From: a virus
Virus record (IMG/VR): IMGVR_UViG_3300009154_000080
Span: 1 to 50,022 of that record
Length of the DNA: 50,022 nucleotides
Strand: one strand, 5' to 3'
Shown: piece after piece, positions 1 through 50,022 of the stretch
How the letters are laid out: each line of letters begins with the position of its first letter
Position numbering within the stretch: the stretch's first letter is position 1
Notes under the pieces: generated by a model
What the model was told of the DNA's origin: nothing
Seen by the model: only the letters and a program-made list of their open reading frames with translations
Databases searched by the model: none
Translations under genes and position numbers: made by a program

Positions 1-399
1 ATAATGACAGATCATTATATTCACGAAAAGATGGCAGAAAAGACAATAAATGGCAAACGAGTAATCGGTTCTACGTTTGCAGATGCGTGGGACGGTTTAT
101 TTGGAAGTTTAGAATACCAGGCCGTGATGAATGGAGAAGTAGGAACAGAAATTACCATTGACTGGGAATATGGCAATAGCACAGTCCATACTGCTGATGA
201 AGTATGGCGAATGATATTTGAGGGCAACCAACCGTGGACTTTGAGCGCGAATGGAACAATATTTCGATTCGATGTAAAAGGTATTATACCTGGTCTTTTA
301 GAGCGTTGGTATTCAGAACGCAAAGAACTTCAGAAAACTAAAAGACAATGGACTTCTTTAGAATCTGGAATTCCTATTCCAAATAGATTAAAAAGTTAG
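1..399 (+). CDS. 43A: Family B DNA polymerase, N-terminal part of a split gene (gp43A), 3' end only
   Basis: The frame is open at the left window edge, so this is the C-terminal 132 residues of a longer protein. The stretch WTLSANGTIFRF followed by GIIPGLLERWYSERKELQ is the part of T4-superfamily family B polymerases that leads from the palm into the first fingers helix. The frame stops at 397-399, shortly after that helix; the last residues (ESGIPIPNRLKS) match nothing I recognise. The rest of the fingers, the NSLYG motif and the YGDTDS catalytic motif lie in a separate downstream frame beginning at 473. The gene therefore encodes the exonuclease, first palm and first fingers part of a two-subunit polymerase. 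Split gp43A/gp43B polymerases are known in some Aeromonas T4-like phages. The N-terminal domains are outside the window, so their presence is inferred. Confidence 0.8.
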   Translation: MMTDHYIHEKMAEKTINGKRVIGSTFADAWDGLFGSLEYQAVMNGEVGTEITIDWEYGNSTVHTADEVWRMIFEGNQPWTLSANGTIFRFDVKGIIPGLLERWYSERKELQKTKRQWTSLESGIPIPNRLKS

Positions 400-472
400 T
401 CAAAAAGATTAAAATCAACTAAAGCGATACAAGATGCGCATACACAACAAATATTATTTAAGAGAGGTATAA

Positions 473-659
473 ATGGACTTCAATAAGTTACATTCGATAC
501 TGGAATCAGGAACTAAAGAGGAACTTACAGAGTTTTGCCATAATAATAATCTTGTTATAAAAGACGGCAAAATTTTTCACTCAGATACTGAATCAGTAAA
601 ACAATCTGTAGCTTTCTGGGATAAGCGTCAGTTGGTCAAGAAGATCAACTTAAATTCGT
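473..659 (+). CDS. 43B: DNA polymerase C-terminal part (gp43B), exon 1
   Basis: The ATG follows the purine-rich ribosome site AGAGAGG (461-467) and comes directly after an in-frame stop (470-472), so translation starts afresh here. The end of the exon, FWDKRQLVKKINLNS, is the second fingers helix running into the NSLYG motif of T4-superfamily polymerases. The first 48 or so residues are a charged stretch I do not recognise; it may be natural fingers sequence or an extension that helps the two halves dock. Exon 1 ends at T659. Unspliced RNA reads TAA at 659-661, giving a 62-residue fragment. Joined to exon 2 at 923, the mature protein has 403 residues. The exon boundary is inferred from the restored motif and the intron fold. 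Confidence 0.8.
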
Positions 660-922
660 AACCTTATTGCGACCTCCAATGGCAACATTGGTTGAATAAC
701 TCCTTTAAATGCTGGAAACTCTTACCATTAAGTTGAAGACAATCAGCAGCCAAGCGCATAATGCGAAGGTTCAACGACTAGTCGAAAGACGTAGACTCAA
801 GCGAGTCGAAATGGGGAGCATCCATACTTAGTGGATGGTGATATAGTCTGATCCTTATAGAAATATGAGGCAGTTTTTTTAATAAACGGGCTAGCAATAG
901 TGAAACTAGCTGAACATAAATG
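660..922 (+). ncRNA. Group I intron (subgroup IA-like), no internal ORF, in the DNA polymerase gene
   Basis: The 263-nt segment folds as a group I ribozyme. P1 pairs exon bases 656-659 with the guide at 669-672, with the required U659-G669 wobble at the splice site. P2 is 676-680/687-691; P3 is 700-703/815-818; P4 is 710-714/744-748. P5 lies around 717-734, P6 is 749-751/768-770 and P6a is 755-758/762-765. P7 is GACUA 776-780 with UAGUC 844-848, and P8 is 819-824/832-837. P9 is a seven-pair stem, 853-859/864-870, closed by a GAAA tetraloop. Two extra hairpins between P7 and P3 (781-790 and 794-807) are the P7.1/P7.2 type of subgroup IA. The terminal omega G is 922. Removing 660-922 joins T to TA, making a Leu codon and restoring LNSLYGAILNAG. 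No homing endonuclease is encoded within it. Confidence 0.93.
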
Positions 923-1947
923 TATATGGCGCTATTCTAAATGCAGGCTGCAGATTCTTTGACCATCGTATTGGACAAAGCACAACACTCACTGGTCGTA
1001 TTATTGCCAAACACATGGATGCATTTGTAAATGAAGCCATCGCCGGCGAGTACAATCATGTCGGTGACAGCATTATCTACGGTGACACAGACTCTGTATA
1101 TTTCTCAGCATGGCCTATCGTGAAGTCAGAAGTAGAAGCAGGCAACATGGAATGGAACAAGGATATCTGTGTAGGTCTGTATGATACCATCGCAGATTCT
1201 GTGAACGATTCATTTCCGGCGTTTATGGAACGTGCGTGCCATTGCCCACGAGATATGGGAAGTATTATCCAGGCTGGTCGTGAGCTGGTAGCAGAAAAAG
1301 GTTTGTTCATCAAGAAAAAGCGCTATGCTGTGTTGATCTATGAACTTGAAGGCAAGCGACTGGATTTCGATGGCAAACCTGGAAAAGTCAAAGCCATGGG
1401 ACTAGACTTGAAACGTTCAGATACGCCCAAGATCGTGCAGAATTTTCTCAGTAATATTCTTTTGGATGTGCTCACCGGCGCTGAACGTGATACCGTTGTC
1501 ACGAAAGTGCGAGAGTTCAAATTGATGTTTAAAGATCTTCCTGCTTGGCAGAAAGGAACTCCTAAACGTGTAAACAATCTTACCAAATACAGCACAGCAG
1601 AAACTCTTCATGGAAAAACTAATATGCCCGGGCATGTACGTGCTGCAATGAATTGGAATCGTCTAAGACAAATGTTCAACGATAACTATAGTATGAAAAT
1701 CGTGGACGGTATGAAAACTATTGTTTGCAAGATCAAGGATAACCCACTGGGATATACAAGTGTAGGTTATCCTATCGATGAATCAAATATTCCTTCTTGG
1801 TTTAAAGATTTGCCGTTCGATGATGATATGATGGAATCAACTATTGTTGATCAGAAAGTAGAAAATTTATTAGGCGTGCTGAATTGGGACATGACATCAC
1901 GCACTGATATCAAAAGTACTTTCCGCAGTCTTTTTACATTTGAATAA
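923..1947 (+). CDS. 43B: DNA polymerase C-terminal part (gp43B), exon 2: palm and thumb
   Basis: Reading from 923 after splicing gives YGAILNAGCRFFD, then GRIIAKHMDAF, then the catalytic motif IIYGDTDSVYF. Its two metal-binding aspartates are residues 117 and 119 of the spliced protein. KKKRYA downstream is the conserved lysine/tyrosine motif that contacts primer DNA before the thumb. The protein ends in STFRSLFTFE, a hydrophobic tail like the clamp-binding peptide at the C-terminus of T4 and RB69 gp43, which fits the clamp gene lying directly downstream. The ATG at 1015 lies inside the conserved core and is not a plausible real start. The product should act only as a complex with gp43A. Confidence 0.9.
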
Positions 1948-1960
1948 ATTACCATATCAC

Positions 1961-1988
1961 TTGCATTGCCTAAATATTATTATATAAT
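1961..1988 (+). promoter_or_regulatory. Putative sigma70-type promoter for the clamp gene
   Basis: TTGCAT (1961-1966) and TATAAT (1983-1988) are 16 nt apart in the gap between the polymerase and the clamp gene. A start near 1995 would leave a short leader holding the GGAG ribosome site at 2003-2006. The -10 matches consensus perfectly; the -35 is weaker. Confidence 0.5.
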
Positions 1989-2012
1989 CAAATCCATTAC
2001 ACGGAGAATTTA

Positions 2013-2750
2013 ATGAAAGACATACTCAAGAATATAGTGCAGTATACTTATGGACTTAATAAAGTTGACCTGCTCAAGATCACTGGTTCTGCAGAAGAAA
2101 CACTGATCAACGCTGTATCAGAAGATAGAACAGTAATCATCGAAGGCAAATTCAAAGCACCAATCGCTGAATTTGAAGGCGTATTTGGTGTACCAAATCT
2201 ATCTCGATTGAATACTATTCTAAATATCGACGAATATCGTGAAGATGCAAACATTACCATGACTTATAAGAAAGATGAAGACACAGGCGAAGATATGCTC
2301 AGCGGTGTTCATTTTGAAAACAAGCACGGTGATTTCAAAAATGATTATCGTTTGATGAACAGCAAGGTCGTGAACGAAAAGCTCAAAGGTGTCAAGTTCA
2401 AAGGCGTAAAATGGAATGTAGATATTACTCCTAGTGTTCTAGGTTTGCAGCGTCTAAAGGCTCAAGCATCGGCCAACAGTGACGAAACTACCTTTATAGC
2501 CAAGACTGAAAATGGATCACTGAAGTTCTATTTTGGTGATCCTTCAAACAATGCTGGTAGTTTTATATTTGAACCCAATGTTAGCGGAAATCTGAGCAAA
2601 GGTTGGTTATGGCCTGTTAACACAGTGATTACCATTCTTAATTTGCCAGGCGATAAAACCTTCAAGTTCAGCGATGAGGGTGCAGCCAAGATCACAGTCG
2701 ATACTGGAATCGCTGATTATGAGTACATCATCCCAGCACAGACCAAATAA
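2013..2750 (+). CDS. 45: Sliding clamp, DNA polymerase processivity factor (gp45)
   Basis: This 245-residue protein is close in length to T4 gp45 (228). It has the family's layout of two clamp domains: an N-terminal half with DLLKITGSAEETLINAV and a central NDYRLMNSKVV segment, and a C-terminal half with KFSDEGAAKITVDTG. gp45 forms a trimeric ring around DNA that tethers the polymerase and, in T4, also activates late transcription through gp55 and gp33. It lies 65 nt after the polymerase, whose C-terminal peptide is the expected binding partner. GGAG lies seven bases before the ATG. The assignment rests on family resemblance and gene position. Confidence 0.85.
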   Translation: MKDILKNIVQYTYGLNKVDLLKITGSAEETLINAVSEDRTVIIEGKFKAPIAEFEGVFGVPNLSRLNTILNIDEYREDANITMTYKKDEDTGEDMLSGVHFENKHGDFKNDYRLMNSKVVNEKLKGVKFKGVKWNVDITPSVLGLQRLKAQASANSDETTFIAKTENGSLKFYFGDPSNNAGSFIFEPNVSGNLSKGWLWPVNTVITILNLPGDKTFKFSDEGAAKITVDTGIADYEYIIPAQTK

Positions 2751-2751
2751 C

Positions 2752-4401
2752 ATGTCCGATCTATATCCACAAGATAACTTGACAGCCAAGCAGAAGGATT
2801 ATGCAATCTTTCTGCCTGCATTGAGTCCGTCGTTTTCATCAATTATTTCAGAACAAAGATTTAAAAATGCTGTAAATCCAGTCAGATTTCCTGCACAAAT
2901 CCAAGATTTAGAACAATTGAATTGGCTTAACAGTAAGAAAGCACTGTTTCCATATCGTTGGACTCTGAGTTCTGGAGGACATGTAAATCTAGATGTATCT
3001 AAATTTGATGAAAGTGAAGATATGATCCGCAATCGAGAGCCAGGTTCATTTATTGTAGGTGACTCCGGCGGCTTTCAGATCGGCAAAGGTGTGTGGGCTG
3101 GTGATTGGAGAGATCCTAATAGTTCAGAAGTCAAGAAAACTCTGAATGATTTAATATCTGCAGGCCCCGTAAGCATTAAAAAGGGCAAAAAGATTGTACA
3201 AGTCGATCCTTATCAGCAACAGTTGAACAAGCTAAAAGCTGCTGATGATAAACGAACTCAGATTCTTACCTGGCTAGACACCGTTGCTGATTATAGTATG
3301 ACACTAGATATTCCTAATTGGATTATTCGTGACCCCGGCGCAGTGAAAGCGACCTGCGTTACCACTCTCAAAGAAGCAGTAGACGGCACCAAATACAATA
3401 ACGAATATTTCATTGCCAATCGCAAAGGCAAAGACAACGGTGGCACCAAGTTTCTGAATGTGTTGCATGGGATTAACCATGCGTCTGCAGAAATCTGGTA
3501 TGATACCATGAAACATTATTGTGATCCCAAGAAATATCCTGATCGCCATTTCGATGGATGGGCAATGGGCGGACAAAACAAATGTGATGTACATTTGTTG
3601 CTGAAGCGTTTGGTATTACTTCGCTATGACGGCTTGTTGGAACAAGGATTGCATGATTGGATGCATTTATTAGGTATTAGTAGGTTAGAGTGGGCAGTAT
3701 TACTCACCGCAATGCAGCGTAGTATTCGCCGGCATTGGAATCCTGATTTTACCATCAGTTTTGACTGTGCGAGTCCTTTCCTAGCAGCAGCAACTGGTCA
3801 GATCTATCATCATATTGATTTGAAGGATGCTGGCAAGTGGACGTATCGAATGACTCGTCACATTGACAATCACAAATATGCAAAAGATACACGCAGTGTC
3901 AGAGATATAGCAATCACGGATTATCTGGATCATTTTGGGCATTTTGAGGATAGTCCAGTCACTGCTAGGCTCAAAATCAGCGATATGTGTGTAGGTACTC
4001 GCACTAACAATAGTTGGGACGGTTTTACATATCCGCTGTTGCAGGCACATAATGTGTGGATGCATATTGAATCAGTGCAGCGGGCTAATCGTGAATATGA
4101 TGCAGGTAGATATCCAGCAATGCTGAGAAATATTCGTGGAGATCACGAATATGTATCTGATATTATCGAAAAAGTTTTTGCTGCTCCTACCAAAGCTAAA
4201 TCATTAGAGATCATTGATCGATATGGTAGTTTTTGGATGAATATCCTGGGTGTAAGCGGAAACATTGGCAAGAAAACTATCAACGCCAGCACTATGTATA
4301 ACGCACACTTTGAACAAGATATCAATGCATGGTCTAATGAAATAGAAGAACCAGCAGAAAAAATAGAAACACGTTCAACATTCGACGATTTATTCAGTTA
4401 A
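2752..4401 (+). CDS. dpdA: TGT-fold 7-deazaguanine transglycosylase, DpdA-like (DNA base exchange)
   Basis: The 549-residue protein has the signatures of the tRNA-guanine transglycosylase fold. DSGGFQ starts at Asp104, the usual active-site aspartate region. A GGQ segment follows in DGWAMGGQNKC, then MHLLGISRLEW. SFDCASP places the probable nucleophile at Asp338, matching the FDC-x-xP motif of TGT. No clear CxCxxC zinc cluster follows, which departs from bacterial Tgt. Phage DpdA proteins are TGT relatives that exchange guanine for a 7-deazaguanine in DNA, and here FolE, QueD and QueE follow within 6 kb. The start is the ATG at 2752, two bases after the clamp stop; an upstream in-frame start at 2674 would lie inside the clamp gene. 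A tRNA substrate cannot be excluded. Confidence 0.8.
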   Translation: MSDLYPQDNLTAKQKDYAIFLPALSPSFSSIISEQRFKNAVNPVRFPAQIQDLEQLNWLNSKKALFPYRWTLSSGGHVNLDVSKFDESEDMIRNREPGSFIVGDSGGFQIGKGVWAGDWRDPNSSEVKKTLNDLISAGPVSIKKGKKIVQVDPYQQQLNKLKAADDKRTQILTWLDTVADYSMTLDIPNWIIRDPGAVKATCVTTLKEAVDGTKYNNEYFIANRKGKDNGGTKFLNVLHGINHASAEIWYDTMKHYCDPKKYPDRHFDGWAMGGQNKCDVHLLLKRLVLLRYDGLLEQGLHDWMHLLGISRLEWAVLLTAMQRSIRRHWNPDFTISFDCASPFLAAATGQIYHHIDLKDAGKWTYRMTRHIDNHKYAKDTRSVRDIAITDYLDHFGHFEDSPVTARLKISDMCVGTRTNNSWDGFTYPLLQAHNVWMHIESVQRANREYDAGRYPAMLRNIRGDHEYVSDIIEKVFAAPTKAKSLEIIDRYGSFWMNILGVSGNIGKKTINASTMYNAHFEQDINAWSNEIEEPAEKIETRSTFDDLFS

Positions 4402-4403
4402 TC

Positions 4404-4739
4404 ATGACTACAATGCAAGAAAGACAAATTCTAGACTATATTCGAGCTAGATCAACCAAAATGATTGTAGCCGAAGTATGTTTGCCGTATTCTAACAAAT
4501 CATGTAATGTAGCTTATATCAAAGTATTTGTTGAAGCTATAAACAATGAAACTGGAGAAGATTTGAGAAAATGGCTTTTAGAAGAATATTACCAAGACAG
4601 GTTATTTGTTGGAGATGATATGTCTGATGACCTGTACTTGCTTATATCAAAAAGATTCTTTAATAGAGAAACAGTGATTGAAATCACGCAAGACGGAAAA
4701 ACTGGTCAGTTGACCAGATATGCAACCACAGACTACTGA
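4404..4739 (+). CDS. Hypothetical protein (111 aa)
   Basis: I do not recognise this protein. It starts three bases after the transglycosylase stop, so the two are probably translationally linked. It is a mixed, slightly acidic soluble protein with no signal peptide or membrane segment. A helical N-terminus (ERQILDYIRARSTKM) is followed by a strand-rich region containing a single Cys pair (C21 and C29). Its place in the 7-deazaguanine operon makes a supporting role conceivable, but nothing in the sequence shows one. Confidence 0.7.
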   Translation: MTTMQERQILDYIRARSTKMIVAEVCLPYSNKSCNVAYIKVFVEAINNETGEDLRKWLLEEYYQDRLFVGDDMSDDLYLLISKRFFNRETVIEITQDGKTGQLTRYATTDY

Positions 4740-4748
4740 GGAAATACA

Positions 4749-4997
4749 ATGGCATACGAACGAACAAAAAAATACTCCCGCAGCAAACCAGAGGTAAACA
4801 AGATCTTTGATGACCTCGAAGAATATTTGGAGTTCTGCAAATGGCAAGGTTACACATTTGACGAATCTCATCTATACAATGAGAAAACTGCATGGGGAGA
4901 AATGCAGAGGGTCAAAAACGGAAAACCACCAAAAGATAATTGGACTGCTCGCCCTAAATCAGAGCGTAGAGATTTTCGACCAACCAACGTTCGCTGA
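4749..4997 (+). CDS. Small conserved-type phage protein (82 aa)
   Basis: The ATG follows GAGGAAA at 4738-4744, a good ribosome site nine bases after the previous stop. The protein is basic at both ends and acidic in the middle (FDDLEEYLEFCKWQGYTFDESHLYN). It ends in an arginine-rich tail (ERRDFRPTNVR), which suggests nucleic-acid or ribosome contact. Proteins with this EYLEFCKWQGY-like middle occur in T4-superfamily phages as uncharacterised small genes (from memory). It is the last gene before a terminator. Confidence 0.75.
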   Translation: MAYERTKKYSRSKPEVNKIFDDLEEYLEFCKWQGYTFDESHLYNEKTAWGEMQRVKNGKPPKDNWTARPKSERRDFRPTNVR

Positions 4998-5005
4998 CAA
5001 GCACG

Positions 5006-5030
5006 GCGCTGTATATTATACAGCGCTTTT
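5006..5030 (+). terminator. Rho-independent terminator
   Basis: A 9-bp perfect stem (5006-5014 with 5018-5026) with a 3-nt loop is followed by TTTT at 5027-5030. It lies nine bases after the stop of the preceding gene and 20 nt before the folE promoter, so it separates the clamp/transglycosylase operon from the folE operon. Confidence 0.8.
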
Positions 5031-5049
5031 CTATAGGTAATTTTACTGT

Positions 5050-5079
5050 TTGACATCTACATCCTAAGTATCGTAGAAT
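5050..5079 (+). promoter_or_regulatory. Sigma70-type promoter for folE
   Basis: TTGACA (5050-5055) and TAGAAT (5074-5079) are separated by 18 nt, just downstream of the terminator. The predicted transcript carries the ribosome site TTGGAG (5094-5099) before the ATG at 5105. Confidence 0.75.
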
Positions 5080-5104
5080 AATATTATTAATTTTTGGAGT
5101 TACA

Positions 5105-5797
5105 ATGAATTTACCTATCAGTCAACGAATCCGAGATCGCATTGAAGCAGCTGGTTCTCGTTATCACAGTAATGACAATATTTCAGAATTTATCTTGAGT
5201 TCTGATGAGTTGGATGAACTAGTAACTGAAGTAGCTGGCAAGTTCCAAGAGGTGTTGGATAGTTTGGTGATTGACACCGAAAGAGATCACAACACACAAG
5301 ACACTGCGCGTCGTGTAGCCAAGATGTTTGTGCGAGAAACTTTCAGTGGACGATATCGTCCTATGCCTAAGGTCACTGCATTTCCAAACATGGGTTATCA
5401 GAGTTTGTATACCACTGGTCCTATCAGCATTCGCAGCACCTGCGCTCATCACTTCCAAAATATTGTTGGCAATTGTTGGGTTGGTATTGTGCCTGAATCT
5501 GAGGTTATTGGTCTGAGCAAGTTCAATCGCATTGTTCATCACATTTGCGAACGTCCTCAGATTCAAGAAGAAATGACCACACAGATTGCAGATGCACTAA
5601 AAGAATATGCCAAGACTGATAATGTTGCTGTGGTTGTAAAAGCAGAGCATTTTTGCATGAGTCAGCGTGGTGTTCGAGAACACAACTCTGACATGAGCAC
5701 AGCAATCATGCTAGGCCGATTCAGAACATCCGCAGAACTCCGTCAAGAATTTTATCAACTGCTGCAGACCATGAAAGGTCACAGCGGCAATTACTAG
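5105..5797 (+). CDS. folE: GTP cyclohydrolase I
   Basis: The enzyme converts GTP to 7,8-dihydroneopterin triphosphate, the first step of both 7-deazaguanine and folate synthesis. At 230 residues it is full length. The zinc ligands are visible as CAHH (Cys113, His116) and Cys184 in EHFCMSQRGV. The family signatures STCAHHF and GLSKFNRIVH and the C-terminal REHNSDMSTA block are intact. It opens a new transcription unit with its own promoter and lies upstream of queD and queE, so a role in base modification is more likely than folate supply. Folate is not excluded, because a flavin-dependent thymidylate synthase is also encoded. Confidence 0.95.
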   Translation: MNLPISQRIRDRIEAAGSRYHSNDNISEFILSSDELDELVTEVAGKFQEVLDSLVIDTERDHNTQDTARRVAKMFVRETFSGRYRPMPKVTAFPNMGYQSLYTTGPISIRSTCAHHFQNIVGNCWVGIVPESEVIGLSKFNRIVHHICERPQIQEEMTTQIADALKEYAKTDNVAVVVKAEHFCMSQRGVREHNSDMSTAIMLGRFRTSAELRQEFYQLLQTMKGHSGNY

Positions 5798-5808
5798 GAG
5801 AAATCATA

Positions 5809-6222
5809 ATGTCAAGTCGAGAAAGGGATCAAGCAGATCTAGATCTAGACACATTCATAGAGTTATTTGATGAAGCTATATCCAGTGATGACCCTCGTGT
5901 CCAGCGTGCTTTGCAAGATTTGTTGGTGATCAGTGCATTAATTAGAACTAAAAGTGATCATGACCAAGTAACAAAAGGTCCACTGCGTCGTTTGTTTGAT
6001 GATGTTCATAATATCAATCGCAGACTCATTCATATCGAAGTTGATACTCGTTATGGCACACATAATACTGATTCAATGAGTCATAAAATATCGTCAGCAA
6101 TAGCTGGTTGCATTATCGGGGGGGAAAGTAAACCAAATCCATTTGATCTGCGTTATGGCACACATAATGTAATCACTAAAACAAAAATCAATTCTTCTTC
6201 AAATTCAGGCGAAGATTGTTAA
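5809..6222 (+). CDS. Hypothetical protein with duplicated RYGTHN motif (137 aa)
   Basis: A good ribosome site (GGAGAAATCATA) precedes the ATG, 11 bases after folE. The N-terminal two thirds is an acidic, probably helical segment (DPRVQRALQDLLVISALI) of a type I associate with T4-superfamily hypothetical proteins. RYGTHN occurs twice, encoded by an identical 18-bp stretch at 6049-6066 and 6151-6168, around a small glycine-rich segment. The C-terminus is polar and looks disordered. The stop overlaps the next ATG by one base. No function can be assigned. Confidence 0.75.
   Translation: MSSRERDQADLDLDTFIELFDEAISSDDPRVQRALQDLLVISALIRTKSDHDQVTKGPLRRLFDDVHNINRRLIHIEVDTRYGTHNTDSMSHKISSAIAGCIIGGESKPNPFDLRYGTHNVITKTKINSSSNSGEDC
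6049..6168 (+). repeat. 18-bp exact direct repeat inside a gene
   Basis: The 18 bases at 6049-6066 recur exactly at 6151-6168, in the same reading frame (102 nt apart, both encoding RYGTHN). The intervening sequence is not repeated. This could be a short internal duplication or a recombination scar. Confidence 0.85.
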
Positions 6223-6542
6223 TGAACCCAAGCAACTGGTTGAATCCTATTGCCATTGATCTTGATGAAATCACAGAAGAAATGGTTGAATGGTATCGTG
6301 ATATCGGCGGCAAAGTAAATTCTAGAATAGAGTCAGGTTCATGGGGACAAACTTTTACTAAAAATTATCTAGCATATGGCAACAGCAAATGGTGTTTTAT
6401 AGCACAAGATATGCAGTCAGCACGTTTGCATTTTTGCGCAGAAGATGCTAGTGTAGCATTGATGTTTATTTTAAAGTTCGATAAGCACATAAGCAAACAT
6501 AACATGAAAGAACTTTTACATGAAGAAAATATTTTATGTTGA
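6222..6542 (+). CDS. Hypothetical protein (106 aa)
   Basis: The ATG at 6222 shares its A with the upstream TAA stop (TAATG), indicating translational coupling. An upstream in-frame TTG at 6216 is less likely. The protein has an acidic start (IDLDEITEEMVEWYRDIGG) and an aromatic-rich middle (SWGQTFTKNYLAYGNSKWCF), with no membrane segment. This small single-domain pattern (WY...W.F.F) is one I associate with uncharacterised T4-like phage proteins. No function is proposed. Confidence 0.7.
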   Translation: MNPSNWLNPIAIDLDEITEEMVEWYRDIGGKVNSRIESGSWGQTFTKNYLAYGNSKWCFIAQDMQSARLHFCAEDASVALMFILKFDKHISKHNMKELLHEENILC

Positions 6543-6553
6543 AAGTCAACTGA

Positions 6554-6610
6554 TTGACAACACTAAATTGTGCTAAAATCTAGCACAAACGTACTAAAAT
6601 CAAGCACAAG
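6554..6610 (+). promoter_or_regulatory. Possible extended -10 promoter with tandem 21-nt operator-like repeats
   Basis: TTGACA (6554-6559) lies only 14 nt before TAAAAT (6574-6579), but the -10 carries an upstream TG (6571-6572), so an extended -10 promoter is plausible. The 17-nt unit at 6573-6589 recurs with one mismatch at 6594-6610, exactly 21 nt away. The first copy is also part of an inverted repeat, GTGCTA (6570-6575) with TAGCAC (6581-6586). Two helical turns of spacing suggests a site for a repressor or activator controlling the operon that includes queD and queE. Confidence 0.4.
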
Positions 6611-6619
6611 GAAAAATAT

Positions 6620-6820
6620 ATGGCATATACAAGCAAATCAACTAATGTACCTAAGGCAATCAAGAGTCAGGCACGCGGTCTGTCACTGTCACTGAAGGAT
6701 CCTTCTATGTTTAAATTATTCATTCGTATGTGGACAGAAGCAACTATACAACAGTCAGGACTTCGTGTTCAGCGCAATCATGCGATCGGCGATGCAATGA
6801 AGGGCAACAACAATGGCTAA
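6620..6820 (+). CDS. Small basic hypothetical protein (66 aa)
   Basis: AAGGA at 6608-6612 precedes the ATG. The product is a short basic protein (KSQARGLSLSLKDPSMFKLFIRMWTEATIQQ) that could form a single helical hairpin, and its 3' end overlaps queD by eight bases. It is the first gene downstream of the tandem repeats. It could be a small regulator or an adaptor of the pathway, but I do not recognise it. Confidence 0.65.
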   Translation: MAYTSKSTNVPKAIKSQARGLSLSLKDPSMFKLFIRMWTEATIQQSGLRVQRNHAIGDAMKGNNNG

Positions 6821-7238
6821 GATTACTGCCAGTCGATATCATGATTTCAGCACTGGGCATCGTGTGTATCAGCACGAGAGCAAGTGCGCCCACATGCATG
6901 GTCACAATTATCGTGTTCACTTTACCATCGAAGCACCTGAACTAGACAAAATTGGTCGAGTATTGGACTTTAGTGTGATCAAGGACCTGCTGTGCATTTG
7001 GTTGGAAGATAATTGGGATCACAAGTTTCTGCTATGGGAACAAGATCCATGGGCAGCACCAATGAAGTCACTGGATCCAGATGGTGTTGTGTTTGTTCCA
7101 TTTAATCCAACAGCAGAGAACATGGCACAGTATCTGGTGGAAGTCATTGGTCCTGTTCAGTTGTCTGGAACGGATGCTAAATTGATTCGGGTAGACATTG
7201 AAGAAACACGTAAATGTAGTGTAACTGTTGAGGCATAA
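6813..7238 (+). CDS. queD: 6-carboxy-tetrahydropterin synthase (QueD)
   Basis: QueD converts dihydroneopterin triphosphate to 6-carboxy-5,6,7,8-tetrahydropterin, the second step of 7-deazaguanine synthesis. At 141 residues it is family length. The zinc histidines are His16 (STGHRV), His29 and His31 (HGHNY), and the catalytic Cys is Cys25 in ESKCAHMHGHNY. The paired WDHKFLL and C-terminal ENMAQYL segments are also present. It overlaps the preceding gene by 8 nt and is followed by queE after one base, a tight operon. An eukaryote-type PTPS function is unlikely in this context. Confidence 0.93.
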   Translation: MAKITASRYHDFSTGHRVYQHESKCAHMHGHNYRVHFTIEAPELDKIGRVLDFSVIKDLLCIWLEDNWDHKFLLWEQDPWAAPMKSLDPDGVVFVPFNPTAENMAQYLVEVIGPVQLSGTDAKLIRVDIEETRKCSVTVEA

Positions 7239-7239
7239 T

Positions 7240-8070
7240 ATGAGCAAGATCAAAGTTTCAGAACTGTTTTATTCTGTTCAAGGCGAAGGTCGTTACATGG
7301 GAGTTCCCAGTATCTTTCTGCGCACCTTTGGCTGCAATTTTTCTTGTAAGGGCTTCGGTATGCCACGAGGACAACTCAGTACTGAAGCTGATGATATTGA
7401 TGCCAACAAGTATGCAGACTATCGAGATCTACCTTTGGTATCCACTGGTTGCGATAGTTATGCCAGTTGGCATCCTAACTTCAAGCATATGAGTCCTATA
7501 ATGGATTCAGAACAGATCGTAGAACAGATCATAGCACTGCTGCCACATGGTGAATGGCGAGATGAACATCTAGTCATCACTGGCGGCGAACCACTACTTG
7601 GGTGGCAGCGGTGTTATCCTGATTTATTGATGCACGAAAAAATGCGAAATGTTCAAGAAATTACTTTTGAGACAAATGGAACTCAAAAACTAAGTAAAGA
7701 CTTGATCAGTGCATTAAATATTTGGGATTGGGAAGAAGTCACATTTAGTGTGAGTCCTAAACTGAGTTGCAGTGGAGAATCTTCGGAGGATGCTATCAAG
7801 CCTCAAATTGTACGTGAATATGCAAAAGTAGGCTATACATATTTGAAGTTTGTAATTGCCACCGAAGAAGACGCAGGTGAAGCATTGAGAACGATTGATA
7901 TATATCGCGATGCAGGATTTCATGGACCTGTGTATTTAATGCCAGTGGGAGGAACTGAATCTGTGTATTCGTTAAATAATCGTCGAGTGGCAGAACTAGC
8001 CATGCAGCATGGGCTTCGTTATAGTGATCGTTTACAAATTCCTCTTTTCCGCAATGCATGGGGTACATAA
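7240..8070 (+). CDS. queE: 7-carboxy-7-deazaguanine synthase-like radical SAM enzyme (QueE) with non-canonical cluster motif
   Basis: QueE is a radical SAM enzyme that contracts 6-carboxy-tetrahydropterin to 7-carboxy-7-deazaguanine. The N-terminus SELFYSVQGEGRYMGVPSIFLRTFGCN is the family's substrate-binding signature, and ITGGEPLL is the SAM-binding GGEP motif. The usual CxxxCxxC cluster site reads C32-NFS-C36-KG-F39, so the third cysteine is replaced by Phe. The next cysteine is Cys71 in TGCDSYASW, after a 34-residue insertion, and may supply the third ligand. The start is the ATG at 7240, right after the queD stop; a TTG at 7228 is less likely. The 276-residue length is slightly above typical QueE because of the insertion. 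Confidence 0.88.
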   Translation: MSKIKVSELFYSVQGEGRYMGVPSIFLRTFGCNFSCKGFGMPRGQLSTEADDIDANKYADYRDLPLVSTGCDSYASWHPNFKHMSPIMDSEQIVEQIIALLPHGEWRDEHLVITGGEPLLGWQRCYPDLLMHEKMRNVQEITFETNGTQKLSKDLISALNIWDWEEVTFSVSPKLSCSGESSEDAIKPQIVREYAKVGYTYLKFVIATEEDAGEALRTIDIYRDAGFHGPVYLMPVGGTESVYSLNNRRVAELAMQHGLRYSDRLQIPLFRNAWGT

Positions 8071-8071
8071 T

Positions 8072-8455
8072 ATGGCATTATTTGACATTTTTAAAAAACA
8101 GAAACCTGTCTCTAAACCGACAGAAACACCAAAGCCTGTAGCAAAACCTAAAAAGACTGCCAAAGAAATTGCTACCGAAAAAGGTGAACCATATGTAGCA
8201 ATTCTTAATGTCGAACTGGATCCAGACAATATTGGCAATGGCGCGTTTGAACTAGACTGGAATGACAAATTCATCACCAATTTAGTTCGTGCAGGGTACA
8301 AAGGCAAGACTGATAATGATATGGTAGATTTATGGTTCAGGGATATTTGCCGAAATGTATTGGCTGAAAATTATGAACAATGGGAAGCCAATTATGCTAC
8401 CCTGCGTAAAGTAGGGTATGAAGACATGGGCAACGGCAAGACTAGCGTGTCCTAA
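8072..8455 (+). CDS. Conserved T4-superfamily hypothetical protein (127 aa)
   Basis: The ATG at 8072 follows the queE stop by one base. After a short hydrophobic start (MALFDIFKK) comes a Lys/Pro/Ala/Thr-rich linker (residues 10-35, alternating KP and PK), then a globular domain with GEPYVAILNVELDPD, NGAFELDWNDKFI and a C-terminal GNGKTSVS. I associate this layout with small proteins found in cyanophage-type T4 relatives, but no function is known to me. The basic proline-rich linker suggests a tether between two interaction surfaces. An upstream in-frame start at 8009 lies within queE and is rejected. Confidence 0.8.
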   Translation: MALFDIFKKQKPVSKPTETPKPVAKPKKTAKEIATEKGEPYVAILNVELDPDNIGNGAFELDWNDKFITNLVRAGYKGKTDNDMVDLWFRDICRNVLAENYEQWEANYATLRKVGYEDMGNGKTSVS

Positions 8456-8476
8456 TAACATTAAATAAGGAAATAT

Positions 8477-9658
8477 ATGACTCAAATTTTAAGAAAGCAG
8501 GTAGATGCGAACAATGACGTTCGTATTTTCCTCAGTCGCGACATAGACTATGTAGATTTCAATCCAGCTGGTTACCAAACACCTACTTCGCCTGTTGGCA
8601 AGTGGGGAGCAAACGACCAAACATATGACCATGATTTCATGCAAAGACTCCGTGATTACATCATTGAATTAAGCAATCTAGAACAGCCAGACCCAAATGA
8701 ACCAATGCACATGTGGAAACATCTGCAACAAGATCACCAAGTTTTTCTTGAACAGCTTCGCAACAATAATTTGCAGTCTGCATTTGATACTCTTAATAAT
8801 CTTTATCAAAGTCCTATTATGAATGGTATCAGTCAAGGTGTTTGGGACACTGTGCCAATCAAGAAAGATTCTGATGTAGCAAAATATCGATTACTGCGTC
8901 ACTATGACACTCTGCTGGGAGTGTGTGAGTACATGGGTGTGATTGGTATTCAAAATCGCGAGCAAGGATTTAGTCCAGTGGTGCTGCCAGTAAATGACTT
9001 GGTAACAGGTCTAGCACAAAAGCTAGCTACCACTATTCCTGATTTCCACGCACCTCGTTGGCAAGGTGGTATTTGGGGCATGGATACACCGTATGGCATC
9101 ATGACCGATCGTGATATCTCAGCATTGTATGTTGCATTAAAGATCAACAGCAAATTCACTACAGATTCTAAGATTGTGGAAATAGGCGGAGGTGTGGGAT
9201 ATGTAGCTTATTGGCTTTATCAGTTGGGTTTTCGTGATATTACATTGATAGATCTACCAGCTGTTTCAGTAGCCCAAGCTTTCCAACTTGGCACTAATAT
9301 TGGAAAACAGAATGTCAGACTGCCGTTTGAAACGCATGATGCACCCATTAAGTTCCTCACGCCAGAACAATTCTACGATAGTGATGAAATGGTTGATTTA
9401 GTCTATAACACCGACAGCATGCCAGAAATGCCAAATGACGCGCTGAAAAAGTATCTAACTACCATTGCCAAGGTCAGCAAGTCTTTCTACAGTGTGAATC
9501 ATGAATGTCGCAGTGGATTCAATGGCGTACCTCAAAATTCAGTAAGTCTGGAAATAAACACTAATTTTATTGGAGAAATCATCAACCTAGAACGCAATCG
9601 CTACTGGCTGCGTGATGGATATGCTGAAGAATTCTACGTTACACAAAATTGGTCGTAA
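8477..9658 (+). CDS. SAM-dependent methyltransferase, putative sugar O-methyltransferase type
   Basis: The 393-residue protein has an N-terminal helical region and a C-terminal Rossmann methyltransferase domain. Motif I is IVEIGGGVGYVAYW (residues 233-246), with the acidic SAM-ribose ligand probably in DITLIDLP. A later LVYNTDSMPEM occupies the place of motif IV/V. The layout (YGIMTDRDISALY before motif I, VNHECR near the end) resembles the family annotated as putative sugar O-methyltransferase. AAGGA precedes the ATG. It follows queE and one small gene on the same strand, so methylation of a modified base is an attractive but unproven idea. Glycan or small-molecule methylation is the alternative. 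Confidence 0.75.
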   Translation: MTQILRKQVDANNDVRIFLSRDIDYVDFNPAGYQTPTSPVGKWGANDQTYDHDFMQRLRDYIIELSNLEQPDPNEPMHMWKHLQQDHQVFLEQLRNNNLQSAFDTLNNLYQSPIMNGISQGVWDTVPIKKDSDVAKYRLLRHYDTLLGVCEYMGVIGIQNREQGFSPVVLPVNDLVTGLAQKLATTIPDFHAPRWQGGIWGMDTPYGIMTDRDISALYVALKINSKFTTDSKIVEIGGGVGYVAYWLYQLGFRDITLIDLPAVSVAQAFQLGTNIGKQNVRLPFETHDAPIKFLTPEQFYDSDEMVDLVYNTDSMPEMPNDALKKYLTTIAKVSKSFYSVNHECRSGFNGVPQNSVSLEINTNFIGEIINLERNRYWLRDGYAEEFYVTQNWS

Positions 9659-9664
9659 AAACTC

Positions 9665-9701
9665 TTGACAGATTCATGGCGCTGTTATAACATAGCGCCA
9701 T
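9665..9701 (+). promoter_or_regulatory. Promoter embedded in an inverted repeat, directly before the RNase H start
   Basis: TTGACA (9665-9670) lies 15 nt before TATAAC (9686-9691). An 8-bp inverted repeat (9676-9683 with 9694-9701) brackets the -10, and its right arm includes the first two bases of the next ATG (9700). A start about seven bases after the -10 would fall at about 9698, leaving almost no leader, and no ribosome site precedes the ATG. The repeat may act as an operator or as an RNA hairpin over the start codon. Confidence 0.5.
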
Positions 9702-10713
9702 GAAATACTTACTTGTCGATCTCACAAACACATTTTTCCGTGCTAGATTTTCAGCAAACCGTTCGCAAAATGCTGAAGAAAAAACAGCATTTGCTATACA
9801 TGTAACGCTGAATAGTATCGCCAAAGTTTGGCGAGAACAGCGTGCCGATCATGTAGTGATTTGCCTTGAAGGACGCAGCTGGCGAAAAGACTTCTATAAG
9901 CCGTATAAAAAGAATCGTGCTGCAGCCCGTGCTGCACTCACCGAGCCAGAACAGGTCGAAGACAAAATGTTCTGGCAGTCACTGGATGATCTAAAAACTT
10001 TTCTGCAAGAAAAAAGCAACTGTACTTGTTTACGTCACGAATCACTAGAAGCAGATGATTTGATTGCTGGTTGGATTCAAGCTCATCCAAACGATCAACA
10101 TATTATTGTCAGCAGTGACACTGATTTCCATCAACTATTAGCAAAAAATGTCAAGCAATATAACGGAATTACTGATGAACTCCACACAATCGAAGGCATC
10201 TTTGACAAAAAAGGTGCCCCAGTGCAAGATAAAAAAACTAAAGAACCTAAAAAGATTCCAGACCCCCAATGGATCCTATTCGAAAAATGCATTCGCGGCG
10301 ATTCGTCAGATAATGTTTTCAGCGCTTACCCTGGGGTCCGTACCAAAGGTTCGAAAAACAAAGTAGGATTACAAGAAGCGTATGCAGATAGAACTAGTCG
10401 TGGGTGGGCTTGGAATAATCTGATGCTGCAACGCTGGGTCGATCACGATGGCATAGAACATCGTGTGCTAGACGATTATGAACGCAATCGTGTGCTGGTA
10501 GACTTGACTGCTCAGCCTGAGCATGTGCGTGCGTGGATAACGGAAACTATTGCTGAGAACTCAGTGTCCAAGAATATCAGTCAAGTAGGCACCAAATTCC
10601 TCAAGTTCTGCGGCAAGTATTCGTTGAATCGTATCAGCGACCAAGCACAAAACTACGTGGATTTTCTGTGTGCAGAATATCCTGAATCTGTTCGTATTCG
10701 AGAATCAGCATGA
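9700..10713 (+). CDS. rnh: RNase H / 5'-3' exonuclease, T4 Rnh (FEN-1 family)
   Basis: This 337-residue 5' nuclease is slightly longer than T4 Rnh (305). The acidic metal ligands are visible: Asp7 in LLVDLTNTFFRA, the LEADDLI cluster (Glu117, Asp119, Asp120), SSDTDF (Asp140, Asp142) and GDSSDN (Asp201, Asp204). KPYKKNR fits the helical arch that clamps single-stranded 5' ends. T4 Rnh removes RNA primers from lagging-strand fragments. The start at 9700 is fixed by the conserved N-terminus even though no ribosome site is seen. A lysine-rich insert (KKTKEPKKIPDPQ) precedes the C-terminal DNA-binding region. Confidence 0.93.
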   Translation: MKYLLVDLTNTFFRARFSANRSQNAEEKTAFAIHVTLNSIAKVWREQRADHVVICLEGRSWRKDFYKPYKKNRAAARAALTEPEQVEDKMFWQSLDDLKTFLQEKSNCTCLRHESLEADDLIAGWIQAHPNDQHIIVSSDTDFHQLLAKNVKQYNGITDELHTIEGIFDKKGAPVQDKKTKEPKKIPDPQWILFEKCIRGDSSDNVFSAYPGVRTKGSKNKVGLQEAYADRTSRGWAWNNLMLQRWVDHDGIEHRVLDDYERNRVLVDLTAQPEHVRAWITETIAENSVSKNISQVGTKFLKFCGKYSLNRISDQAQNYVDFLCAEYPESVRIRESA

Positions 10714-10738
10714 GTCAATTAATATGGGAGAGAAAATT

Positions 10739-11026
10739 ATGAAATGGTTTGATCGTTGGTTTATTAGAAAATGCCGCTGGGCTTCGGAAAACCAGCATTT
10801 AATCGAAGATAAGAATCAACTTGTTGGGGTAAAAAAACCTAATAATATCTCTGACGTAGAACAAGGGTATCGTTTAAATGTGATACCTGCTCGTGGTGGC
10901 ACTGTGCTACAAGTTATGCGATATAATCCCCATGGCACAGATCATTGTGTGACTTATGTGCTAGGGCAAGAAGAACCATTTAATGAGGGTATCGCACAGA
11001 TTCTAAGTATGGAGATGATTCGATGA
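10739..11026 (+). CDS. Hypothetical phage protein (95 aa)
   Basis: The start at 10739 has GGGAGAG (10726-10732) at good distance; an in-frame ATG at 10724 is possible but would place that site inside the gene. The N-terminus is aromatic and basic (MKWFDRWFIRKCRWASENQHL), an amphipathic helix that could touch membrane. The rest is strand-rich (YRLNVIPARGGTVLQVMRYN) with a C-terminal EEPFNEGIAQIL. It overlaps the next gene by four bases (ATGA). I do not recognise a function. Confidence 0.72.
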   Translation: MKWFDRWFIRKCRWASENQHLIEDKNQLVGVKKPNNISDVEQGYRLNVIPARGGTVLQVMRYNPHGTDHCVTYVLGQEEPFNEGIAQILSMEMIR

Positions 11027-11490
11027 GCGTATTAATAGCTAAACCAGTGGTCAAAAATAAATTTTGGATCTTGGAGGACAGCGGACAAAAAGTTGCTACT
11101 ATTCAAGCGGTAGATGAAGGTGGCGTAGCGTTGGTATTCGGCTCTAAACGAGAAATGTTTGCTAGTTTTAAAATGCTTAAAAACAAATACAATATTCAGA
11201 TTGCGAAATCTGAATTTAAAAATACGCATCTGCCTGAGGTACATGGTTTTCCAATTCAGGGTCGAGCATATAATGCAGTATTTGATCTACAGCAACGCAT
11301 TCCAATTTATACCAAAACTATTAAAAGCAAGTGTTTTTTTTGTGCAGGACATTATTGGATTTTTCAAAACGATACATGGGTACAATCATTCTGCCCAAAG
11401 TTGATTACTATCAAACGATATCAATATCTAGGGCCATTTCACAGTGAACAAGAATTACAGGAAAATCAACCATGTCTGAACCATGTTTAA
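11023..11490 (+). CDS. Hypothetical phage protein (155 aa)
   Basis: The protein overlaps its upstream neighbour by ATGA and the next gene by 19 bases. It is basic, with a start (AKPVVKNKFWILEDSGQKVATIQAV) of a kind I associate with T4-superfamily small proteins. A mid-protein HLPEVHGFPIQG is followed by a C-x2-C pair (CFFC) in an aromatic region (AGHYWIF) and by further cysteines. The four cysteines near the C-terminus could bind a metal, but spacing does not match a standard zinc ribbon. Function unknown. Confidence 0.72.
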   Translation: MSVLIAKPVVKNKFWILEDSGQKVATIQAVDEGGVALVFGSKREMFASFKMLKNKYNIQIAKSEFKNTHLPEVHGFPIQGRAYNAVFDLQQRIPIYTKTIKSKCFFCAGHYWIFQNDTWVQSFCPKLITIKRYQYLGPFHSEQELQENQPCLNHV

Positions 11491-11699
11491 CTTTACCACT
11501 GAAAATGTTCAACGACAAAGTTCGTATTATGAATCAAACTCGCCAACGTGATTTGGTATTGTCTGCAGTGGACGCACGTAATCTGCATGCTGAAATATTT
11601 GCATTATTGGCTCAAATTTCAGAAATAAGTAGACAAACTGCCCCCACTGAAACAGTTTCACCAATACAGATTGGCATGGACGGTGGGGGTTTTAAGTAA
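11472..11699 (+). CDS. Small hypothetical protein (75 aa)
   Basis: The protein starts inside the 3' end of the preceding gene (19-nt overlap), with AGGAAAATCA upstream of its ATG. The first 50 residues are helical (NQTRQRDLVLSAVDARNLHAEIFALLAQISEIS), a short coiled-coil-like rod, and the C-terminus is polar and glycine-rich. It may be a dimeric small regulator or structural adaptor; nothing more can be said. Confidence 0.68.
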   Translation: MSEPCLTLPLKMFNDKVRIMNQTRQRDLVLSAVDARNLHAEIFALLAQISEISRQTAPTETVSPIQIGMDGGGFK

Positions 11700-11717
11700 A
11701 GTGCGCTGTTATCCAAG

Positions 11718-11724
11718 ATAAATA
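11718..11724 (+). promoter_or_regulatory. T4-type late promoter box (ATAAATA)
   Basis: ATAAATA lies 20 nt before the next ATG, with GAGG (11733-11736) positioned as ribosome site. It matches the core of the T4 late -10 element TATAAATA. It is the only such box I noted in a rightward gap and may give late expression of the two downstream small genes. Confidence 0.45.
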
Positions 11725-11744
11725 CATTATCGAGGATAAGACTA

Positions 11745-12032
11745 ATGAGTAGACCAAAACCCATAGTTCTGTTAGAACATGTAAACAAAAGCAATTATAA
11801 AAGTGATCAGGTCTTGGCTAGTGAGGGTATATGGGCTGTATTCTATGACCAATTGCCCATAAATCTAAAGACTCACAATATCCTAGTAGGCTACCCAGGG
11901 CCAAAATACAAAAAAGTTAGTTTCAGTAACAAAGGTCATGCTATCAATCTGGCTAAAAAGCTGAATAGTCTTTACAAGACTGACAAATTCAGCGTGGTTC
12001 TTTTACGTGCAGGCGAACAAATATTTCCCTGA
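11745..12032 (+). CDS. Conserved T4-superfamily hypothetical protein (95 aa)
   Basis: I associate MSRPKPIVLLEHVNKSNYKSDQVL, GIWAVFYD, YPGPKYKKVSFSNKGHAINLAKKLN and a final strand FSVVLL with a small conserved family of cyanophage-like T4 relatives (from memory). Its function is not known to me. The compact alpha/beta layout and basic centre would suit a nucleic-acid or protein adaptor. It probably uses the ATAAATA box 20 nt upstream and overlaps the next gene by 26 nt. Confidence 0.8.
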   Translation: MSRPKPIVLLEHVNKSNYKSDQVLASEGIWAVFYDQLPINLKTHNILVGYPGPKYKKVSFSNKGHAINLAKKLNSLYKTDKFSVVLLRAGEQIFP

Positions 12033-12384
12033 TAAAAAACGACACTATGAAGAGCTAGTTCTAACTGAGATAGGCATAGACTTCTCAGTTATCGATAATG
12101 TTCGCGCTGCTTGGTGGCAGAACCCCATCAATCCTGTTAGTCTCCGTCTGACTAGTGCAGGATTTAAATTTTTCAGCAAGGCAAAATTACATTTCCATGA
12201 AATTCCATTGCCTACCAACCAGACTGTCACTCCAAAAATAATGCTTCAGTTAGAACGCCTGTTCGATGAACCTTATTACCTTAAGTTTTGCTATATTTAT
12301 GTACTCAGCGAAAAGGACGCTATAATGCTGAATCTCCATGCCGGCGACTTGGCTTGCTATCTAGACAATCTAGAAAGTCAATAA
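12007..12384 (+). CDS. Conserved T4-superfamily hypothetical protein (125 aa)
   Basis: The frame is clearly coding: PDKKRHYEELVLTEIGIDFSV, VRAAWWQNPINPVSLRLT, and a C-terminal MLQLERLFDEPYYL with AIMLNLHAGDLACYLDNL. This matches a family I associate with T4-superfamily phages, where it often follows the preceding gene. The start is uncertain: GTG at 12007 overlaps the upstream gene by 26 nt, and ATG at 12049 would remove 14 conserved-looking residues. I favour 12007. No function known. Confidence 0.75.
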   Translation: MQANKYFPDKKRHYEELVLTEIGIDFSVIDNVRAAWWQNPINPVSLRLTSAGFKFFSKAKLHFHEIPLPTNQTVTPKIMLQLERLFDEPYYLKFCYIYVLSEKDAIMLNLHAGDLACYLDNLESQ

Positions 12385-12454
12385 AATCAATCACTTAGAT
12401 AAGCTGTGCCACTGCTCAGTCCTGAGCAAAAATCTAACAAAATCAATCACTTAG
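12383..12454 (+). repeat. 16-bp direct repeat flanking a short hairpin
   Basis: The 16 bases at 12383-12398 recur exactly at 12439-12454. Between them lies a 7-bp inverted repeat (12413-12419 with 12422-12428) followed by AAAAAT. The unit sits in the 208-nt gap upstream of the next promoter. Beyond the promoter at 12532-12560 I see nothing else in that gap. Confidence 0.7.
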
Positions 12455-12531
12455 TTAAAATTGCTTGAAAGAAACTTGTCTGATCAGTACATTGATGCTG
12501 CCATGCGCCTAAAATTATTTTTGCCAAACGG

Positions 12532-12560
12532 TTGACAACACTGGTTTGGCTATATAGAAT
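12532..12560 (+). promoter_or_regulatory. Sigma70-type promoter with AACGGTTGACA core
   Basis: TTGACA (12532-12537) and TAGAAT (12555-12560) are 17 nt apart. The -35 is embedded in AAACGGTTGACA, shared with two later promoters in the window. GGAG (12581-12584) precedes the ATG at 12593. Confidence 0.85.
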
Positions 12561-12592
12561 ACGCACATATTGAACGAAACGGAGCATCTAGC

Positions 12593-12844
12593 ATGAGTGA
12601 CCTGATTGCCATTGCGTGGGAATGCGAGTATGAGGATGAGGCTGAGCAGGCTTGCTGGCTGTGGCCGATCACCGACACTGCGTTTTCGGTGTTGGACTTG
12701 GAACTCAAAACTCAGGGCAGCGTTCACTATTACAAAGGTGAATGGTACAGCTCCGATGTGGTCGGCAACAAGCTTTGCGTAGGCAGCAGCCGTTCGCTGG
12801 CGGCGCTGGCCGTTGTGAATTTTTCGGAGTTTGGCTGCGTTTAA
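12593..12844 (+). CDS. Small acidic hypothetical protein (83 aa)
   Basis: The start is fixed by a strong promoter and GGAG. The N-terminal third is strongly acidic and Trp/Cys-rich (WECEYEDEAEQACWLWP); the remainder is a strand-rich fold with GSVHYYKGEWYSSD. It has no signal peptide or membrane segment. Base composition is visibly GC-richer than the genes on either side, and this continues into the MoxR gene. With its own promoter just before the MoxR/VWA pair, it may be a cofactor of that system or an independent early host-takeover protein. Confidence 0.75.
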   Translation: MSDLIAIAWECEYEDEAEQACWLWPITDTAFSVLDLELKTQGSVHYYKGEWYSSDVVGNKLCVGSSRSLAALAVVNFSEFGCV

Positions 12845-12847
12845 CGG

Positions 12848-12876
12848 TTGACAAGCTACCGCACGCAAGCTATAAT
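12848..12876 (+). promoter_or_regulatory. Consensus sigma70 promoter for the MoxR ATPase
   Basis: TTGACA (12848-12853) and TATAAT (12871-12876), separated by 17 nt, form a perfect consensus promoter with the shared AACGGTTGACA core. GCAAG/CTTGC arms (12866-12870, 12878-12882) bracket the -10. AAGGAG at 12896-12901 is the ribosome site. Confidence 0.92.
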
Positions 12877-12907
12877 ACTTGCACAAATTGTGACTAAGGA
12901 GTAATTT

Positions 12908-14008
12908 ATGTCCGTGACTGAAAATCGTACTATTACGCCGTCTGAAGCTCGCTCGCGTGTTCTTCGGGCGTTCAAGGCTAAGCGTCCTGTGTTCTTGTGG
13001 GGTCCTCCGGGTATCGGCAAGTCTGAATTGGTGGCTGGCCTCACTGAAGACCTTGGTGGTTATATGATTGACCTGCGTATGGGTCAGATGGAACCTACTG
13101 ATATTCGTGGCATTCCGTTCTTCAATAAGAACAAGGAAGTCATGGACTGGGCTCCGCCGATTGACCTGCCCGACGAGGAAATTGCCAGTCAGTACCCGAT
13201 TGTGGTGCTGTTCTTGGACGAGATGAATTCGGCTGCACCCGCCGTGCAAGCTGCTGGTTACCAGCTGATTCTGAATCGTCGCAGCGGCAAGTACAAGCTG
13301 CCTGATAACGTGGTTATCGTGGCTGCTGGCAATCGCGAATCTGACAAGGGTGTGACCTATCGCATGCCGAGTCCGCTGGCGAATCGCTTTGTTCACCTTG
13401 AGGTCCGCGCTGACTTCGACAGCTGGTTTCAGTGGGCGGTGGGCAAAAACATTCACAAGGACGTTGTAGGTTACCTCAGCTTTGCCAAACAGGACCTCAT
13501 GGAATTTGATGCCAAGAGCGCCTCGCGTAGCTTTGCTACTCCTCGTAGCTGGACCTTTGTGTCACAGTTTCTTGAGGATGCGGATGCCACTGACTCGGAA
13601 CTCACCGACTTGATTTCAGGCACTGTGGGTGAAGGTTTGGCGGTGAAGTTCATGGCTCACCGCAAGGTGTCAGGTCAAATGCCTAACCCCGAAGATGTTC
13701 TCTCGGGAAAGGTCAAGGAACTCAAAACCAAGGATATCTCGGCTATGTATTCGCTGACGATTTCCATGTGCTATGAGCTTCAGGAACAGCATAAGAAGCT
13801 GGGCAAGGACAAGATTGCTGATTGGCACGCCATGGCTGACAACTTTCTGAAGTTTACGATGGATAACTTTACCACTGAGTTGGTGGTGATGGGTGCGCGA
13901 GTGGCGCTGACTACCTATAATCTGCCGATGGTGCCGGGTAAAATGTCGAACTTTAACGAGTTCCACCAGCGCTTTGGAAAATACATTATTGCTGCAAGCG
14001 GCAAGTAA
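12908..14008 (+). CDS. MoxR-type AAA+ ATPase
   Basis: The 366-residue protein has Walker A GPPGIGKS (residues 32-39), Walker B VVLFLDEMN (Asp104, Glu105), a sensor-like VIVAAGNRES and an arginine-containing SPLANRFVHLEV box, all typical of the MoxR branch. MoxR ATPases usually work with a VWA-domain partner as a chaperone or maturation machine, and such a partner is encoded 150 nt downstream. The C-terminal third is helical. The gene has its own consensus promoter and is GC-richer than its surroundings, which suggests a different origin from most neighbours. The substrate in the phage cycle is unknown. Confidence 0.9.
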   Translation: MSVTENRTITPSEARSRVLRAFKAKRPVFLWGPPGIGKSELVAGLTEDLGGYMIDLRMGQMEPTDIRGIPFFNKNKEVMDWAPPIDLPDEEIASQYPIVVLFLDEMNSAAPAVQAAGYQLILNRRSGKYKLPDNVVIVAAGNRESDKGVTYRMPSPLANRFVHLEVRADFDSWFQWAVGKNIHKDVVGYLSFAKQDLMEFDAKSASRSFATPRSWTFVSQFLEDADATDSELTDLISGTVGEGLAVKFMAHRKVSGQMPNPEDVLSGKVKELKTKDISAMYSLTISMCYELQEQHKKLGKDKIADWHAMADNFLKFTMDNFTTELVVMGARVALTTYNLPMVPGKMSNFNEFHQRFGKYIIAASGK

Positions 14009-14023
14009 CAGAGTCCCTTAGTC

Positions 14024-14062
14024 ACGGACAAGAGGCAGGCGAAATCCGTAAGTCCTCTTTGT
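14024..14062 (+). other. Structured region after the MoxR gene, possible weak terminator
   Basis: ACAAGAGG (14028-14035) can pair with CCTCTTTGT (14054-14062), and ACGGA (14024-14028) can instead pair with TCCGT (14045-14049), so two exclusive folds exist. A T-rich run begins at 14072, about 10 nt after the stem, too far for a classic terminator. The region sits between the MoxR stop and the next promoter. Confidence 0.35.
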
Positions 14063-14102
14063 AAGTTATTGATTTTTTTCTATTTTTTATTGGTTCAAAC
14101 GG

Positions 14103-14132
14103 TTGACAGGTTGCCCCTCTGGGGAGTATAAT
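14103..14132 (+). promoter_or_regulatory. Sigma70-type promoter for the VWA/metallopeptidase gene
   Basis: TTGACA (14103-14108) and TATAAT (14127-14132) are 18 nt apart, again with AAACGGTTGACA. The spacer holds the inverted repeat CCCC-TCT-GGGG (14114-14124), which could bind a regulator. AAGGAG (14148-14153) precedes the ATG at 14160. Confidence 0.88.
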
Positions 14133-14159
14133 GTCTGTAAATAATGTAAGGAGTATACT

Positions 14160-15419
14160 ATGGACGCAATCGCTGAGAACACAAAAACTAATCCGAAGGT
14201 CGATGCTGCTGCTCGTGAAAAGCTGATTACAGCTCGTATTGGTCTATTGCTACGTCAACCTTTTTATGGCAATCTTGTTACTCGCCTTCAGCTGGTCAAT
14301 GCTGATGATTGGTGTCAGACTGCAGCCACTGATGGTCGTCACTTCTATTACAACAGCGAATTCATTAATAAGATGCCACTGAAACAGTGTGAATTTTTAT
14401 GTGGTCATGAAGTGCTGCATGTTGTATACGATCACATGGGTCGTCGTGGCTCTCGTGATCCAAAACTGTGGAACATTGCTGATGACTATTGTGTGAACGC
14501 TGACCTCATCGAATCTGGGGTCGGTGAAAAAATCACTGTGGTGGGCATGCTGTATGATCCCAAGTACAAGGGTTGGAGTGGTGAAGAGGTCTATGATGAC
14601 CTCTATAAAAATGCTGACAGGATCAATATTGATCAGCTTACCAAGATGCTTTTGGATGAGCACATGGACAGTGAAGATGACGAGGGCAGTGGTGAAGGCA
14701 ATGATAGCAACAACCCTGTAAACGGCAAAGGACCTGTTAAACTGACTGCGGAAGACCGTCGCCAGATTCGGGATGAAATTAAAGAAGCCATTATTAATGC
14801 AGCACAAGCTTCTGGTGCTGGCAATGTGCCGAGTGGGGTCAAGCGTCTTATCAAGGACCTCACTCAGCCTATGATTGGCTGGAAGGAATTACTGGAGCAA
14901 CAGGTTCAAAGCACTATCAAAAACGACTTCACATTTGCTCGTCCTAGTCGGCGTGGTTGGCATATGGATGCTATTCTGCCTGGTCTGAAGAACGGTGAAA
15001 TGATTGATATCTGCATCGGCATCGATCAGTCTGGTTCAATTGGAACAGCAGATAGCAAGGTGTTTCTGGGAGAAATCAAAGGTATCATGGAAGCCTATGA
15101 CGAATACAATATTCGAGTCTGGTGCTTTGATACTGAAATCTATGCTGATCAAGAGTTCACCAGTGACAATATGGAAGAAATCGACAACTACGAGCCCGAG
15201 GGTGGTGGTGGCACTGACTTCATGGCTAACTGGGATTACATGAAGGCACAAGGAATCGAACCTAAAAAGTTTATCATGTTCACTGACGGTTATCCTTGCG
15301 GCAGCTGGGGTGATGAAAACTACTGCGACACGGTTTGGATTATCAAGGGCAACACTGAATGCAAACCGCCGTTTGGGGTATGGGCAATCTACGAAAACGA
15401 AGCCAAGAAAGCCAAGTAA
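14160..15419 (+). CDS. VWA-domain protein with N-terminal metallopeptidase-like domain (MoxR partner)
   Basis: The 419-residue protein has two domains. The N-terminal one carries HEVLH (His83, Glu84, His87), the zinc-peptidase HExxH motif, within CEFLCGHEVLHVVYDH. The C-terminal VWA domain has a MIDAS site, IDQSGSIG (Asp289, Ser291, Ser293), with GGGGTDF and MFTDGYP supplying the other metal ligands. Residues 160-190 are an acidic linker of Asp/Glu/Ser/Gly. This layout matches the DUF2201-type proteins that partner MoxR ATPases. Whether it cuts peptides or only binds them is not shown. Its promoter resembles that of the MoxR gene, so the two should be co-expressed early. Confidence 0.88.
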   Translation: MDAIAENTKTNPKVDAAAREKLITARIGLLLRQPFYGNLVTRLQLVNADDWCQTAATDGRHFYYNSEFINKMPLKQCEFLCGHEVLHVVYDHMGRRGSRDPKLWNIADDYCVNADLIESGVGEKITVVGMLYDPKYKGWSGEEVYDDLYKNADRINIDQLTKMLLDEHMDSEDDEGSGEGNDSNNPVNGKGPVKLTAEDRRQIRDEIKEAIINAAQASGAGNVPSGVKRLIKDLTQPMIGWKELLEQQVQSTIKNDFTFARPSRRGWHMDAILPGLKNGEMIDICIGIDQSGSIGTADSKVFLGEIKGIMEAYDEYNIRVWCFDTEIYADQEFTSDNMEEIDNYEPEGGGGTDFMANWDYMKAQGIEPKKFIMFTDGYPCGSWGDENYCDTVWIIKGNTECKPPFGVWAIYENEAKKAK

Positions 15420-15429
15420 GGAATCATTT

Positions 15430-15795
15430 ATGAAAATTACTACTTTGTCGCCTAATTCAGTAGAAAAGTTGGCTGATTATCTAGGACTGGATGAACCTCA
15501 GAATATGCAAGGCACAACAGAGGTTGCTGATAAAGACTTAGGGAAGAGATTAACGCCTACTTATGTAAATGCTCCCTCTGAATTAGAAGATGCTGTTCAG
15601 CGGCTACTTCAGGCTGAAATGCTATTAGAAGATCTAAGTCGTGCAATAGAAATTGCTGGCATCATGCGTAATATCGATATGCTAGATAGCTTTAAGCAAA
15701 GCGCAGATGAATATCTACAAGGCAAGATTCAGATCAAGCAACCTGACAATGGGCCAATGAAAGTCACCATTGTGACTGACGATACGGATGCTTAA
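15430..15795 (+). CDS. Hypothetical protein (121 aa)
   Basis: The ATG at 15430 follows AAGGAATC 11 nt after the VWA gene, so it is probably in the same transcript; an in-frame start at 15310 lies inside that gene and is rejected. The N-terminal part (SPNSVEKLADYLGLDEPQ) is followed by a helical middle (ELEDAVQRLLQAEMLLEDLSRAIEIAGIMRNIDM) that could form a helical hairpin. An acidic TDDTDA tail ends the protein. It is not recognised and could be a small accessory of the MoxR/VWA pair. Confidence 0.7.
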   Translation: MKITTLSPNSVEKLADYLGLDEPQNMQGTTEVADKDLGKRLTPTYVNAPSELEDAVQRLLQAEMLLEDLSRAIEIAGIMRNIDMLDSFKQSADEYLQGKIQIKQPDNGPMKVTIVTDDTDA

Positions 15796-16081
15796 GCACA
15801 ATGAAATTAATCTGCTAGCAGTATTTGGACTGCGGAGGGTAGAGCACTGCCCTCCGCATTTCACTGTAGTGGATTTTGATATGCAATCTGACGAAAAAAC
15901 AATCACCGATTGGATCTATGAGAATCTGTCGGGTAGATTTTACCTCGGCGGAAGTTATTGGCACAGAACTGATAACAGTATGACATGTTATTCCAGAGTT
16001 GCCTTTGAAATACCCGGCGAAGCAAGTTACTTTGCCCTGATTAAAGACTCATTGATTGAATCAAATAAAATCCAACTTTAA
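15788..16081 (+). CDS. Small hypothetical protein (97 aa)
   Basis: The ATG overlaps the preceding gene by eight bases. The product is a mixed alpha/beta protein with DEKTITDWIYENLSGRFYLGG and RVAFEIPGEASYFAL, a shape I associate with a small uncharacterised T4-phage family. No membrane segment or metal site. After it, 70 nt lead to the next gene with a TATAAT-like stretch (16134-16139) too close to the ribosome site to be a convincing promoter. Confidence 0.7.
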   Translation: MLKHNEINLLAVFGLRRVEHCPPHFTVVDFDMQSDEKTITDWIYENLSGRFYLGGSYWHRTDNSMTCYSRVAFEIPGEASYFALIKDSLIESNKIQL

Positions 16082-16151
16082 AAATTTTTTCACGGGTGTC
16101 GCTAGTTATATTAAATATGTTTAGTTATTACTTTATAATGGAGATACAACA

Positions 16152-16388
16152 ATGTCAGAAGAAATTACTCAACCAACTGAAGCTGCGCCTTCACTAACCC
16201 TCAACGACTTGATGGTTGCATTAAATATGATCCAGGTAGTTGCTCAGCGAGGAGCTGTTCGCGCTGATGAAATGTCAGCTGTAGGCACTCTGCATGATCG
16301 CTTAAAAGCTTTTCTAGAAGCACAGGGCGCACTTACCACACCGGCTGATACTGCTGCTGAAAGCGCAGATACAACAGCAAGCGTTTAA
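16152..16388 (+). CDS. Small conserved phage protein (78 aa)
   Basis: GGAG at 16140-16143 sets the start. LTLNDLMVALNMIQVVAQRGAVRADEMSAVGTLHDRLKAFLE is a helical core I associate with a widespread small protein of cyanophage- and pelagiphage-type T4 relatives. The ends are acidic and Ala/Thr-rich, probably disordered. Function unknown; a small helical scaffold or regulator fits its shape. Confidence 0.78.
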   Translation: MSEEITQPTEAAPSLTLNDLMVALNMIQVVAQRGAVRADEMSAVGTLHDRLKAFLEAQGALTTPADTAAESADTTASV

Positions 16389-16402
16389 AAAAGGAGCTTG
16401 CT

Positions 16403-17074
16403 ATGCAAGTATTAAAACACATTGGCAGACACAGCGATAAGAGGGTTGTGATTGCATTTAGGCAGGTGCCCGACGAAGGTCATATGTGCCTAGTTATCTA
16501 TAGCGATACGTTGCCACAGTTACTGCATGATGAAGTCATGCAGTGCTTGGAAAGCCCGGTGGGGCAGGCCGCAGATGAATTATCTGATGCGTTATTTAGG
16601 GTAATTATGAAAGATGGACGTAACTGTCTTGATACTCTACATCGCAACGGTCATCTCAAGAAGGTAGCGACAAATCAGGTGATCATCACACCCAATGCCA
16701 AAAGCAGTGTTCGTCTAGATGAACTGAACGGCATCTTGAATGAGATGAAACTAGGTGAAAATGCGGTCAAGAGACTTGCAGAGCTAGATGAAAACAGTGG
16801 TCTAACTTCTCGTAAAAAGGAAGCTAGGGAAGTTGGTGCAAACCCTGCAAGTAGAACCAAGATTGCAGAGGGTAATGCTACTACCATAGGCGATATCTTA
16901 ACTGACGAGCAGTTGTCTAATCAACGTATTGCTCAAGCAGCTAAAATGAAAATGGAGGCTCAGCAGTTGTTAGCTGAAGCTGAGCGGCTGGAAAAAGAAG
17001 CTGCATCATTGAATAAGGTGGTCGCTTCCGATGAGCCGAAACCCAAAAAAACCAACAAAAAGCAAACGGCTTAA
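16403..17074 (+). CDS. Conserved T4-superfamily hypothetical protein (223 aa)
   Basis: AAGGAG lies just before the ATG. The N-terminal half is a globular domain containing VVIAFRQVPDEGHMCLVIYSDTLP and KDGRNCLDTLHRNGHLKKV, of a type I associate with cyanophage relatives as a conserved hypothetical. The C-terminal 70 residues form an Ala/Glu/Lys-rich coiled coil (LLAEAERLEKEAASL) ending in a lysine-rich tail. It overlaps the next gene by 44 nt. The two-part layout suggests an oligomeric, perhaps nucleic-acid-associated protein; no function is known to me. Confidence 0.78.
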   Translation: MQVLKHIGRHSDKRVVIAFRQVPDEGHMCLVIYSDTLPQLLHDEVMQCLESPVGQAADELSDALFRVIMKDGRNCLDTLHRNGHLKKVATNQVIITPNAKSSVRLDELNGILNEMKLGENAVKRLAELDENSGLTSRKKEAREVGANPASRTKIAEGNATTIGDILTDEQLSNQRIAQAAKMKMEAQQLLAEAERLEKEAASLNKVVASDEPKPKKTNKKQTA

Positions 17075-17372
17075 ACTAGCTCTCACTGAAAGAGATAAGT
17101 GGAAACAGATACTGAAGGAAGTAGAAAAAGCAGAAGCTCCAGTATCTGTTTTGCACGCCATCACAGTTAATCTGATTGATGGCACCAGTGTGGATATCAA
17201 TATCCAGGACTTATTGTCTGAAGGTGTTGAACCAGCTTATCTTGAAGAAGAGATTAGTCGCAAGCTAAAAGAGTTAGACGGGATTGTAGAAGATGTTGAT
17301 TTTCTGATCAGCATCGAACATGTTGCTAAAGCTATTCAGCCTGCTACCGATTCGCTATTAAAAAACCTCTAA
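17031..17372 (+). CDS. Hypothetical protein (113 aa)
   Basis: It begins inside the preceding gene (44-nt overlap) in another frame. The start is basic (SRNPKKPTKSKRLKLAL), the middle has a strand-rich LHAITVNLIDGTSVDINIQDLL and the C-terminus is helical and acidic. The overlap means the first residues could be dispensable, and GAGC at 17034 is no good ribosome site, so coupling to the upstream gene is likely. Unknown function. Confidence 0.7.
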   Translation: MSRNPKKPTKSKRLKLALTERDKWKQILKEVEKAEAPVSVLHAITVNLIDGTSVDINIQDLLSEGVEPAYLEEEISRKLKELDGIVEDVDFLISIEHVAKAIQPATDSLLKNL

Positions 17373-17376
17373 ACCA

Positions 17377-17402
17377 GTGTATACTGTTTTCACAGTATAC
17401 AC
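17377..17402 (+). promoter_or_regulatory. Perfect 10-bp inverted repeat upstream of thyX
   Basis: GTGTATACTG (17377-17386) pairs fully with CAGTATACAC (17393-17402) around a 6-nt loop (TTTTCA). It ends right at the ribosome site AGGGAG (17403-17408) and 13 nt before the ATG. No T-run follows, so a terminator is unlikely; an RNA hairpin for translational control or a protein operator fits better. Confidence 0.7.
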
Positions 17403-17415
17403 AGGGAGATAACCC

Positions 17416-18075
17416 ATGAAAGTCCGTCTTATCAGTCATAGCTGCCCTACATCTGAAGTTGCAGTGGCAGGTATTCAAGATATGCAAGAGCTAGTAGCTT
17501 ATTGCGCCAGAGTCAGTAATCCAGCAAATCAATTCAACACTGAAACATCAGAAAAGCTAATTCGATATTTAATTCGCAATCAGCATTGGAGTCCTCTAGA
17601 AATGGTTTCTGCTTGCCTTGAAATAGAAACCACACGAGATATTGCCCGACAAATCCTGCGTCATCGTAGTTTCAGTTTCCAGGAATTTAGCCAGAGATAT
17701 GCAGACCCCACACAAGATCTAGACTTCGTGGTTCGAGAAGCACGCCTCCAGGACCTTAAGAATCGACAAAACAGTATTGATACGGATGATAATGAGCTGG
17801 AATCATGGTGGCAAGACCAGCAAAAAACAGTGATCAACCTAGTTAAAGATATCTACACACAAGCTATTTCACGTGGTATTGCCAAAGAACAAGCTCGTGC
17901 AATACTGCCCGAGGGAAACACTGTTAGTCGCTTGTATATGAATGGCACTCTACGTAGTTGGATTCATTATATGGAATTACGCAGTGCTCACGGTACTCAG
18001 AAAGAACATCAGGAGATCGCTGTTGCTTGCGCAGCGGTGATCTCCACAGTGTTTCCTATGACTTCTAGCTTCTAA
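17416..18075 (+). CDS. thyX: Flavin-dependent thymidylate synthase
   Basis: ThyX makes dTMP from dUMP using FAD, NADPH and methylene-tetrahydrofolate. The 219-residue protein carries the ThyX signature RHRx7S at Arg82-His83-Arg84 and Ser92-Arg94 (RHRSFSFQEFSQR). LIRYLIRNQHWSPLEM upstream and RLYMNGTLRSWIHYMELR downstream (substrate binding) are also family hallmarks. AGGGAG precedes the ATG. It is the last gene of the rightward arm. Use of ThyX instead of T4-type Td sets this phage apart from enterobacterial T4 relatives. Confidence 0.96.
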   Translation: MKVRLISHSCPTSEVAVAGIQDMQELVAYCARVSNPANQFNTETSEKLIRYLIRNQHWSPLEMVSACLEIETTRDIARQILRHRSFSFQEFSQRYADPTQDLDFVVREARLQDLKNRQNSIDTDDNELESWWQDQQKTVINLVKDIYTQAISRGIAKEQARAILPEGNTVSRLYMNGTLRSWIHYMELRSAHGTQKEHQEIAVACAAVISTVFPMTSSF

Positions 18076-18202
18076 TTATAGAATGCTTGTGATGATAATC
18101 TATCTATTGCAACCAATAAGACAGTGGTTTTATAGTTTGTGACCGTTAGTCGCAAAAATAAAGTTCAACAAGTGTTTTCATTTATTCAAGCCTCCTGTTA
18201 AA
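18076..18202. other. Convergent junction between the rightward and leftward arms
   Basis: The 127-nt gap separates thyX from the end of the last leftward fibre gene. It is AT-rich with only a weak 5-bp hairpin (GTGAC with GTCGC near 18137-18155, allowing one G-U pair) and no T-run on the rightward side. On the leftward strand the hairpin is preceded, not followed, by T's. I see no convincing terminator or gene. Confidence 0.5.
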
Positions 18203-21103
18203 TCAATATTCGATAACTATAACGCCACCTTTTCCATTAGTTCGTGCACCGCCCGCGCCGTAACCGCCACCCCAAAAACTTGGTGCATTGCCAGGGTCCT
18301 GGCATCCTCCTACGCCGTCAGCGCCAGCGAGTTCCAGATCACCCAAATCACCAGTACCACCATTTCCACCCACGGTATCCGTGGTAGTTCCGTAACCTAG
18401 GTTACCATACATTTGTATTGTACCCGTACTATTGGTTAACCTCAACCGTGAACCAACACCATTTTTACCCGATAATGTAGTAGCAGTGCGGTCACCCCCT
18501 CCGCCAACTTCACAATAATATGTTGTCCCTGGTGTGACACTAGTGAATATTTTTATTGCTGTTCCACCAGCGCCACCTGACGAGCTACGAGAACTTGTTC
18601 CATCGTAAACACCGGCGCCGCCGCCGCCGGTTACAATAGCTTTAAATCTTCTAACATTGGTCGGCACCGTCCAAGTGCCACTACTAGTTTTCACTACCAT
18701 GTTGTTAAATCCTGCAGATACTGCTACTGCTTGAACAAATGCGGTAGTAGCCACGTTAGTAGAGCTGTCAGATGAAGTTTGAGTAACTGCTGTAGTTGCA
18801 CCATTAAATGCAACGGTACCATTTAGCGTAACTGCACCACTGAATGTTTTTGCGCCCGATATTGTTTGTGTTTGGCTTTTGGTGACTATATCTGCACCAT
18901 CTAATGTTGTACTGCCGGTGCCGCCTTGACTAACAGGCAAAGCTGATGCGCCATATGTGATAGAAATAGCTGGTGTAGTAGTCGAACTTGTTACGGATAC
19001 AGTCAAGAAAGGCACAGAACTAGCTGACACTGAAGTAACTGTGCCGACCGTTGGCGTTGACCATGTAGGAGCAGAACTACCGCCTTGACTTGTTAGTACT
19101 TGTCCGCTCGATCCAGCACTGGATGTAAAACTATAAACACTGCCTGTGCTGTATGCAATAGTGCCAGCTGCTCCTACCGATGTACTGCCTGTGCCGCCGG
19201 CTGAAACACCAGCAGATCCCCATGTAGGTGCTGAGGATGATCCTTGAGATAAAAGTACCAAACCACTTGTACCAGACGCCAAGAAAGATGTAGCGCCAGC
19301 CCCAGTTTGATAAGGAATTCTATTTGCACCACCGTCGGCTAGATTAGTTGCTGTTGTTGCTGTTGTTGCGGATCCTGCACTGCCGTCGATACTCACGCCA
19401 GTTAATGATTGACTTGCACTAGATCTGTTTAAAGCAATAGATGTTGTTCCAATGTACACAGCTGAGGATCCTAATACACCAGAAGGCAATGTGCCAGTGA
19501 TTTGAGCCGCAGGTATGCTGGTTAATGATGCACCAGAACCAGAAAATCCAGTGGCTGTCAGTATGCCTGTACTTGGAGTGTAGTTTAGTTTACTGCTTGA
19601 TGTTTTAAGAGTGCTTGTCGTACCAGTAGTTGTATTCCAAAACAAAGGATACATAGCAGAAGCAGTAGATGTATCATTACTTAAAGTCACTGCTGCACTG
19701 CTTAGTGTAGTCCATACAGGAGAACCACCTGCACTGACTGTCAATACTTGACCAGTTGTGCCGATAGTCAAGAATGAAGTTGCGCTTGGTCCGCTTTGAA
19801 CAGGCAAAGAATTAGACAATCCTCCAACAAGATGTGTGGCTGATCCTGCTGCAAGTGAACTTTGTGCTACCCAACTTGGCGCTGAACCAGTTGATTTTAA
19901 CACGTAACCGTTTGTGCCAATAGCTAATGCTGTTAGTGCAGTGGGTGTTCCGGTGGATCCTGAGTATAAGATATCGCCAGTGGTATATGAACCTATGCCT
20001 GTGCCGCCGTTGTCTGCTTGCAATGTTCCTGCAATAGTAAAGGTTCCCCCGACTGGATCATTAATCGTTGCTGTAGAGCCGCCATTGATTGTTAGACCGG
20101 TGTTTGTTGAAGCCAACGTGATAGATGTTATACCAGCGCCGGCGGCAGCTACTTGTGTATCTACATAAGCCTTCATGTTTGTATTAGCTGTTGTAACTAC
20201 ACCAGAAGTGTATGTAGTCTGACGGATATTTGAATCATCAACGTAGCTCTTCATTGCTGTATTTGCAGTTACTATAGCAGCATCTGTGTATCCTTTGGTA
20301 GCTACACCTAATGAAGTTGTAGGACTTCCTACAACTTCTATTAAACCGCTGGTACCATTGATCTTGATAACATCTAATGAAGCGCCTAAAGTCGGCGACA
20401 CTACGAATCGAATGCCATTGGCTGCAGCTAGTGAACTCATTACTACGTTGCCACTGGCAACACCTAACTTGAAGTTAGGTGAACTTATCATACTTGGTTC
20501 TGAAGTAGTGGTAAAATTTAAACCTGGATTTATTGTGGATAATCCCCCAATAGTGGCTCCGCCAGCTAAACTAAATGCTGATGAATCACTACTCAATATA
20601 CCGGTGAGTTTATTGTTGACCATGAGATTGCCAACAGTATGATTTATTGCTGTGTTGTCTGCTAGAACGTTTCCGGTAATTGCAGTCGGAAGACTGGCCA
20701 AACTAGAAGCTGGACCAATGGCTACCCATCCATTGCTTGTCCCTGAATATATTTTCAATAGTGAGTTGATTGAATCCCACCATATATCTCCGATTGCTGG
20801 ATTCAGTGGCGCAGATGTTGCACTCTGACTGAAGGACATTGGTTTCCATCCAACAGTGCTGTCCACATAAACGTTGAGACTTTTATTAAGACTATTCCAC
20901 CACAATTGCCCTTTAAGGGGATTGGTTGGTGCTGTTGTTTTGCTGAAATTTTCCAGCATCTTGATGAAATTTTCATTTATCAACAGACCGTAGCCAGCAT
21001 AGTTTTTGCCTATTAAATTTATGCTGGTAGTTGAAATATCTACTGCACCGTCTGCTAGTGTAAGTAGTGCGGTGCCGTTGGTAAGTGTGAGATTATAAGC
21101 CAT
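18203..21103 (-). CDS. Tail fibre/adhesin with glycine-rich tip (966 aa)
   Basis: The first 130 residues (NLIGKNYAGYGLLINENFIKML, then GQLWWNS and GDIWWDS) match the start of the 393-aa fibre-type protein encoded at 24085-25266, so this is probably a shared baseplate-attachment domain. The middle is Ser/Thr/Gly-rich and built from fibre repeats of the type SGQVLTSQGGSSAPTW, usually trimeric phage-fibre shafts. From about residue 815 a glycine-rich domain follows (VTGGGGAG, then GGGYGAGGARTNGKGG), like the receptor-binding tips of some phage adhesins. AGGAAA lies about 12 nt before the ATG. It is the last gene of the late operon as read, fitting a distal host-recognition protein. Confidence 0.82.
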   Translation of the reverse strand: MAYNLTLTNGTALLTLADGAVDISTTSINLIGKNYAGYGLLINENFIKMLENFSKTTAPTNPLKGQLWWNSLNKSLNVYVDSTVGWKPMSFSQSATSAPLNPAIGDIWWDSINSLLKIYSGTSNGWVAIGPASSLASLPTAITGNVLADNTAINHTVGNLMVNNKLTGILSSDSSAFSLAGGATIGGLSTINPGLNFTTTSEPSMISSPNFKLGVASGNVVMSSLAAANGIRFVVSPTLGASLDVIKINGTSGLIEVVGSPTTSLGVATKGYTDAAIVTANTAMKSYVDDSNIRQTTYTSGVVTTANTNMKAYVDTQVAAAGAGITSITLASTNTGLTINGGSTATINDPVGGTFTIAGTLQADNGGTGIGSYTTGDILYSGSTGTPTALTALAIGTNGYVLKSTGSAPSWVAQSSLAAGSATHLVGGLSNSLPVQSGPSATSFLTIGTTGQVLTVSAGGSPVWTTLSSAAVTLSNDTSTASAMYPLFWNTTTGTTSTLKTSSSKLNYTPSTGILTATGFSGSGASLTSIPAAQITGTLPSGVLGSSAVYIGTTSIALNRSSASQSLTGVSIDGSAGSATTATTATNLADGGANRIPYQTGAGATSFLASGTSGLVLLSQGSSSAPTWGSAGVSAGGTGSTSVGAAGTIAYSTGSVYSFTSSAGSSGQVLTSQGGSSAPTWSTPTVGTVTSVSASSVPFLTVSVTSSTTTPAISITYGASALPVSQGGTGSTTLDGADIVTKSQTQTISGAKTFSGAVTLNGTVAFNGATTAVTQTSSDSSTNVATTAFVQAVAVSAGFNNMVVKTSSGTWTVPTNVRRFKAIVTGGGGAGVYDGTSSRSSSGGAGGTAIKIFTSVTPGTTYYCEVGGGGDRTATTLSGKNGVGSRLRLTNSTGTIQMYGNLGYGTTTDTVGGNGGTGDLGDLELAGADGVGGCQDPGNAPSFWGGGYGAGGARTNGKGGVIVIEY

Positions 21104-21129
21104 ATTTCAGTATTTCCTAAATGTTCATG

Positions 21130-21137
21130 TATTTATT
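21130..21137 (-). promoter_or_regulatory. T4-type late promoter box before the 966-aa fibre gene
   Basis: On the leftward strand this reads AATAAATA, matching the T4 late -10 element core. It lies 26 nt before the ATG, leaving room for a short leader with the ribosome site AGGAAA. Confidence 0.55.
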
Positions 21138-21148
21138 TCTATTTCTTA

Positions 21149-24073
21149 CTAAGCAGGAGTGTATGCGCCCCATGATATTACAACAAATCCATTTTCTCCG
21201 TTTGCACCAGTGAACTCATTAGGTGCCGTTCTATCAATAGAATCTGCACCAAATCCACCGAGTCCAGAATATGCATATATATCTATTGGTAGTGGGTTAC
21301 CATTTAATACTGTGCCACTAACAAGCTTAACAATATATCCGGTACCCCCATCACCCCCTGCGCAACTAGAATCATCAGCAGTACCTTTTTGACCAGCTGC
21401 TCCGTTAAGCCCATTCCTGCCTACATCCCCTGTTGCGATAGTTATAGAACCGCCTGTGCCGCCTGAGCCACCTGAGGTAGTAGTAGCGCCTATACCACCC
21501 GACCCACCGTTTGCTGTTACAGTCACTGAAGTAGGAGCCGGTATAGCAACTCTAGAAAATCCACCTGGGTTCGCGCTCTTTCCTCTAGTAGATCCAGAAG
21601 CTGAGAGAGCAGTTCCACCTTGACCAATTGTTACAGTAATGTTTGTATTTTTGGATATTACTGTGCTCGCAGCATCTATATAATTGTAAGTTGGAACATA
21701 GGAAACTACTTTACCAAATATTGCACCTGCTCCTCCGCCACCGCCACCGCCGCCGCTGCCAGCTTCTGTGGCACTACCGCCGCCACCACCTGCGCCAATT
21801 ACCAATAATTTCAATCCTCTCACAGAATAGGGTAGTTTAAATGTATCTGAAGAAGTAAAAGCATATGTTGCGGCTGGTTGTCTAGCAGTAACTGTGACCG
21901 ACGGGGATAATGCGTTAGAAGCATTACTTACAATTTTTAGACTATCTGTATATTTTCCAACATCAGACTTAGATACTGCTTGGAGAGTTAAGGTTACAGA
22001 ATCTCCGACATCCAATGATGTTACACTAGAAGGTGAAACAGTGAACTTGCCGTCAGTTGAAGATAACGAAGTAATATGCAATACTGCATCACCATCATTT
22101 GTCAATTTAACTACAGTAGTTGGCATAGTAGTATCATCAACGTCAAATACAGGGAGAGAATACGATGTTTTATCTAATTTAATATGCGGTTTCTTGGTCT
22201 GCACCAAACCTGTTACTGTTATTTGATAAGTTCCTTTATCAGGATCATTGCTTACAATATTAATTGTATCAGTATAACGTGTTCCACTTTCAGAAAGAGA
22301 ACTCCAACCAGCAAATGTAAGCTGAAATCGCGTTACTGCACCTGATATTAGTGACACTGGTGTAGTAATGCCCGAGGTTGAAGTATAGCCAGCAACACTA
22401 GATATACCAGTGACATTCAGTGAAGCTGCGCTTTGTTCAGTATTTTTAATATTTACTGTTATTGGTGCATGGGTATCCCCGCTATAAACTGTACCTAAAT
22501 CTATTGTAGTTAGAGCAGTGGAAGGGCTACCATCTTGATAAACAAAAATATTTGGATATTTTGGTATGTAAGTATAATACACTGGTATTTGTAAAGTTCT
22601 ACTATAAGGTGTAGTGGTGTCACTGTCAACAATGATAGTATCTATTTGTTGTGTGCCATTAACTTCATAATCTTGTGGCAAAGATACTGTCACTTGTGCA
22701 GAAGTATTTGGTGCTATTACTGCAGTCGAGGAAGATACCGAACAGCTACTAGTAATACGCGCTATACTGTTTATTGTTAAATCTCTAGCTGAAACACCAC
22801 TGCTGGTATTCTTTATTACAAGTACCTGAGAATTTGGTACATTGTTTATACCTAAAGTCCAATTATTAATTGGCGTTACAATGGCGCCCGCAGCAGGTGT
22901 AACAGTTGATGGATAAACTTGGATTCCTGCTTGTTTAACAGTAATTGTATAAGAAACAGTTATTGTTATAGTTCCAGCATTGCTGCTGATAGTTACTACA
23001 TCCGTTATGCTTGCTGACAATTGTTGTCCTGTCACTTTAAACTTCGCAGACGCAGATGGTGCAATAGAACTACTGGTTAAACCAGATATAGCTGCAATGG
23101 TGCCACCAGAAGCAGACACAATACTGCTAATAGTCAATGTCGCTTGGCCTGAATTCGTGATTGTGACTTCCTGTTCCGGACCAGTTGTGTTCGTATCATA
23201 ATATGCAGTAGATAACTGTGTCGGGCTCACTGTTATTCCTGGTAATTTAGCAGCCACTTTCAACGTTACAGGGTTAATTGTTATTGTTGGATTTGAAGTA
23301 TCATCACTTTTAATAGTAATAGTATCTGTATAATCACCGGGTGTTCTGCGTGTTGCAGTTAATGTTACATAACCTGAGTTCGATGAAGGAATTGCAGATG
23401 AAAAGCCACTAACATTTATAACGCCATATAAACTGAGGACTTCTGATATATTAACAGTTTTACCATTGCCATTATTATAAAGTGTAACTGTTGTTGACGG
23501 CAGGCTGTCTCCATCGACCATTGAAAATGACACTGTTTTACTGGTTGATAAACTTGAACTTGCAAAGGATATAGCAGAATATTCGGGTAAAATATTCACT
23601 GTCACAGGTATTGTTAAGGTACTTGTGTCCAACGGCCCTGTGTCAGCAGTAATAACTATTGTGCCACTGGCACCTGAACCTATCGACAATCCGTATACAA
23701 CCACCGTGATAATTGTTGATTGTCCTGGTGTAACAGTTGTCGGACTGTTAGGTGTAAGAGTAGTAGAGTAATATGAACTGTCACTGACAGAAATATTTGT
23801 TATAGATAAATTCCGGGTGCCATTGTTTGTGATAGTTATTGTTTGTGCAGCGGATGAGTGATTTTGATAAACATTAAATGTCAAACTAGCTACGTTTGTA
23901 GTTAAGCTACCAGCCGGCGTAGGATAGATTTGTTCCCAAGTACTACCGCCTATCTTGTTCCAAGCTGTAACCACTGGTTGCCAGCCACTGCTATTTTTGA
24001 CCCACATTTTTTTAACTGCTTTCCAGTTACCAGAAATAGGATCTTTAATCCATATAGTGCCTAATTTTGCCAT
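21149..24073 (-). CDS. Ig-like repeat structural protein with glycine-rich tip (974 aa)
   Basis: After a start that looks like an attachment segment (GTIWIKDPISGNWKAVKKMWVKNSSGWQPV), the protein consists of about six to seven Ig-like modules of around 100 residues. Each carries the pattern ITITNNGTRNLSITNI ... TVTPGQSTIITV, similar to the ASPM/SPD-2/Hydin-like domains of bacterial surface proteins. From about residue 750 it turns into a glycine-rich region (GAGGGGGSATEAGSGGGGGG, then FVVISWGAY), like the tip of the 966-aa fibre. This suggests a rod ending in a host-binding tip. It is read with the fibre genes. Chaperone dependence, as for T-even gp38 adhesins, is not shown. Confidence 0.78.
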   Translation of the reverse strand: MAKLGTIWIKDPISGNWKAVKKMWVKNSSGWQPVVTAWNKIGGSTWEQIYPTPAGSLTTNVASLTFNVYQNHSSAAQTITITNNGTRNLSITNISVSDSSYYSTTLTPNSPTTVTPGQSTIITVVVYGLSIGSGASGTIVITADTGPLDTSTLTIPVTVNILPEYSAISFASSSLSTSKTVSFSMVDGDSLPSTTVTLYNNGNGKTVNISEVLSLYGVINVSGFSSAIPSSNSGYVTLTATRRTPGDYTDTITIKSDDTSNPTITINPVTLKVAAKLPGITVSPTQLSTAYYDTNTTGPEQEVTITNSGQATLTISSIVSASGGTIAAISGLTSSSIAPSASAKFKVTGQQLSASITDVVTISSNAGTITITVSYTITVKQAGIQVYPSTVTPAAGAIVTPINNWTLGINNVPNSQVLVIKNTSSGVSARDLTINSIARITSSCSVSSSTAVIAPNTSAQVTVSLPQDYEVNGTQQIDTIIVDSDTTTPYSRTLQIPVYYTYIPKYPNIFVYQDGSPSTALTTIDLGTVYSGDTHAPITVNIKNTEQSAASLNVTGISSVAGYTSTSGITTPVSLISGAVTRFQLTFAGWSSLSESGTRYTDTINIVSNDPDKGTYQITVTGLVQTKKPHIKLDKTSYSLPVFDVDDTTMPTTVVKLTNDGDAVLHITSLSSTDGKFTVSPSSVTSLDVGDSVTLTLQAVSKSDVGKYTDSLKIVSNASNALSPSVTVTARQPAATYAFTSSDTFKLPYSVRGLKLLVIGAGGGGGSATEAGSGGGGGGGGAGAIFGKVVSYVPTYNYIDAASTVISKNTNITVTIGQGGTALSASGSTRGKSANPGGFSRVAIPAPTSVTVTANGGSGGIGATTTSGGSGGTGGSITIATGDVGRNGLNGAAGQKGTADDSSCAGGDGGTGYIVKLVSGTVLNGNPLPIDIYAYSGLGGFGADSIDRTAPNEFTGANGENGFVVISWGAYTPA

Positions 24074-24084
24074 GTTCTATATCT

Positions 24085-25266
24085 TTAAATTTGGAACCAA
24101 AAATCACCTACAATTCCATCACCTGATGATGGTGTACTTGAACTAACTGTTTTGCCGCTGCCTTGCCATTTTGAATTAGTTGCACTGCCTATAGCAGATT
24201 GTGTAAATGCAGTTGTGGCTATTAATGTGCTGCTGTCTGCGCTGGATGGGGTAGGTGCGCGCGGTGAACCAGTGAATGTTGGGCTAGCAATCCTTGCATA
24301 CGTTGAACCTAGATTATCAATTTTACTGTCTACATACACTTTTGTAGCTGCACCAAAATTACTCAGAGCATTAGCTGCTAATCTAACTTCACCAGTAGAC
24401 CCAACGATAGTCAATGCTTTGGTGTTTATAGTAGAAGTGTTTACATAGAAACTCAAATCTGCATTGTTAACAATATTACGAATAGTCATATCACCTGAGC
24501 CACTTGATGCACTAGTGATCGAGCCGCCGCTTGATCCACCTACATTAATATTTGCTGCAAATGTTTCAGTGATGTCTTTTCTAGCGTAATTTGAATATGA
24601 AAAACTCCCCAGTTTTTGACTATCAGTAGCTGTGCCATTGAAGATGCCGCCGTTACTCGTATTCAAATTCAATCCAGGATATAATTTTCCGTCACTGGTC
24701 GTGAAGTCTGGTATAGGTGTAAATGTAAACGCTGCAACCCAGCTAAAAACAGCAATCAAGTTGCCATTAGCATACATCTTGAGGATCGGATTGCTATTGT
24801 TAACATCAGGTATTGAGCCACCTTGGCCGTTCAATTTACTGAAAGATGGTCCTACAGTAACCCAAGATGAACCGTTATAAGATTTAAATTGATCATTTGT
24901 GGTGTCCCACCATTGATCTCCAACTGCTGCACCAGCTGGTGCTGAGGTCGTCGCACTGAATGCTGAACCAGTGACTAAATTAAAAGCAGATCCATTATAG
25001 ACTTTTAATCTGTTTAGAGTAGTATCGTAGAATAATTGGCCGGTTATAGGTTTCGAAGGTGGATTACTTGTAGTTTGGGCAAAATTTTCCAGCAACTTAA
25101 CAAAGTTTTCATTTTGAATTTGTCCATAATTAGGGTAATTTCTGCCTATCAGATTCAATGAAGTACTATTATTTGGCGGATTTACGTCCGGGCCATTTGC
25201 GGTACCATCATACAGAATAACTACTTGTTGACCTCTGCTGTTTGTAATCGTATAACTATTTGCCAT
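24085..25266 (-). CDS. Tail fibre-type protein (393 aa)
   Basis: The N-terminal 130 residues (NLIGRNYPNYGQIQNENFVKLLENFAQTT, then GQLFYDTT and GDQWWDTT) are paralogous to those of the 966-aa fibre. A shaft follows, ending in FTGSPRAPTPSSADSSTLIATTAF, a phrase I know from many phage tail fibres, then a short C-terminal FWFQI. It lacks a glycine-rich tip. AGGATAAT lies before the ATG, 11 nt after the preceding gene. It is probably a shorter fibre or a connector using the same baseplate socket. Confidence 0.8.
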   Translation of the reverse strand: MANSYTITNSRGQQVVILYDGTANGPDVNPPNNSTSLNLIGRNYPNYGQIQNENFVKLLENFAQTTSNPPSKPITGQLFYDTTLNRLKVYNGSAFNLVTGSAFSATTSAPAGAAVGDQWWDTTNDQFKSYNGSSWVTVGPSFSKLNGQGGSIPDVNNSNPILKMYANGNLIAVFSWVAAFTFTPIPDFTTSDGKLYPGLNLNTSNGGIFNGTATDSQKLGSFSYSNYARKDITETFAANINVGGSSGGSITSASSGSGDMTIRNIVNNADLSFYVNTSTINTKALTIVGSTGEVRLAANALSNFGAATKVYVDSKIDNLGSTYARIASPTFTGSPRAPTPSSADSSTLIATTAFTQSAIGSATNSKWQGSGKTVSSSTPSSGDGIVGDFWFQI

Positions 25267-25277
25267 TGTCTATTATC

Positions 25278-25943
25278 CTATAGTGTGCTTAAATTGGTCA
25301 GTGTTTGTATTCTGACTGTGTAGTCGATTTGAATTAATCTATTCAAGCTTTTTTGTACTGGATGAAATATAACGTGAGTTAATAATTTCCCTGTGGTACT
25401 AAGACCACTGGATCCATCAGTGCTGCGAGCTTTCAAGCCTAATTCATCAAAAGTATATGTATCATTTAGATTAGTGGTATTATCAAACGCTTGTTGCCCT
25501 GACGGCTCACCATAATCTAACAAGCATGATACTAAAATATCGGTGTATACTTGACCCGGCACATGTCGAATTTCTATTTTGTTAGAAAGTGGGTTTAGAT
25601 TTGCAGCTGCATTATCATCTACAATTTTGGCATAAGTTGGATTATAAAGATTGGAGTTTTGTGTATTTGTGTTTGCTGGCAGATAATTGATCACACCAGT
25701 TGGGTCAACACTAGTGCCGCCGTTGCCAAAATGCATTTCGTAGATATAACTTTGACCCTTATTTGCTAATGTATACGCAATTGCTTCTGATATGTTTTCA
25801 TAATGAATAGCATTTCGCTTGTTCACATAAACTTCACCAGATTCTGGATCAAAAATCTTGATATGGCCCTGAACATACATACCGCCTAATTCATCGTGCT
25901 GCTTATCAGGCGTTGGTTTAGATTTCTTATTGAGATCGTTCAT
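25278..25943 (-). CDS. Conserved virion-type protein (221 aa)
   Basis: GHIKIFDPESGEVYVNKRNAIHYENISEAIAYTLAN is a start I associate with structural proteins of cyanophage-like T4 relatives, in the neighbourhood of gp7-gp10 baseplate genes. A strand-rich body follows with IEIRHVPGQVYTDILVSCLLDYGEPSGQQ and TYTFDELGLKAR. AAGAAGG and two ATAAATA boxes lie upstream. It sits between the giant protein and the fibres, so an attachment or baseplate-periphery role is likely. Confidence 0.72.
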   Translation of the reverse strand: MNDLNKKSKPTPDKQHDELGGMYVQGHIKIFDPESGEVYVNKRNAIHYENISEAIAYTLANKGQSYIYEMHFGNGGTSVDPTGVINYLPANTNTQNSNLYNPTYAKIVDDNAAANLNPLSNKIEIRHVPGQVYTDILVSCLLDYGEPSGQQAFDNTTNLNDTYTFDELGLKARSTDGSSGLSTTGKLLTHVIFHPVQKSLNRLIQIDYTVRIQTLTNLSTL

Positions 25944-25972
25944 AATACGTATTTATTACCTTCTTATCCTTG

Positions 25973-25980
25973 TATTTATG
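25973..25980 (-). promoter_or_regulatory. T4-type late promoter box before the 221-aa virion gene
   Basis: The leftward strand reads CATAAATA here, 29 nt before the ATG, with AAGAAGG (25959-25965) between them. A second ATAAATA (25950-25956) is too close to the ATG to serve as its promoter. Confidence 0.55.
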
Positions 25981-25981
25981 G

Positions 25982-28900
25982 TCATGAGATGTTGTTCTTT
26001 AGATACGTAACTTCATTTGAAGTACTTCCTTCGAATCCTGTGCCGCTCAAGAAGCTTATAGCATTGGCAGGCAATACTTGTAAGTTTGCACTATCTTTAT
26101 TCAAGTAAAAATGCTTGGCAACATTACTGTCAAATATTCCGCTGCTATTCACTAGTGTAATCACATTGCCAGTAGAGTTAGCTGATACTACTCCGGTTGC
26201 ACCTGTTGTGGTTTGCGTGATCACATTGCCAACATTTACAGTAACATTAGCTGTCACATAAAGTGTTTGTGTCGCCGACGTATTATACCATGTATCTTTG
26301 TGCGGAATTCCCGGCAGCGGTCTGCTTGTTAAATCTTGTATTACTGCTGCGTTTGAATACAGGAACTTGTTTTGTTGTGTAACATAAGCAGCTGCCAAGT
26401 GTACATCAGGTGCGCCAGTGCCATTTACTGCTCTACGAAGTTGACCTAATCTATTGTGCACAGTATCCAATTCGTAGTAAGTGATAATTTCTCCATTGAT
26501 CAGTATAGTGCCCGGTGTGGCAGTACTTGGGCTTGGAACTGATAGCAATGCAGCATTTGCTACAAATATATTTGAATCAGTGATATGTAGATTTGCTGTC
26601 AAGAACGTGCTATGAGTAAATGTGTTGGCATCAATTTTATAATATTTCGGCCATTGCTTGCTATCAGCAGAATTGACATTAGCTCTCATGTTATGTACAA
26701 CTGCATGAGCCAAATATGTAGTATTGGCGTAGATATTACTGTATACTCTCATTACCATAGTATCATAGGTAATACCCGGGATCAGTTCTTCAGGAGCATG
26801 ACTGCTAAATGTGTCATAATATGCGCCGCCAGAAACTACAATATCTTCTACTCGTGTGCCAAGAACACTTTGAGTATCAGTGATGATAGCAACATTGCTG
26901 GCTGTTAATCCTGTGTCGTTGCCGTCTAATGTTAAATTAGATACAGTATTAAAAATACCGTATGTATTTGGCAAAGTAATAAAGCTGGTATTTACAACCG
27001 TTGTTCTTATTACAGCACTTGCATCGTTGCCTATCTGTCCGAGAATGCTGCCGTATGAAGCAGTCAAATTTCCGGACAATGTAATTTCAGCAGTCCTATA
27101 TCCATAATTACTTTGAATAATACTGTCCAAGAAGATTGGATTATTTTGATCGTAGTAATTTAATGTTACGTTGGCGTTTGCTGCAATATAATCCAGTGTG
27201 CCTGTGACATACAAATTGCCTTCTGTGACTTCTTCAATCAACACTGTGTTTGTTTTAGTATCAATACTCACTGGAACGTATGATGTTGACAAAGATGTAA
27301 ATGAAGGTATCAGTGATGAGAATTTAGCCGTTGTGTTAGCCGCTTGATCATTTATGTATCCATTAGCTATAAAAGTGCCTGTGATACTGACTACACTTAT
27401 TAAATTGCTGTTGATGGCATTAACGGCTACTATCGCAGTTGCGCCAGTTACTGGCTGAGTGAGTATATTACCGCTGTTGGTTGTTATATTTGAGCTTAAG
27501 GCAAAAGTACCTGTATTGAGTGTGCGATTGTATACCGTAATTACTCCTCCTGTGGTAGACAACCCAGTGCTCACTGTAATTACGTTACTTGCTGATTGAG
27601 CTAGCACCTTGACATTTGCTGCGCCTTGTTTGATATAATCACCAGGTTTCACAATTACTGCACCATTGAGATTTACGATATTCACATCATTATTAATAAC
27701 AGTAAGATACTGACCTCGACTATATTGTAAATCTATGAAGTTAATTAGATCGGTGTCTTCGCTCGTGAGCCTTGTCAGATCATCCACAACAACATTAAGA
27801 GTATTGGTAATAGTGCCAGTATGCACTATATTGGTATTGGTTGTTGAGGTAATCTCATCGAATTTTACACCCTGCACTTTGACACCAGGGTATTCAATGC
27901 CATAAACTAATTTTTTTAAGTCCTTGGAAAGCATTGTATTGTCAGGCAGATAACAAGCCCATATTCTATCGTTGGCATTATCAAAACTACCTGCAGAAAT
28001 TGTTTGGTATTTGGTGTAATCAAACACATTGATTACTCGAATCGGTCTTACTAGTGTATCAACATTGTTTATTGTGATATTACCATTTCTCTTAAAGAAT
28101 GTGCCACTGACATTAGATACAGTAATGATATTATCGCTGGTAACCGTAGCTGCAAGCGTAGCGTTGCCAGATTGATTAATTTGCCCGATATATGCACCCG
28201 CGGTAGCAGAAATGTTTCCACTGAGTTTTATTATAGCTGAACTGTAAACATCTGTTAACGCCTGATAACCTTGCCCTTTATAACTCACAGTTGTGCCAGC
28301 GGTGACAGTTGTGTTAGGTTGCCAATCTATAATTTGAGTATCGTAACTAACTCTATCAAATTTAATAACAGAATCAAATGAACGAATTTTGTTATAACTC
28401 TTGTTTTCTGTTTGAGTGTAATATAACATTGGCGATGTATCACCAGTTGATATTGTTCTCATGGAATAAAGACCTAGATCAGAACCGTCTGCATATACAT
28501 TAGTATTACTAAAAAATCTACCCTGAACGTTCCACATTGGAACTTTAGTTATCCATCTAGTAACTTGTTCTTCGTATTTTCCAGATGCATTGGAAAAAAC
28601 TGTGCCTGTCGCCCAAGGCATCGATGATCCACCAGACGATTGGGTTAGAATATTGCCTATATAGACATTTGCATTACCACTTAACCATATTACATCCGTC
28701 GCTATAGCTGGTCTAACTAGCAAATTAGCAAACTCTGAGAAAATATACGAATTGCTTTCAAATGTGCCTATCACATCAACCAATGTAATAACATTGCCAT
28801 TTGAACTCACATACACAGTGCCAGATGCATTTGTATTTGGTTGTATAATTAAATTTCCATTGTATACTGTCACTGGTTTTTCTAGTGTCAAGTTTACTGT

Positions 28901-31900
28901 TGGAATACTTTCTAAATAGTATTGACCAACAAGCACTGGATAACCAACTGCTCCTGTGCTAGATCCGTTTATATAAATTTCTGGGGTACTAGTAAAATTA
29001 TATCCAGGATCCAGGATTTGAAATTTTTCAACAGTATTGGTTTCTGCATTAATTATTGCCCTAATATTTGCACCAGTGCCGCCCCCACCTACAACAGTGA
29101 CACTGGGTTCTAGAAAATATCCATTGTCAGAAATAATAGTCAAAGCACTTACTGAAGAGTATGTGTTAGCACCGTTATCATATATGTAATTGGTTGTATC
29201 AAAGGTTCCTGTCACATTCAAAAGATTTAAAATTCCATCTACGCTGCTGCTTATAACTGTGCCTGTAGCAGTATTACTGCTTTGTGTTACAGTGTTTCCA
29301 ACTTGCAACGTGACAGGAGGATTAAGAAACAATGATACAATAGGTGTCTGTATACCTCTACCGCCGTTTGTTACCAAAACTTCTTTGATACTATACGTGT
29401 GATTATTTTGCCACTGGCTATAAACTGGTGAACTAGCCAATCGATTAGTATCAGTACTCAATGAACCGTCTGGACTATGATATCCTCCAGCAGTGCTATC
29501 ATAAGTGCTTGGTAAATCAAAGTCTGTCAAATCTGCTTTGAAATCGTCATTTCCCTGATAATCCAAAACATATTCACGAAGACTAGATCTGTAAGGCTTT
29601 ACTTCATTGATATAACTTTCATAATACGTCTGATTGTCACGAATATAATTCGGGAACTGTTCTAATTTCTTGAGTTGATGGATCACACTCACAAAGCTAG
29701 TCTTGAAAATCCAATCTAAGTCTTTCTGCTCTGTCAATACATAATTGATCATAAAGAAAAACATTTGATTCAAGTTTTCTTGAAGGCTTTTTACAAAAAT
29801 ATCATTTAAAATTGTGTCAAAAATGATCCGAATTTCAGTAGTTGCATCAATCGTGGGATCATATAGATCTGCACTGAATTGAATAGTGCCATTTTGTATA
29901 CCTACCAACTCGCGTATGCTATCACTGTTGTACCGATATACTTCAAATTGCCCACGACCGTTGTTTAAAACCTTGATTGTCTTGCCTTCTTGAAGAGTAA
30001 AAAATTTTAGTAAGTCATTAGAATTATCTACTACGTAATCTGTTTTTACTGTGTAATCATATGTACTATCATACCAATCAACTTTACTCCAATAAAAAGG
30101 AATATTATAACTTTGACTACGAACCAAGGTCCACGGGCTATTTGTATTCCCTGAATAAGAGTATAATGCCCATATACCACGTTGATATTCATCATTTAAA
30201 ACTAGAACAGTATAGCCAGCTGAAATCTTACTGAGATCTATATAGTCTAATTCAGTCTTGGTAGCAGTAGTAATATCGTATAATTCATCTGATGGCTGTG
30301 GTTCACCTTCATACAGATCGTCAATACGAAACTCTTCTGCGACCGGAACTGTAATTAAAACATTATTAATATACTCTATCCAGTTCTTTAACGCAGAAAA
30401 TCTGTCTACAAAGAACGATTGTCTAGGTCTGTTATAGATGCCAATTTGATTTTGTGGACTGAGTGCTGGATCGGGTACTATTTTACCATGGTTGTCTATG
30501 CCAGATAAACTATCTCGAAGTTTGTCAATAAATCTTGTTGGTATTTGACTGCTAGCACTACCTTCTTGAATTAGTGCATATTCACTATGAATTACATTTG
30601 TGTTCTTTAAACTATCATAGTTTACATGTAGAATAATGTTGTTTGAAGTAATCTTATTAGTAATACCATGAACACTAATAGTATCTGAGCGAAGAACCTG
30701 CACATAAGGGATACCTTGTGTCGCAGGATTCAAAATTATTTCTTCAATTGCAGCTACGCTATTGCTCTTGTTGCTATCCTGATCTATTGTTGTTTTGCCG
30801 CGAACCCAGAAATAATAATGACTGCGTACTGTTTTGCTAACTGCATCTACATAACTTTCTACCACATAAGCAGTATTATTTGGATATCTAGGGATACCAG
30901 AATCTTTATAGCTACTTGGTGGCAAATCACTTACTACCCATTCATATAATTCAACGGAACTTCCAGGAAAAAGTTCTCCCCAAGTTCCTTCACGGTAAAC
31001 TAAACTGCCTTGTTCATAATCAATATAACGCATTGCAGCTAGGTTCCACCAAATTTTTCCAACTTGATTCTTGCCCCAGGGGCTGTTTGTGTTTACCGAT
31101 AATTCATTTGCTGACTCATCAGTAGAACCAGCAACGTTATACACAGCAGGATCATATGGTGTTCGATAATCTATGTCTTGATCTGCTATTCCTAAAATGC
31201 GCCCTTTAGCTGGATCAATGTGGTCCAGTCGAGCAAGAACTTTATTGTCTGTTTTATCGTAGATATAGAAATTGGTAATGCTGCGTATATCGACCCGCGG
31301 TTCTTGAGTGTGTATAATATCCCACCCTACATTGCCCGAGAAATCATTGTACACATAATATGTGCCGGTTCGGGGTACAGCAGTAAGTAAGCCACTGACA
31401 GGATCTTCTATAATTTTATTTCCTGAATCGTTTTGTGCGCCCACCAATAGCGTGTAGTCATTCATGGCTAGACTACTACCAAATAAATCGCTGTTTTGTA
31501 AATTGTTGTTTTGTAATCTTTGAACCAACACATATTGGTCTTCTGCCGGTCCTGCTAAATCGCCTCCTACTAGACCATACACATACACCGAACCTGAGCC
31601 GTAGATGCTATCTAAGAAATTTGTGCTGTCCTGATCAAGAGTAGTGGTAGTTTGGTCTAGTGTCAAAGAATTGTAAGTTGTACCACCAGTGGCACCGATG
31701 ATTAGTTTTCTAGAATCATAACTGCTGATTACATGTGCTCCAAAATTATCGACCCGATCGGTCACTGGATGCCTAAATGTTTGACCAGATTGATAAACAT
31801 CGAGTCCTAAATCTCTTAGCGCAGTTCCTTGGCCTGGTGCAATAATTAATTTCTGATATGGTGTCACTACATTACTAGAAATAGAAAGAATACCTGAATC

Positions 31901-34900
31901 AGAAACTGACGCAGTAACGCCGGATATTCCTGCAGTATTGATATTCGCTGCTACATTTGCTAAATCACTTTTCCAGAATTTAACTATTTGTCCATTGAGT
32001 CTAATACTATCTCCAATTGTAACAGTTGGCGAATATTTATTACTACTAATTGTACCGTAAGCAGCACCACCATTAACAAATCTATAAACAATGCCACTGT
32101 AATAACCTATTTCACTGAAACCAGGGCTAGATACAAATATATCAGCATCATTTCCACTTATATGAGAAGTGATGCCAAACACAGCACCACTGGTAGGATT
32201 ATCCGCTACAATTCTTTCCATAAATTGAAACTTGCTAGTTTCTACATTAATCTTGCTGCCTATTATTGGAGCTGCAGTAAATGTAACTACATTACCAGCT
32301 ATATTATAATCAGTGGTAATTTTTTTGTCTGTGCCATCTATCGTTACTCGTACAAATCGAGGATCGATAGCATTCAAAGTTGCATAGCTTTGACTAGTAT
32401 TAGCAATAAATGTCTCTATACTTCTGTCGTAAACATAAATTGCGCCAGCAGAACTAATTGCGTTCACTGTTTCATATGGGGCACTTATAATAGTTTGGCT
32501 GGAATCACTGGTTGTTTTGATCGTATAGCCAAATTTGGCAACACTGCTGTTTGATATCGTATTTGCATATGTGTACTGTGTGATTGGAGCGATTGTTGCA
32601 TTGGCAGACGTAATTATATTAGCGTAAAATACTTCAACGTTTCCTTTGTTCGGTGCACCCACAAACAACCATCGCCCATCAGTGCTTGCACTTATGCTTT
32701 GTCCAAAAGCATCTCCGATGTTTGGGCTCCAACGGCTGCTGATTTGTTGCAGTTTAGTAAATGAAGAATTTGCTGCCCAGTACAAATACACGAATACATT
32801 ACCAGACTGGGTAGAGCCATTACCAGGTGCACCTATATATAGGATATTACCTGAGCTATCTAGACTTGCTCCAAAATTACTCAGCCCAGTGTCTGAAGAA
32901 GATATATTGGCGACCAGAGTTAACGTATTACCATTGACTGTGTTTGATAAGAAAGTCATTACTCTGCCTGAGTCAGTCGTCGGCATGCCGGCAGCTGCAA
33001 ATGTCCCGCGTTGATTTATAGTAGTAACTGAACCAAATCCACCATCAGTGACATAATTATTTGCAGACATTTTCATGTTAGCATTAAAATCACTAACATT
33101 TGCTGTCCACGGATCACTCTTGTTATACACTGCCCAAGTGCTGGTATTGGCATCATTGTCTACCCACAGTTTATCGTTTGGTAGCCATCCGCGAATTGGT
33201 GTGACAGAATTTAAATCAGTAGTAGTTTTAATACGACTGCTGATAAATTTAAATACTGAACCTGTTCCTGCAATAGTCTGCAAATTCTTGATAGTAGTAG
33301 CTATCGCTAATGTAATGATGTTAAACTTCGTTGGGCTGTCAACACTATAAACTTGATACACGCCATCTACACGAGCATCAAATCCTTTGATTACAATCAA
33401 ATCACCATATACTACAGATATTTTTTTGTCGGTAGTTACTGTTGAAATATTATCAACATTATAGGATAAAGAAACTATACTGCTTTCAGTCTCAGTGAGG
33501 CGGTAAACATTCCAATCATTATTGAAATCTTTGGCACACCATATTTTATAGCCAATTCCCATTGAACTGATATTATTTGTCAGACTTGAGTAGGTAGAAA
33601 TATCGTAGATTGTTGCATCCACATCATTCATGTTAACATAACCAGCAGTGTGGATATCGTTTTCATAGATGCTGTATTCGTCACGATTTAAAAATATATT
33701 TGCTTGATATCCTGAGCCTGTACGATATAGCTGATCGGGCGTGACACCAATGATCTGATCTACTGATGAACCATTGTTGGGCAATAATGTTATTACGATA
33801 GGGTCACTACTATATTGACCTTCAATAAGCTGTACTTCAACAAATTTATTGTTTTCTAATGCACCATACTCGCCGATTCGCAATGCCCATTCTTCATATA
33901 AATTCACCGTGCTGGTGACGCCATTGAATCCAGCTGCAGTGAATGCATCTACTGCATTAATTGTTCCTTTTTCTTTAATAAATCCTTGATAAAATTTAGC
34001 TTGAATTGATCTATCGATACCAAAATCTGTCATATATTGACGTTCTTGGAATCCAATTACTCTATCTGAAAATTCATCAAATCCACCTTCAGTTGAAGGA
34101 TTATCTAAATCAAAGAACTGATTAAATTTCCCTGCATTGTATGTAAAATTAGGCAATAAACCTGTTTTAATTTCATTAGTAGGTATTTGTCTCCATTGAC
34201 CTGGGATAAAATCTGTAGTGGCAATAATGTCAGAGAGTGCAGCATAGTAGAAATTTTTATAGGTTATTAGTGAACCTTTCTTGTAGTCTAGTCCAGGTTG
34301 CCAGTCTGACACAGTTGGACTGTTATATAAAAATCCTCCTGGATTCAGCGCACCAGTCCATCCACCAGTTTTGCTGCCAATCAATTTCATCCTATATTGT
34401 CTATTACCTAGCTCTGGTTTATAAATGATATCATTGAACACAGTAATATTATCAAATATCATTACATGTTCGTATTCAACTATATCCAGAACTGCTAATG
34501 CAATAGTTTGTATAGAGTTAGCAGTGAGCTTGAAACTAGTATCGTCCCTAACCACTGTAAATTGATTGTTTTTGATAAAGTTGAAACTAGTATCGAGTAC
34601 ACGACTTGCACTAGGAGAGTTCTGTACATTATCTACAATACCTTGAGTGTTGTTTACACGAATAACATTGAGTATTGGACTCAAAATGATTACACTACCT
34701 ACAGGCCATCCTTGTTGACTCCAACTCAAAAATTCCTTGCTACTCAGAACAAAATCGCGTTGTTCAGTTAAATCTGAATCATAATCTGTGAATTGTATAC
34801 CAACACCTGTGAGGTATCTTCCATAACTCACTAAGAAATCAACTAGTTGTTGTTTATTGGAAAACTCAAATCCATACGGAACAGTTACTTTATATTTCTG

Positions 34901-37900
34901 ATAATCTTTATACACTACTGCTCGTTCATTCTGAACACTTATCGCATAAGAATTGTTATTTGCTAGACTAGGCACAATAGTAAAATAAGGATTGTCTAGA
35001 TCATACCCACTGACTGTATATCCGTTTTCACTGCGTTCTACTATTACTGCACTGTAAACAATGGTCTTTGTTGGAGAAGATTTATTCAGTTGTATGGTAT
35101 AGTTCTCATTGGGTATTACCACGCCCTGATTAGTACTAGTTGGACTACTTTGTTCAGCAATAACTTCAATCAATGATGAGTCTGTATACCCAGCCATTTT
35201 ATATGCAAGTTGTACTGATACGTATTGCAAATAACTGTTAATTTTAGTTATTGGGTCTATGCCATTGTATCTCAAGTAATCAGACACCCAGTTCAGATAA
35301 CCTGCAGCTCGTTTGATACTACTACCTGTAGTATCGCCGTTCAAATTAACAGTGGACGGAGTTATTCTCTGAAGGTTAGTACCTAGGACGTACTGATCTA
35401 GCTCCGTATTTTTATAATATTCACCAACATTCATCAATGTTCCAAAATAAAATGAAGGGAAAGCCAATGCTAGTGTTTGTTGCATAGCGTATGGAAAATC
35501 GCTACTGCGACGCCAGGCTGTTTCAACTGGTCCTTGATTTCCAACAGCATAACTTGCATTAGTATGACTGCTATCAATTGAAGCTACTGCGAACTCATTG
35601 GGTGGGCGTAACACGCCATGTTCATCTACTGGAATAATTTTACTCAACCCAGGTCTAGCAAATCTGCTGTCAATGCCGGCGCGAGATCCTGCGTAAATGT
35701 AGCCTTGTTCTAAGTCGTCCCACAATACACGGTTTCCACCAGTGTATGGTGCCGGTCCGTATCTGCCATTCCACCAGTCTGGCTGTTCTGAGAATCCCAA
35801 CATTTCCCAAGGATGAGTATGTGGGCGAACAGTATCATAGAAATAGTCGAATATAGCACGCCAGGCGCCAGGTAATTGTTCCAAATTAATACTATCTTTA
35901 AAATATCTGTAGTTCCAGGTAAATGGATTACTTGCTTCAAAATAACTATTGGTAGTAAAATCTACTCTATTGGCTCCTGTCCATTTCAGAAAACTACGAG
36001 TTAATATTTGGTTAAACTCAGTTATGTTATATTTTGAGTCCCTAAACTTGCCGGGTATATGTTCGTATATATCAAAAACATTGCTAACGTAATTGATCTT
36101 GATATTATTATAAATTCTCTTTTCAAATTCTAATAATAAATCGTCTCGCATGTCACCGAAAGCAGGCGTGATACTTCCGTCATGACCTTGAATAACATAA
36201 ATTGGATTTTGATAAGTATCGTCCATATACATCATAGGAGTATATTTGGGATACAGCCCTAACTTAGTTGGTGTTTCTGGTATATAATTACCATCTGTGT
36301 TGCTATATTCGTTTATGGTGATTACATCATTTACATCTAGTGGGTAAGTAGCATTGATTGTTACACCAGATCGAGTAATATCAAATGCATAATCTATACC
36401 TTTGGTAAGCTGTACATTATTCACATAAACTAAAATTGCTTGATTACTTAATGCAGTATCATCAAAAATATTGCTTATTTCATAATCCCTAATTTCTGTA
36501 TCTAGAACTGTATAGGTGATAGTATTTTTAATATCACCGTATGGAATCATGTCACTATAATACCATGGGAATGCTTTATTTTTTACTTGATTGATATTCT
36601 TGAGAATCTGGTCACAGATGCTAGGGATATCAGTTAAGTCAACAGAATCAGATAAAGAATAAAATGATTCTAAATATTTGTTTTTGATTTTTTGATATTC
36701 ATGCCGAGCTAAATCCAAACTTTTTATTAGATTTGCATTTGGGTCTACAAGAAATAGTTGGCTATAAAGCAGAGGACTAGCATGTTGTACAATACTTCCA
36801 CCTTGCTGCTTTATAGGTATATCTCTGAGATTACTGTCACCAGGTAAAGTTCCAACAATTCTAGTAGTATTTTCAGCCAGTGCGCTAAGATGATTACGCA
36901 TCTGCCCAAGTGTCAGGCTAGAAAAGTTTTTATTTTCCGTATTAAGATCTAAATTCTTAGGTATCTCATAATAGCCAATTTGACTTACATCAGTGCTGTA
37001 AATTCTTATATCAATCCTATCGCCTGTCACCAGTGATGTATCATCGACCCTAATATAAGTGCTTACTCCGATTATCTCTTGTACATAAAGAGAAGAATCC
37101 AATAACTTACTATTTTTGTATACCCTAACATGTGGTACAGTTTTATCTTGAATAGCAGGAGTTATATCAATAATGAAATATTTGTTTATACCATCGTAAA
37201 TGTTGCTGATAATTTGGAACTGTTGAGATGGTTCTACTTCAGTACTCCACATGTTTTTGACTACATAATCTGTTAGATCTGAATTGATTCTAATCAGCCC
37301 AATGCAGTTTATATTCGTAGTGACATTGATATTGGAAACATTCTCTAGGTAAGAAAATGTATCATTATCAAAATTATTTTTAAACTGAATATCGCCAAGT
37401 TGATTAAAATTTCTATAGCTCAGAGGAAATCCTAGGATCGAGTCATCTGCTCCAGTTCCAATATCATAAGAAAAAACTTTTGTGCCAGTAAAATTACTAT
37501 TAGGATAGACATCCGTATTTGACAAACTATAGCCATTTTGGTCTATTGCATCAAATAGAGGCGATTGATTCAATGAAATTTTTGCTTGAGATGGTAGCCA
37601 ATTAGCGCCGTCAAAATAATATTCAACTCCGGTGATAATTCCGTCATCTGTGATGACACCATCAATTGCAATCAAATTATTGTAGGGTAATATTTCTGCA
37701 TCAGATGCAAGCTGCAACGTAATTACATATTTGCCATTGACATAAGAATACTCTACTACATAGATCTTATTTTTTACAGTCGAATCAATATCATTACCAA
37801 ATATTATCCGTTGGCCATCTGCAAGTGTTATGTTGTTCGGGAGGGTAACAACTTCCTGAAGTTCAATGCCATTGAATGCGTCAGTAAAAGTACTTGTCAA

Positions 37901-39808
37901 CAATAATATATTAACAGGCTTCTTGGCTTTTCTTCCAAATTGATATAATTGAATATCATAATCAAATTCAATAATTGGTCTATTAGAGCGAAGGGTTTGA
38001 TCCAATAAAATCGTAGCATTGTTATAAACGGCAGTTTGTTTTATAACATCAATATGGAACCAGCGATTACTTCTACTCCAAGGATTTAAATCTTGGCTAC
38101 CTCTGTTGATTGTGATATAGTCTTTTTCTACACCGAATCCTTCAGGACTAATAAAATCTTTAACATCTATAAGTCTAATAGCAGTTCCAACACCTTCTAC
38201 ATAGAATGTATTGTCAACATACTGATTGGGTATAACTCCAACGGAAAATCTTACTTTCAATCCATTAGTAAATTCTACCCCATTTGGGCTCTTATAAGTT
38301 TTTCGTCCAAGTATTTTTCTAACGTCTATAACGTTATCAATAACACTTGATAACGTAAATTCTCCCCGGTATTGAGTTTCTACACCGTCTTGATAATACA
38401 AAATAGGCAACGGGGCAGTTATATGTGGCACTCTTTCAAGAAAATCAGTAATATTATCCCGATAATAGGTTAGCTCTCCTCGCGAACTACCATTACGAAC
38501 AAATATACGTTGATTTACTGCTACTTGTATATCTGGTATTAATTTAACAATTGGGTCTGCAGGGTTTCCTACTAAAGTAATTTTCCATAAACTTCTACGT
38601 TGACTGTTGGGAACTGTGGGATATGCTGCATAGTTATATTCTGTAAATAATAAGGAAGTCCCAACAGCTAAAAATAGTCCAATTGGTTGATTTAAGGTGA
38701 TTTGACTACCTGAGATATTTGTTATTCTGATACCAGTGGCTAGCAACTGATCGTCACTTAAATACATGCCTACTTTCAATCCAGCTGTATTATCAATAGT
38801 AAGCACTGAATCAGTGGAAGTCGTCGATGAAAGTAATTGATGGGTTACTGATTCAGCATAAGTTTCTCCATCGTATAAATCATTTCCTGTCCAAAATACA
38901 TCATCTGTATCTTGATTTATAAAAACTAATGTTTTTCCTGCAAGATTACTAGTTACTGTATCAAATCCATTAAATGGTGCTGCTTGTAAAATTTTAAGAC
39001 TAGTGTTTTGAACATCACTAAAATGCAGGTCAGTACTGAGATCTGCATATGCAACCAGTGGCATTTGTAAGTATTTGTCTTGTTGGGTTGACTGAGGTAC
39101 GTTAAATGTAATAGTTCCATTATCTGTACCATTATTCTCTACACCCAACACATCTCGTGTGCTGACATTTTTCTGATTAGTTCTGTATCCTTTGATGCCG
39201 GGATCACTTTGAATCCAAAAAGGATAACCAGGTTGATTTATTATAAATTTGTATGTGCCACCGTGCCCTAGATTTAAAGTTGGATTTTGCGTTGTGCCTA
39301 GTCCACTGAAATGATAGCTACCAGTTGAAGGGTCACGAGTAACAATGTATGTGCGTTCTTTTTCAATAGCACTTCCGTATACGTCAACTGAGTCTGGACC
39401 GTTCTCTAACCAATAATATTGACTAAAATTGATAAATTTGTCGAAATCAAATCTACCATCAAAGCTATATGATTCGCTAGCAAATAATCTGCTGTGATCT
39501 GTAGTAATGCCACCATAATATTTTATTTGGTTTAGTAAATCCAAATAGCTACTAAAAAACTGAACATTTTTTTTCTGATCCTTAACAACAATGCTAGGCT
39601 CAAGCTGATAATTCTCGCGTGCAACAGTTGGCTCAGGCTGATAATTATCTGTGCTTTTAAATGTCGGAGCAAATTTTCGACCAATATATCCATTTACTTT
39701 TCGTAAATCAGGTTGACTAACCAATTGGTCCAGGGTAGCATTCAAGAATTTCTTGTTAGTGTCTGAGCGGAATATCTCAGGTAAGAAATTTACTGTCTTT
39801 ATCGCCAT
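25982..39808 (-). CDS. Giant virion structural protein (4608 aa)
   Basis: The frame runs 13.8 kb without a stop. It follows gp6 directly and occupies the slot of T4 gp7-gp10 baseplate wedge genes. The N-terminal 1500 residues (FLPEIFRSDTNKKFLNATLDQL, FINFSQYYWLENGPDSV) contain strand-rich domains resembling large structural proteins of cyanophage-type T4 relatives. About residues 2300-2800 hold FG-GAP-like repeats (LFVGAPNKGNVEVF, LIIGATGG, LLVGAQND), the integrin-type beta-propeller signature. Residues of about 3500-4570 carry several copies of a GN-x-x-TQ...TGTF-type repeat. No signal peptide or membrane helix. It may be the wedge periphery or a long fibre base. The ribosome site (GGAAATAAG) is modest. 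Confidence 0.85.
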   Translation of the reverse strand: MAIKTVNFLPEIFRSDTNKKFLNATLDQLVSQPDLRKVNGYIGRKFAPTFKSTDNYQPEPTVARENYQLEPSIVVKDQKKNVQFFSSYLDLLNQIKYYGGITTDHSRLFASESYSFDGRFDFDKFINFSQYYWLENGPDSVDVYGSAIEKERTYIVTRDPSTGSYHFSGLGTTQNPTLNLGHGGTYKFIINQPGYPFWIQSDPGIKGYRTNQKNVSTRDVLGVENNGTDNGTITFNVPQSTQQDKYLQMPLVAYADLSTDLHFSDVQNTSLKILQAAPFNGFDTVTSNLAGKTLVFINQDTDDVFWTGNDLYDGETYAESVTHQLLSSTTSTDSVLTIDNTAGLKVGMYLSDDQLLATGIRITNISGSQITLNQPIGLFLAVGTSLLFTEYNYAAYPTVPNSQRRSLWKITLVGNPADPIVKLIPDIQVAVNQRIFVRNGSSRGELTYYRDNITDFLERVPHITAPLPILYYQDGVETQYRGEFTLSSVIDNVIDVRKILGRKTYKSPNGVEFTNGLKVRFSVGVIPNQYVDNTFYVEGVGTAIRLIDVKDFISPEGFGVEKDYITINRGSQDLNPWSRSNRWFHIDVIKQTAVYNNATILLDQTLRSNRPIIEFDYDIQLYQFGRKAKKPVNILLLTSTFTDAFNGIELQEVVTLPNNITLADGQRIIFGNDIDSTVKNKIYVVEYSYVNGKYVITLQLASDAEILPYNNLIAIDGVITDDGIITGVEYYFDGANWLPSQAKISLNQSPLFDAIDQNGYSLSNTDVYPNSNFTGTKVFSYDIGTGADDSILGFPLSYRNFNQLGDIQFKNNFDNDTFSYLENVSNINVTTNINCIGLIRINSDLTDYVVKNMWSTEVEPSQQFQIISNIYDGINKYFIIDITPAIQDKTVPHVRVYKNSKLLDSSLYVQEIIGVSTYIRVDDTSLVTGDRIDIRIYSTDVSQIGYYEIPKNLDLNTENKNFSSLTLGQMRNHLSALAENTTRIVGTLPGDSNLRDIPIKQQGGSIVQHASPLLYSQLFLVDPNANLIKSLDLARHEYQKIKNKYLESFYSLSDSVDLTDIPSICDQILKNINQVKNKAFPWYYSDMIPYGDIKNTITYTVLDTEIRDYEISNIFDDTALSNQAILVYVNNVQLTKGIDYAFDITRSGVTINATYPLDVNDVITINEYSNTDGNYIPETPTKLGLYPKYTPMMYMDDTYQNPIYVIQGHDGSITPAFGDMRDDLLLEFEKRIYNNIKINYVSNVFDIYEHIPGKFRDSKYNITEFNQILTRSFLKWTGANRVDFTTNSYFEASNPFTWNYRYFKDSINLEQLPGAWRAIFDYFYDTVRPHTHPWEMLGFSEQPDWWNGRYGPAPYTGGNRVLWDDLEQGYIYAGSRAGIDSRFARPGLSKIIPVDEHGVLRPPNEFAVASIDSSHTNASYAVGNQGPVETAWRRSSDFPYAMQQTLALAFPSFYFGTLMNVGEYYKNTELDQYVLGTNLQRITPSTVNLNGDTTGSSIKRAAGYLNWVSDYLRYNGIDPITKINSYLQYVSVQLAYKMAGYTDSSLIEVIAEQSSPTSTNQGVVIPNENYTIQLNKSSPTKTIVYSAVIVERSENGYTVSGYDLDNPYFTIVPSLANNNSYAISVQNERAVVYKDYQKYKVTVPYGFEFSNKQQLVDFLVSYGRYLTGVGIQFTDYDSDLTEQRDFVLSSKEFLSWSQQGWPVGSVIILSPILNVIRVNNTQGIVDNVQNSPSASRVLDTSFNFIKNNQFTVVRDDTSFKLTANSIQTIALAVLDIVEYEHVMIFDNITVFNDIIYKPELGNRQYRMKLIGSKTGGWTGALNPGGFLYNSPTVSDWQPGLDYKKGSLITYKNFYYAALSDIIATTDFIPGQWRQIPTNEIKTGLLPNFTYNAGKFNQFFDLDNPSTEGGFDEFSDRVIGFQERQYMTDFGIDRSIQAKFYQGFIKEKGTINAVDAFTAAGFNGVTSTVNLYEEWALRIGEYGALENNKFVEVQLIEGQYSSDPIVITLLPNNGSSVDQIIGVTPDQLYRTGSGYQANIFLNRDEYSIYENDIHTAGYVNMNDVDATIYDISTYSSLTNNISSMGIGYKIWCAKDFNNDWNVYRLTETESSIVSLSYNVDNISTVTTDKKISVVYGDLIVIKGFDARVDGVYQVYSVDSPTKFNIITLAIATTIKNLQTIAGTGSVFKFISSRIKTTTDLNSVTPIRGWLPNDKLWVDNDANTSTWAVYNKSDPWTANVSDFNANMKMSANNYVTDGGFGSVTTINQRGTFAAAGMPTTDSGRVMTFLSNTVNGNTLTLVANISSSDTGLSNFGASLDSSGNILYIGAPGNGSTQSGNVFVYLYWAANSSFTKLQQISSRWSPNIGDAFGQSISASTDGRWLFVGAPNKGNVEVFYANIITSANATIAPITQYTYANTISNSSVAKFGYTIKTTSDSSQTIISAPYETVNAISSAGAIYVYDRSIETFIANTSQSYATLNAIDPRFVRVTIDGTDKKITTDYNIAGNVVTFTAAPIIGSKINVETSKFQFMERIVADNPTSGAVFGITSHISGNDADIFVSSPGFSEIGYYSGIVYRFVNGGAAYGTISSNKYSPTVTIGDSIRLNGQIVKFWKSDLANVAANINTAGISGVTASVSDSGILSISSNVVTPYQKLIIAPGQGTALRDLGLDVYQSGQTFRHPVTDRVDNFGAHVISSYDSRKLIIGATGGTTYNSLTLDQTTTTLDQDSTNFLDSIYGSGSVYVYGLVGGDLAGPAEDQYVLVQRLQNNNLQNSDLFGSSLAMNDYTLLVGAQNDSGNKIIEDPVSGLLTAVPRTGTYYVYNDFSGNVGWDIIHTQEPRVDIRSITNFYIYDKTDNKVLARLDHIDPAKGRILGIADQDIDYRTPYDPAVYNVAGSTDESANELSVNTNSPWGKNQVGKIWWNLAAMRYIDYEQGSLVYREGTWGELFPGSSVELYEWVVSDLPPSSYKDSGIPRYPNNTAYVVESYVDAVSKTVRSHYYFWVRGKTTIDQDSNKSNSVAAIEEIILNPATQGIPYVQVLRSDTISVHGITNKITSNNIILHVNYDSLKNTNVIHSEYALIQEGSASSQIPTRFIDKLRDSLSGIDNHGKIVPDPALSPQNQIGIYNRPRQSFFVDRFSALKNWIEYINNVLITVPVAEEFRIDDLYEGEPQPSDELYDITTATKTELDYIDLSKISAGYTVLVLNDEYQRGIWALYSYSGNTNSPWTLVRSQSYNIPFYWSKVDWYDSTYDYTVKTDYVVDNSNDLLKFFTLQEGKTIKVLNNGRGQFEVYRYNSDSIRELVGIQNGTIQFSADLYDPTIDATTEIRIIFDTILNDIFVKSLQENLNQMFFFMINYVLTEQKDLDWIFKTSFVSVIHQLKKLEQFPNYIRDNQTYYESYINEVKPYRSSLREYVLDYQGNDDFKADLTDFDLPSTYDSTAGGYHSPDGSLSTDTNRLASSPVYSQWQNNHTYSIKEVLVTNGGRGIQTPIVSLFLNPPVTLQVGNTVTQSSNTATGTVISSSVDGILNLLNVTGTFDTTNYIYDNGANTYSSVSALTIISDNGYFLEPSVTVVGGGGTGANIRAIINAETNTVEKFQILDPGYNFTSTPEIYINGSSTGAVGYPVLVGQYYLESIPTVNLTLEKPVTVYNGNLIIQPNTNASGTVYVSSNGNVITLVDVIGTFESNSYIFSEFANLLVRPAIATDVIWLSGNANVYIGNILTQSSGGSSMPWATGTVFSNASGKYEEQVTRWITKVPMWNVQGRFFSNTNVYADGSDLGLYSMRTISTGDTSPMLYYTQTENKSYNKIRSFDSVIKFDRVSYDTQIIDWQPNTTVTAGTTVSYKGQGYQALTDVYSSAIIKLSGNISATAGAYIGQINQSGNATLAATVTSDNIITVSNVSGTFFKRNGNITINNVDTLVRPIRVINVFDYTKYQTISAGSFDNANDRIWACYLPDNTMLSKDLKKLVYGIEYPGVKVQGVKFDEITSTTNTNIVHTGTITNTLNVVVDDLTRLTSEDTDLINFIDLQYSRGQYLTVINNDVNIVNLNGAVIVKPGDYIKQGAANVKVLAQSASNVITVSTGLSTTGGVITVYNRTLNTGTFALSSNITTNSGNILTQPVTGATAIVAVNAINSNLISVVSITGTFIANGYINDQAANTTAKFSSLIPSFTSLSTSYVPVSIDTKTNTVLIEEVTEGNLYVTGTLDYIAANANVTLNYYDQNNPIFLDSIIQSNYGYRTAEITLSGNLTASYGSILGQIGNDASAVIRTTVVNTSFITLPNTYGIFNTVSNLTLDGNDTGLTASNVAIITDTQSVLGTRVEDIVVSGGAYYDTFSSHAPEELIPGITYDTMVMRVYSNIYANTTYLAHAVVHNMRANVNSADSKQWPKYYKIDANTFTHSTFLTANLHITDSNIFVANAALLSVPSPSTATPGTILINGEIITYYELDTVHNRLGQLRRAVNGTGAPDVHLAAAYVTQQNKFLYSNAAVIQDLTSRPLPGIPHKDTWYNTSATQTLYVTANVTVNVGNVITQTTTGATGVVSANSTGNVITLVNSSGIFDSNVAKHFYLNKDSANLQVLPANAISFLSGTGFEGSTSNEVTYLKNNIS
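26110..29310 (-). repeat. Degenerate beta-repeats in the C-terminal quarter of the giant protein
   Basis: At least seven copies of a roughly 50-60-residue unit can be read. Examples are GNVITQTTTGATGVVS ... GIFDSN, GNILTQPVTGATAIVA ... GTFIAN, GNLIIQPNTNASGTVYVS ... GTFESN and GNTVTQSSNTATGTVIS ... GTFDTT. Some are adjacent, others are separated by unrelated linkers. They are protein-level repeats; DNA identity between copies is low. Confidence 0.7.
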
Positions 39809-39818
39809 CTTATTTCCA

Positions 39819-42800
39819 TTATAGTATTACGTTTGCTAGGCTTTGGTTAAGCTGGGTAGCTGTTATCGCACTAATTATTTCAACATTGTCAACGGTAGCT
39901 GCACTAATTATAACTTCGTCTGGCTGTGCGTTAATCTGCATCAGACTACCAAAAGCTTGATTATTGGATGAAGGCACTATGATAACACTAGCTATGTTGG
40001 GAGAAAGCTTATTGTGTAGATATGTACTAAGTTCGCTAAAATAAAATGTTTCACCAAAATCCCAATTAGTAGTATCAAAAAACGTATTAATTGCTGATAT
40101 CACACTGGTTTTAACATCGTTGTCACTAATAATTACATTAGGATTTTTAACTACCTTAAATGTAGCTTGATATTCTAATTTAACCTTATTGATATCTAAG
40201 CCAAATACCGGTTTAAATTTTCCTGAATTGTAAACCAATGTATCACTCAGCGCTTTATAGTTTTCGAGACTAGTTGATCCTGCGCCATAAGCCATTTTAA
40301 GTTCTTCATTAGTAGATCTGGTAGGTTCATTCACTGTGCCGCTAGTATCTCTTATCCAAGCAATATAATCTTGCGTGTATTGTTTGGTTAGGATATACAA
40401 ATCCATGATATTATTTGGACTTGGATCAATTCTTCTTTCACTAGGACTGTTATGTCGATGCTGAAAATAAATGTCTTGTCTACCTACATCTGCTACATAA
40501 CTCGTGTCCTGGGTTAGTGTACCCGTGGATCCCAATACATAAAAGATTTGTTCTGAAGTTGCATAGAAAATCTGACCTGAGGAATAAAGACTCTTGTTGG
40601 CAGAAATAGTAGATTGAGTAGCATATGATGTTACTACAGTAGTGTTATCCACTGGCACCAATATATCGTAATTATCTGTTGTAAGCTGATGTTGGAAAAA
40701 TACATATTTCTTGCTAGTGTTTACAGAAGGGTCAACGATGTTATTAAACAAATCTGGATCGTCAGGAACCCCATCAAAATTTGAATCGGTGTAGGTTACC
40801 AAAATTTTAGAGTTGTCAATAAACCCGGTAGTATCAATCAAATTATTATAGACGTACCAAATTTGATCTTGTGTCAATGGTGATGCACTGTCTGGTTTAT
40901 TATTAACTTTTAATATCTTGATTTGATCGTGCACAATCACACCCTCGCGTGGATCATATGCATTTACCTTAGGATCAAAATAGAACCTAGTTTCGTCTAC
41001 ACTACCAAATATATACTGCTGGGTACGATAGAATGCAGAATAGGTTGTGCCATTAAAGCTAAACCGAACTATCCAGCTTGCATCTAATGCATTTCCTGAT
41101 GTGTTACCTGCATTTGTAAGATTAAATGTACTTGTTGAATTTAAATCTTGCGGAAGAATTATCTTCCAGCTTTGTTGGTCTACATCATAACGAATACCAA
41201 AATTTTTGTAACTTTGAATCAATTTAGTCATCTCGTCAGTAAACGTCTTGCCCGGCAATACAGTATTAAAAACTGGAATAATTTGATCGAGGATAGCAGA
41301 GCTTGGCACTTGTGCGCTGAGATTTATACCGTTTCCTAAATTTGTTGAAGTAACTGCAGCATAGATATAAAGTTTTTCTCCTTCATATACAGGAGTACCT
41401 GTTTGTATTTGATTCTGAGTATCAAAATATTTGGTTCCGTCAGTAGACGCCACAAAGCGTAATAATGAACCAACTGTCACGTATTTCAATGCATCAGCAG
41501 TAATTAAACCAATGTTTTGTGTTATGCCGCTGGATTGTAGATATCCTGAGCTAGAATTTGTATCCACTGATATACGTGACCAAACAATATTGTTAAAATT
41601 ACTCGGCCTAATTTTTCGTGGAAAATTTGCATAATAAAACTGTTTTATTTCAACTGTAGACAATAAAGGATTGACTACATTATAAATCACATTGTTTATA
41701 TCATTAGGAGAGGTGATATTAAAATTCACACTCTTTATAGGCAGATCTTGATAAATGAATCCATCACTACAAAATACATTTGTGCTAGAGTATTTGCCGG
41801 TGGCATCTAGCACATCTAGAAATCTGCTTACTCCAGCACTGCTTCGATTAACAGCCTTGACTTTTAAGATACTGTTAAAGTTGGTGTAAGGGAAAATATT
41901 ATAATCTTCGCCGGTGATCATGCGATTCTGAGTATAGTACTGCTGAGGTGCTTTTACTCTAATGTCGTCAGCCACTTCACGAATATCTGCATTGGCTACT
42001 GTATATTGAAGACTAGCTCTAACTGTCAGAGTTTCGACACGGTTATTACGACTAACATAGTTGATAGAAATCAACACACTTTGAATTTCGTCAGGTGTTA
42101 CCTTGTAACGTTGACCATTGCTAACACGATAATACAGTCTATAAATTCCTTGTGGCACATTTGCAAATGACCCGTCACCAAATACTAGATCTATTTGATC
42201 ATTTGCTCTTGTGTTCACTTGATATAGATTTCTATCTGAACTGTGATTATAGATAATATTGATTCCAGCTAGTGCTGGCACTTGAGTCCACAGTGTGGTC
42301 GGCACGCCGGTGCTGTCTAGTTCATATAACCAAACATCGCTATTATTAATGTTATCAAAGTTTAGATTTACAACACGATTCGGCAATGCCTGAGAAAGAT
42401 TAAACGACGTATTATTCAGTGTGCCTTGTTTAAAATAAACAAAATAACCAGTGTTGATACTAGAATTTCCCTGGTTATCATTACGATATAAAATATTGAA
42501 CCTTCCAGCGGGCTTAGGTTCTGGTTCATAGATGTAACTTTGCCCAACTGTAGTAGCACTCACAGCTTCAAAATCCATGAGACTGCCTTCGACTACTGCT
42601 TTAAATCCGTATGTTGGCACTACGCCTTGAACTAGATTAATAGTATATTCGTCAGTTTGAATACTGTTAATTACTTGGCTGTTGCCCGGCTTGCCTACTA
42701 GCTGACTGTTTACAAAGCTAGCATTTAAAATAGTAGCAAATTGTTCTTGCCAGTCTGGATTAGTAGTATCGTTCCAACTAATGATCAGGTTGCTGAGATC

Positions 42801-43205
42801 GAATCCATTAGAATCAGTGACTCTTTCTGTAGTAGTAATACTGTCTATTTTCAACAATCCATTGGCAGGCATGTTTCGTTTAGCATTATAGCTAATAAGT
42901 CTAGCTAATTTTAATACACTGTCGCGACGCTCAGCAGTATCAAAGAAATTTTCACGGGCGTTTAAATCTGTACGAAAAGCTAAACTCTGCCCCAAGAAAG
43001 CGATAAGATCGATCAGGGCAATATATTCACTACTTTCTGTGTAGTCATTAAAATCTTCAGGGTAATATAATCTTAGATAATCAATCATGGACTTTCGAAT
43101 AGTCTCGAAGTCGTAGCTTTGAAAATCAGCTTCTTTAAAAGATTGATATACCTGTTTCCAATCCTGGTTTACTAATAGGTTGGTCTGTCGTCTAGTTATA
43201 GCCAT
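39819..43205 (-). CDS. 6: Baseplate wedge protein (gp6)
   Basis: The N-terminus contains IDYLRLYYPEDFNDYTESSEYIALIDLIAFLGQSLAFRTDLNARENF, a signature of the T4 gp6 family, followed by RRDSVLKLARLISY. gp6 forms the iris-like ring of the wedge that opens during sheath contraction. At 1128 residues it is well above T4 gp6 (660), with extra strand-rich domains in the middle. The gene order gp25-gp6 agrees with T4. The ATG follows a purine-rich AGAGATACAGG region and an ATAAATA late box. Confidence 0.9.
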   Translation of the reverse strand: MAITRRQTNLLVNQDWKQVYQSFKEADFQSYDFETIRKSMIDYLRLYYPEDFNDYTESSEYIALIDLIAFLGQSLAFRTDLNARENFFDTAERRDSVLKLARLISYNAKRNMPANGLLKIDSITTTERVTDSNGFDLSNLIISWNDTTNPDWQEQFATILNASFVNSQLVGKPGNSQVINSIQTDEYTINLVQGVVPTYGFKAVVEGSLMDFEAVSATTVGQSYIYEPEPKPAGRFNILYRNDNQGNSSINTGYFVYFKQGTLNNTSFNLSQALPNRVVNLNFDNINNSDVWLYELDSTGVPTTLWTQVPALAGINIIYNHSSDRNLYQVNTRANDQIDLVFGDGSFANVPQGIYRLYYRVSNGQRYKVTPDEIQSVLISINYVSRNNRVETLTVRASLQYTVANADIREVADDIRVKAPQQYYTQNRMITGEDYNIFPYTNFNSILKVKAVNRSSAGVSRFLDVLDATGKYSSTNVFCSDGFIYQDLPIKSVNFNITSPNDINNVIYNVVNPLLSTVEIKQFYYANFPRKIRPSNFNNIVWSRISVDTNSSSGYLQSSGITQNIGLITADALKYVTVGSLLRFVASTDGTKYFDTQNQIQTGTPVYEGEKLYIYAAVTSTNLGNGINLSAQVPSSAILDQIIPVFNTVLPGKTFTDEMTKLIQSYKNFGIRYDVDQQSWKIILPQDLNSTSTFNLTNAGNTSGNALDASWIVRFSFNGTTYSAFYRTQQYIFGSVDETRFYFDPKVNAYDPREGVIVHDQIKILKVNNKPDSASPLTQDQIWYVYNNLIDTTGFIDNSKILVTYTDSNFDGVPDDPDLFNNIVDPSVNTSKKYVFFQHQLTTDNYDILVPVDNTTVVTSYATQSTISANKSLYSSGQIFYATSEQIFYVLGSTGTLTQDTSYVADVGRQDIYFQHRHNSPSERRIDPSPNNIMDLYILTKQYTQDYIAWIRDTSGTVNEPTRSTNEELKMAYGAGSTSLENYKALSDTLVYNSGKFKPVFGLDINKVKLEYQATFKVVKNPNVIISDNDVKTSVISAINTFFDTTNWDFGETFYFSELSTYLHNKLSPNIASVIIVPSSNNQAFGSLMQINAQPDEVIISAATVDNVEIISAITATQLNQSLANVIL

Positions 43206-43227
43206 TCTTTAAATATCCTGTATCTCT

Positions 43228-43235
43228 TATTTATG
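43228..43235 (-). promoter_or_regulatory. T4-type late promoter box before gp6
   Basis: The leftward strand reads CATAAATA, 22 nt before the gp6 ATG at 43205, in the 49-nt gap after gp25. Confidence 0.5.
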
Positions 43236-43254
43236 ACTGTAAGAAACACGGGTT

Positions 43255-43644
43255 TTATTGGGACACTGAAAATACTCTAGTAGTACCCGGCGAATTTTTA
43301 TCAAATTGCAACTTAAGAGTTTCTACTTGATTTGTGGCTCGATAAACCAGAGTAATCATGATTTGAATTCCATATTGCTGCTCAGTGATGTCAAATTGTG
43401 TTACACCCAATCGGGGATCATAATTTATTATTTGTTTGATATCGTCAATAATAGACTGACGCAGAGTTTCAGTAAATGGCTCAAACAAGCTGCTCCAAAT
43501 CATAGTACCAAAATCAGGCTGCATCACTCTCTCACCTTTTTTAGTATTGAGATAGTTTATAAGATCCTGTTTAGCAAGCTCAAAGTCTGTGACTCTGAAT
43601 TTTTTAATCCGATTGTATGTAGAAAAACCGTTGTATATAGTCAT
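43255..43644 (-). CDS. 25: Baseplate wedge protein (gp25, GPW/gp25 lysozyme-like fold)
   Basis: The 129-residue length matches T4 gp25 (132). The family signature KKGERVMQPDFGTMIWSSLFEPFTE is clear, and the C-terminal TLVYRATNQVETLKLQFD completes the fold. gp25 sits at the sheath-wedge joint and has a lysozyme-like fold without known activity. No strong ribosome site is visible, and the short gap to gp5 (8 nt) suggests coupling. Confidence 0.94.
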   Translation of the reverse strand: MTIYNGFSTYNRIKKFRVTDFELAKQDLINYLNTKKGERVMQPDFGTMIWSSLFEPFTETLRQSIIDDIKQIINYDPRLGVTQFDITEQQYGIQIMITLVYRATNQVETLKLQFDKNSPGTTRVFSVSQ

Positions 43645-43652
43645 AGTTATAT

Positions 43653-46600
43653 TTATTTCGGCACATAACTAGATAAATTGATGTGCACTTTGTCAGGTTT
43701 TGCAAAATTGCCACCCCAAAATAATCCGTAATCATTAAGATTAAATGAAGACGCCAGTATTTCTGCCTGACTGCTGTCAATAGCAATACCTTGACCGTGT
43801 GCATTTAACTTTCCTCCCTGACTAATAGGTTTAGCAGGAGTTGTGATATTCGCTGCGGTTGGATTATTTGGGCCGCCGCCGGCTGCTAGCCATTTATTGT
43901 AAATTGCTTCTTGTTCAATGGGTGCTCTATATGCACTGGTGATTGTGACTTTACTATTGGTTTTATTTTTATAGTCTTGAGCAAGTCTCAATATAGCACT
44001 CTTGAATACTCCATCAAGTTGATCAAAATGCGCACGATCTCCACTGCCAGGCGTGAATACCAACACATCATCGGGATTTATTCCACTGGTATTCTCTCCA
44101 GCTGGGCCACTGCCTGCCACTGGCACGATTGCTCCATTTGCTGCTAGAACGTCAATTGCGTATCTTCCATGATTGAAATAATTTGCAGCTGTACCATCTT
44201 TGTTTTTATCCCGCCAGGTCTTGGCTTTATTTGTACTTCTATAATAATGAGCCACAAACAACATGCCAGCTGCTGTACAGATATCATCAGTGGATTTTAT
44301 ACCTCCATTATTTTTTAAGTCAGTGTAATTTGTAGTAAATTCATCCAACTGCATTGCATCTTGGATGCTCTTGTAATCTAAAAATGTTGTTAAATTGTTT
44401 ACACTATCTTTTCCTGTCCAGCTCTCATCATATAATATTGCTGAATCACCGTATTGTTTGTAAGCGTCAGGTTTAATATACGCCCTAGCTGGATCTGACA
44501 AATATTCTGAGTCTATCTGATACTTTCCTATAATCGTGTCGTCGGTTGTCTTGGTGTAATCCCATTGACTTTCCAGATAGCCCAGTTCACTCATCATGGC
44601 TTTGACTTGAATCTGGTTGAATTGTGGGGCAGAGTCACCTATTCCACCAGGTGGATTATAATTATCTGACTTGTTCAGCGATTCAGCCGGGCAAGTATCA
44701 CCAAATAGCGGCTTGCCTGCTGCTTCAGTGATTCCCAGTTCTTCTGTAGAAGTAATTGTACCGTTGGTGCTGCTTATCACATTACCAGTGCCATCAGAAA
44801 TTTCTCTGTTTTCTAGGGGTGTCTGGGTTTGTGCGCCGGCATTAGATAGAACTTGTTTTACCGAATCTTGATTTTTTTGAATTGCAGCAGCCACATCTGC
44901 TACAGTAGTGTATCCTTTTTTAGCTGTGTCGAAACTAGGGTTTGCTTTCTGGGCAGCACTACCTGGTTGAAACACTATATATTCGTCAGGTTTACCTACT
45001 GCAGCAGGCCATAGTATGGTCAAATAAATATCAACCAGTCTGGGAGTAGGTGCTTTTTGATTGAGTTGATTGATCTGAAAATATTTTAAGACATAATCAC
45101 ACTGATCCTGACGAGTCAATTCTTTTATAGCTGTTGTAGTTGTACCACATGCACGACAAGCGTCTCTGCCAAATTGAATCAATCCTGTGTAACCAAGACT
45201 GTTTGTTATAGCTGGATCAAAAGTGCCGCCTGTTTCTAAATTCATACATGCTAACATATCAATATAGTTCAGATTCAATGCACTGCTGATACTCTTGATT
45301 TTTTCTAGGAAAGGGTTATCAGTAGACCAAGGATATGGCTGACCTTTGACTTTTCCTTTGTCTAGGTTCGCTGAATTTGGCGGCGGTAATGTATAGCTCG
45401 GTGGTGCGCCTTTCTTGGGAGGACATATGCTGCTGTTTACAACCGTCAACGGAGCATCTCCAGTGACTTGTATTCCATTAGATCCTTGTCTAGTCCAAGG
45501 TTCATGCTGAGGCAACACTGAAACAATACTTTGTTGACCTGCTACCACTTCACGCCATACATTACGGGGAGTGACCTGGGGATCACTGATAAATCCAGTG
45601 ATATTATGCGAGTTCTGTTGTATAACTGTCCCCACAATACTGTTACCACCTGCAGTTTTATTCAAATCAATCTTACTACCATTGAGTTGAATGGCTCCAC
45701 TGGCACCCATGTTTACAGTACTGGCGCCAATATTCATAAAACTTCCAGACCCAAAATTTACCTTACCTCCAAAAGCCAATATACTATCTGACCCAGTGGC
45801 GTTTATCTTGGAGGCTGTGATGTTACATTCATTAGAAGCAAATAGATTTATATTATTTTCGGCATGAACATTAACATTCTTGCCTGAATGCAAATTCATG
45901 TCGCCTTGGGTATGTAAATTGAATCCTGCGGCAGAAAATATATGTAAATGACCGGAGCCTGCTAATTCTATCCAAACTGACCCTTCGCTATTAGCAATGT
46001 AAAGTATCTTTTCATTGTCATTCATGAGAATCTGATGACCACCAGCTGTTCTCAAACGAATCAACTGATCTTTACCCATTGTGTCACCATCATCCATTAC
46101 AAATTGATGCCCTCCTTTACGAGAACGCACTGCATATGTGCTATCATTAATTTCACCACGGTTTACTTTATATTGATATTCTGGATCATCAGCAGGATCA
46201 TTTCCGTACGCACGACCTGGTGTCGATATACCAAATACGTGACTAGGTGTTTCACGTTGGCTGCTGCTGGTTATAGCTCCTCTGATACCGTCAATATCTA
46301 GACCTTGTTTTAGTAATACATTTGCTTGAAACTCATGAATAGGTCTAGCATTGTTGTAGAAGTTATCTGAAATAGCATCTGGCGCATTTTCATTAAATTC
46401 TACCACCGGCAAAACTTGTGGTTTTGGTCCGGCAGTATCAATACTTGGCTTAAGATAATCAGCGACAGTTGATGTATCTGCCTTAGGATTAGTAGCCATA
46501 CCTGGCACCATGCCATGACTCAATGTTGGATTAATACAAGCAAACCAATAACCCCTGCCTGGGTCACCATTGACAAATGTACATAATACCTGATTGCCTA

Positions 46601-46922
46601 TGTCAGGAGGTATCATCCACATTCCATATGTGTGGTTTACTGTTTCAAAAGAGTTTTTTTCATATTTTGTTGGCTGATACGTTGATCCAAAATAAGGGCT
46701 AGCATAGCTCACCGTTCGCCAAAACGCTGGATTATTTTGTTCTTTTTCGTTTTGTGAACTGCCAAAGTCTGGTATCCATATTTGCAATCTACCACTTCGA
46801 GTAGGATCATAGTTGTCTTTGACTATGCCGATATAAGTAGCTGCGTCTAATTTTGTACCCGCAACTTTTTCACGATCTGTATGTATAGGTGTTTTTCTAC
46901 CTTGACGTTTATCTTCAGCCAT
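43653..46922 (-). CDS. 5: Baseplate hub/tail spike protein (gp5-like) with three peptidoglycan-degrading modules
   Basis: The N-terminal OB-fold (about residues 25-130: YIGIVKDNYDPTRSGRLQIWIP) and a beta-helix of short repeats (NINLFASNECNITASKI, MNIGASTVNMGASG) are typical of gp5/VgrG spikes. Unlike T4 gp5 (575 aa), it has a 600-residue C-terminus. About residues 535-680 form a soluble-lytic-transglycosylase-like domain (LACMNLETGG then GYTGLIQFG). About 765-905 is a second lysozyme-like module (GKYQID). About 970-1089 is an M15/VanY peptidase with HGQGIAID and DKVHINL, supplying the zinc His, Asp and DxxH. The enzyme would open the cell wall during injection. Confidence 0.87.
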   Translation of the reverse strand: MAEDKRQGRKTPIHTDREKVAGTKLDAATYIGIVKDNYDPTRSGRLQIWIPDFGSSQNEKEQNNPAFWRTVSYASPYFGSTYQPTKYEKNSFETVNHTYGMWMIPPDIGNQVLCTFVNGDPGRGYWFACINPTLSHGMVPGMATNPKADTSTVADYLKPSIDTAGPKPQVLPVVEFNENAPDAISDNFYNNARPIHEFQANVLLKQGLDIDGIRGAITSSSQRETPSHVFGISTPGRAYGNDPADDPEYQYKVNRGEINDSTYAVRSRKGGHQFVMDDGDTMGKDQLIRLRTAGGHQILMNDNEKILYIANSEGSVWIELAGSGHLHIFSAAGFNLHTQGDMNLHSGKNVNVHAENNINLFASNECNITASKINATGSDSILAFGGKVNFGSGSFMNIGASTVNMGASGAIQLNGSKIDLNKTAGGNSIVGTVIQQNSHNITGFISDPQVTPRNVWREVVAGQQSIVSVLPQHEPWTRQGSNGIQVTGDAPLTVVNSSICPPKKGAPPSYTLPPPNSANLDKGKVKGQPYPWSTDNPFLEKIKSISSALNLNYIDMLACMNLETGGTFDPAITNSLGYTGLIQFGRDACRACGTTTTAIKELTRQDQCDYVLKYFQINQLNQKAPTPRLVDIYLTILWPAAVGKPDEYIVFQPGSAAQKANPSFDTAKKGYTTVADVAAAIQKNQDSVKQVLSNAGAQTQTPLENREISDGTGNVISSTNGTITSTEELGITEAAGKPLFGDTCPAESLNKSDNYNPPGGIGDSAPQFNQIQVKAMMSELGYLESQWDYTKTTDDTIIGKYQIDSEYLSDPARAYIKPDAYKQYGDSAILYDESWTGKDSVNNLTTFLDYKSIQDAMQLDEFTTNYTDLKNNGGIKSTDDICTAAGMLFVAHYYRSTNKAKTWRDKNKDGTAANYFNHGRYAIDVLAANGAIVPVAGSGPAGENTSGINPDDVLVFTPGSGDRAHFDQLDGVFKSAILRLAQDYKNKTNSKVTITSAYRAPIEQEAIYNKWLAAGGGPNNPTAANITTPAKPISQGGKLNAHGQGIAIDSSQAEILASSFNLNDYGLFWGGNFAKPDKVHINLSSYVPK

Positions 46923-46942
46923 TGGCTAACCTCTTATTCATT

Positions 46943-49861
46943 TTATATGCTTACCACAAAATCACTGCTCACCACATCTGCCAAACTTTGATCTCTACTA
47001 GTTGTATCATTTAGTTCAGTAATTGCTTGTGTATTAGCTCGTTGTGCTTCATTTGGATTGTCAGGTAGCTTGGTCACTGTACCATCAGCTTTAGTAATGG
47101 TTGCGCCGCCGCCAGATGTCGTAGCTACTGAAGTAGAACTACGTTGTTGAACAGTCGCCGGGCCGCTGGTAGACTTTAATTTATCAGGAATGCTCGAATT
47201 ATTAACAGATGGATTTCCAGAGTCTGGCTGTGGTGTGTCAATCTTGGGATCACCTGTTTTATTGCCTTCGGATAATTTTTTATCTGAATTTCTATTATCA
47301 GACGCTGCCGCACTGCCAGTCTCACTGGACTTTGAGGATTTATTGTCGTCAGGCTGATTAAACTGTCTTATTAGATCGATATTTTGAGTAAACTTACCGT
47401 TCTGAAATTCACTTTCTACGGTGAGAACTCTGAAATATCCACTGAAAACGCTGTCTAGATATTTAGAATCTTTTCTAAGTAACCCGGTAGACTCGTCAAT
47501 ATCTACCGGCGTTTTAAACGTTACATAACAATATAATTCTCCAGAATCCATTATCAAACTATTTGTGGTAGGTGATAATGTTTTTTTATCGTCATAATCT
47601 GGTTGTCCAGGATTTGTGAATACGTCATCTTGCTTAATAAAATGTGGATCCCCAATTATTTTCAATTTGAGATTCAACATATCACCTTTGGCCCCAGAAA
47701 GAAGACTTTCTGATACTATTCTAGCTTGTTTTTTTGTTGTATCTGTGCCAGCTCCTAATGAGCTTGAACCTTGTGTATCTGAAACAGCCAACATTTTAAC
47801 TGAAGTTACACCGCTGCTGGAATTAATATCTACAGTAGATTTTGAACTATTTGAAGTTTCATTAACTTGCTGTTTTGAATTTTGCTGATTTTTGGCTAGG
47901 TCGCTTTGTGCAGCTGTATAGTATAAACTGTTGAAATCTATTTCGAAATCAATAATGTCATTGTTTTGGCCTGTAAACATGTAGTCATATTTTTTAGCAT
48001 AACCATCAGGAAATGATTGTACTGCTCTACTATCTTTTGAATTATGATATTCAAAAGTTTTAACATGGTAAGTAATAGTTCTCTGATATTGATTTCTAAT
48101 TTTATCGTATTTGCCTAGTATAACTTGTGGTATTACTTTATACCATTTAAAAGTTTCTTTTTTTAACTTAGCAGCAATATTTTCAGCATCAACTGATGAT
48201 GTAGAATTTTGTACATCTTGCTGAACAGTAGGATCTTTTATTTGCGAAGTAATATATTCACTGTTCAGTAATACCTGGTTTATCAGAGCTAATATCGAAG
48301 TACCTGCATTTATATTGAATGTACTTTTTTCAAAATCTACAGTTGCGACTGGAGTTTTAGACTGTATGTCAGGTGTACTACTTGCTTGTTTTTTACTTGC
48401 ACTTATTTGTCCACCCTTAATTGGTGCTTTATCTGATGGATTTTTTTTTGGATTTACTATGTTGGTTTTCATCTTTTCGTCGAATTCAACTCGAATCTCA
48501 TCAGCATATTGTTGAACACCATTTTTAGCAGCTTGTGCTTGCCATGCGTTAAACGCTGCTACATAACTAGTTATTTTGACAGCAGGAGGAGGAGATGCTA
48601 CACCATTTTCGCTATTTTCTTTGTTAGCAGTATCTGATTGCCTGACATCAGAATTGCCTGTGTTTGTTGCATCACTACCAGAAGATACTTTTTTAGGTAC
48701 TGTATCATTTATTTGCTTTTGAGCTTCGGCTGTTAAACCTTGAGACGAAAAAAAATCTTGCACCGTTTTAGCAGTCACTTCAAAGTTTGCAGGACTTGCA
48801 CAAGTTGTTTCCAGATATGAGGTGTGCCCAAAAGGTATCGCAGTAATCTCATATTCACCTCCTTTTATAGAAGCCTTGATTTTCATGTCTGTTAATTTTA
48901 TAGGAATGTACTTGGTGTGATCTTTAAGATCTACCATTTTTCCATTATCATCATATCCGAAAAAATTAATTTCCAACAAATATGGTATTTCAATATAACT
49001 AGTTGCACCAAGTTCTGTAACATTGACATCTATAAGTCTGTTTAATAAAGTTAATCCATATGGCTCAATTAATGTAAAACTCATCTGTATAGCATTTGTA
49101 CCCTGAGCGTGAGAGTTCATGCCAATGATTGTTTCTAGTTTCAAGTTTTCAAAATAAAAATCATCATAAAAACTTGGCAATCTGGTACTGTGATATCTAC
49201 TAGCAGAACTAATTAAAGTTTTAGATATTTTGAAATTTTTTGGGCCGCCTGTTGATAAACTATTAAAATCTTCAGCAGTCAATGCGTGAAGACTTATGCC
49301 ATAGGTATAGTTTGGATAAGCATGCAAAGGATTTGGTATAGGATTTACTTTTTCTTTTTGTCCTGCCTCTATTGTTTTTTCAGATGTAGCTGTAGTCAAT
49401 GCAGCATCTTCTGTTGATGCCGTCGGCGTACTCGAAGAAACTGTAGTAGATCCAGAATCTAATGGATAAAGACTTGCTGCTGCATTTTTTTGTTCGTCAT
49501 CAGATAATAAAGAACTGGATGAACCTGTTGTATCTTGTGCTACTATATCTGCTGACGTATTTGAAGATGCGTTGGCTTTTTCATTGCTGGTAGCTGGCGC
49601 TGTTTGATTATTTGCTTGATTATTTAAATCAGCTATCTGATTTGATATGGCATCAACATTTTTTTGAATATTGGTTATTTTTTCACTAATAGCTAATTTT
49701 TGCTGAAAAATAGAATTATATTCTTCCTCATTTTTTGCTTGTTCAGACGTTGCATCTAACCGATTATATAAATCGTCAAGCTCTGTTAGTTGACTTTCTA
49801 GTTGAGATTTTTGAGCGTTTAGAAGCCTAAGTTTATCTGTGACTTCGTAGTCAGTAGCCAT
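46943..49861 (-). CDS. Baseplate structural protein (972 aa), cyanophage-like
   Basis: An N-terminal coiled coil (residues 8-90, KLRLLNAQKSQLESQLTELDDLY) and a long Ser/Thr-rich linker precede a globular part from about residue 180. That part has YPNYTYGISLHALTAEDFN, ASRYHSTRLPSFYDDFYFENL, IEPYGLTLLNRL and PYLLEINFFGYDDNGK, which I associate with large baseplate proteins of cyanophage-type T4 relatives. The C-terminal 180 residues are again Ser/Asp/Asn-rich and disordered. It lies between gp53 and gp5, so a hub or wedge-initiator role is plausible, but I cannot name the T4 equivalent. The ribosome region is poor; it follows gp53 after four bases. Confidence 0.72.
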   Translation of the reverse strand: MATDYEVTDKLRLLNAQKSQLESQLTELDDLYNRLDATSEQAKNEEEYNSIFQQKLAISEKITNIQKNVDAISNQIADLNNQANNQTAPATSNEKANASSNTSADIVAQDTTGSSSSLLSDDEQKNAAASLYPLDSGSTTVSSSTPTASTEDAALTTATSEKTIEAGQKEKVNPIPNPLHAYPNYTYGISLHALTAEDFNSLSTGGPKNFKISKTLISSASRYHSTRLPSFYDDFYFENLKLETIIGMNSHAQGTNAIQMSFTLIEPYGLTLLNRLIDVNVTELGATSYIEIPYLLEINFFGYDDNGKMVDLKDHTKYIPIKLTDMKIKASIKGGEYEITAIPFGHTSYLETTCASPANFEVTAKTVQDFFSSQGLTAEAQKQINDTVPKKVSSGSDATNTGNSDVRQSDTANKENSENGVASPPPAVKITSYVAAFNAWQAQAAKNGVQQYADEIRVEFDEKMKTNIVNPKKNPSDKAPIKGGQISASKKQASSTPDIQSKTPVATVDFEKSTFNINAGTSILALINQVLLNSEYITSQIKDPTVQQDVQNSTSSVDAENIAAKLKKETFKWYKVIPQVILGKYDKIRNQYQRTITYHVKTFEYHNSKDSRAVQSFPDGYAKKYDYMFTGQNNDIIDFEIDFNSLYYTAAQSDLAKNQQNSKQQVNETSNSSKSTVDINSSSGVTSVKMLAVSDTQGSSSLGAGTDTTKKQARIVSESLLSGAKGDMLNLKLKIIGDPHFIKQDDVFTNPGQPDYDDKKTLSPTTNSLIMDSGELYCYVTFKTPVDIDESTGLLRKDSKYLDSVFSGYFRVLTVESEFQNGKFTQNIDLIRQFNQPDDNKSSKSSETGSAAASDNRNSDKKLSEGNKTGDPKIDTPQPDSGNPSVNNSSIPDKLKSTSGPATVQQRSSTSVATTSGGGATITKADGTVTKLPDNPNEAQRANTQAITELNDTTSRDQSLADVVSSDFVVSI

Positions 49862-49865
49862 ATTA

Positions 49866-50022
49866 CTAGATACCTAAATCTGAAGCAAGATTTTGTTTTT
49901 TAGGAAGGTATATGCTTGTTCCAACACGAAAATCAAATATTGGATCATCTATGGTATTGGGATTTCTTTCGCGAAATATCCACCATAATGCAGCATCTCC
50001 GTACAAGTCATATGCTAATAAA
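49866..50022 (-). CDS. 53: Baseplate wedge protein gp53-like, C-terminal part
   Basis: The frame enters from the right edge and stops at 49866-49868, giving 51 residues. LAYDLYGDAALWWIFRERN with NPNTIDDPIFDFRVGTSIYLP is the pattern of the T4 gp53 C-terminus, a LysM-like fold (YxxYGD...WW...N...DP....G..I.IP). It lies four bases from the 972-aa gene. Most of the gene is outside the window. Confidence 0.78.
   Translation of the reverse strand, partial: LLAYDLYGDAALWWIFRERNPNTIDDPIFDFRVGTSIYLPKKQNLASDLGI

Follow-up and report, generated by a model that had tools for sequence, protein, structure and literature searches.

The 50,022-nucleotide stretch of DNA analysed here (the window), from the uncultured bacterial virus IMGVR_UViG_3300009154_000080, contains a well-supported DpdA-type DNA modification locus, in which a gene for a DpdA-like transglycosylase stands together with folE, queD and queE in one block. 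Judging from these genes, the phage probably synthesizes a 7-deazaguanine base and places it in its own DNA in place of guanine. The transglycosylase belongs to a separate DpdA subfamily, newly recognized here, for which the profile libraries searched hold no model.

Gene content and conservation of the locus

The four key genes are located on the + strand (Table 1), and the terminal stop is the sole stop in each of their frames. The preliminary description of this DNA gave the coordinates, strand and motifs of the TGT-like gene correctly (2752-4401, with D104 in DSGGFQ and D338 in SFDCASP), and its same-strand block of TGT-like, FolE, QueD and QueE genes stands, with the correction that five small open reading frames also lie inside the block. 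One of these (4404-4739), absent from that description, encodes a diverged QueD-fold paralogue. The start at 2752 is plausible because it places the aspartate 103 residues in, because the first methionine of relatives (chosen by script) is similarly placed, 99-105 residues before the aspartate in most of 80 relatives, and because the upstream gene ends at 2750.

Table 1. Features of the predicted 7-deazaguanine locus in the window.
Feature	Coordinates	Strand	Remarks
Predicted sliding clamp, immediately preceding dpdA	2013..2750	+	phrog_12062 1.2e-31 (no function named there)
dpdA-like gene	2752..4401	+	549-aa TGT-fold protein, predicted DNA-guanine transglycosylase; D104, D186, D338, H305
Diverged QueD-fold (T-fold) paralogue	4404..4739	+	111 aa; homologue model resembles QueD
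Small conserved ORF	4749..4997	+	82 aa; matches in 56/80 relatives
folE, GTP cyclohydrolase I	5105..5797	+	PF01227 1.2e-46; phrog_2197 7.7e-54
Small ORF within block	5809..6222	+	Open frame; matches in 6/80 relatives
Small ORF upstream of queD	6216..6542	+	Open frame, TTG start as listed; matches in 7/80 relatives
Small ORF overlapping queD start	6620..6820	+	Open frame; matches in 2/80 relatives (L001, L002)
queD, 6-carboxytetrahydropterin synthase	6813..7238	+	PF01242 3.4e-26; phrog_2389 4.3e-50
queE, 7-carboxy-7-deazaguanine synthase (radical SAM)	7240..8070	+	phrog_2076 1e-55; C32-X3-C36-X34-C71

The presence of all three enzymes for conversion of GTP to 7-carboxy-7-deazaguanine (CDG), as previously proposed, is confirmed by profile matches, intact frames and the expected residues: C113 and C184 in FolE; C25, HGH 29-31 and D69-H70 in QueD; and C32, C36 and C71 in QueE (scanned as the frame 7228-8070), the third cysteine being invariant in an alignment with 11 phage QueE proteins. 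These residues are presumably important for catalysis. FolE is encoded downstream of dpdA in all 37 related loci with at least 6 kb of sequence there, as is the small ORF at 4749..4997; the fetched flanks of the same loci contain QueD in 13 cases and QueE in 6, low counts because both genes are often further off. Searches of whole long relative records detected FolE in 13/13, QueD in 12/13 and QueE in 12/13; in the record without QueD and QueE (G030), the contig ends about 1 kb from FolE. Large contigs also gave weak, partial radical SAM matches to phrog_2076, which we did not take as QueE. Among 80 loci, the dpdA-like gene is linked to polB in 76 and to a homologue of the predicted clamp in 79; the clamp label is a prediction from position and from analogy with Enterobacteria phage 9g.

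The family of the QueD-fold paralogue is present in all 53 loci whose sequence extends 3 kb or more beyond dpdA on the downstream side. Its sequence signal is weak (hhalign score 26.0 against QueD, versus a shuffle maximum of 21.4), and the QueD-fold assignment rests on a structure search, for which the model was made from the homologue in locus L066 rather than from the shortened window protein (pLDDT 86.7; Foldseek E 7e-5 and VIA Z 12.0 against E. coli QueD, 4ntk). Residues H30 and H58 are found in 28/28 and H56 in 27/28 of the other aligned rows, and all three are absent from the window and from its twin L002. A putative histidine metal site has thus been lost in the window lineage. The paralogue near DpdA, with this loss, is new here.

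Fold, active site and placement of the transglycosylase

An AlphaFold2 model (pLDDT 83, pTM 0.83) supports the TGT (beta/alpha)8 fold attributed to the 549-residue protein. All PDB structures matched by Foldseek below E 0.001 are TGTs, including the ten best (E 9e-8 to 1e-5), and comparison with 2ash by VIA gave Z 18.0 and an rmsd of 4.3 over 306 residues. DSGGFQ and SFDxA are present in all 80 viral relatives kept from the 306 found. D338, D104 and D186, invariant in 64 aligned rows and in a 7-row distant set, share columns with D264, D89 and D143 of E. coli Tgt, and by analogy with Tgt we take them to be the nucleophile, the general base and a base-recognition residue, respectively.

The protein has no match in Pfam, PHROGs, NCBIfam or PADLOC, and its best PDB match by sequence was no better than E 0.18. 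The Tgt model PF01702 matched neither the window record nor, by hmmscan, the protein. The CxCxxC...H zinc site of Tgt is absent, with two of three cysteines missing and C413 and H433 alone in the region; Motura, Aura and PhiXhv-12 retain CxCxxC. By single-sequence hhalign, the window protein scores 28 against Tgt or DpdA2 alone, near noise, and the signal sits in the alignments.

In two trees, one of 28 rows and one of 37, Tgt (a small sample of four rows: E. coli Tgt, the only one from a named bacterial genome, and three from bacterial-looking records labelled phage) is separate from all phage proteins at 100/100. The preliminary description had named clustering with tRNA-acting Tgt as the outcome contrary to its reading, and this did not occur. 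Seven DpdA2 rows form their own clade, also at 100/100 and in both trees, with the window protein outside; the clade of the window protein includes proteins of the jumbo phages PA5oct, Phosso and Vibrio 2.275.O as well as bacterial proteins. The earlier DpdA-like identification holds insofar as the protein has a TGT fold and lies outside Tgt, and can be refined: the protein is neither a 9g-type DpdA nor a DpdA2. For alignment A1, 17 of the 80 viral relatives, mostly near-duplicates picked by eye, were dropped; 10 of the remaining 63 entered tree 1 and 5 entered tree 2, which also includes 14 of 30 genome_contigs loci. Long branches were flagged for Motura and 2.275.O (tree 1) and for Motura and L161 (tree 2). 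The matches in all 13 isolate records are labelled hypothetical, and a literature search, mostly at the level of titles and abstracts and covering papers other than Cui et al. 2023, returned none naming the subfamily.

DpdA2, represented by YP_008125322 of Vibrio phage nt-1 and its kin (phrog_10773), is likewise a TGT-fold phage protein within a 7-deazaguanine gene set, and shares the motif order DSGG, xD..P, QG/HG, HxLG, S.D.S; alignment of the distant family with DpdA2 scored 76.7, compared with at most 28.8 in 60 shuffles. Apart from lying in a separate clade, the window protein has LD-xP where DpdA2 has FDEIP, and it does not match phrog_10773 at E 1. Phage nt-1 has QueC, which was not found in the window, and the DNA of nt-1 contains dPreQ0 (PMC6884629). 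Phage 9g, whose DpdA (phrog_887) was tested experimentally (PMC6884629), has the same gene order (polB, clamp, DpdA, FolE, QueD, QueE) and the same predicted reaction. In contrast, the window protein has no phrog_887 match, hhalign between the two alignments is at noise level (9g DpdA scores a weak 36.7, probability 42%, against the pooled phage alignment), the 9g motif is DSGAFS, and 9g has Gat-QueC and makes dG+.

Pseudomonas jumbo phage PA5oct has a DpdA of the same clade (30% identity), no QueC found, and polB, clamp, DpdA, QueE and exonuclease in matching order; its genes are already in print as a deazaguanine synthesis and incorporation system (Iyer 2021, PMC7824862). Unlike the window, PA5oct has its FolE and QueD about 50 kb away from DpdA, and the stretch from its DpdA to its QueE includes genes resembling those for a glycosyltransferase, an epimerase and a phosphoribosyltransferase. 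Phages containing dCDG, the base predicted here, were reportedly described by Cui et al. in 2023, with subfamilies said to be named DpdA3 and DpdA4. A 264-residue protein of Campylobacter phage CP220, weakly similar to the window protein, was taken as a possible DpdA3, which is our guess. In a screen of 101 CP220 ORFs of at least 220 residues against the alignments (nine pieces, bases 1-176,000 of 177,534), the best ORF scored 34.9, about the same as the 9g control (36.7), which was not counted as homology; no CP220 match to the A2 profile was found.

The predicted base and competing readings

On the basis of family membership, FolE would convert GTP to dihydroneopterin triphosphate, from which QueD would form CPH4 and QueE would form CDG. 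The TGT-fold protein would then exchange guanine for a CDG-type base in finished DNA: if the chemistry of Tgt applies, D338 would attack C1' of the deoxyribose, guanine would leave, and D104 would activate the incoming base with D186 aiding its recognition. The likely benefit, to judge from phages 9g and CAjan, would be resistance to guanine-reading restriction enzymes; the modified base would hide the genome from bacterial DNA-cutting defences.

QueC was not found in the window (G000) or its twins G001 and G002 (fragments of 50, 46 and 102 kb, respectively), nor was a true QueC found in relatives of 320 and 337 kb once NAD-synthase-like matches were set aside; the same search detected QueC in 5/5 control phages that bear it. 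A search for QueF drew a blank in the window and in 38 relative records, with Vibrio 2.275.O detected as positive. The QueC model PF06508, searched in 38 of the 80 relatives, matched six records, but the genes are NAD-synthase-like and were dropped as QueC candidates: one scored 6.5e-50 with PF02540 and 4.3e-5 with PF06508, the other five are its close homologues, and phrog_1550 matched the same gene in four of the six records. Because neither QueC nor QueF was found, CDG itself is the likeliest base, present as dCDG in DNA, in preference to preQ0, ADG or archaeosine; this prediction from gene content has about an even chance of being right, and a decarboxylated or otherwise altered CDG is unlikely. 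CDG need not be the base throughout the subfamily, since Vibrio phage 2.275.O, of the same clade, carries both QueC and QueF. A distant QueC is possible because the records of the window and of its near twins are incomplete. QueE of nt-1 is far from the rest of its set, and Phosso has its FolE elsewhere in the genome, with no QueC found and with QueD and QueE searched in the fetched locus.

The possibility that the transglycosylase acts on tRNA, boosting queuosine precursors or modifying host or phage tRNA, would suit a fold shared with tRNA-guanine transglycosylases, and it has been suggested that phages which carry queuosine genes but lack DpdA increase queuosine in the host (PMC6884629). 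It is nonetheless very improbable, in view of the missing PF01702 match and zinc cysteines, the separation from Tgt in the trees, and the linkage to polB and the predicted clamp; furthermore, bacterial Tgt takes preQ1, which requires QueC and QueF, neither of them found in the window. An alternative that ranks second to CDG as the base, though rather unlikely, is that the phage provides CDG for a host QueC to convert, so that its DNA bears preQ0 or ADG. There is a precedent in 9g DpdA, which by itself in E. coli inserted host-made dPreQ0 (PMC6884629 Table 1), and partial phage sets were suggested to be completed by host enzymes (PMC7824862). However, the 320- and 337-kb relatives are also without a true QueC match, and so the lack of QueC is more than a matter of a missing window fragment.

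CDG might also be a first step, with the DNA-bound base decorated, for example by glycosylation or amidation, and with the tailoring genes carried by relatives either lost from the window lineage or kept elsewhere in its genome. Of the 37 loci that extend 6 kb or more downstream, 35 have glycosyltransferase-like and epimerase families (the two exceptions being, by match pattern, the window's twins L001 and L002). A phosphoribosyltransferase-like gene is present in 10 of 13 compared genomes, a set that omits G030 and G001 and whose members besides the window were known beforehand to have QueD and QueE or, like PA5oct, were chosen on that basis; the whole-record counts and the counts over the 37 loci given above are free of this selection. 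The NAD-synthase-like gene is near QueE in six relatives, and in BUCT-ZZ01, which lacks QueC, a phosphoribosyltransferase gene and a weak glycosyltransferase match adjoin a DpdA2. The sugar genes may instead be needed for glycans of the surface or the tail, the phosphoribosyltransferase may simply recycle guanine released by DpdA, and none of these families matched anywhere in the 50-kb window. Decoration of this kind seems distinctly unlikely. The failure to find QueC or QueF in the window or its twins is a new observation, as is the finding that most long relatives have glycosyltransferase-, epimerase- and phosphoribosyltransferase-like genes that the window lacks.

Implications for related phages and bacteria

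A cluster of DpdA, glycosyltransferase-like and transporter genes, also new here, was identified in 7 of 24 bacterial loci (6 of the 30 genome_contigs loci, L132-L136 and L140, being left out as phage-like or truncated). Strains of Sulfitobacter and Azospirillum are among the carriers of the DpdA and glycosyltransferase-like pair. These related bacterial loci may represent an undescribed 7-deazaguanine DNA modification system. A speculative joint reading, possible rather than probable, is that one DpdA subfamily is shared by jumbo phages and bacteria, often with integrase genes in the bacterial loci; that the window group uses CDG and not preQ0, with acidic dCDG in this lineage; and that most long relatives decorate the carboxylate or the base, by means of the glycosyltransferase near DpdA, the NAD-synthase-like enzyme or the QueD-fold paralogue, while the phosphoribosyltransferase recycles the expelled guanine.

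Because the family has no model in four profile libraries, about 300 environmental phage sequences that likely carry a guanine modification could escape annotation. If guanine sites hold an acidic base, a specific pattern of resistance and a specific nanopore signal are to be expected. With PA5oct, Phosso and Vibrio 2.275.O as cultured members of the clade, this idea can be tested now.

A transglycosylase-like protein among queuosine-type genes

The window, a linear virus record 50,022 bases long, carries a TGT-like ORF together with folE, queD and queE, with five small ORFs interspersed, and the predicted ORFs, their strand and their PHROGs and Pfam matches bear out the same-strand block proposed in the preliminary description.

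Features of the window and of related loci
Feature	Position	Strand	Remarks
Interrupted polB	1-1947		DNA polymerase parts at 4-399 and 1015-1947
51-base stretch within polB	766-816		88% identity with an HNH endonuclease gene of a phage
Predicted sliding clamp	2013-2750	+	Directly upstream of dpdA-like ORF
TGT-like ORF (DpdA)	2752-4401	+	549 codons
Small protein after DpdA	4404-4739		QueD-fold family
FolE	5105-5797	+	PHROGs and Pfam matches
QueD	6813-7238	+	PHROGs and Pfam matches
QueE	7240-8070	+	Clear by PHROGs
Putative sugar O-methyltransferase	8477-9658		TIGR04371, 49.9 bits (cut-off 44); between structural-type gene and exonuclease; matches in 1 of 80 relatives (L001, a near twin)
AAA ATPase, then DUF2201 metallopeptidase/VWA protein	12908-15419		Homologues in twin record G002, record G016 and PA5oct
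Flavin-dependent thymidylate synthase ThyX	17416-18075		PF02511, 4.5e-42
Tail-fibre-like matches	18203-21103; 24085-25266
4608-aa ORF	25982-39808	-	Among several ORFs of ~1000 aa
Nucleotide-sugar-type genes, viral relative	L100:2661-12881		QueD-QueE interval; epimerase, two aminotransferases, TPP enzyme, methyltransferase-like genes
NAD-synthase-like gene near queE, viral relative	L100:14181-14936		In six relatives; homologues in L101-L105
264-aa protein of CP220	L114:15657-16448		phrog_19058; Tgt-like motif order

Searches of Pfam, PHROGs, NCBIfam and PADLOC gave no match at E 1 for the TGT-like protein, and a PDB sequence search with it returned nothing better than E 0.18. Among viral contigs 306 relatives were found, and the best 80, kept for further counts, all possess DSGGFQ and SFDxA. 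The TGT fold claimed from the sequence is supported by an AlphaFold2 model built from 64 sequences (pLDDT 83, pTM 0.83): each of its ten PDB matches below E 0.001 is a tRNA-guanine transglycosylase (Tgt); TGTs likewise occupy all 50 rows shown of a VIA structure comparison (best Z 18.0, rmsd 4.3, 306 residues), and matches among predicted viral proteins include the DpdA2 of phage nt-1 and the Motura transglycosylase. D104, D186 and D338 share alignment columns with D89, D143 and D264 of Escherichia coli Tgt.

Clustering with tRNA-acting Tgt, which would have spoken against a role in DNA modification, was not observed: in a 28-protein tree the four Tgt (a small sample, three from records labelled phage) split off at 100/100. 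Single clades were formed by the seven DpdA2 rows (100/100), by Motura, Aura and PhiXhv-12 (99/95), and by the window family with PA5oct, Phosso and Vibrio 2.275.O (97/96). When bacterial relatives were added (37 rows), support was 98/93 for the larger clade including one long-branched Bacteroidota row and 100/99 for the clade excluding that row. A seven-row alignment of the distant family scored 76.7 against DpdA2 (60 column shuffles reached at most 28.8) and 43.4 against Tgt (shuffle maximum 22.3), and not above noise against 9g-type DpdA. The distant-family profile matched Moby (DpdA2) and Motura weakly and nt-1 not at all; PhiXhv-12 and Aura match both this profile and that of DpdA2. The Tgt-like CxCxxC site is still present in PhiXhv-12, Aura and Motura, whereas C413 and H433 are the only such residues that the window protein has there. 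By these trees, profile matches and motif comparisons, the window protein is placed in a subfamily of the TGT superfamily near DpdA2 and distinct from it. There is room for a remote kinship with 9g-type DpdA, since 9g DpdA reached 36.7 (probability 42%) when compared with an alignment that pools the window family, DpdA2 and intermediates. The 264-aa protein of CP220 may be the transglycosylase of that phage.

Gene linkage in viral relatives

Of the 80 loci of viral relatives, 79 have the predicted clamp and 76 have polB, a linkage with DpdA that base swapping just behind the replication fork would fit. Family profiles detect FolE downstream of DpdA in all 37 loci whose downstream flank is at least 6 kb long, accompanied by QueD in 13 and QueE in six, counts limited to the fetched flanks. 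In whole-record searches, all 13 long relative records had FolE and 12 had QueD and QueE; G030, the one where neither of the latter two was found, ends about 1 kb past its FolE. Thirteen genomes, selected from these records together with the window and PA5oct, all have members of the clusters for polB, clamp, DpdA, small protein, FolE, QueD, QueE, structural-type protein and exonuclease. FolE and QueD of PA5oct are about 50 kb away from DpdA. The order in 9g is polB, clamp, DpdA, FolE, QueD, QueC, QueE. A homing-endonuclease insertion is likely in the polB of the window, and that of PA5oct is likewise split, around a putative Hef-like homing endonuclease.

The QueE of the window keeps three cluster cysteines, the third displaced (C32-X3-C36-X34-C71). 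Among aligned phage QueE, those of nt-1, Moby, PA5oct, BUCT-ZZ01 and Aura have a similar insertion; CP220 and Motura have a shorter one, and in 9g and phiSM it is short or missing. It need not harm the enzyme, because dPreQ0 is reported in the DNA of nt-1 (PMC6884629).

The predicted base and its possible tailoring

QueC (PF06508, phrog_1550) was not found in the window, its twin records G001 (46 kb) and G002 (102 kb), PA5oct, BUCT-ZZ01 or Phosso; the search recovered it in all five of nt-1, 9g, Moby, phiSM and Vibrio 2.275.O, and in the 320- and 337-kb relatives returned only the NAD-synthase-like gene near QueE. QueF, recovered in Vibrio 2.275.O, was not found in the window or in 38 relative records. 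Since FolE, QueD and QueE alone would end the pathway at 7-carboxy-7-deazaguanine (CDG), its DNA nucleoside dCDG is the first prediction from gene content. Reportedly, dCDG was found in phage DNA by Cui in 2023. The prediction from gene content resembles a remark by Hutinet (2019) on Mycobacterium phage Bipper, in which QueC alone is missing (PMC6884629). Counting against dCDG are the incompleteness of the window genome and the presence of both QueC and QueF in Vibrio 2.275.O, a member of the same DpdA clade, and a host QueC could complete the pathway beyond CDG made by the phage. The NAD-synthase-like gene of six relatives could encode an amidating enzyme for CDG or belong to plain NAD metabolism.

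Downstream of DpdA, glycosyltransferase-like and sugar-epimerase families occur in 35 of the 37 loci that extend at least 6 kb on that side. Of the 13 compared genomes 11 have them, the window and G002 being the exceptions. Pfam scores behind the glycosyltransferase assignments are weak: of the two phage members scanned, the better scored 1.9e-5. A phosphoribosyltransferase, near QueE in 10 of the 13, could recycle guanine freed by DpdA. In BUCT-ZZ01, a DpdA2 phage in which QueC was not found, the cluster likewise includes a phosphoribosyltransferase and a weak match to a glycosyltransferase. The whole 50-kb window has no match to these three families or to the NAD-synthase-like and DegT-like ones.

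The small protein family follows DpdA in all 53 loci with at least 3 kb downstream. Structure searches with a model of the homologue from the viral locus L066 (pLDDT 86.7) retrieved PTPS proteins, among them E. coli QueD (Foldseek E 7e-5, VIA Z 12.0). H30 and H58 are kept in 28 and H56 in 27 of the 28 other aligned rows, and none of the three in the window or its near twin L002. One guess is that this is a CDG-handling enzyme in the relatives, with its metal site lost in the window.

Prior art and bacterial relatives

The gene block is real, and these results support the earlier reading of it as a putative 7-deazaguanine DNA-modification locus. Iyer and colleagues (2021) reported that PA5oct contains a deazaguanine synthesis and incorporation system (PMC7824862), and so this kind of system is known even in the DpdA clade of the window; the available text of papers found by literature search names neither the DpdA subfamily, nor its lack of QueC, nor the bacterial loci.

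A scan of genome contigs yielded 30 loci with DpdA relatives, six of them phage-like or truncated; the neighbourhood counts rest on the other 24, and the long contigs that carry several of these belong to Shinella, Ciceribacter, Sulfitobacter and others. Somewhere in the locus, 17 of the 24 have a member of a phage-type integrase family, and ten have a 571-aa-type protein with no assigned function, directly upstream of DpdA in nine. Profile searches of the 24 found neither FolE nor QueD, and QueE in L161 only; these loci may therefore depend on import of the base or borrow it. A homologue of the phage glycosyltransferase-like protein (0.018 only by Pfam, with one member scored per family) and a Vut_1 (YhhQ-type) transporter occur together in seven of the 24 (L138, L144, L151, L156, L157, L159 and L160). 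The seven loci, where both genes accompany a DpdA relative, possibly constitute an undescribed DNA modification system.

Follow-up and report, generated by a model that had tools for sequence, protein, structure and literature searches.

In the T4 baseplate, gp7 joins two gp6 chains within a wedge, and six wedges make up each baseplate. The gp7 gene follows gp6, and in the same type of gene order J is followed by gpI in P2 and gp47 by gp48 in Mu. The cyanophage S-SSM7 (our locus L219) has the order gp25-gp6-gp7 with an annotated gp7 of 3007 aa and a separate gp8 adjoining, and the N-terminal part of this gp7 has a block with the residues KGT in common with T4 gp7 (96% probability in profile comparison). 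Two gp7 genes of ~3000 aa are annotated in the S-SSM7 locus, at 12562-21585 and 22651-31656, with a 340-aa gene between them.

Half-megadalton baseplate proteins of phages have been catalogued, yet they are unexplained. Virion proteomics has been published for several phages with a giant gene next to gp6. CBB_236, whose identity we checked by its position beside CBB_237 (gp6), was detected in CBB virions (21 peptides, 7.72% coverage; PMC5259590), as was gp245 of phAPEC6, a protein of 381.88 kDa whose gene adjoins gp244, 'baseplate wedge' (17 unique peptides, 7.6%; PMC7247149). In RsoM2USA, ORF361 (2541 aa) matched a virion band of >288 kDa; it adjoins gp6 (ORF362) and gp25 (ORF363), and its homology is taken as given in that paper (PMC8504454). 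Here we describe a 4608-residue protein encoded beside gp6 in a 50,022-nt stretch of viral DNA, the whole of which is called the window below.

A single giant reading frame next to the wedge genes

The giant ORF occupies 13,827 of the 50,022 bases of the window (27.6%), which confirms an earlier sequence-only reading that had noticed a single 13.8-kb frame covering more than a quarter of it. The frame begins with ATG and its sole stop is at the terminus, with no internal stop in the translation; a plus-strand reading of the same interval contains 231 stops. From the base composition, 4608 stop-free codons would arise by chance with a probability of ~10^-132, and G+C by codon position exhibits a coding pattern along the full ORF. 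The strand had been left unstated earlier; the giant ORF and the gp6 and gp25 genes are all on the minus strand. The features of the locus are collected in Table 1.

Table 1. Features of the giant gene and its surroundings in the window (positions in the window, residues in the giant protein).
Feature	Position	Strand	Evidence and remarks
gp25-like baseplate wedge gene	43255..43644	(-)	Pfam GPW_gp25, E 4e-13; precedes gp6
gp6-like baseplate wedge gene, 1128 aa	39819..43205	(-)	PHROG 10646 'baseplate wedge subunit', E 9e-298; directly upstream of the giant ORF
Giant baseplate-region ORF, 4608 aa, 511 kDa, pI 4.8	25982..39808	(-)	ORF list, translation
Residues 1-150, conserved N-terminal region	39359..39808	(-)	Conservation table; motifs NFLPEIF...NKKFLNAT...GYIGRKFAP...NYQLEPS
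Residues ~151-450, conserved only in near relatives	38459..39358	(-)	Conservation table
Residues ~451-2250, main conserved scaffold	33059..38458	(-)	Conservation table, alignments
Residues 1328-1369, most conserved block	35702..35827	(-)	Invariant alignment columns
Residues 1919-1975, candidate gp7/gpI (Tail_P2_I)-like block	33884..34054	(-)	GF..R.Y......Q.KFYQGFIK.KGT.........EEW
Residue ~2043, SGNH/GDSL insertion site in relatives	33680..33682	(-)	Module of ~220-400 aa; absent from the window
Residues ~2251-2840, variable insert with FG-GAP-like repeats	31289..33058	(-)	Conservation table, Pfam
Residues ~2841-3450, second conserved scaffold block	29459..31288	(-)	Conservation table, alignment
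Residues ~3451-4608, variable C-terminal region	25985..29458	(-)	Conservation table
~55-residue repeat, 4 diverged copies	26084..29344	(-)	Residues 3489-3543, 3636-3690, 4107-4158, 4521-4575
Residues 3829-3852, CBM5/12-like carbohydrate-binding motif	28253..28324	(-)	PF02839
Residues ~4387-4483, mobile virion domain	26360..26650	(-)	ILINGE.ITY....L..LRRAVNGTGA
221-aa gene P0001	25278..25943	(-)	PHROG 11259; downstream of the giant ORF
ATAAATAC copies in late-gene gaps	25949-25956, 25972-25979, 21129-21136	(-)	

We considered whether so long a frame could be an artefact, produced either by an assembly error that joined several genes or by a pseudogene-like run-on. Three relatives in which the gene is seen as two ORFs (L016, L027 and L041) would speak for this, but the split in L041 is a single frameshift and that in L016 a single in-frame stop, with homology otherwise continuous in both. 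Moreover, more than 60 contigs contain a single complete frame of 3.4-6.3 kaa, two relatives with 88% (L008) and 75% (L006) identity are collinear with the window protein over its full length, and a 382-kDa relative is detected in virions. The artefact is refuted, and its probability is negligible.

The gp6-like gene, which matches T4 gp6 in hhalign (E 1.7e-4), ends only 10 nt before the start codon of the giant ORF, so the giant gene comes directly after gp6, as gp7 does in T4. The place after gp6 that had been claimed for it was also borne out beyond the window. Of 110 metagenomic IMG/VR loci whose sequence reaches far enough upstream, 109 have gp6 no more than 300 nt before the giant gene, and 102 have gp25 as well. 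The order gp25-gp6-giant gene recurs in Phosso, Deifobo, RaK2, Atu_ph07, GAP32, 121Q, CBB and phAPEC6; an exception is Salicola phage SCTP-2, where ~90 kb separate the gp6 match from the giant gene. On the other side, 45 of the 70 metagenomic loci that could be tested have a P0001-like gene immediately downstream.

Other late genes of the window showed features of their own. P0004 (43653-46922, minus strand) is a hub/spike protein with an OB domain on its N-terminal side and three separate enzyme-like matches behind it, at 530-684 (PHROG 4928/196), 772-923 (PHROG 27932, hub and tail lysozyme) and 965-1084 (PHROG 2649, endolysin, with a weak match to Pfam VanY), and may possibly be a single spike protein equipped with three modules for wall degradation. 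P0007 (18203-21103) and P0002 (24085-25266), two nearby tail-fibre-like proteins on the minus strand, have a common N-terminal region (NLIGKNY..YG..NENF.K.LENF; PHROG 14394), which suggests a common attachment domain. Four copies of ATAAATAC are present in the window, three of them within short minus-strand gaps between late genes, and this sequence could possibly be a variant late promoter; the T4 late core TATAAATA was found 0 times in the window, with 5.4 occurrences expected.

The protein is a member of a catalogued jumbo-phage family

By hmmscan the window protein belongs to PHROG 10938, 'virion structural protein' (E=0, 1150 bits, 4 stretches). A tblastn search with its first 1603 residues retrieved 87 phage records, each with <60% identity, among them RaK2, K64-1, 121Q, PBECO4, GAP32, CBB, PA5oct, Atu_ph07, Phosso and SCTP-2. 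In IMG/VR the family was confirmed in at least 591 stretches by an alignment-based scan, and apart from the two close relatives above many full-length members have 35-60% identity. Complete members measure 3448-6282 aa, a range that leaves out the two pieces of the broken frame of L041. One family contig (L043) is 354 kb long, which fits jumbo phages. The window protein is thus a large new member of an already catalogued, functionally uncharacterised jumbo-phage family, and a giant protein adjacent to gp6 is not special to the window but is carried by the whole RaK2-like group and by many metagenomic phages. No match to the window protein was found in NCBIfam, nor by sequence among solved structures at E 10.

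PHROG files PHROG 10938 under 'head and packaging', a label that spreads to phage annotations. It is contradicted by the fixed position of the gene beside baseplate wedge genes.

The sequence-only reading had also called the giant product a virion protein. For relatives this agrees with published proteomics (PMC5259590, PMC7247149, PMC8504454), since CBB_236, phAPEC6 gp245 and RsoM2USA ORF361 are present in virions; for the window protein we infer it from these relatives. Of the two outcomes that the sequence-only reading had named as refuting it, lack of the protein in virion mass spectrometry is answered by these relatives in favour of a virion protein; as to processed fragments, the band of >288 kDa argues, for RsoM2USA, against cutting into small pieces.

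A conserved scaffold is broken up by variable modules

The protein consists of a conserved scaffold of ~2500 residues (1-150, 450-2250 and 2850-3450) broken up by variable modules. Residues 1-150 have 26-75% identity to all but the closest relatives. The segment that follows, most variable at residues 301-450, is largely absent from the RaK2/PA5oct types. The most conserved block has the motif RPHTHPWEMLGF...WW..RYG.APYT.GN..LW.DL, and the second scaffold block ends in ...DWIFKTSF...YINEVKPYRS..R.

A predicted model of residues 1010-2190 (1181 residues) reached a mean pLDDT of 83.9. When it was searched with Foldseek against the PDB, no baseplate protein was among the matches listed, the best of which were small beta domains of E1 enzymes and endosialidases (E ~2e-3, low TM). 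Against a viral structure library the model mainly matched its own family.

The variable modules are of several kinds. The insert at residues ~2251-2840, largely absent from RaK2 and L028, has an FG-GAP_2 match with an E of 0.0013, below the Pfam cut-off, and is a probable beta-propeller. The CBM5/12-like motif in the C-terminal region likewise stays below the Pfam cut-off (E 3.6e-4, 20.9 bits against a cut-off of 26.2). Besides the four-copy repeat the C-terminal region contains a second repeat pair (residues 3855-3919 and 4237-4294), and its mobile domain matches residues 53-160 of S-SSM7 gp7 (91.5% probability), where it forms the N-terminal insert of the cyanophage protein.

Relatives carry further modules. 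Four of them (L362, L372, L373 and L380) have a GDSL/SGNH acylhydrolase at the site near residue 2043, with Lipase_GDSL_2 above the Pfam cut-off and E values down to 3e-15, and a shorter similar insert is found there in L368; with this module the wedge may possibly incorporate an esterase that acts on polysaccharides. In L322, L336 and L340 (6190-6282 aa) an extra insert of ~900 residues is located near window residue ~700, and an E1_FCCH-like beta domain, above the Pfam cut-off only in L322, is all that was recognised in it. That the scaffold takes up modules at fixed places would be expected if those places face outwards.

These modules bear on the earlier suggestion of a baseplate-anchored appendage. 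The suggestion is supported in part, as appendage-like and presumably exposed modules are present (FG-GAP-type, CBM5/12-like and repeats in the window protein, GDSL in relatives). In a stricter form, the protein would be a fibre, a spike or a whisker that is docked on the wedge by its N-terminal part and lacks the role of gp7, that job being done by a different, unrecognised protein. A composition that is beta-rich and rich in Ser, Thr and Asn, the C-terminal repeats with the CBM-like and FG-GAP-like motifs, the esterase inserts of relatives, and the fact that gp7 was matched neither by HMM nor by fold all favour it. On the other hand, it is the scaffold that is conserved, although the phages that have it differ strongly in their fibres: CBB and RaK2 are unlike in their tail-fibre genes (PMC5259590), yet the giant gene persists. 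In addition, the gene is fixed beside gp6 in 109 of the 110 loci, unlike host-range genes, and the long-fibre proteins of RaK2 map to a different part of its genome (gp526-534; PMC10253068). An appendage in this strict sense is therefore considered unlikely.

Wedge and pin proteins of T4 and the KGT block

The sequence-only reading had further considered a fusion of several baseplate functions in the place of gp7-gp10, and had named a segment-wise profile comparison with T4 gp7, gp8, gp9 and gp10 as a check. To this end, overlapping 300-aa slices of the giant protein were compared by hhalign with profiles of T4 gp5-gp12 and gp53, P2 gpI, Mu gp47 and Mu gp48. The comparison gave no match to any of these profiles, with probabilities of at most ~2% for T4 gp7-gp12, and leaves a fusion of gp7, gp8, gp9 and gp10 unsupported. 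In S-SSM7, gp8 is a gene of its own beside the giant gp7, showing that giant size in this slot need not mean a fusion. A true fusion, holding gp7 plus gp8 and/or gp10 functions, is suggested by the size and position of the protein, by the variable region that separates two conserved blocks, and by the absence of a gp8-gp10 homologue among the neighbouring window proteins tested, but with T4 gp8, gp9, gp10, gp11 and gp12 reaching at most 2.2% probability against any 300-aa slice it is judged improbable. Split genes were also considered as evidence of fusion and were rejected for L041, where a frameshift accounts for the split, and for L016, where a single stop does.

T4 gp7 itself gave no match in the profile-profile comparison of 300-aa slices, and its Pfam domains PF21427, PF21428 and PF21456 were not found in the window protein. 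Nor did Pfam Tail_P2_I (PF09684) match it at E 10, the positive control, a gene of L221, scoring 3e-10. In L221, a 595-kb phage, this Tail_P2_I gene lies close after gp6 and has the same KGT block.

A candidate block of this type is nevertheless present in the window protein at residues 1919-1975, within which K1947 and G1948 are invariant across an alignment of 10 diverse full-length members. The segment 1891-2030 is the best match of the protein to the Tail_P2_I profile, with a score of 26.1 (12-17% probability) against a null maximum of 19.8 from 192 reversed or shuffled windows. With the cyanophage gp7 profile the same segment scored 25.4 (null maximum 19.9) and was the best site bar the mobile C-terminal domain. 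The KGT alignments have HHalign probabilities of 5-17%, and the agreement among members is not independent, because they are related to each other. A hand-aligned KGT HMM gave scores near 0 bits with forward and reversed members; it ranked the KGT site first in many members, which is not significant. PHROG gp7 families did not match the KGT segment even at E 10, and a focused model of the region was poor (pLDDT 69) and uninformative in a structure search. The gp7/gpI-like character of the block is thus suggestive but not proof, and we have for this reason not filed the window protein as a member of gp7 or Tail_P2_I.

Discussion

The reading that we prefer, and regard as rather probable, is that the window encodes a RaK2-type wedge protein in the gp7 position, in which a conserved scaffold carries exposed, exchangeable modules for host contact. 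The scaffold of ~2500 residues would join the gp25/gp6 wedge, in six wedges, in the way that T4 gp7 connects two chains of gp6. The long exchangeable modules, inserted in the scaffold or appended C-terminally, would hang outside the baseplate, where they could make contact with the host surface, bind it or modify it by trimming, or could hold in place the fibres and other proteins that surround the baseplate. That the protein is equivalent to gp7 and binds gp6, and that its modules lie on the outside and act in host contact, is what we infer, the contact with gp6 from synteny and that with the host from the type of module. The protein sits in the place of gp7 and probably works like it.

A more far-reaching version, in which a gp7-type wedge protein has turned into a modular host-contact platform, its scaffold replacing gp7 and swappable inserts surrounding the baseplate, is put forward tentatively, and we rather doubt it. 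If true, several half-megadalton chains would be present in each baseplate, and recognition of the host surface and its enzymatic trimming would take place within the wedge and not in separate pins or short fibres. Judging by the esterase and carbohydrate-binding inserts, the baseplates of jumbo phages may carry host-surface enzymes inside a wedge protein. Placement in the gp7 slot, together with a scaffold, a candidate gp7/gpI block and sites of insertion that are all defined, amounts to a concrete, testable model for such proteins. In a family as abundant as this one, a right annotation would in many cases supersede the label 'hypothetical' or 'head and packaging'.

The window protein resembles T4 gp7 (1032 aa) and P2 gpI in gene order, following gp6 or J, and may resemble them in a KGT turn between two helices, which in P2 gpI too is followed by an EW motif. 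In contrast to them it is 4-26 times larger, and the profile matches are not significant.

With S-SSM7, gigantism of a baseplate protein in the gp7 slot is seen a second time. Its gp7 (PHROG 2885/4406, 'baseplate wedge initiator') is like the window protein in gene slot, giant size and one mobile domain, and the KGT block is a candidate for a further common feature. Overall homology between the two was not found, the matches being weak, biased ones to C-terminal repeat domains. Furthermore, the candidate core of the window protein is ~1900 residues in and not near the N-terminus, and in S-SSM7 there are two giant gp7 genes, with gp8 as a gene of its own.

The closest likeness is to PHROG 10938 members such as RaK2 ORF070w (3326 aa), CBB_236, 121Q gp582, phAPEC6 gp245, GAP32_230, Atu_ph07 gp180 (4449 aa), the Phosso protein (4555 aa) and the Deifobo/PA5oct type (3857 aa). 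The window protein is longer than the enterobacterial members, and both its FG-GAP-type insert and its additional C-terminal repeats are largely missing from RaK2. With the RaK2-type members it nevertheless has in common a similar length, the placement of the gene after gp25-gp6, and homology over the scaffold at 24-30% identity, with the conserved blocks in matching order.
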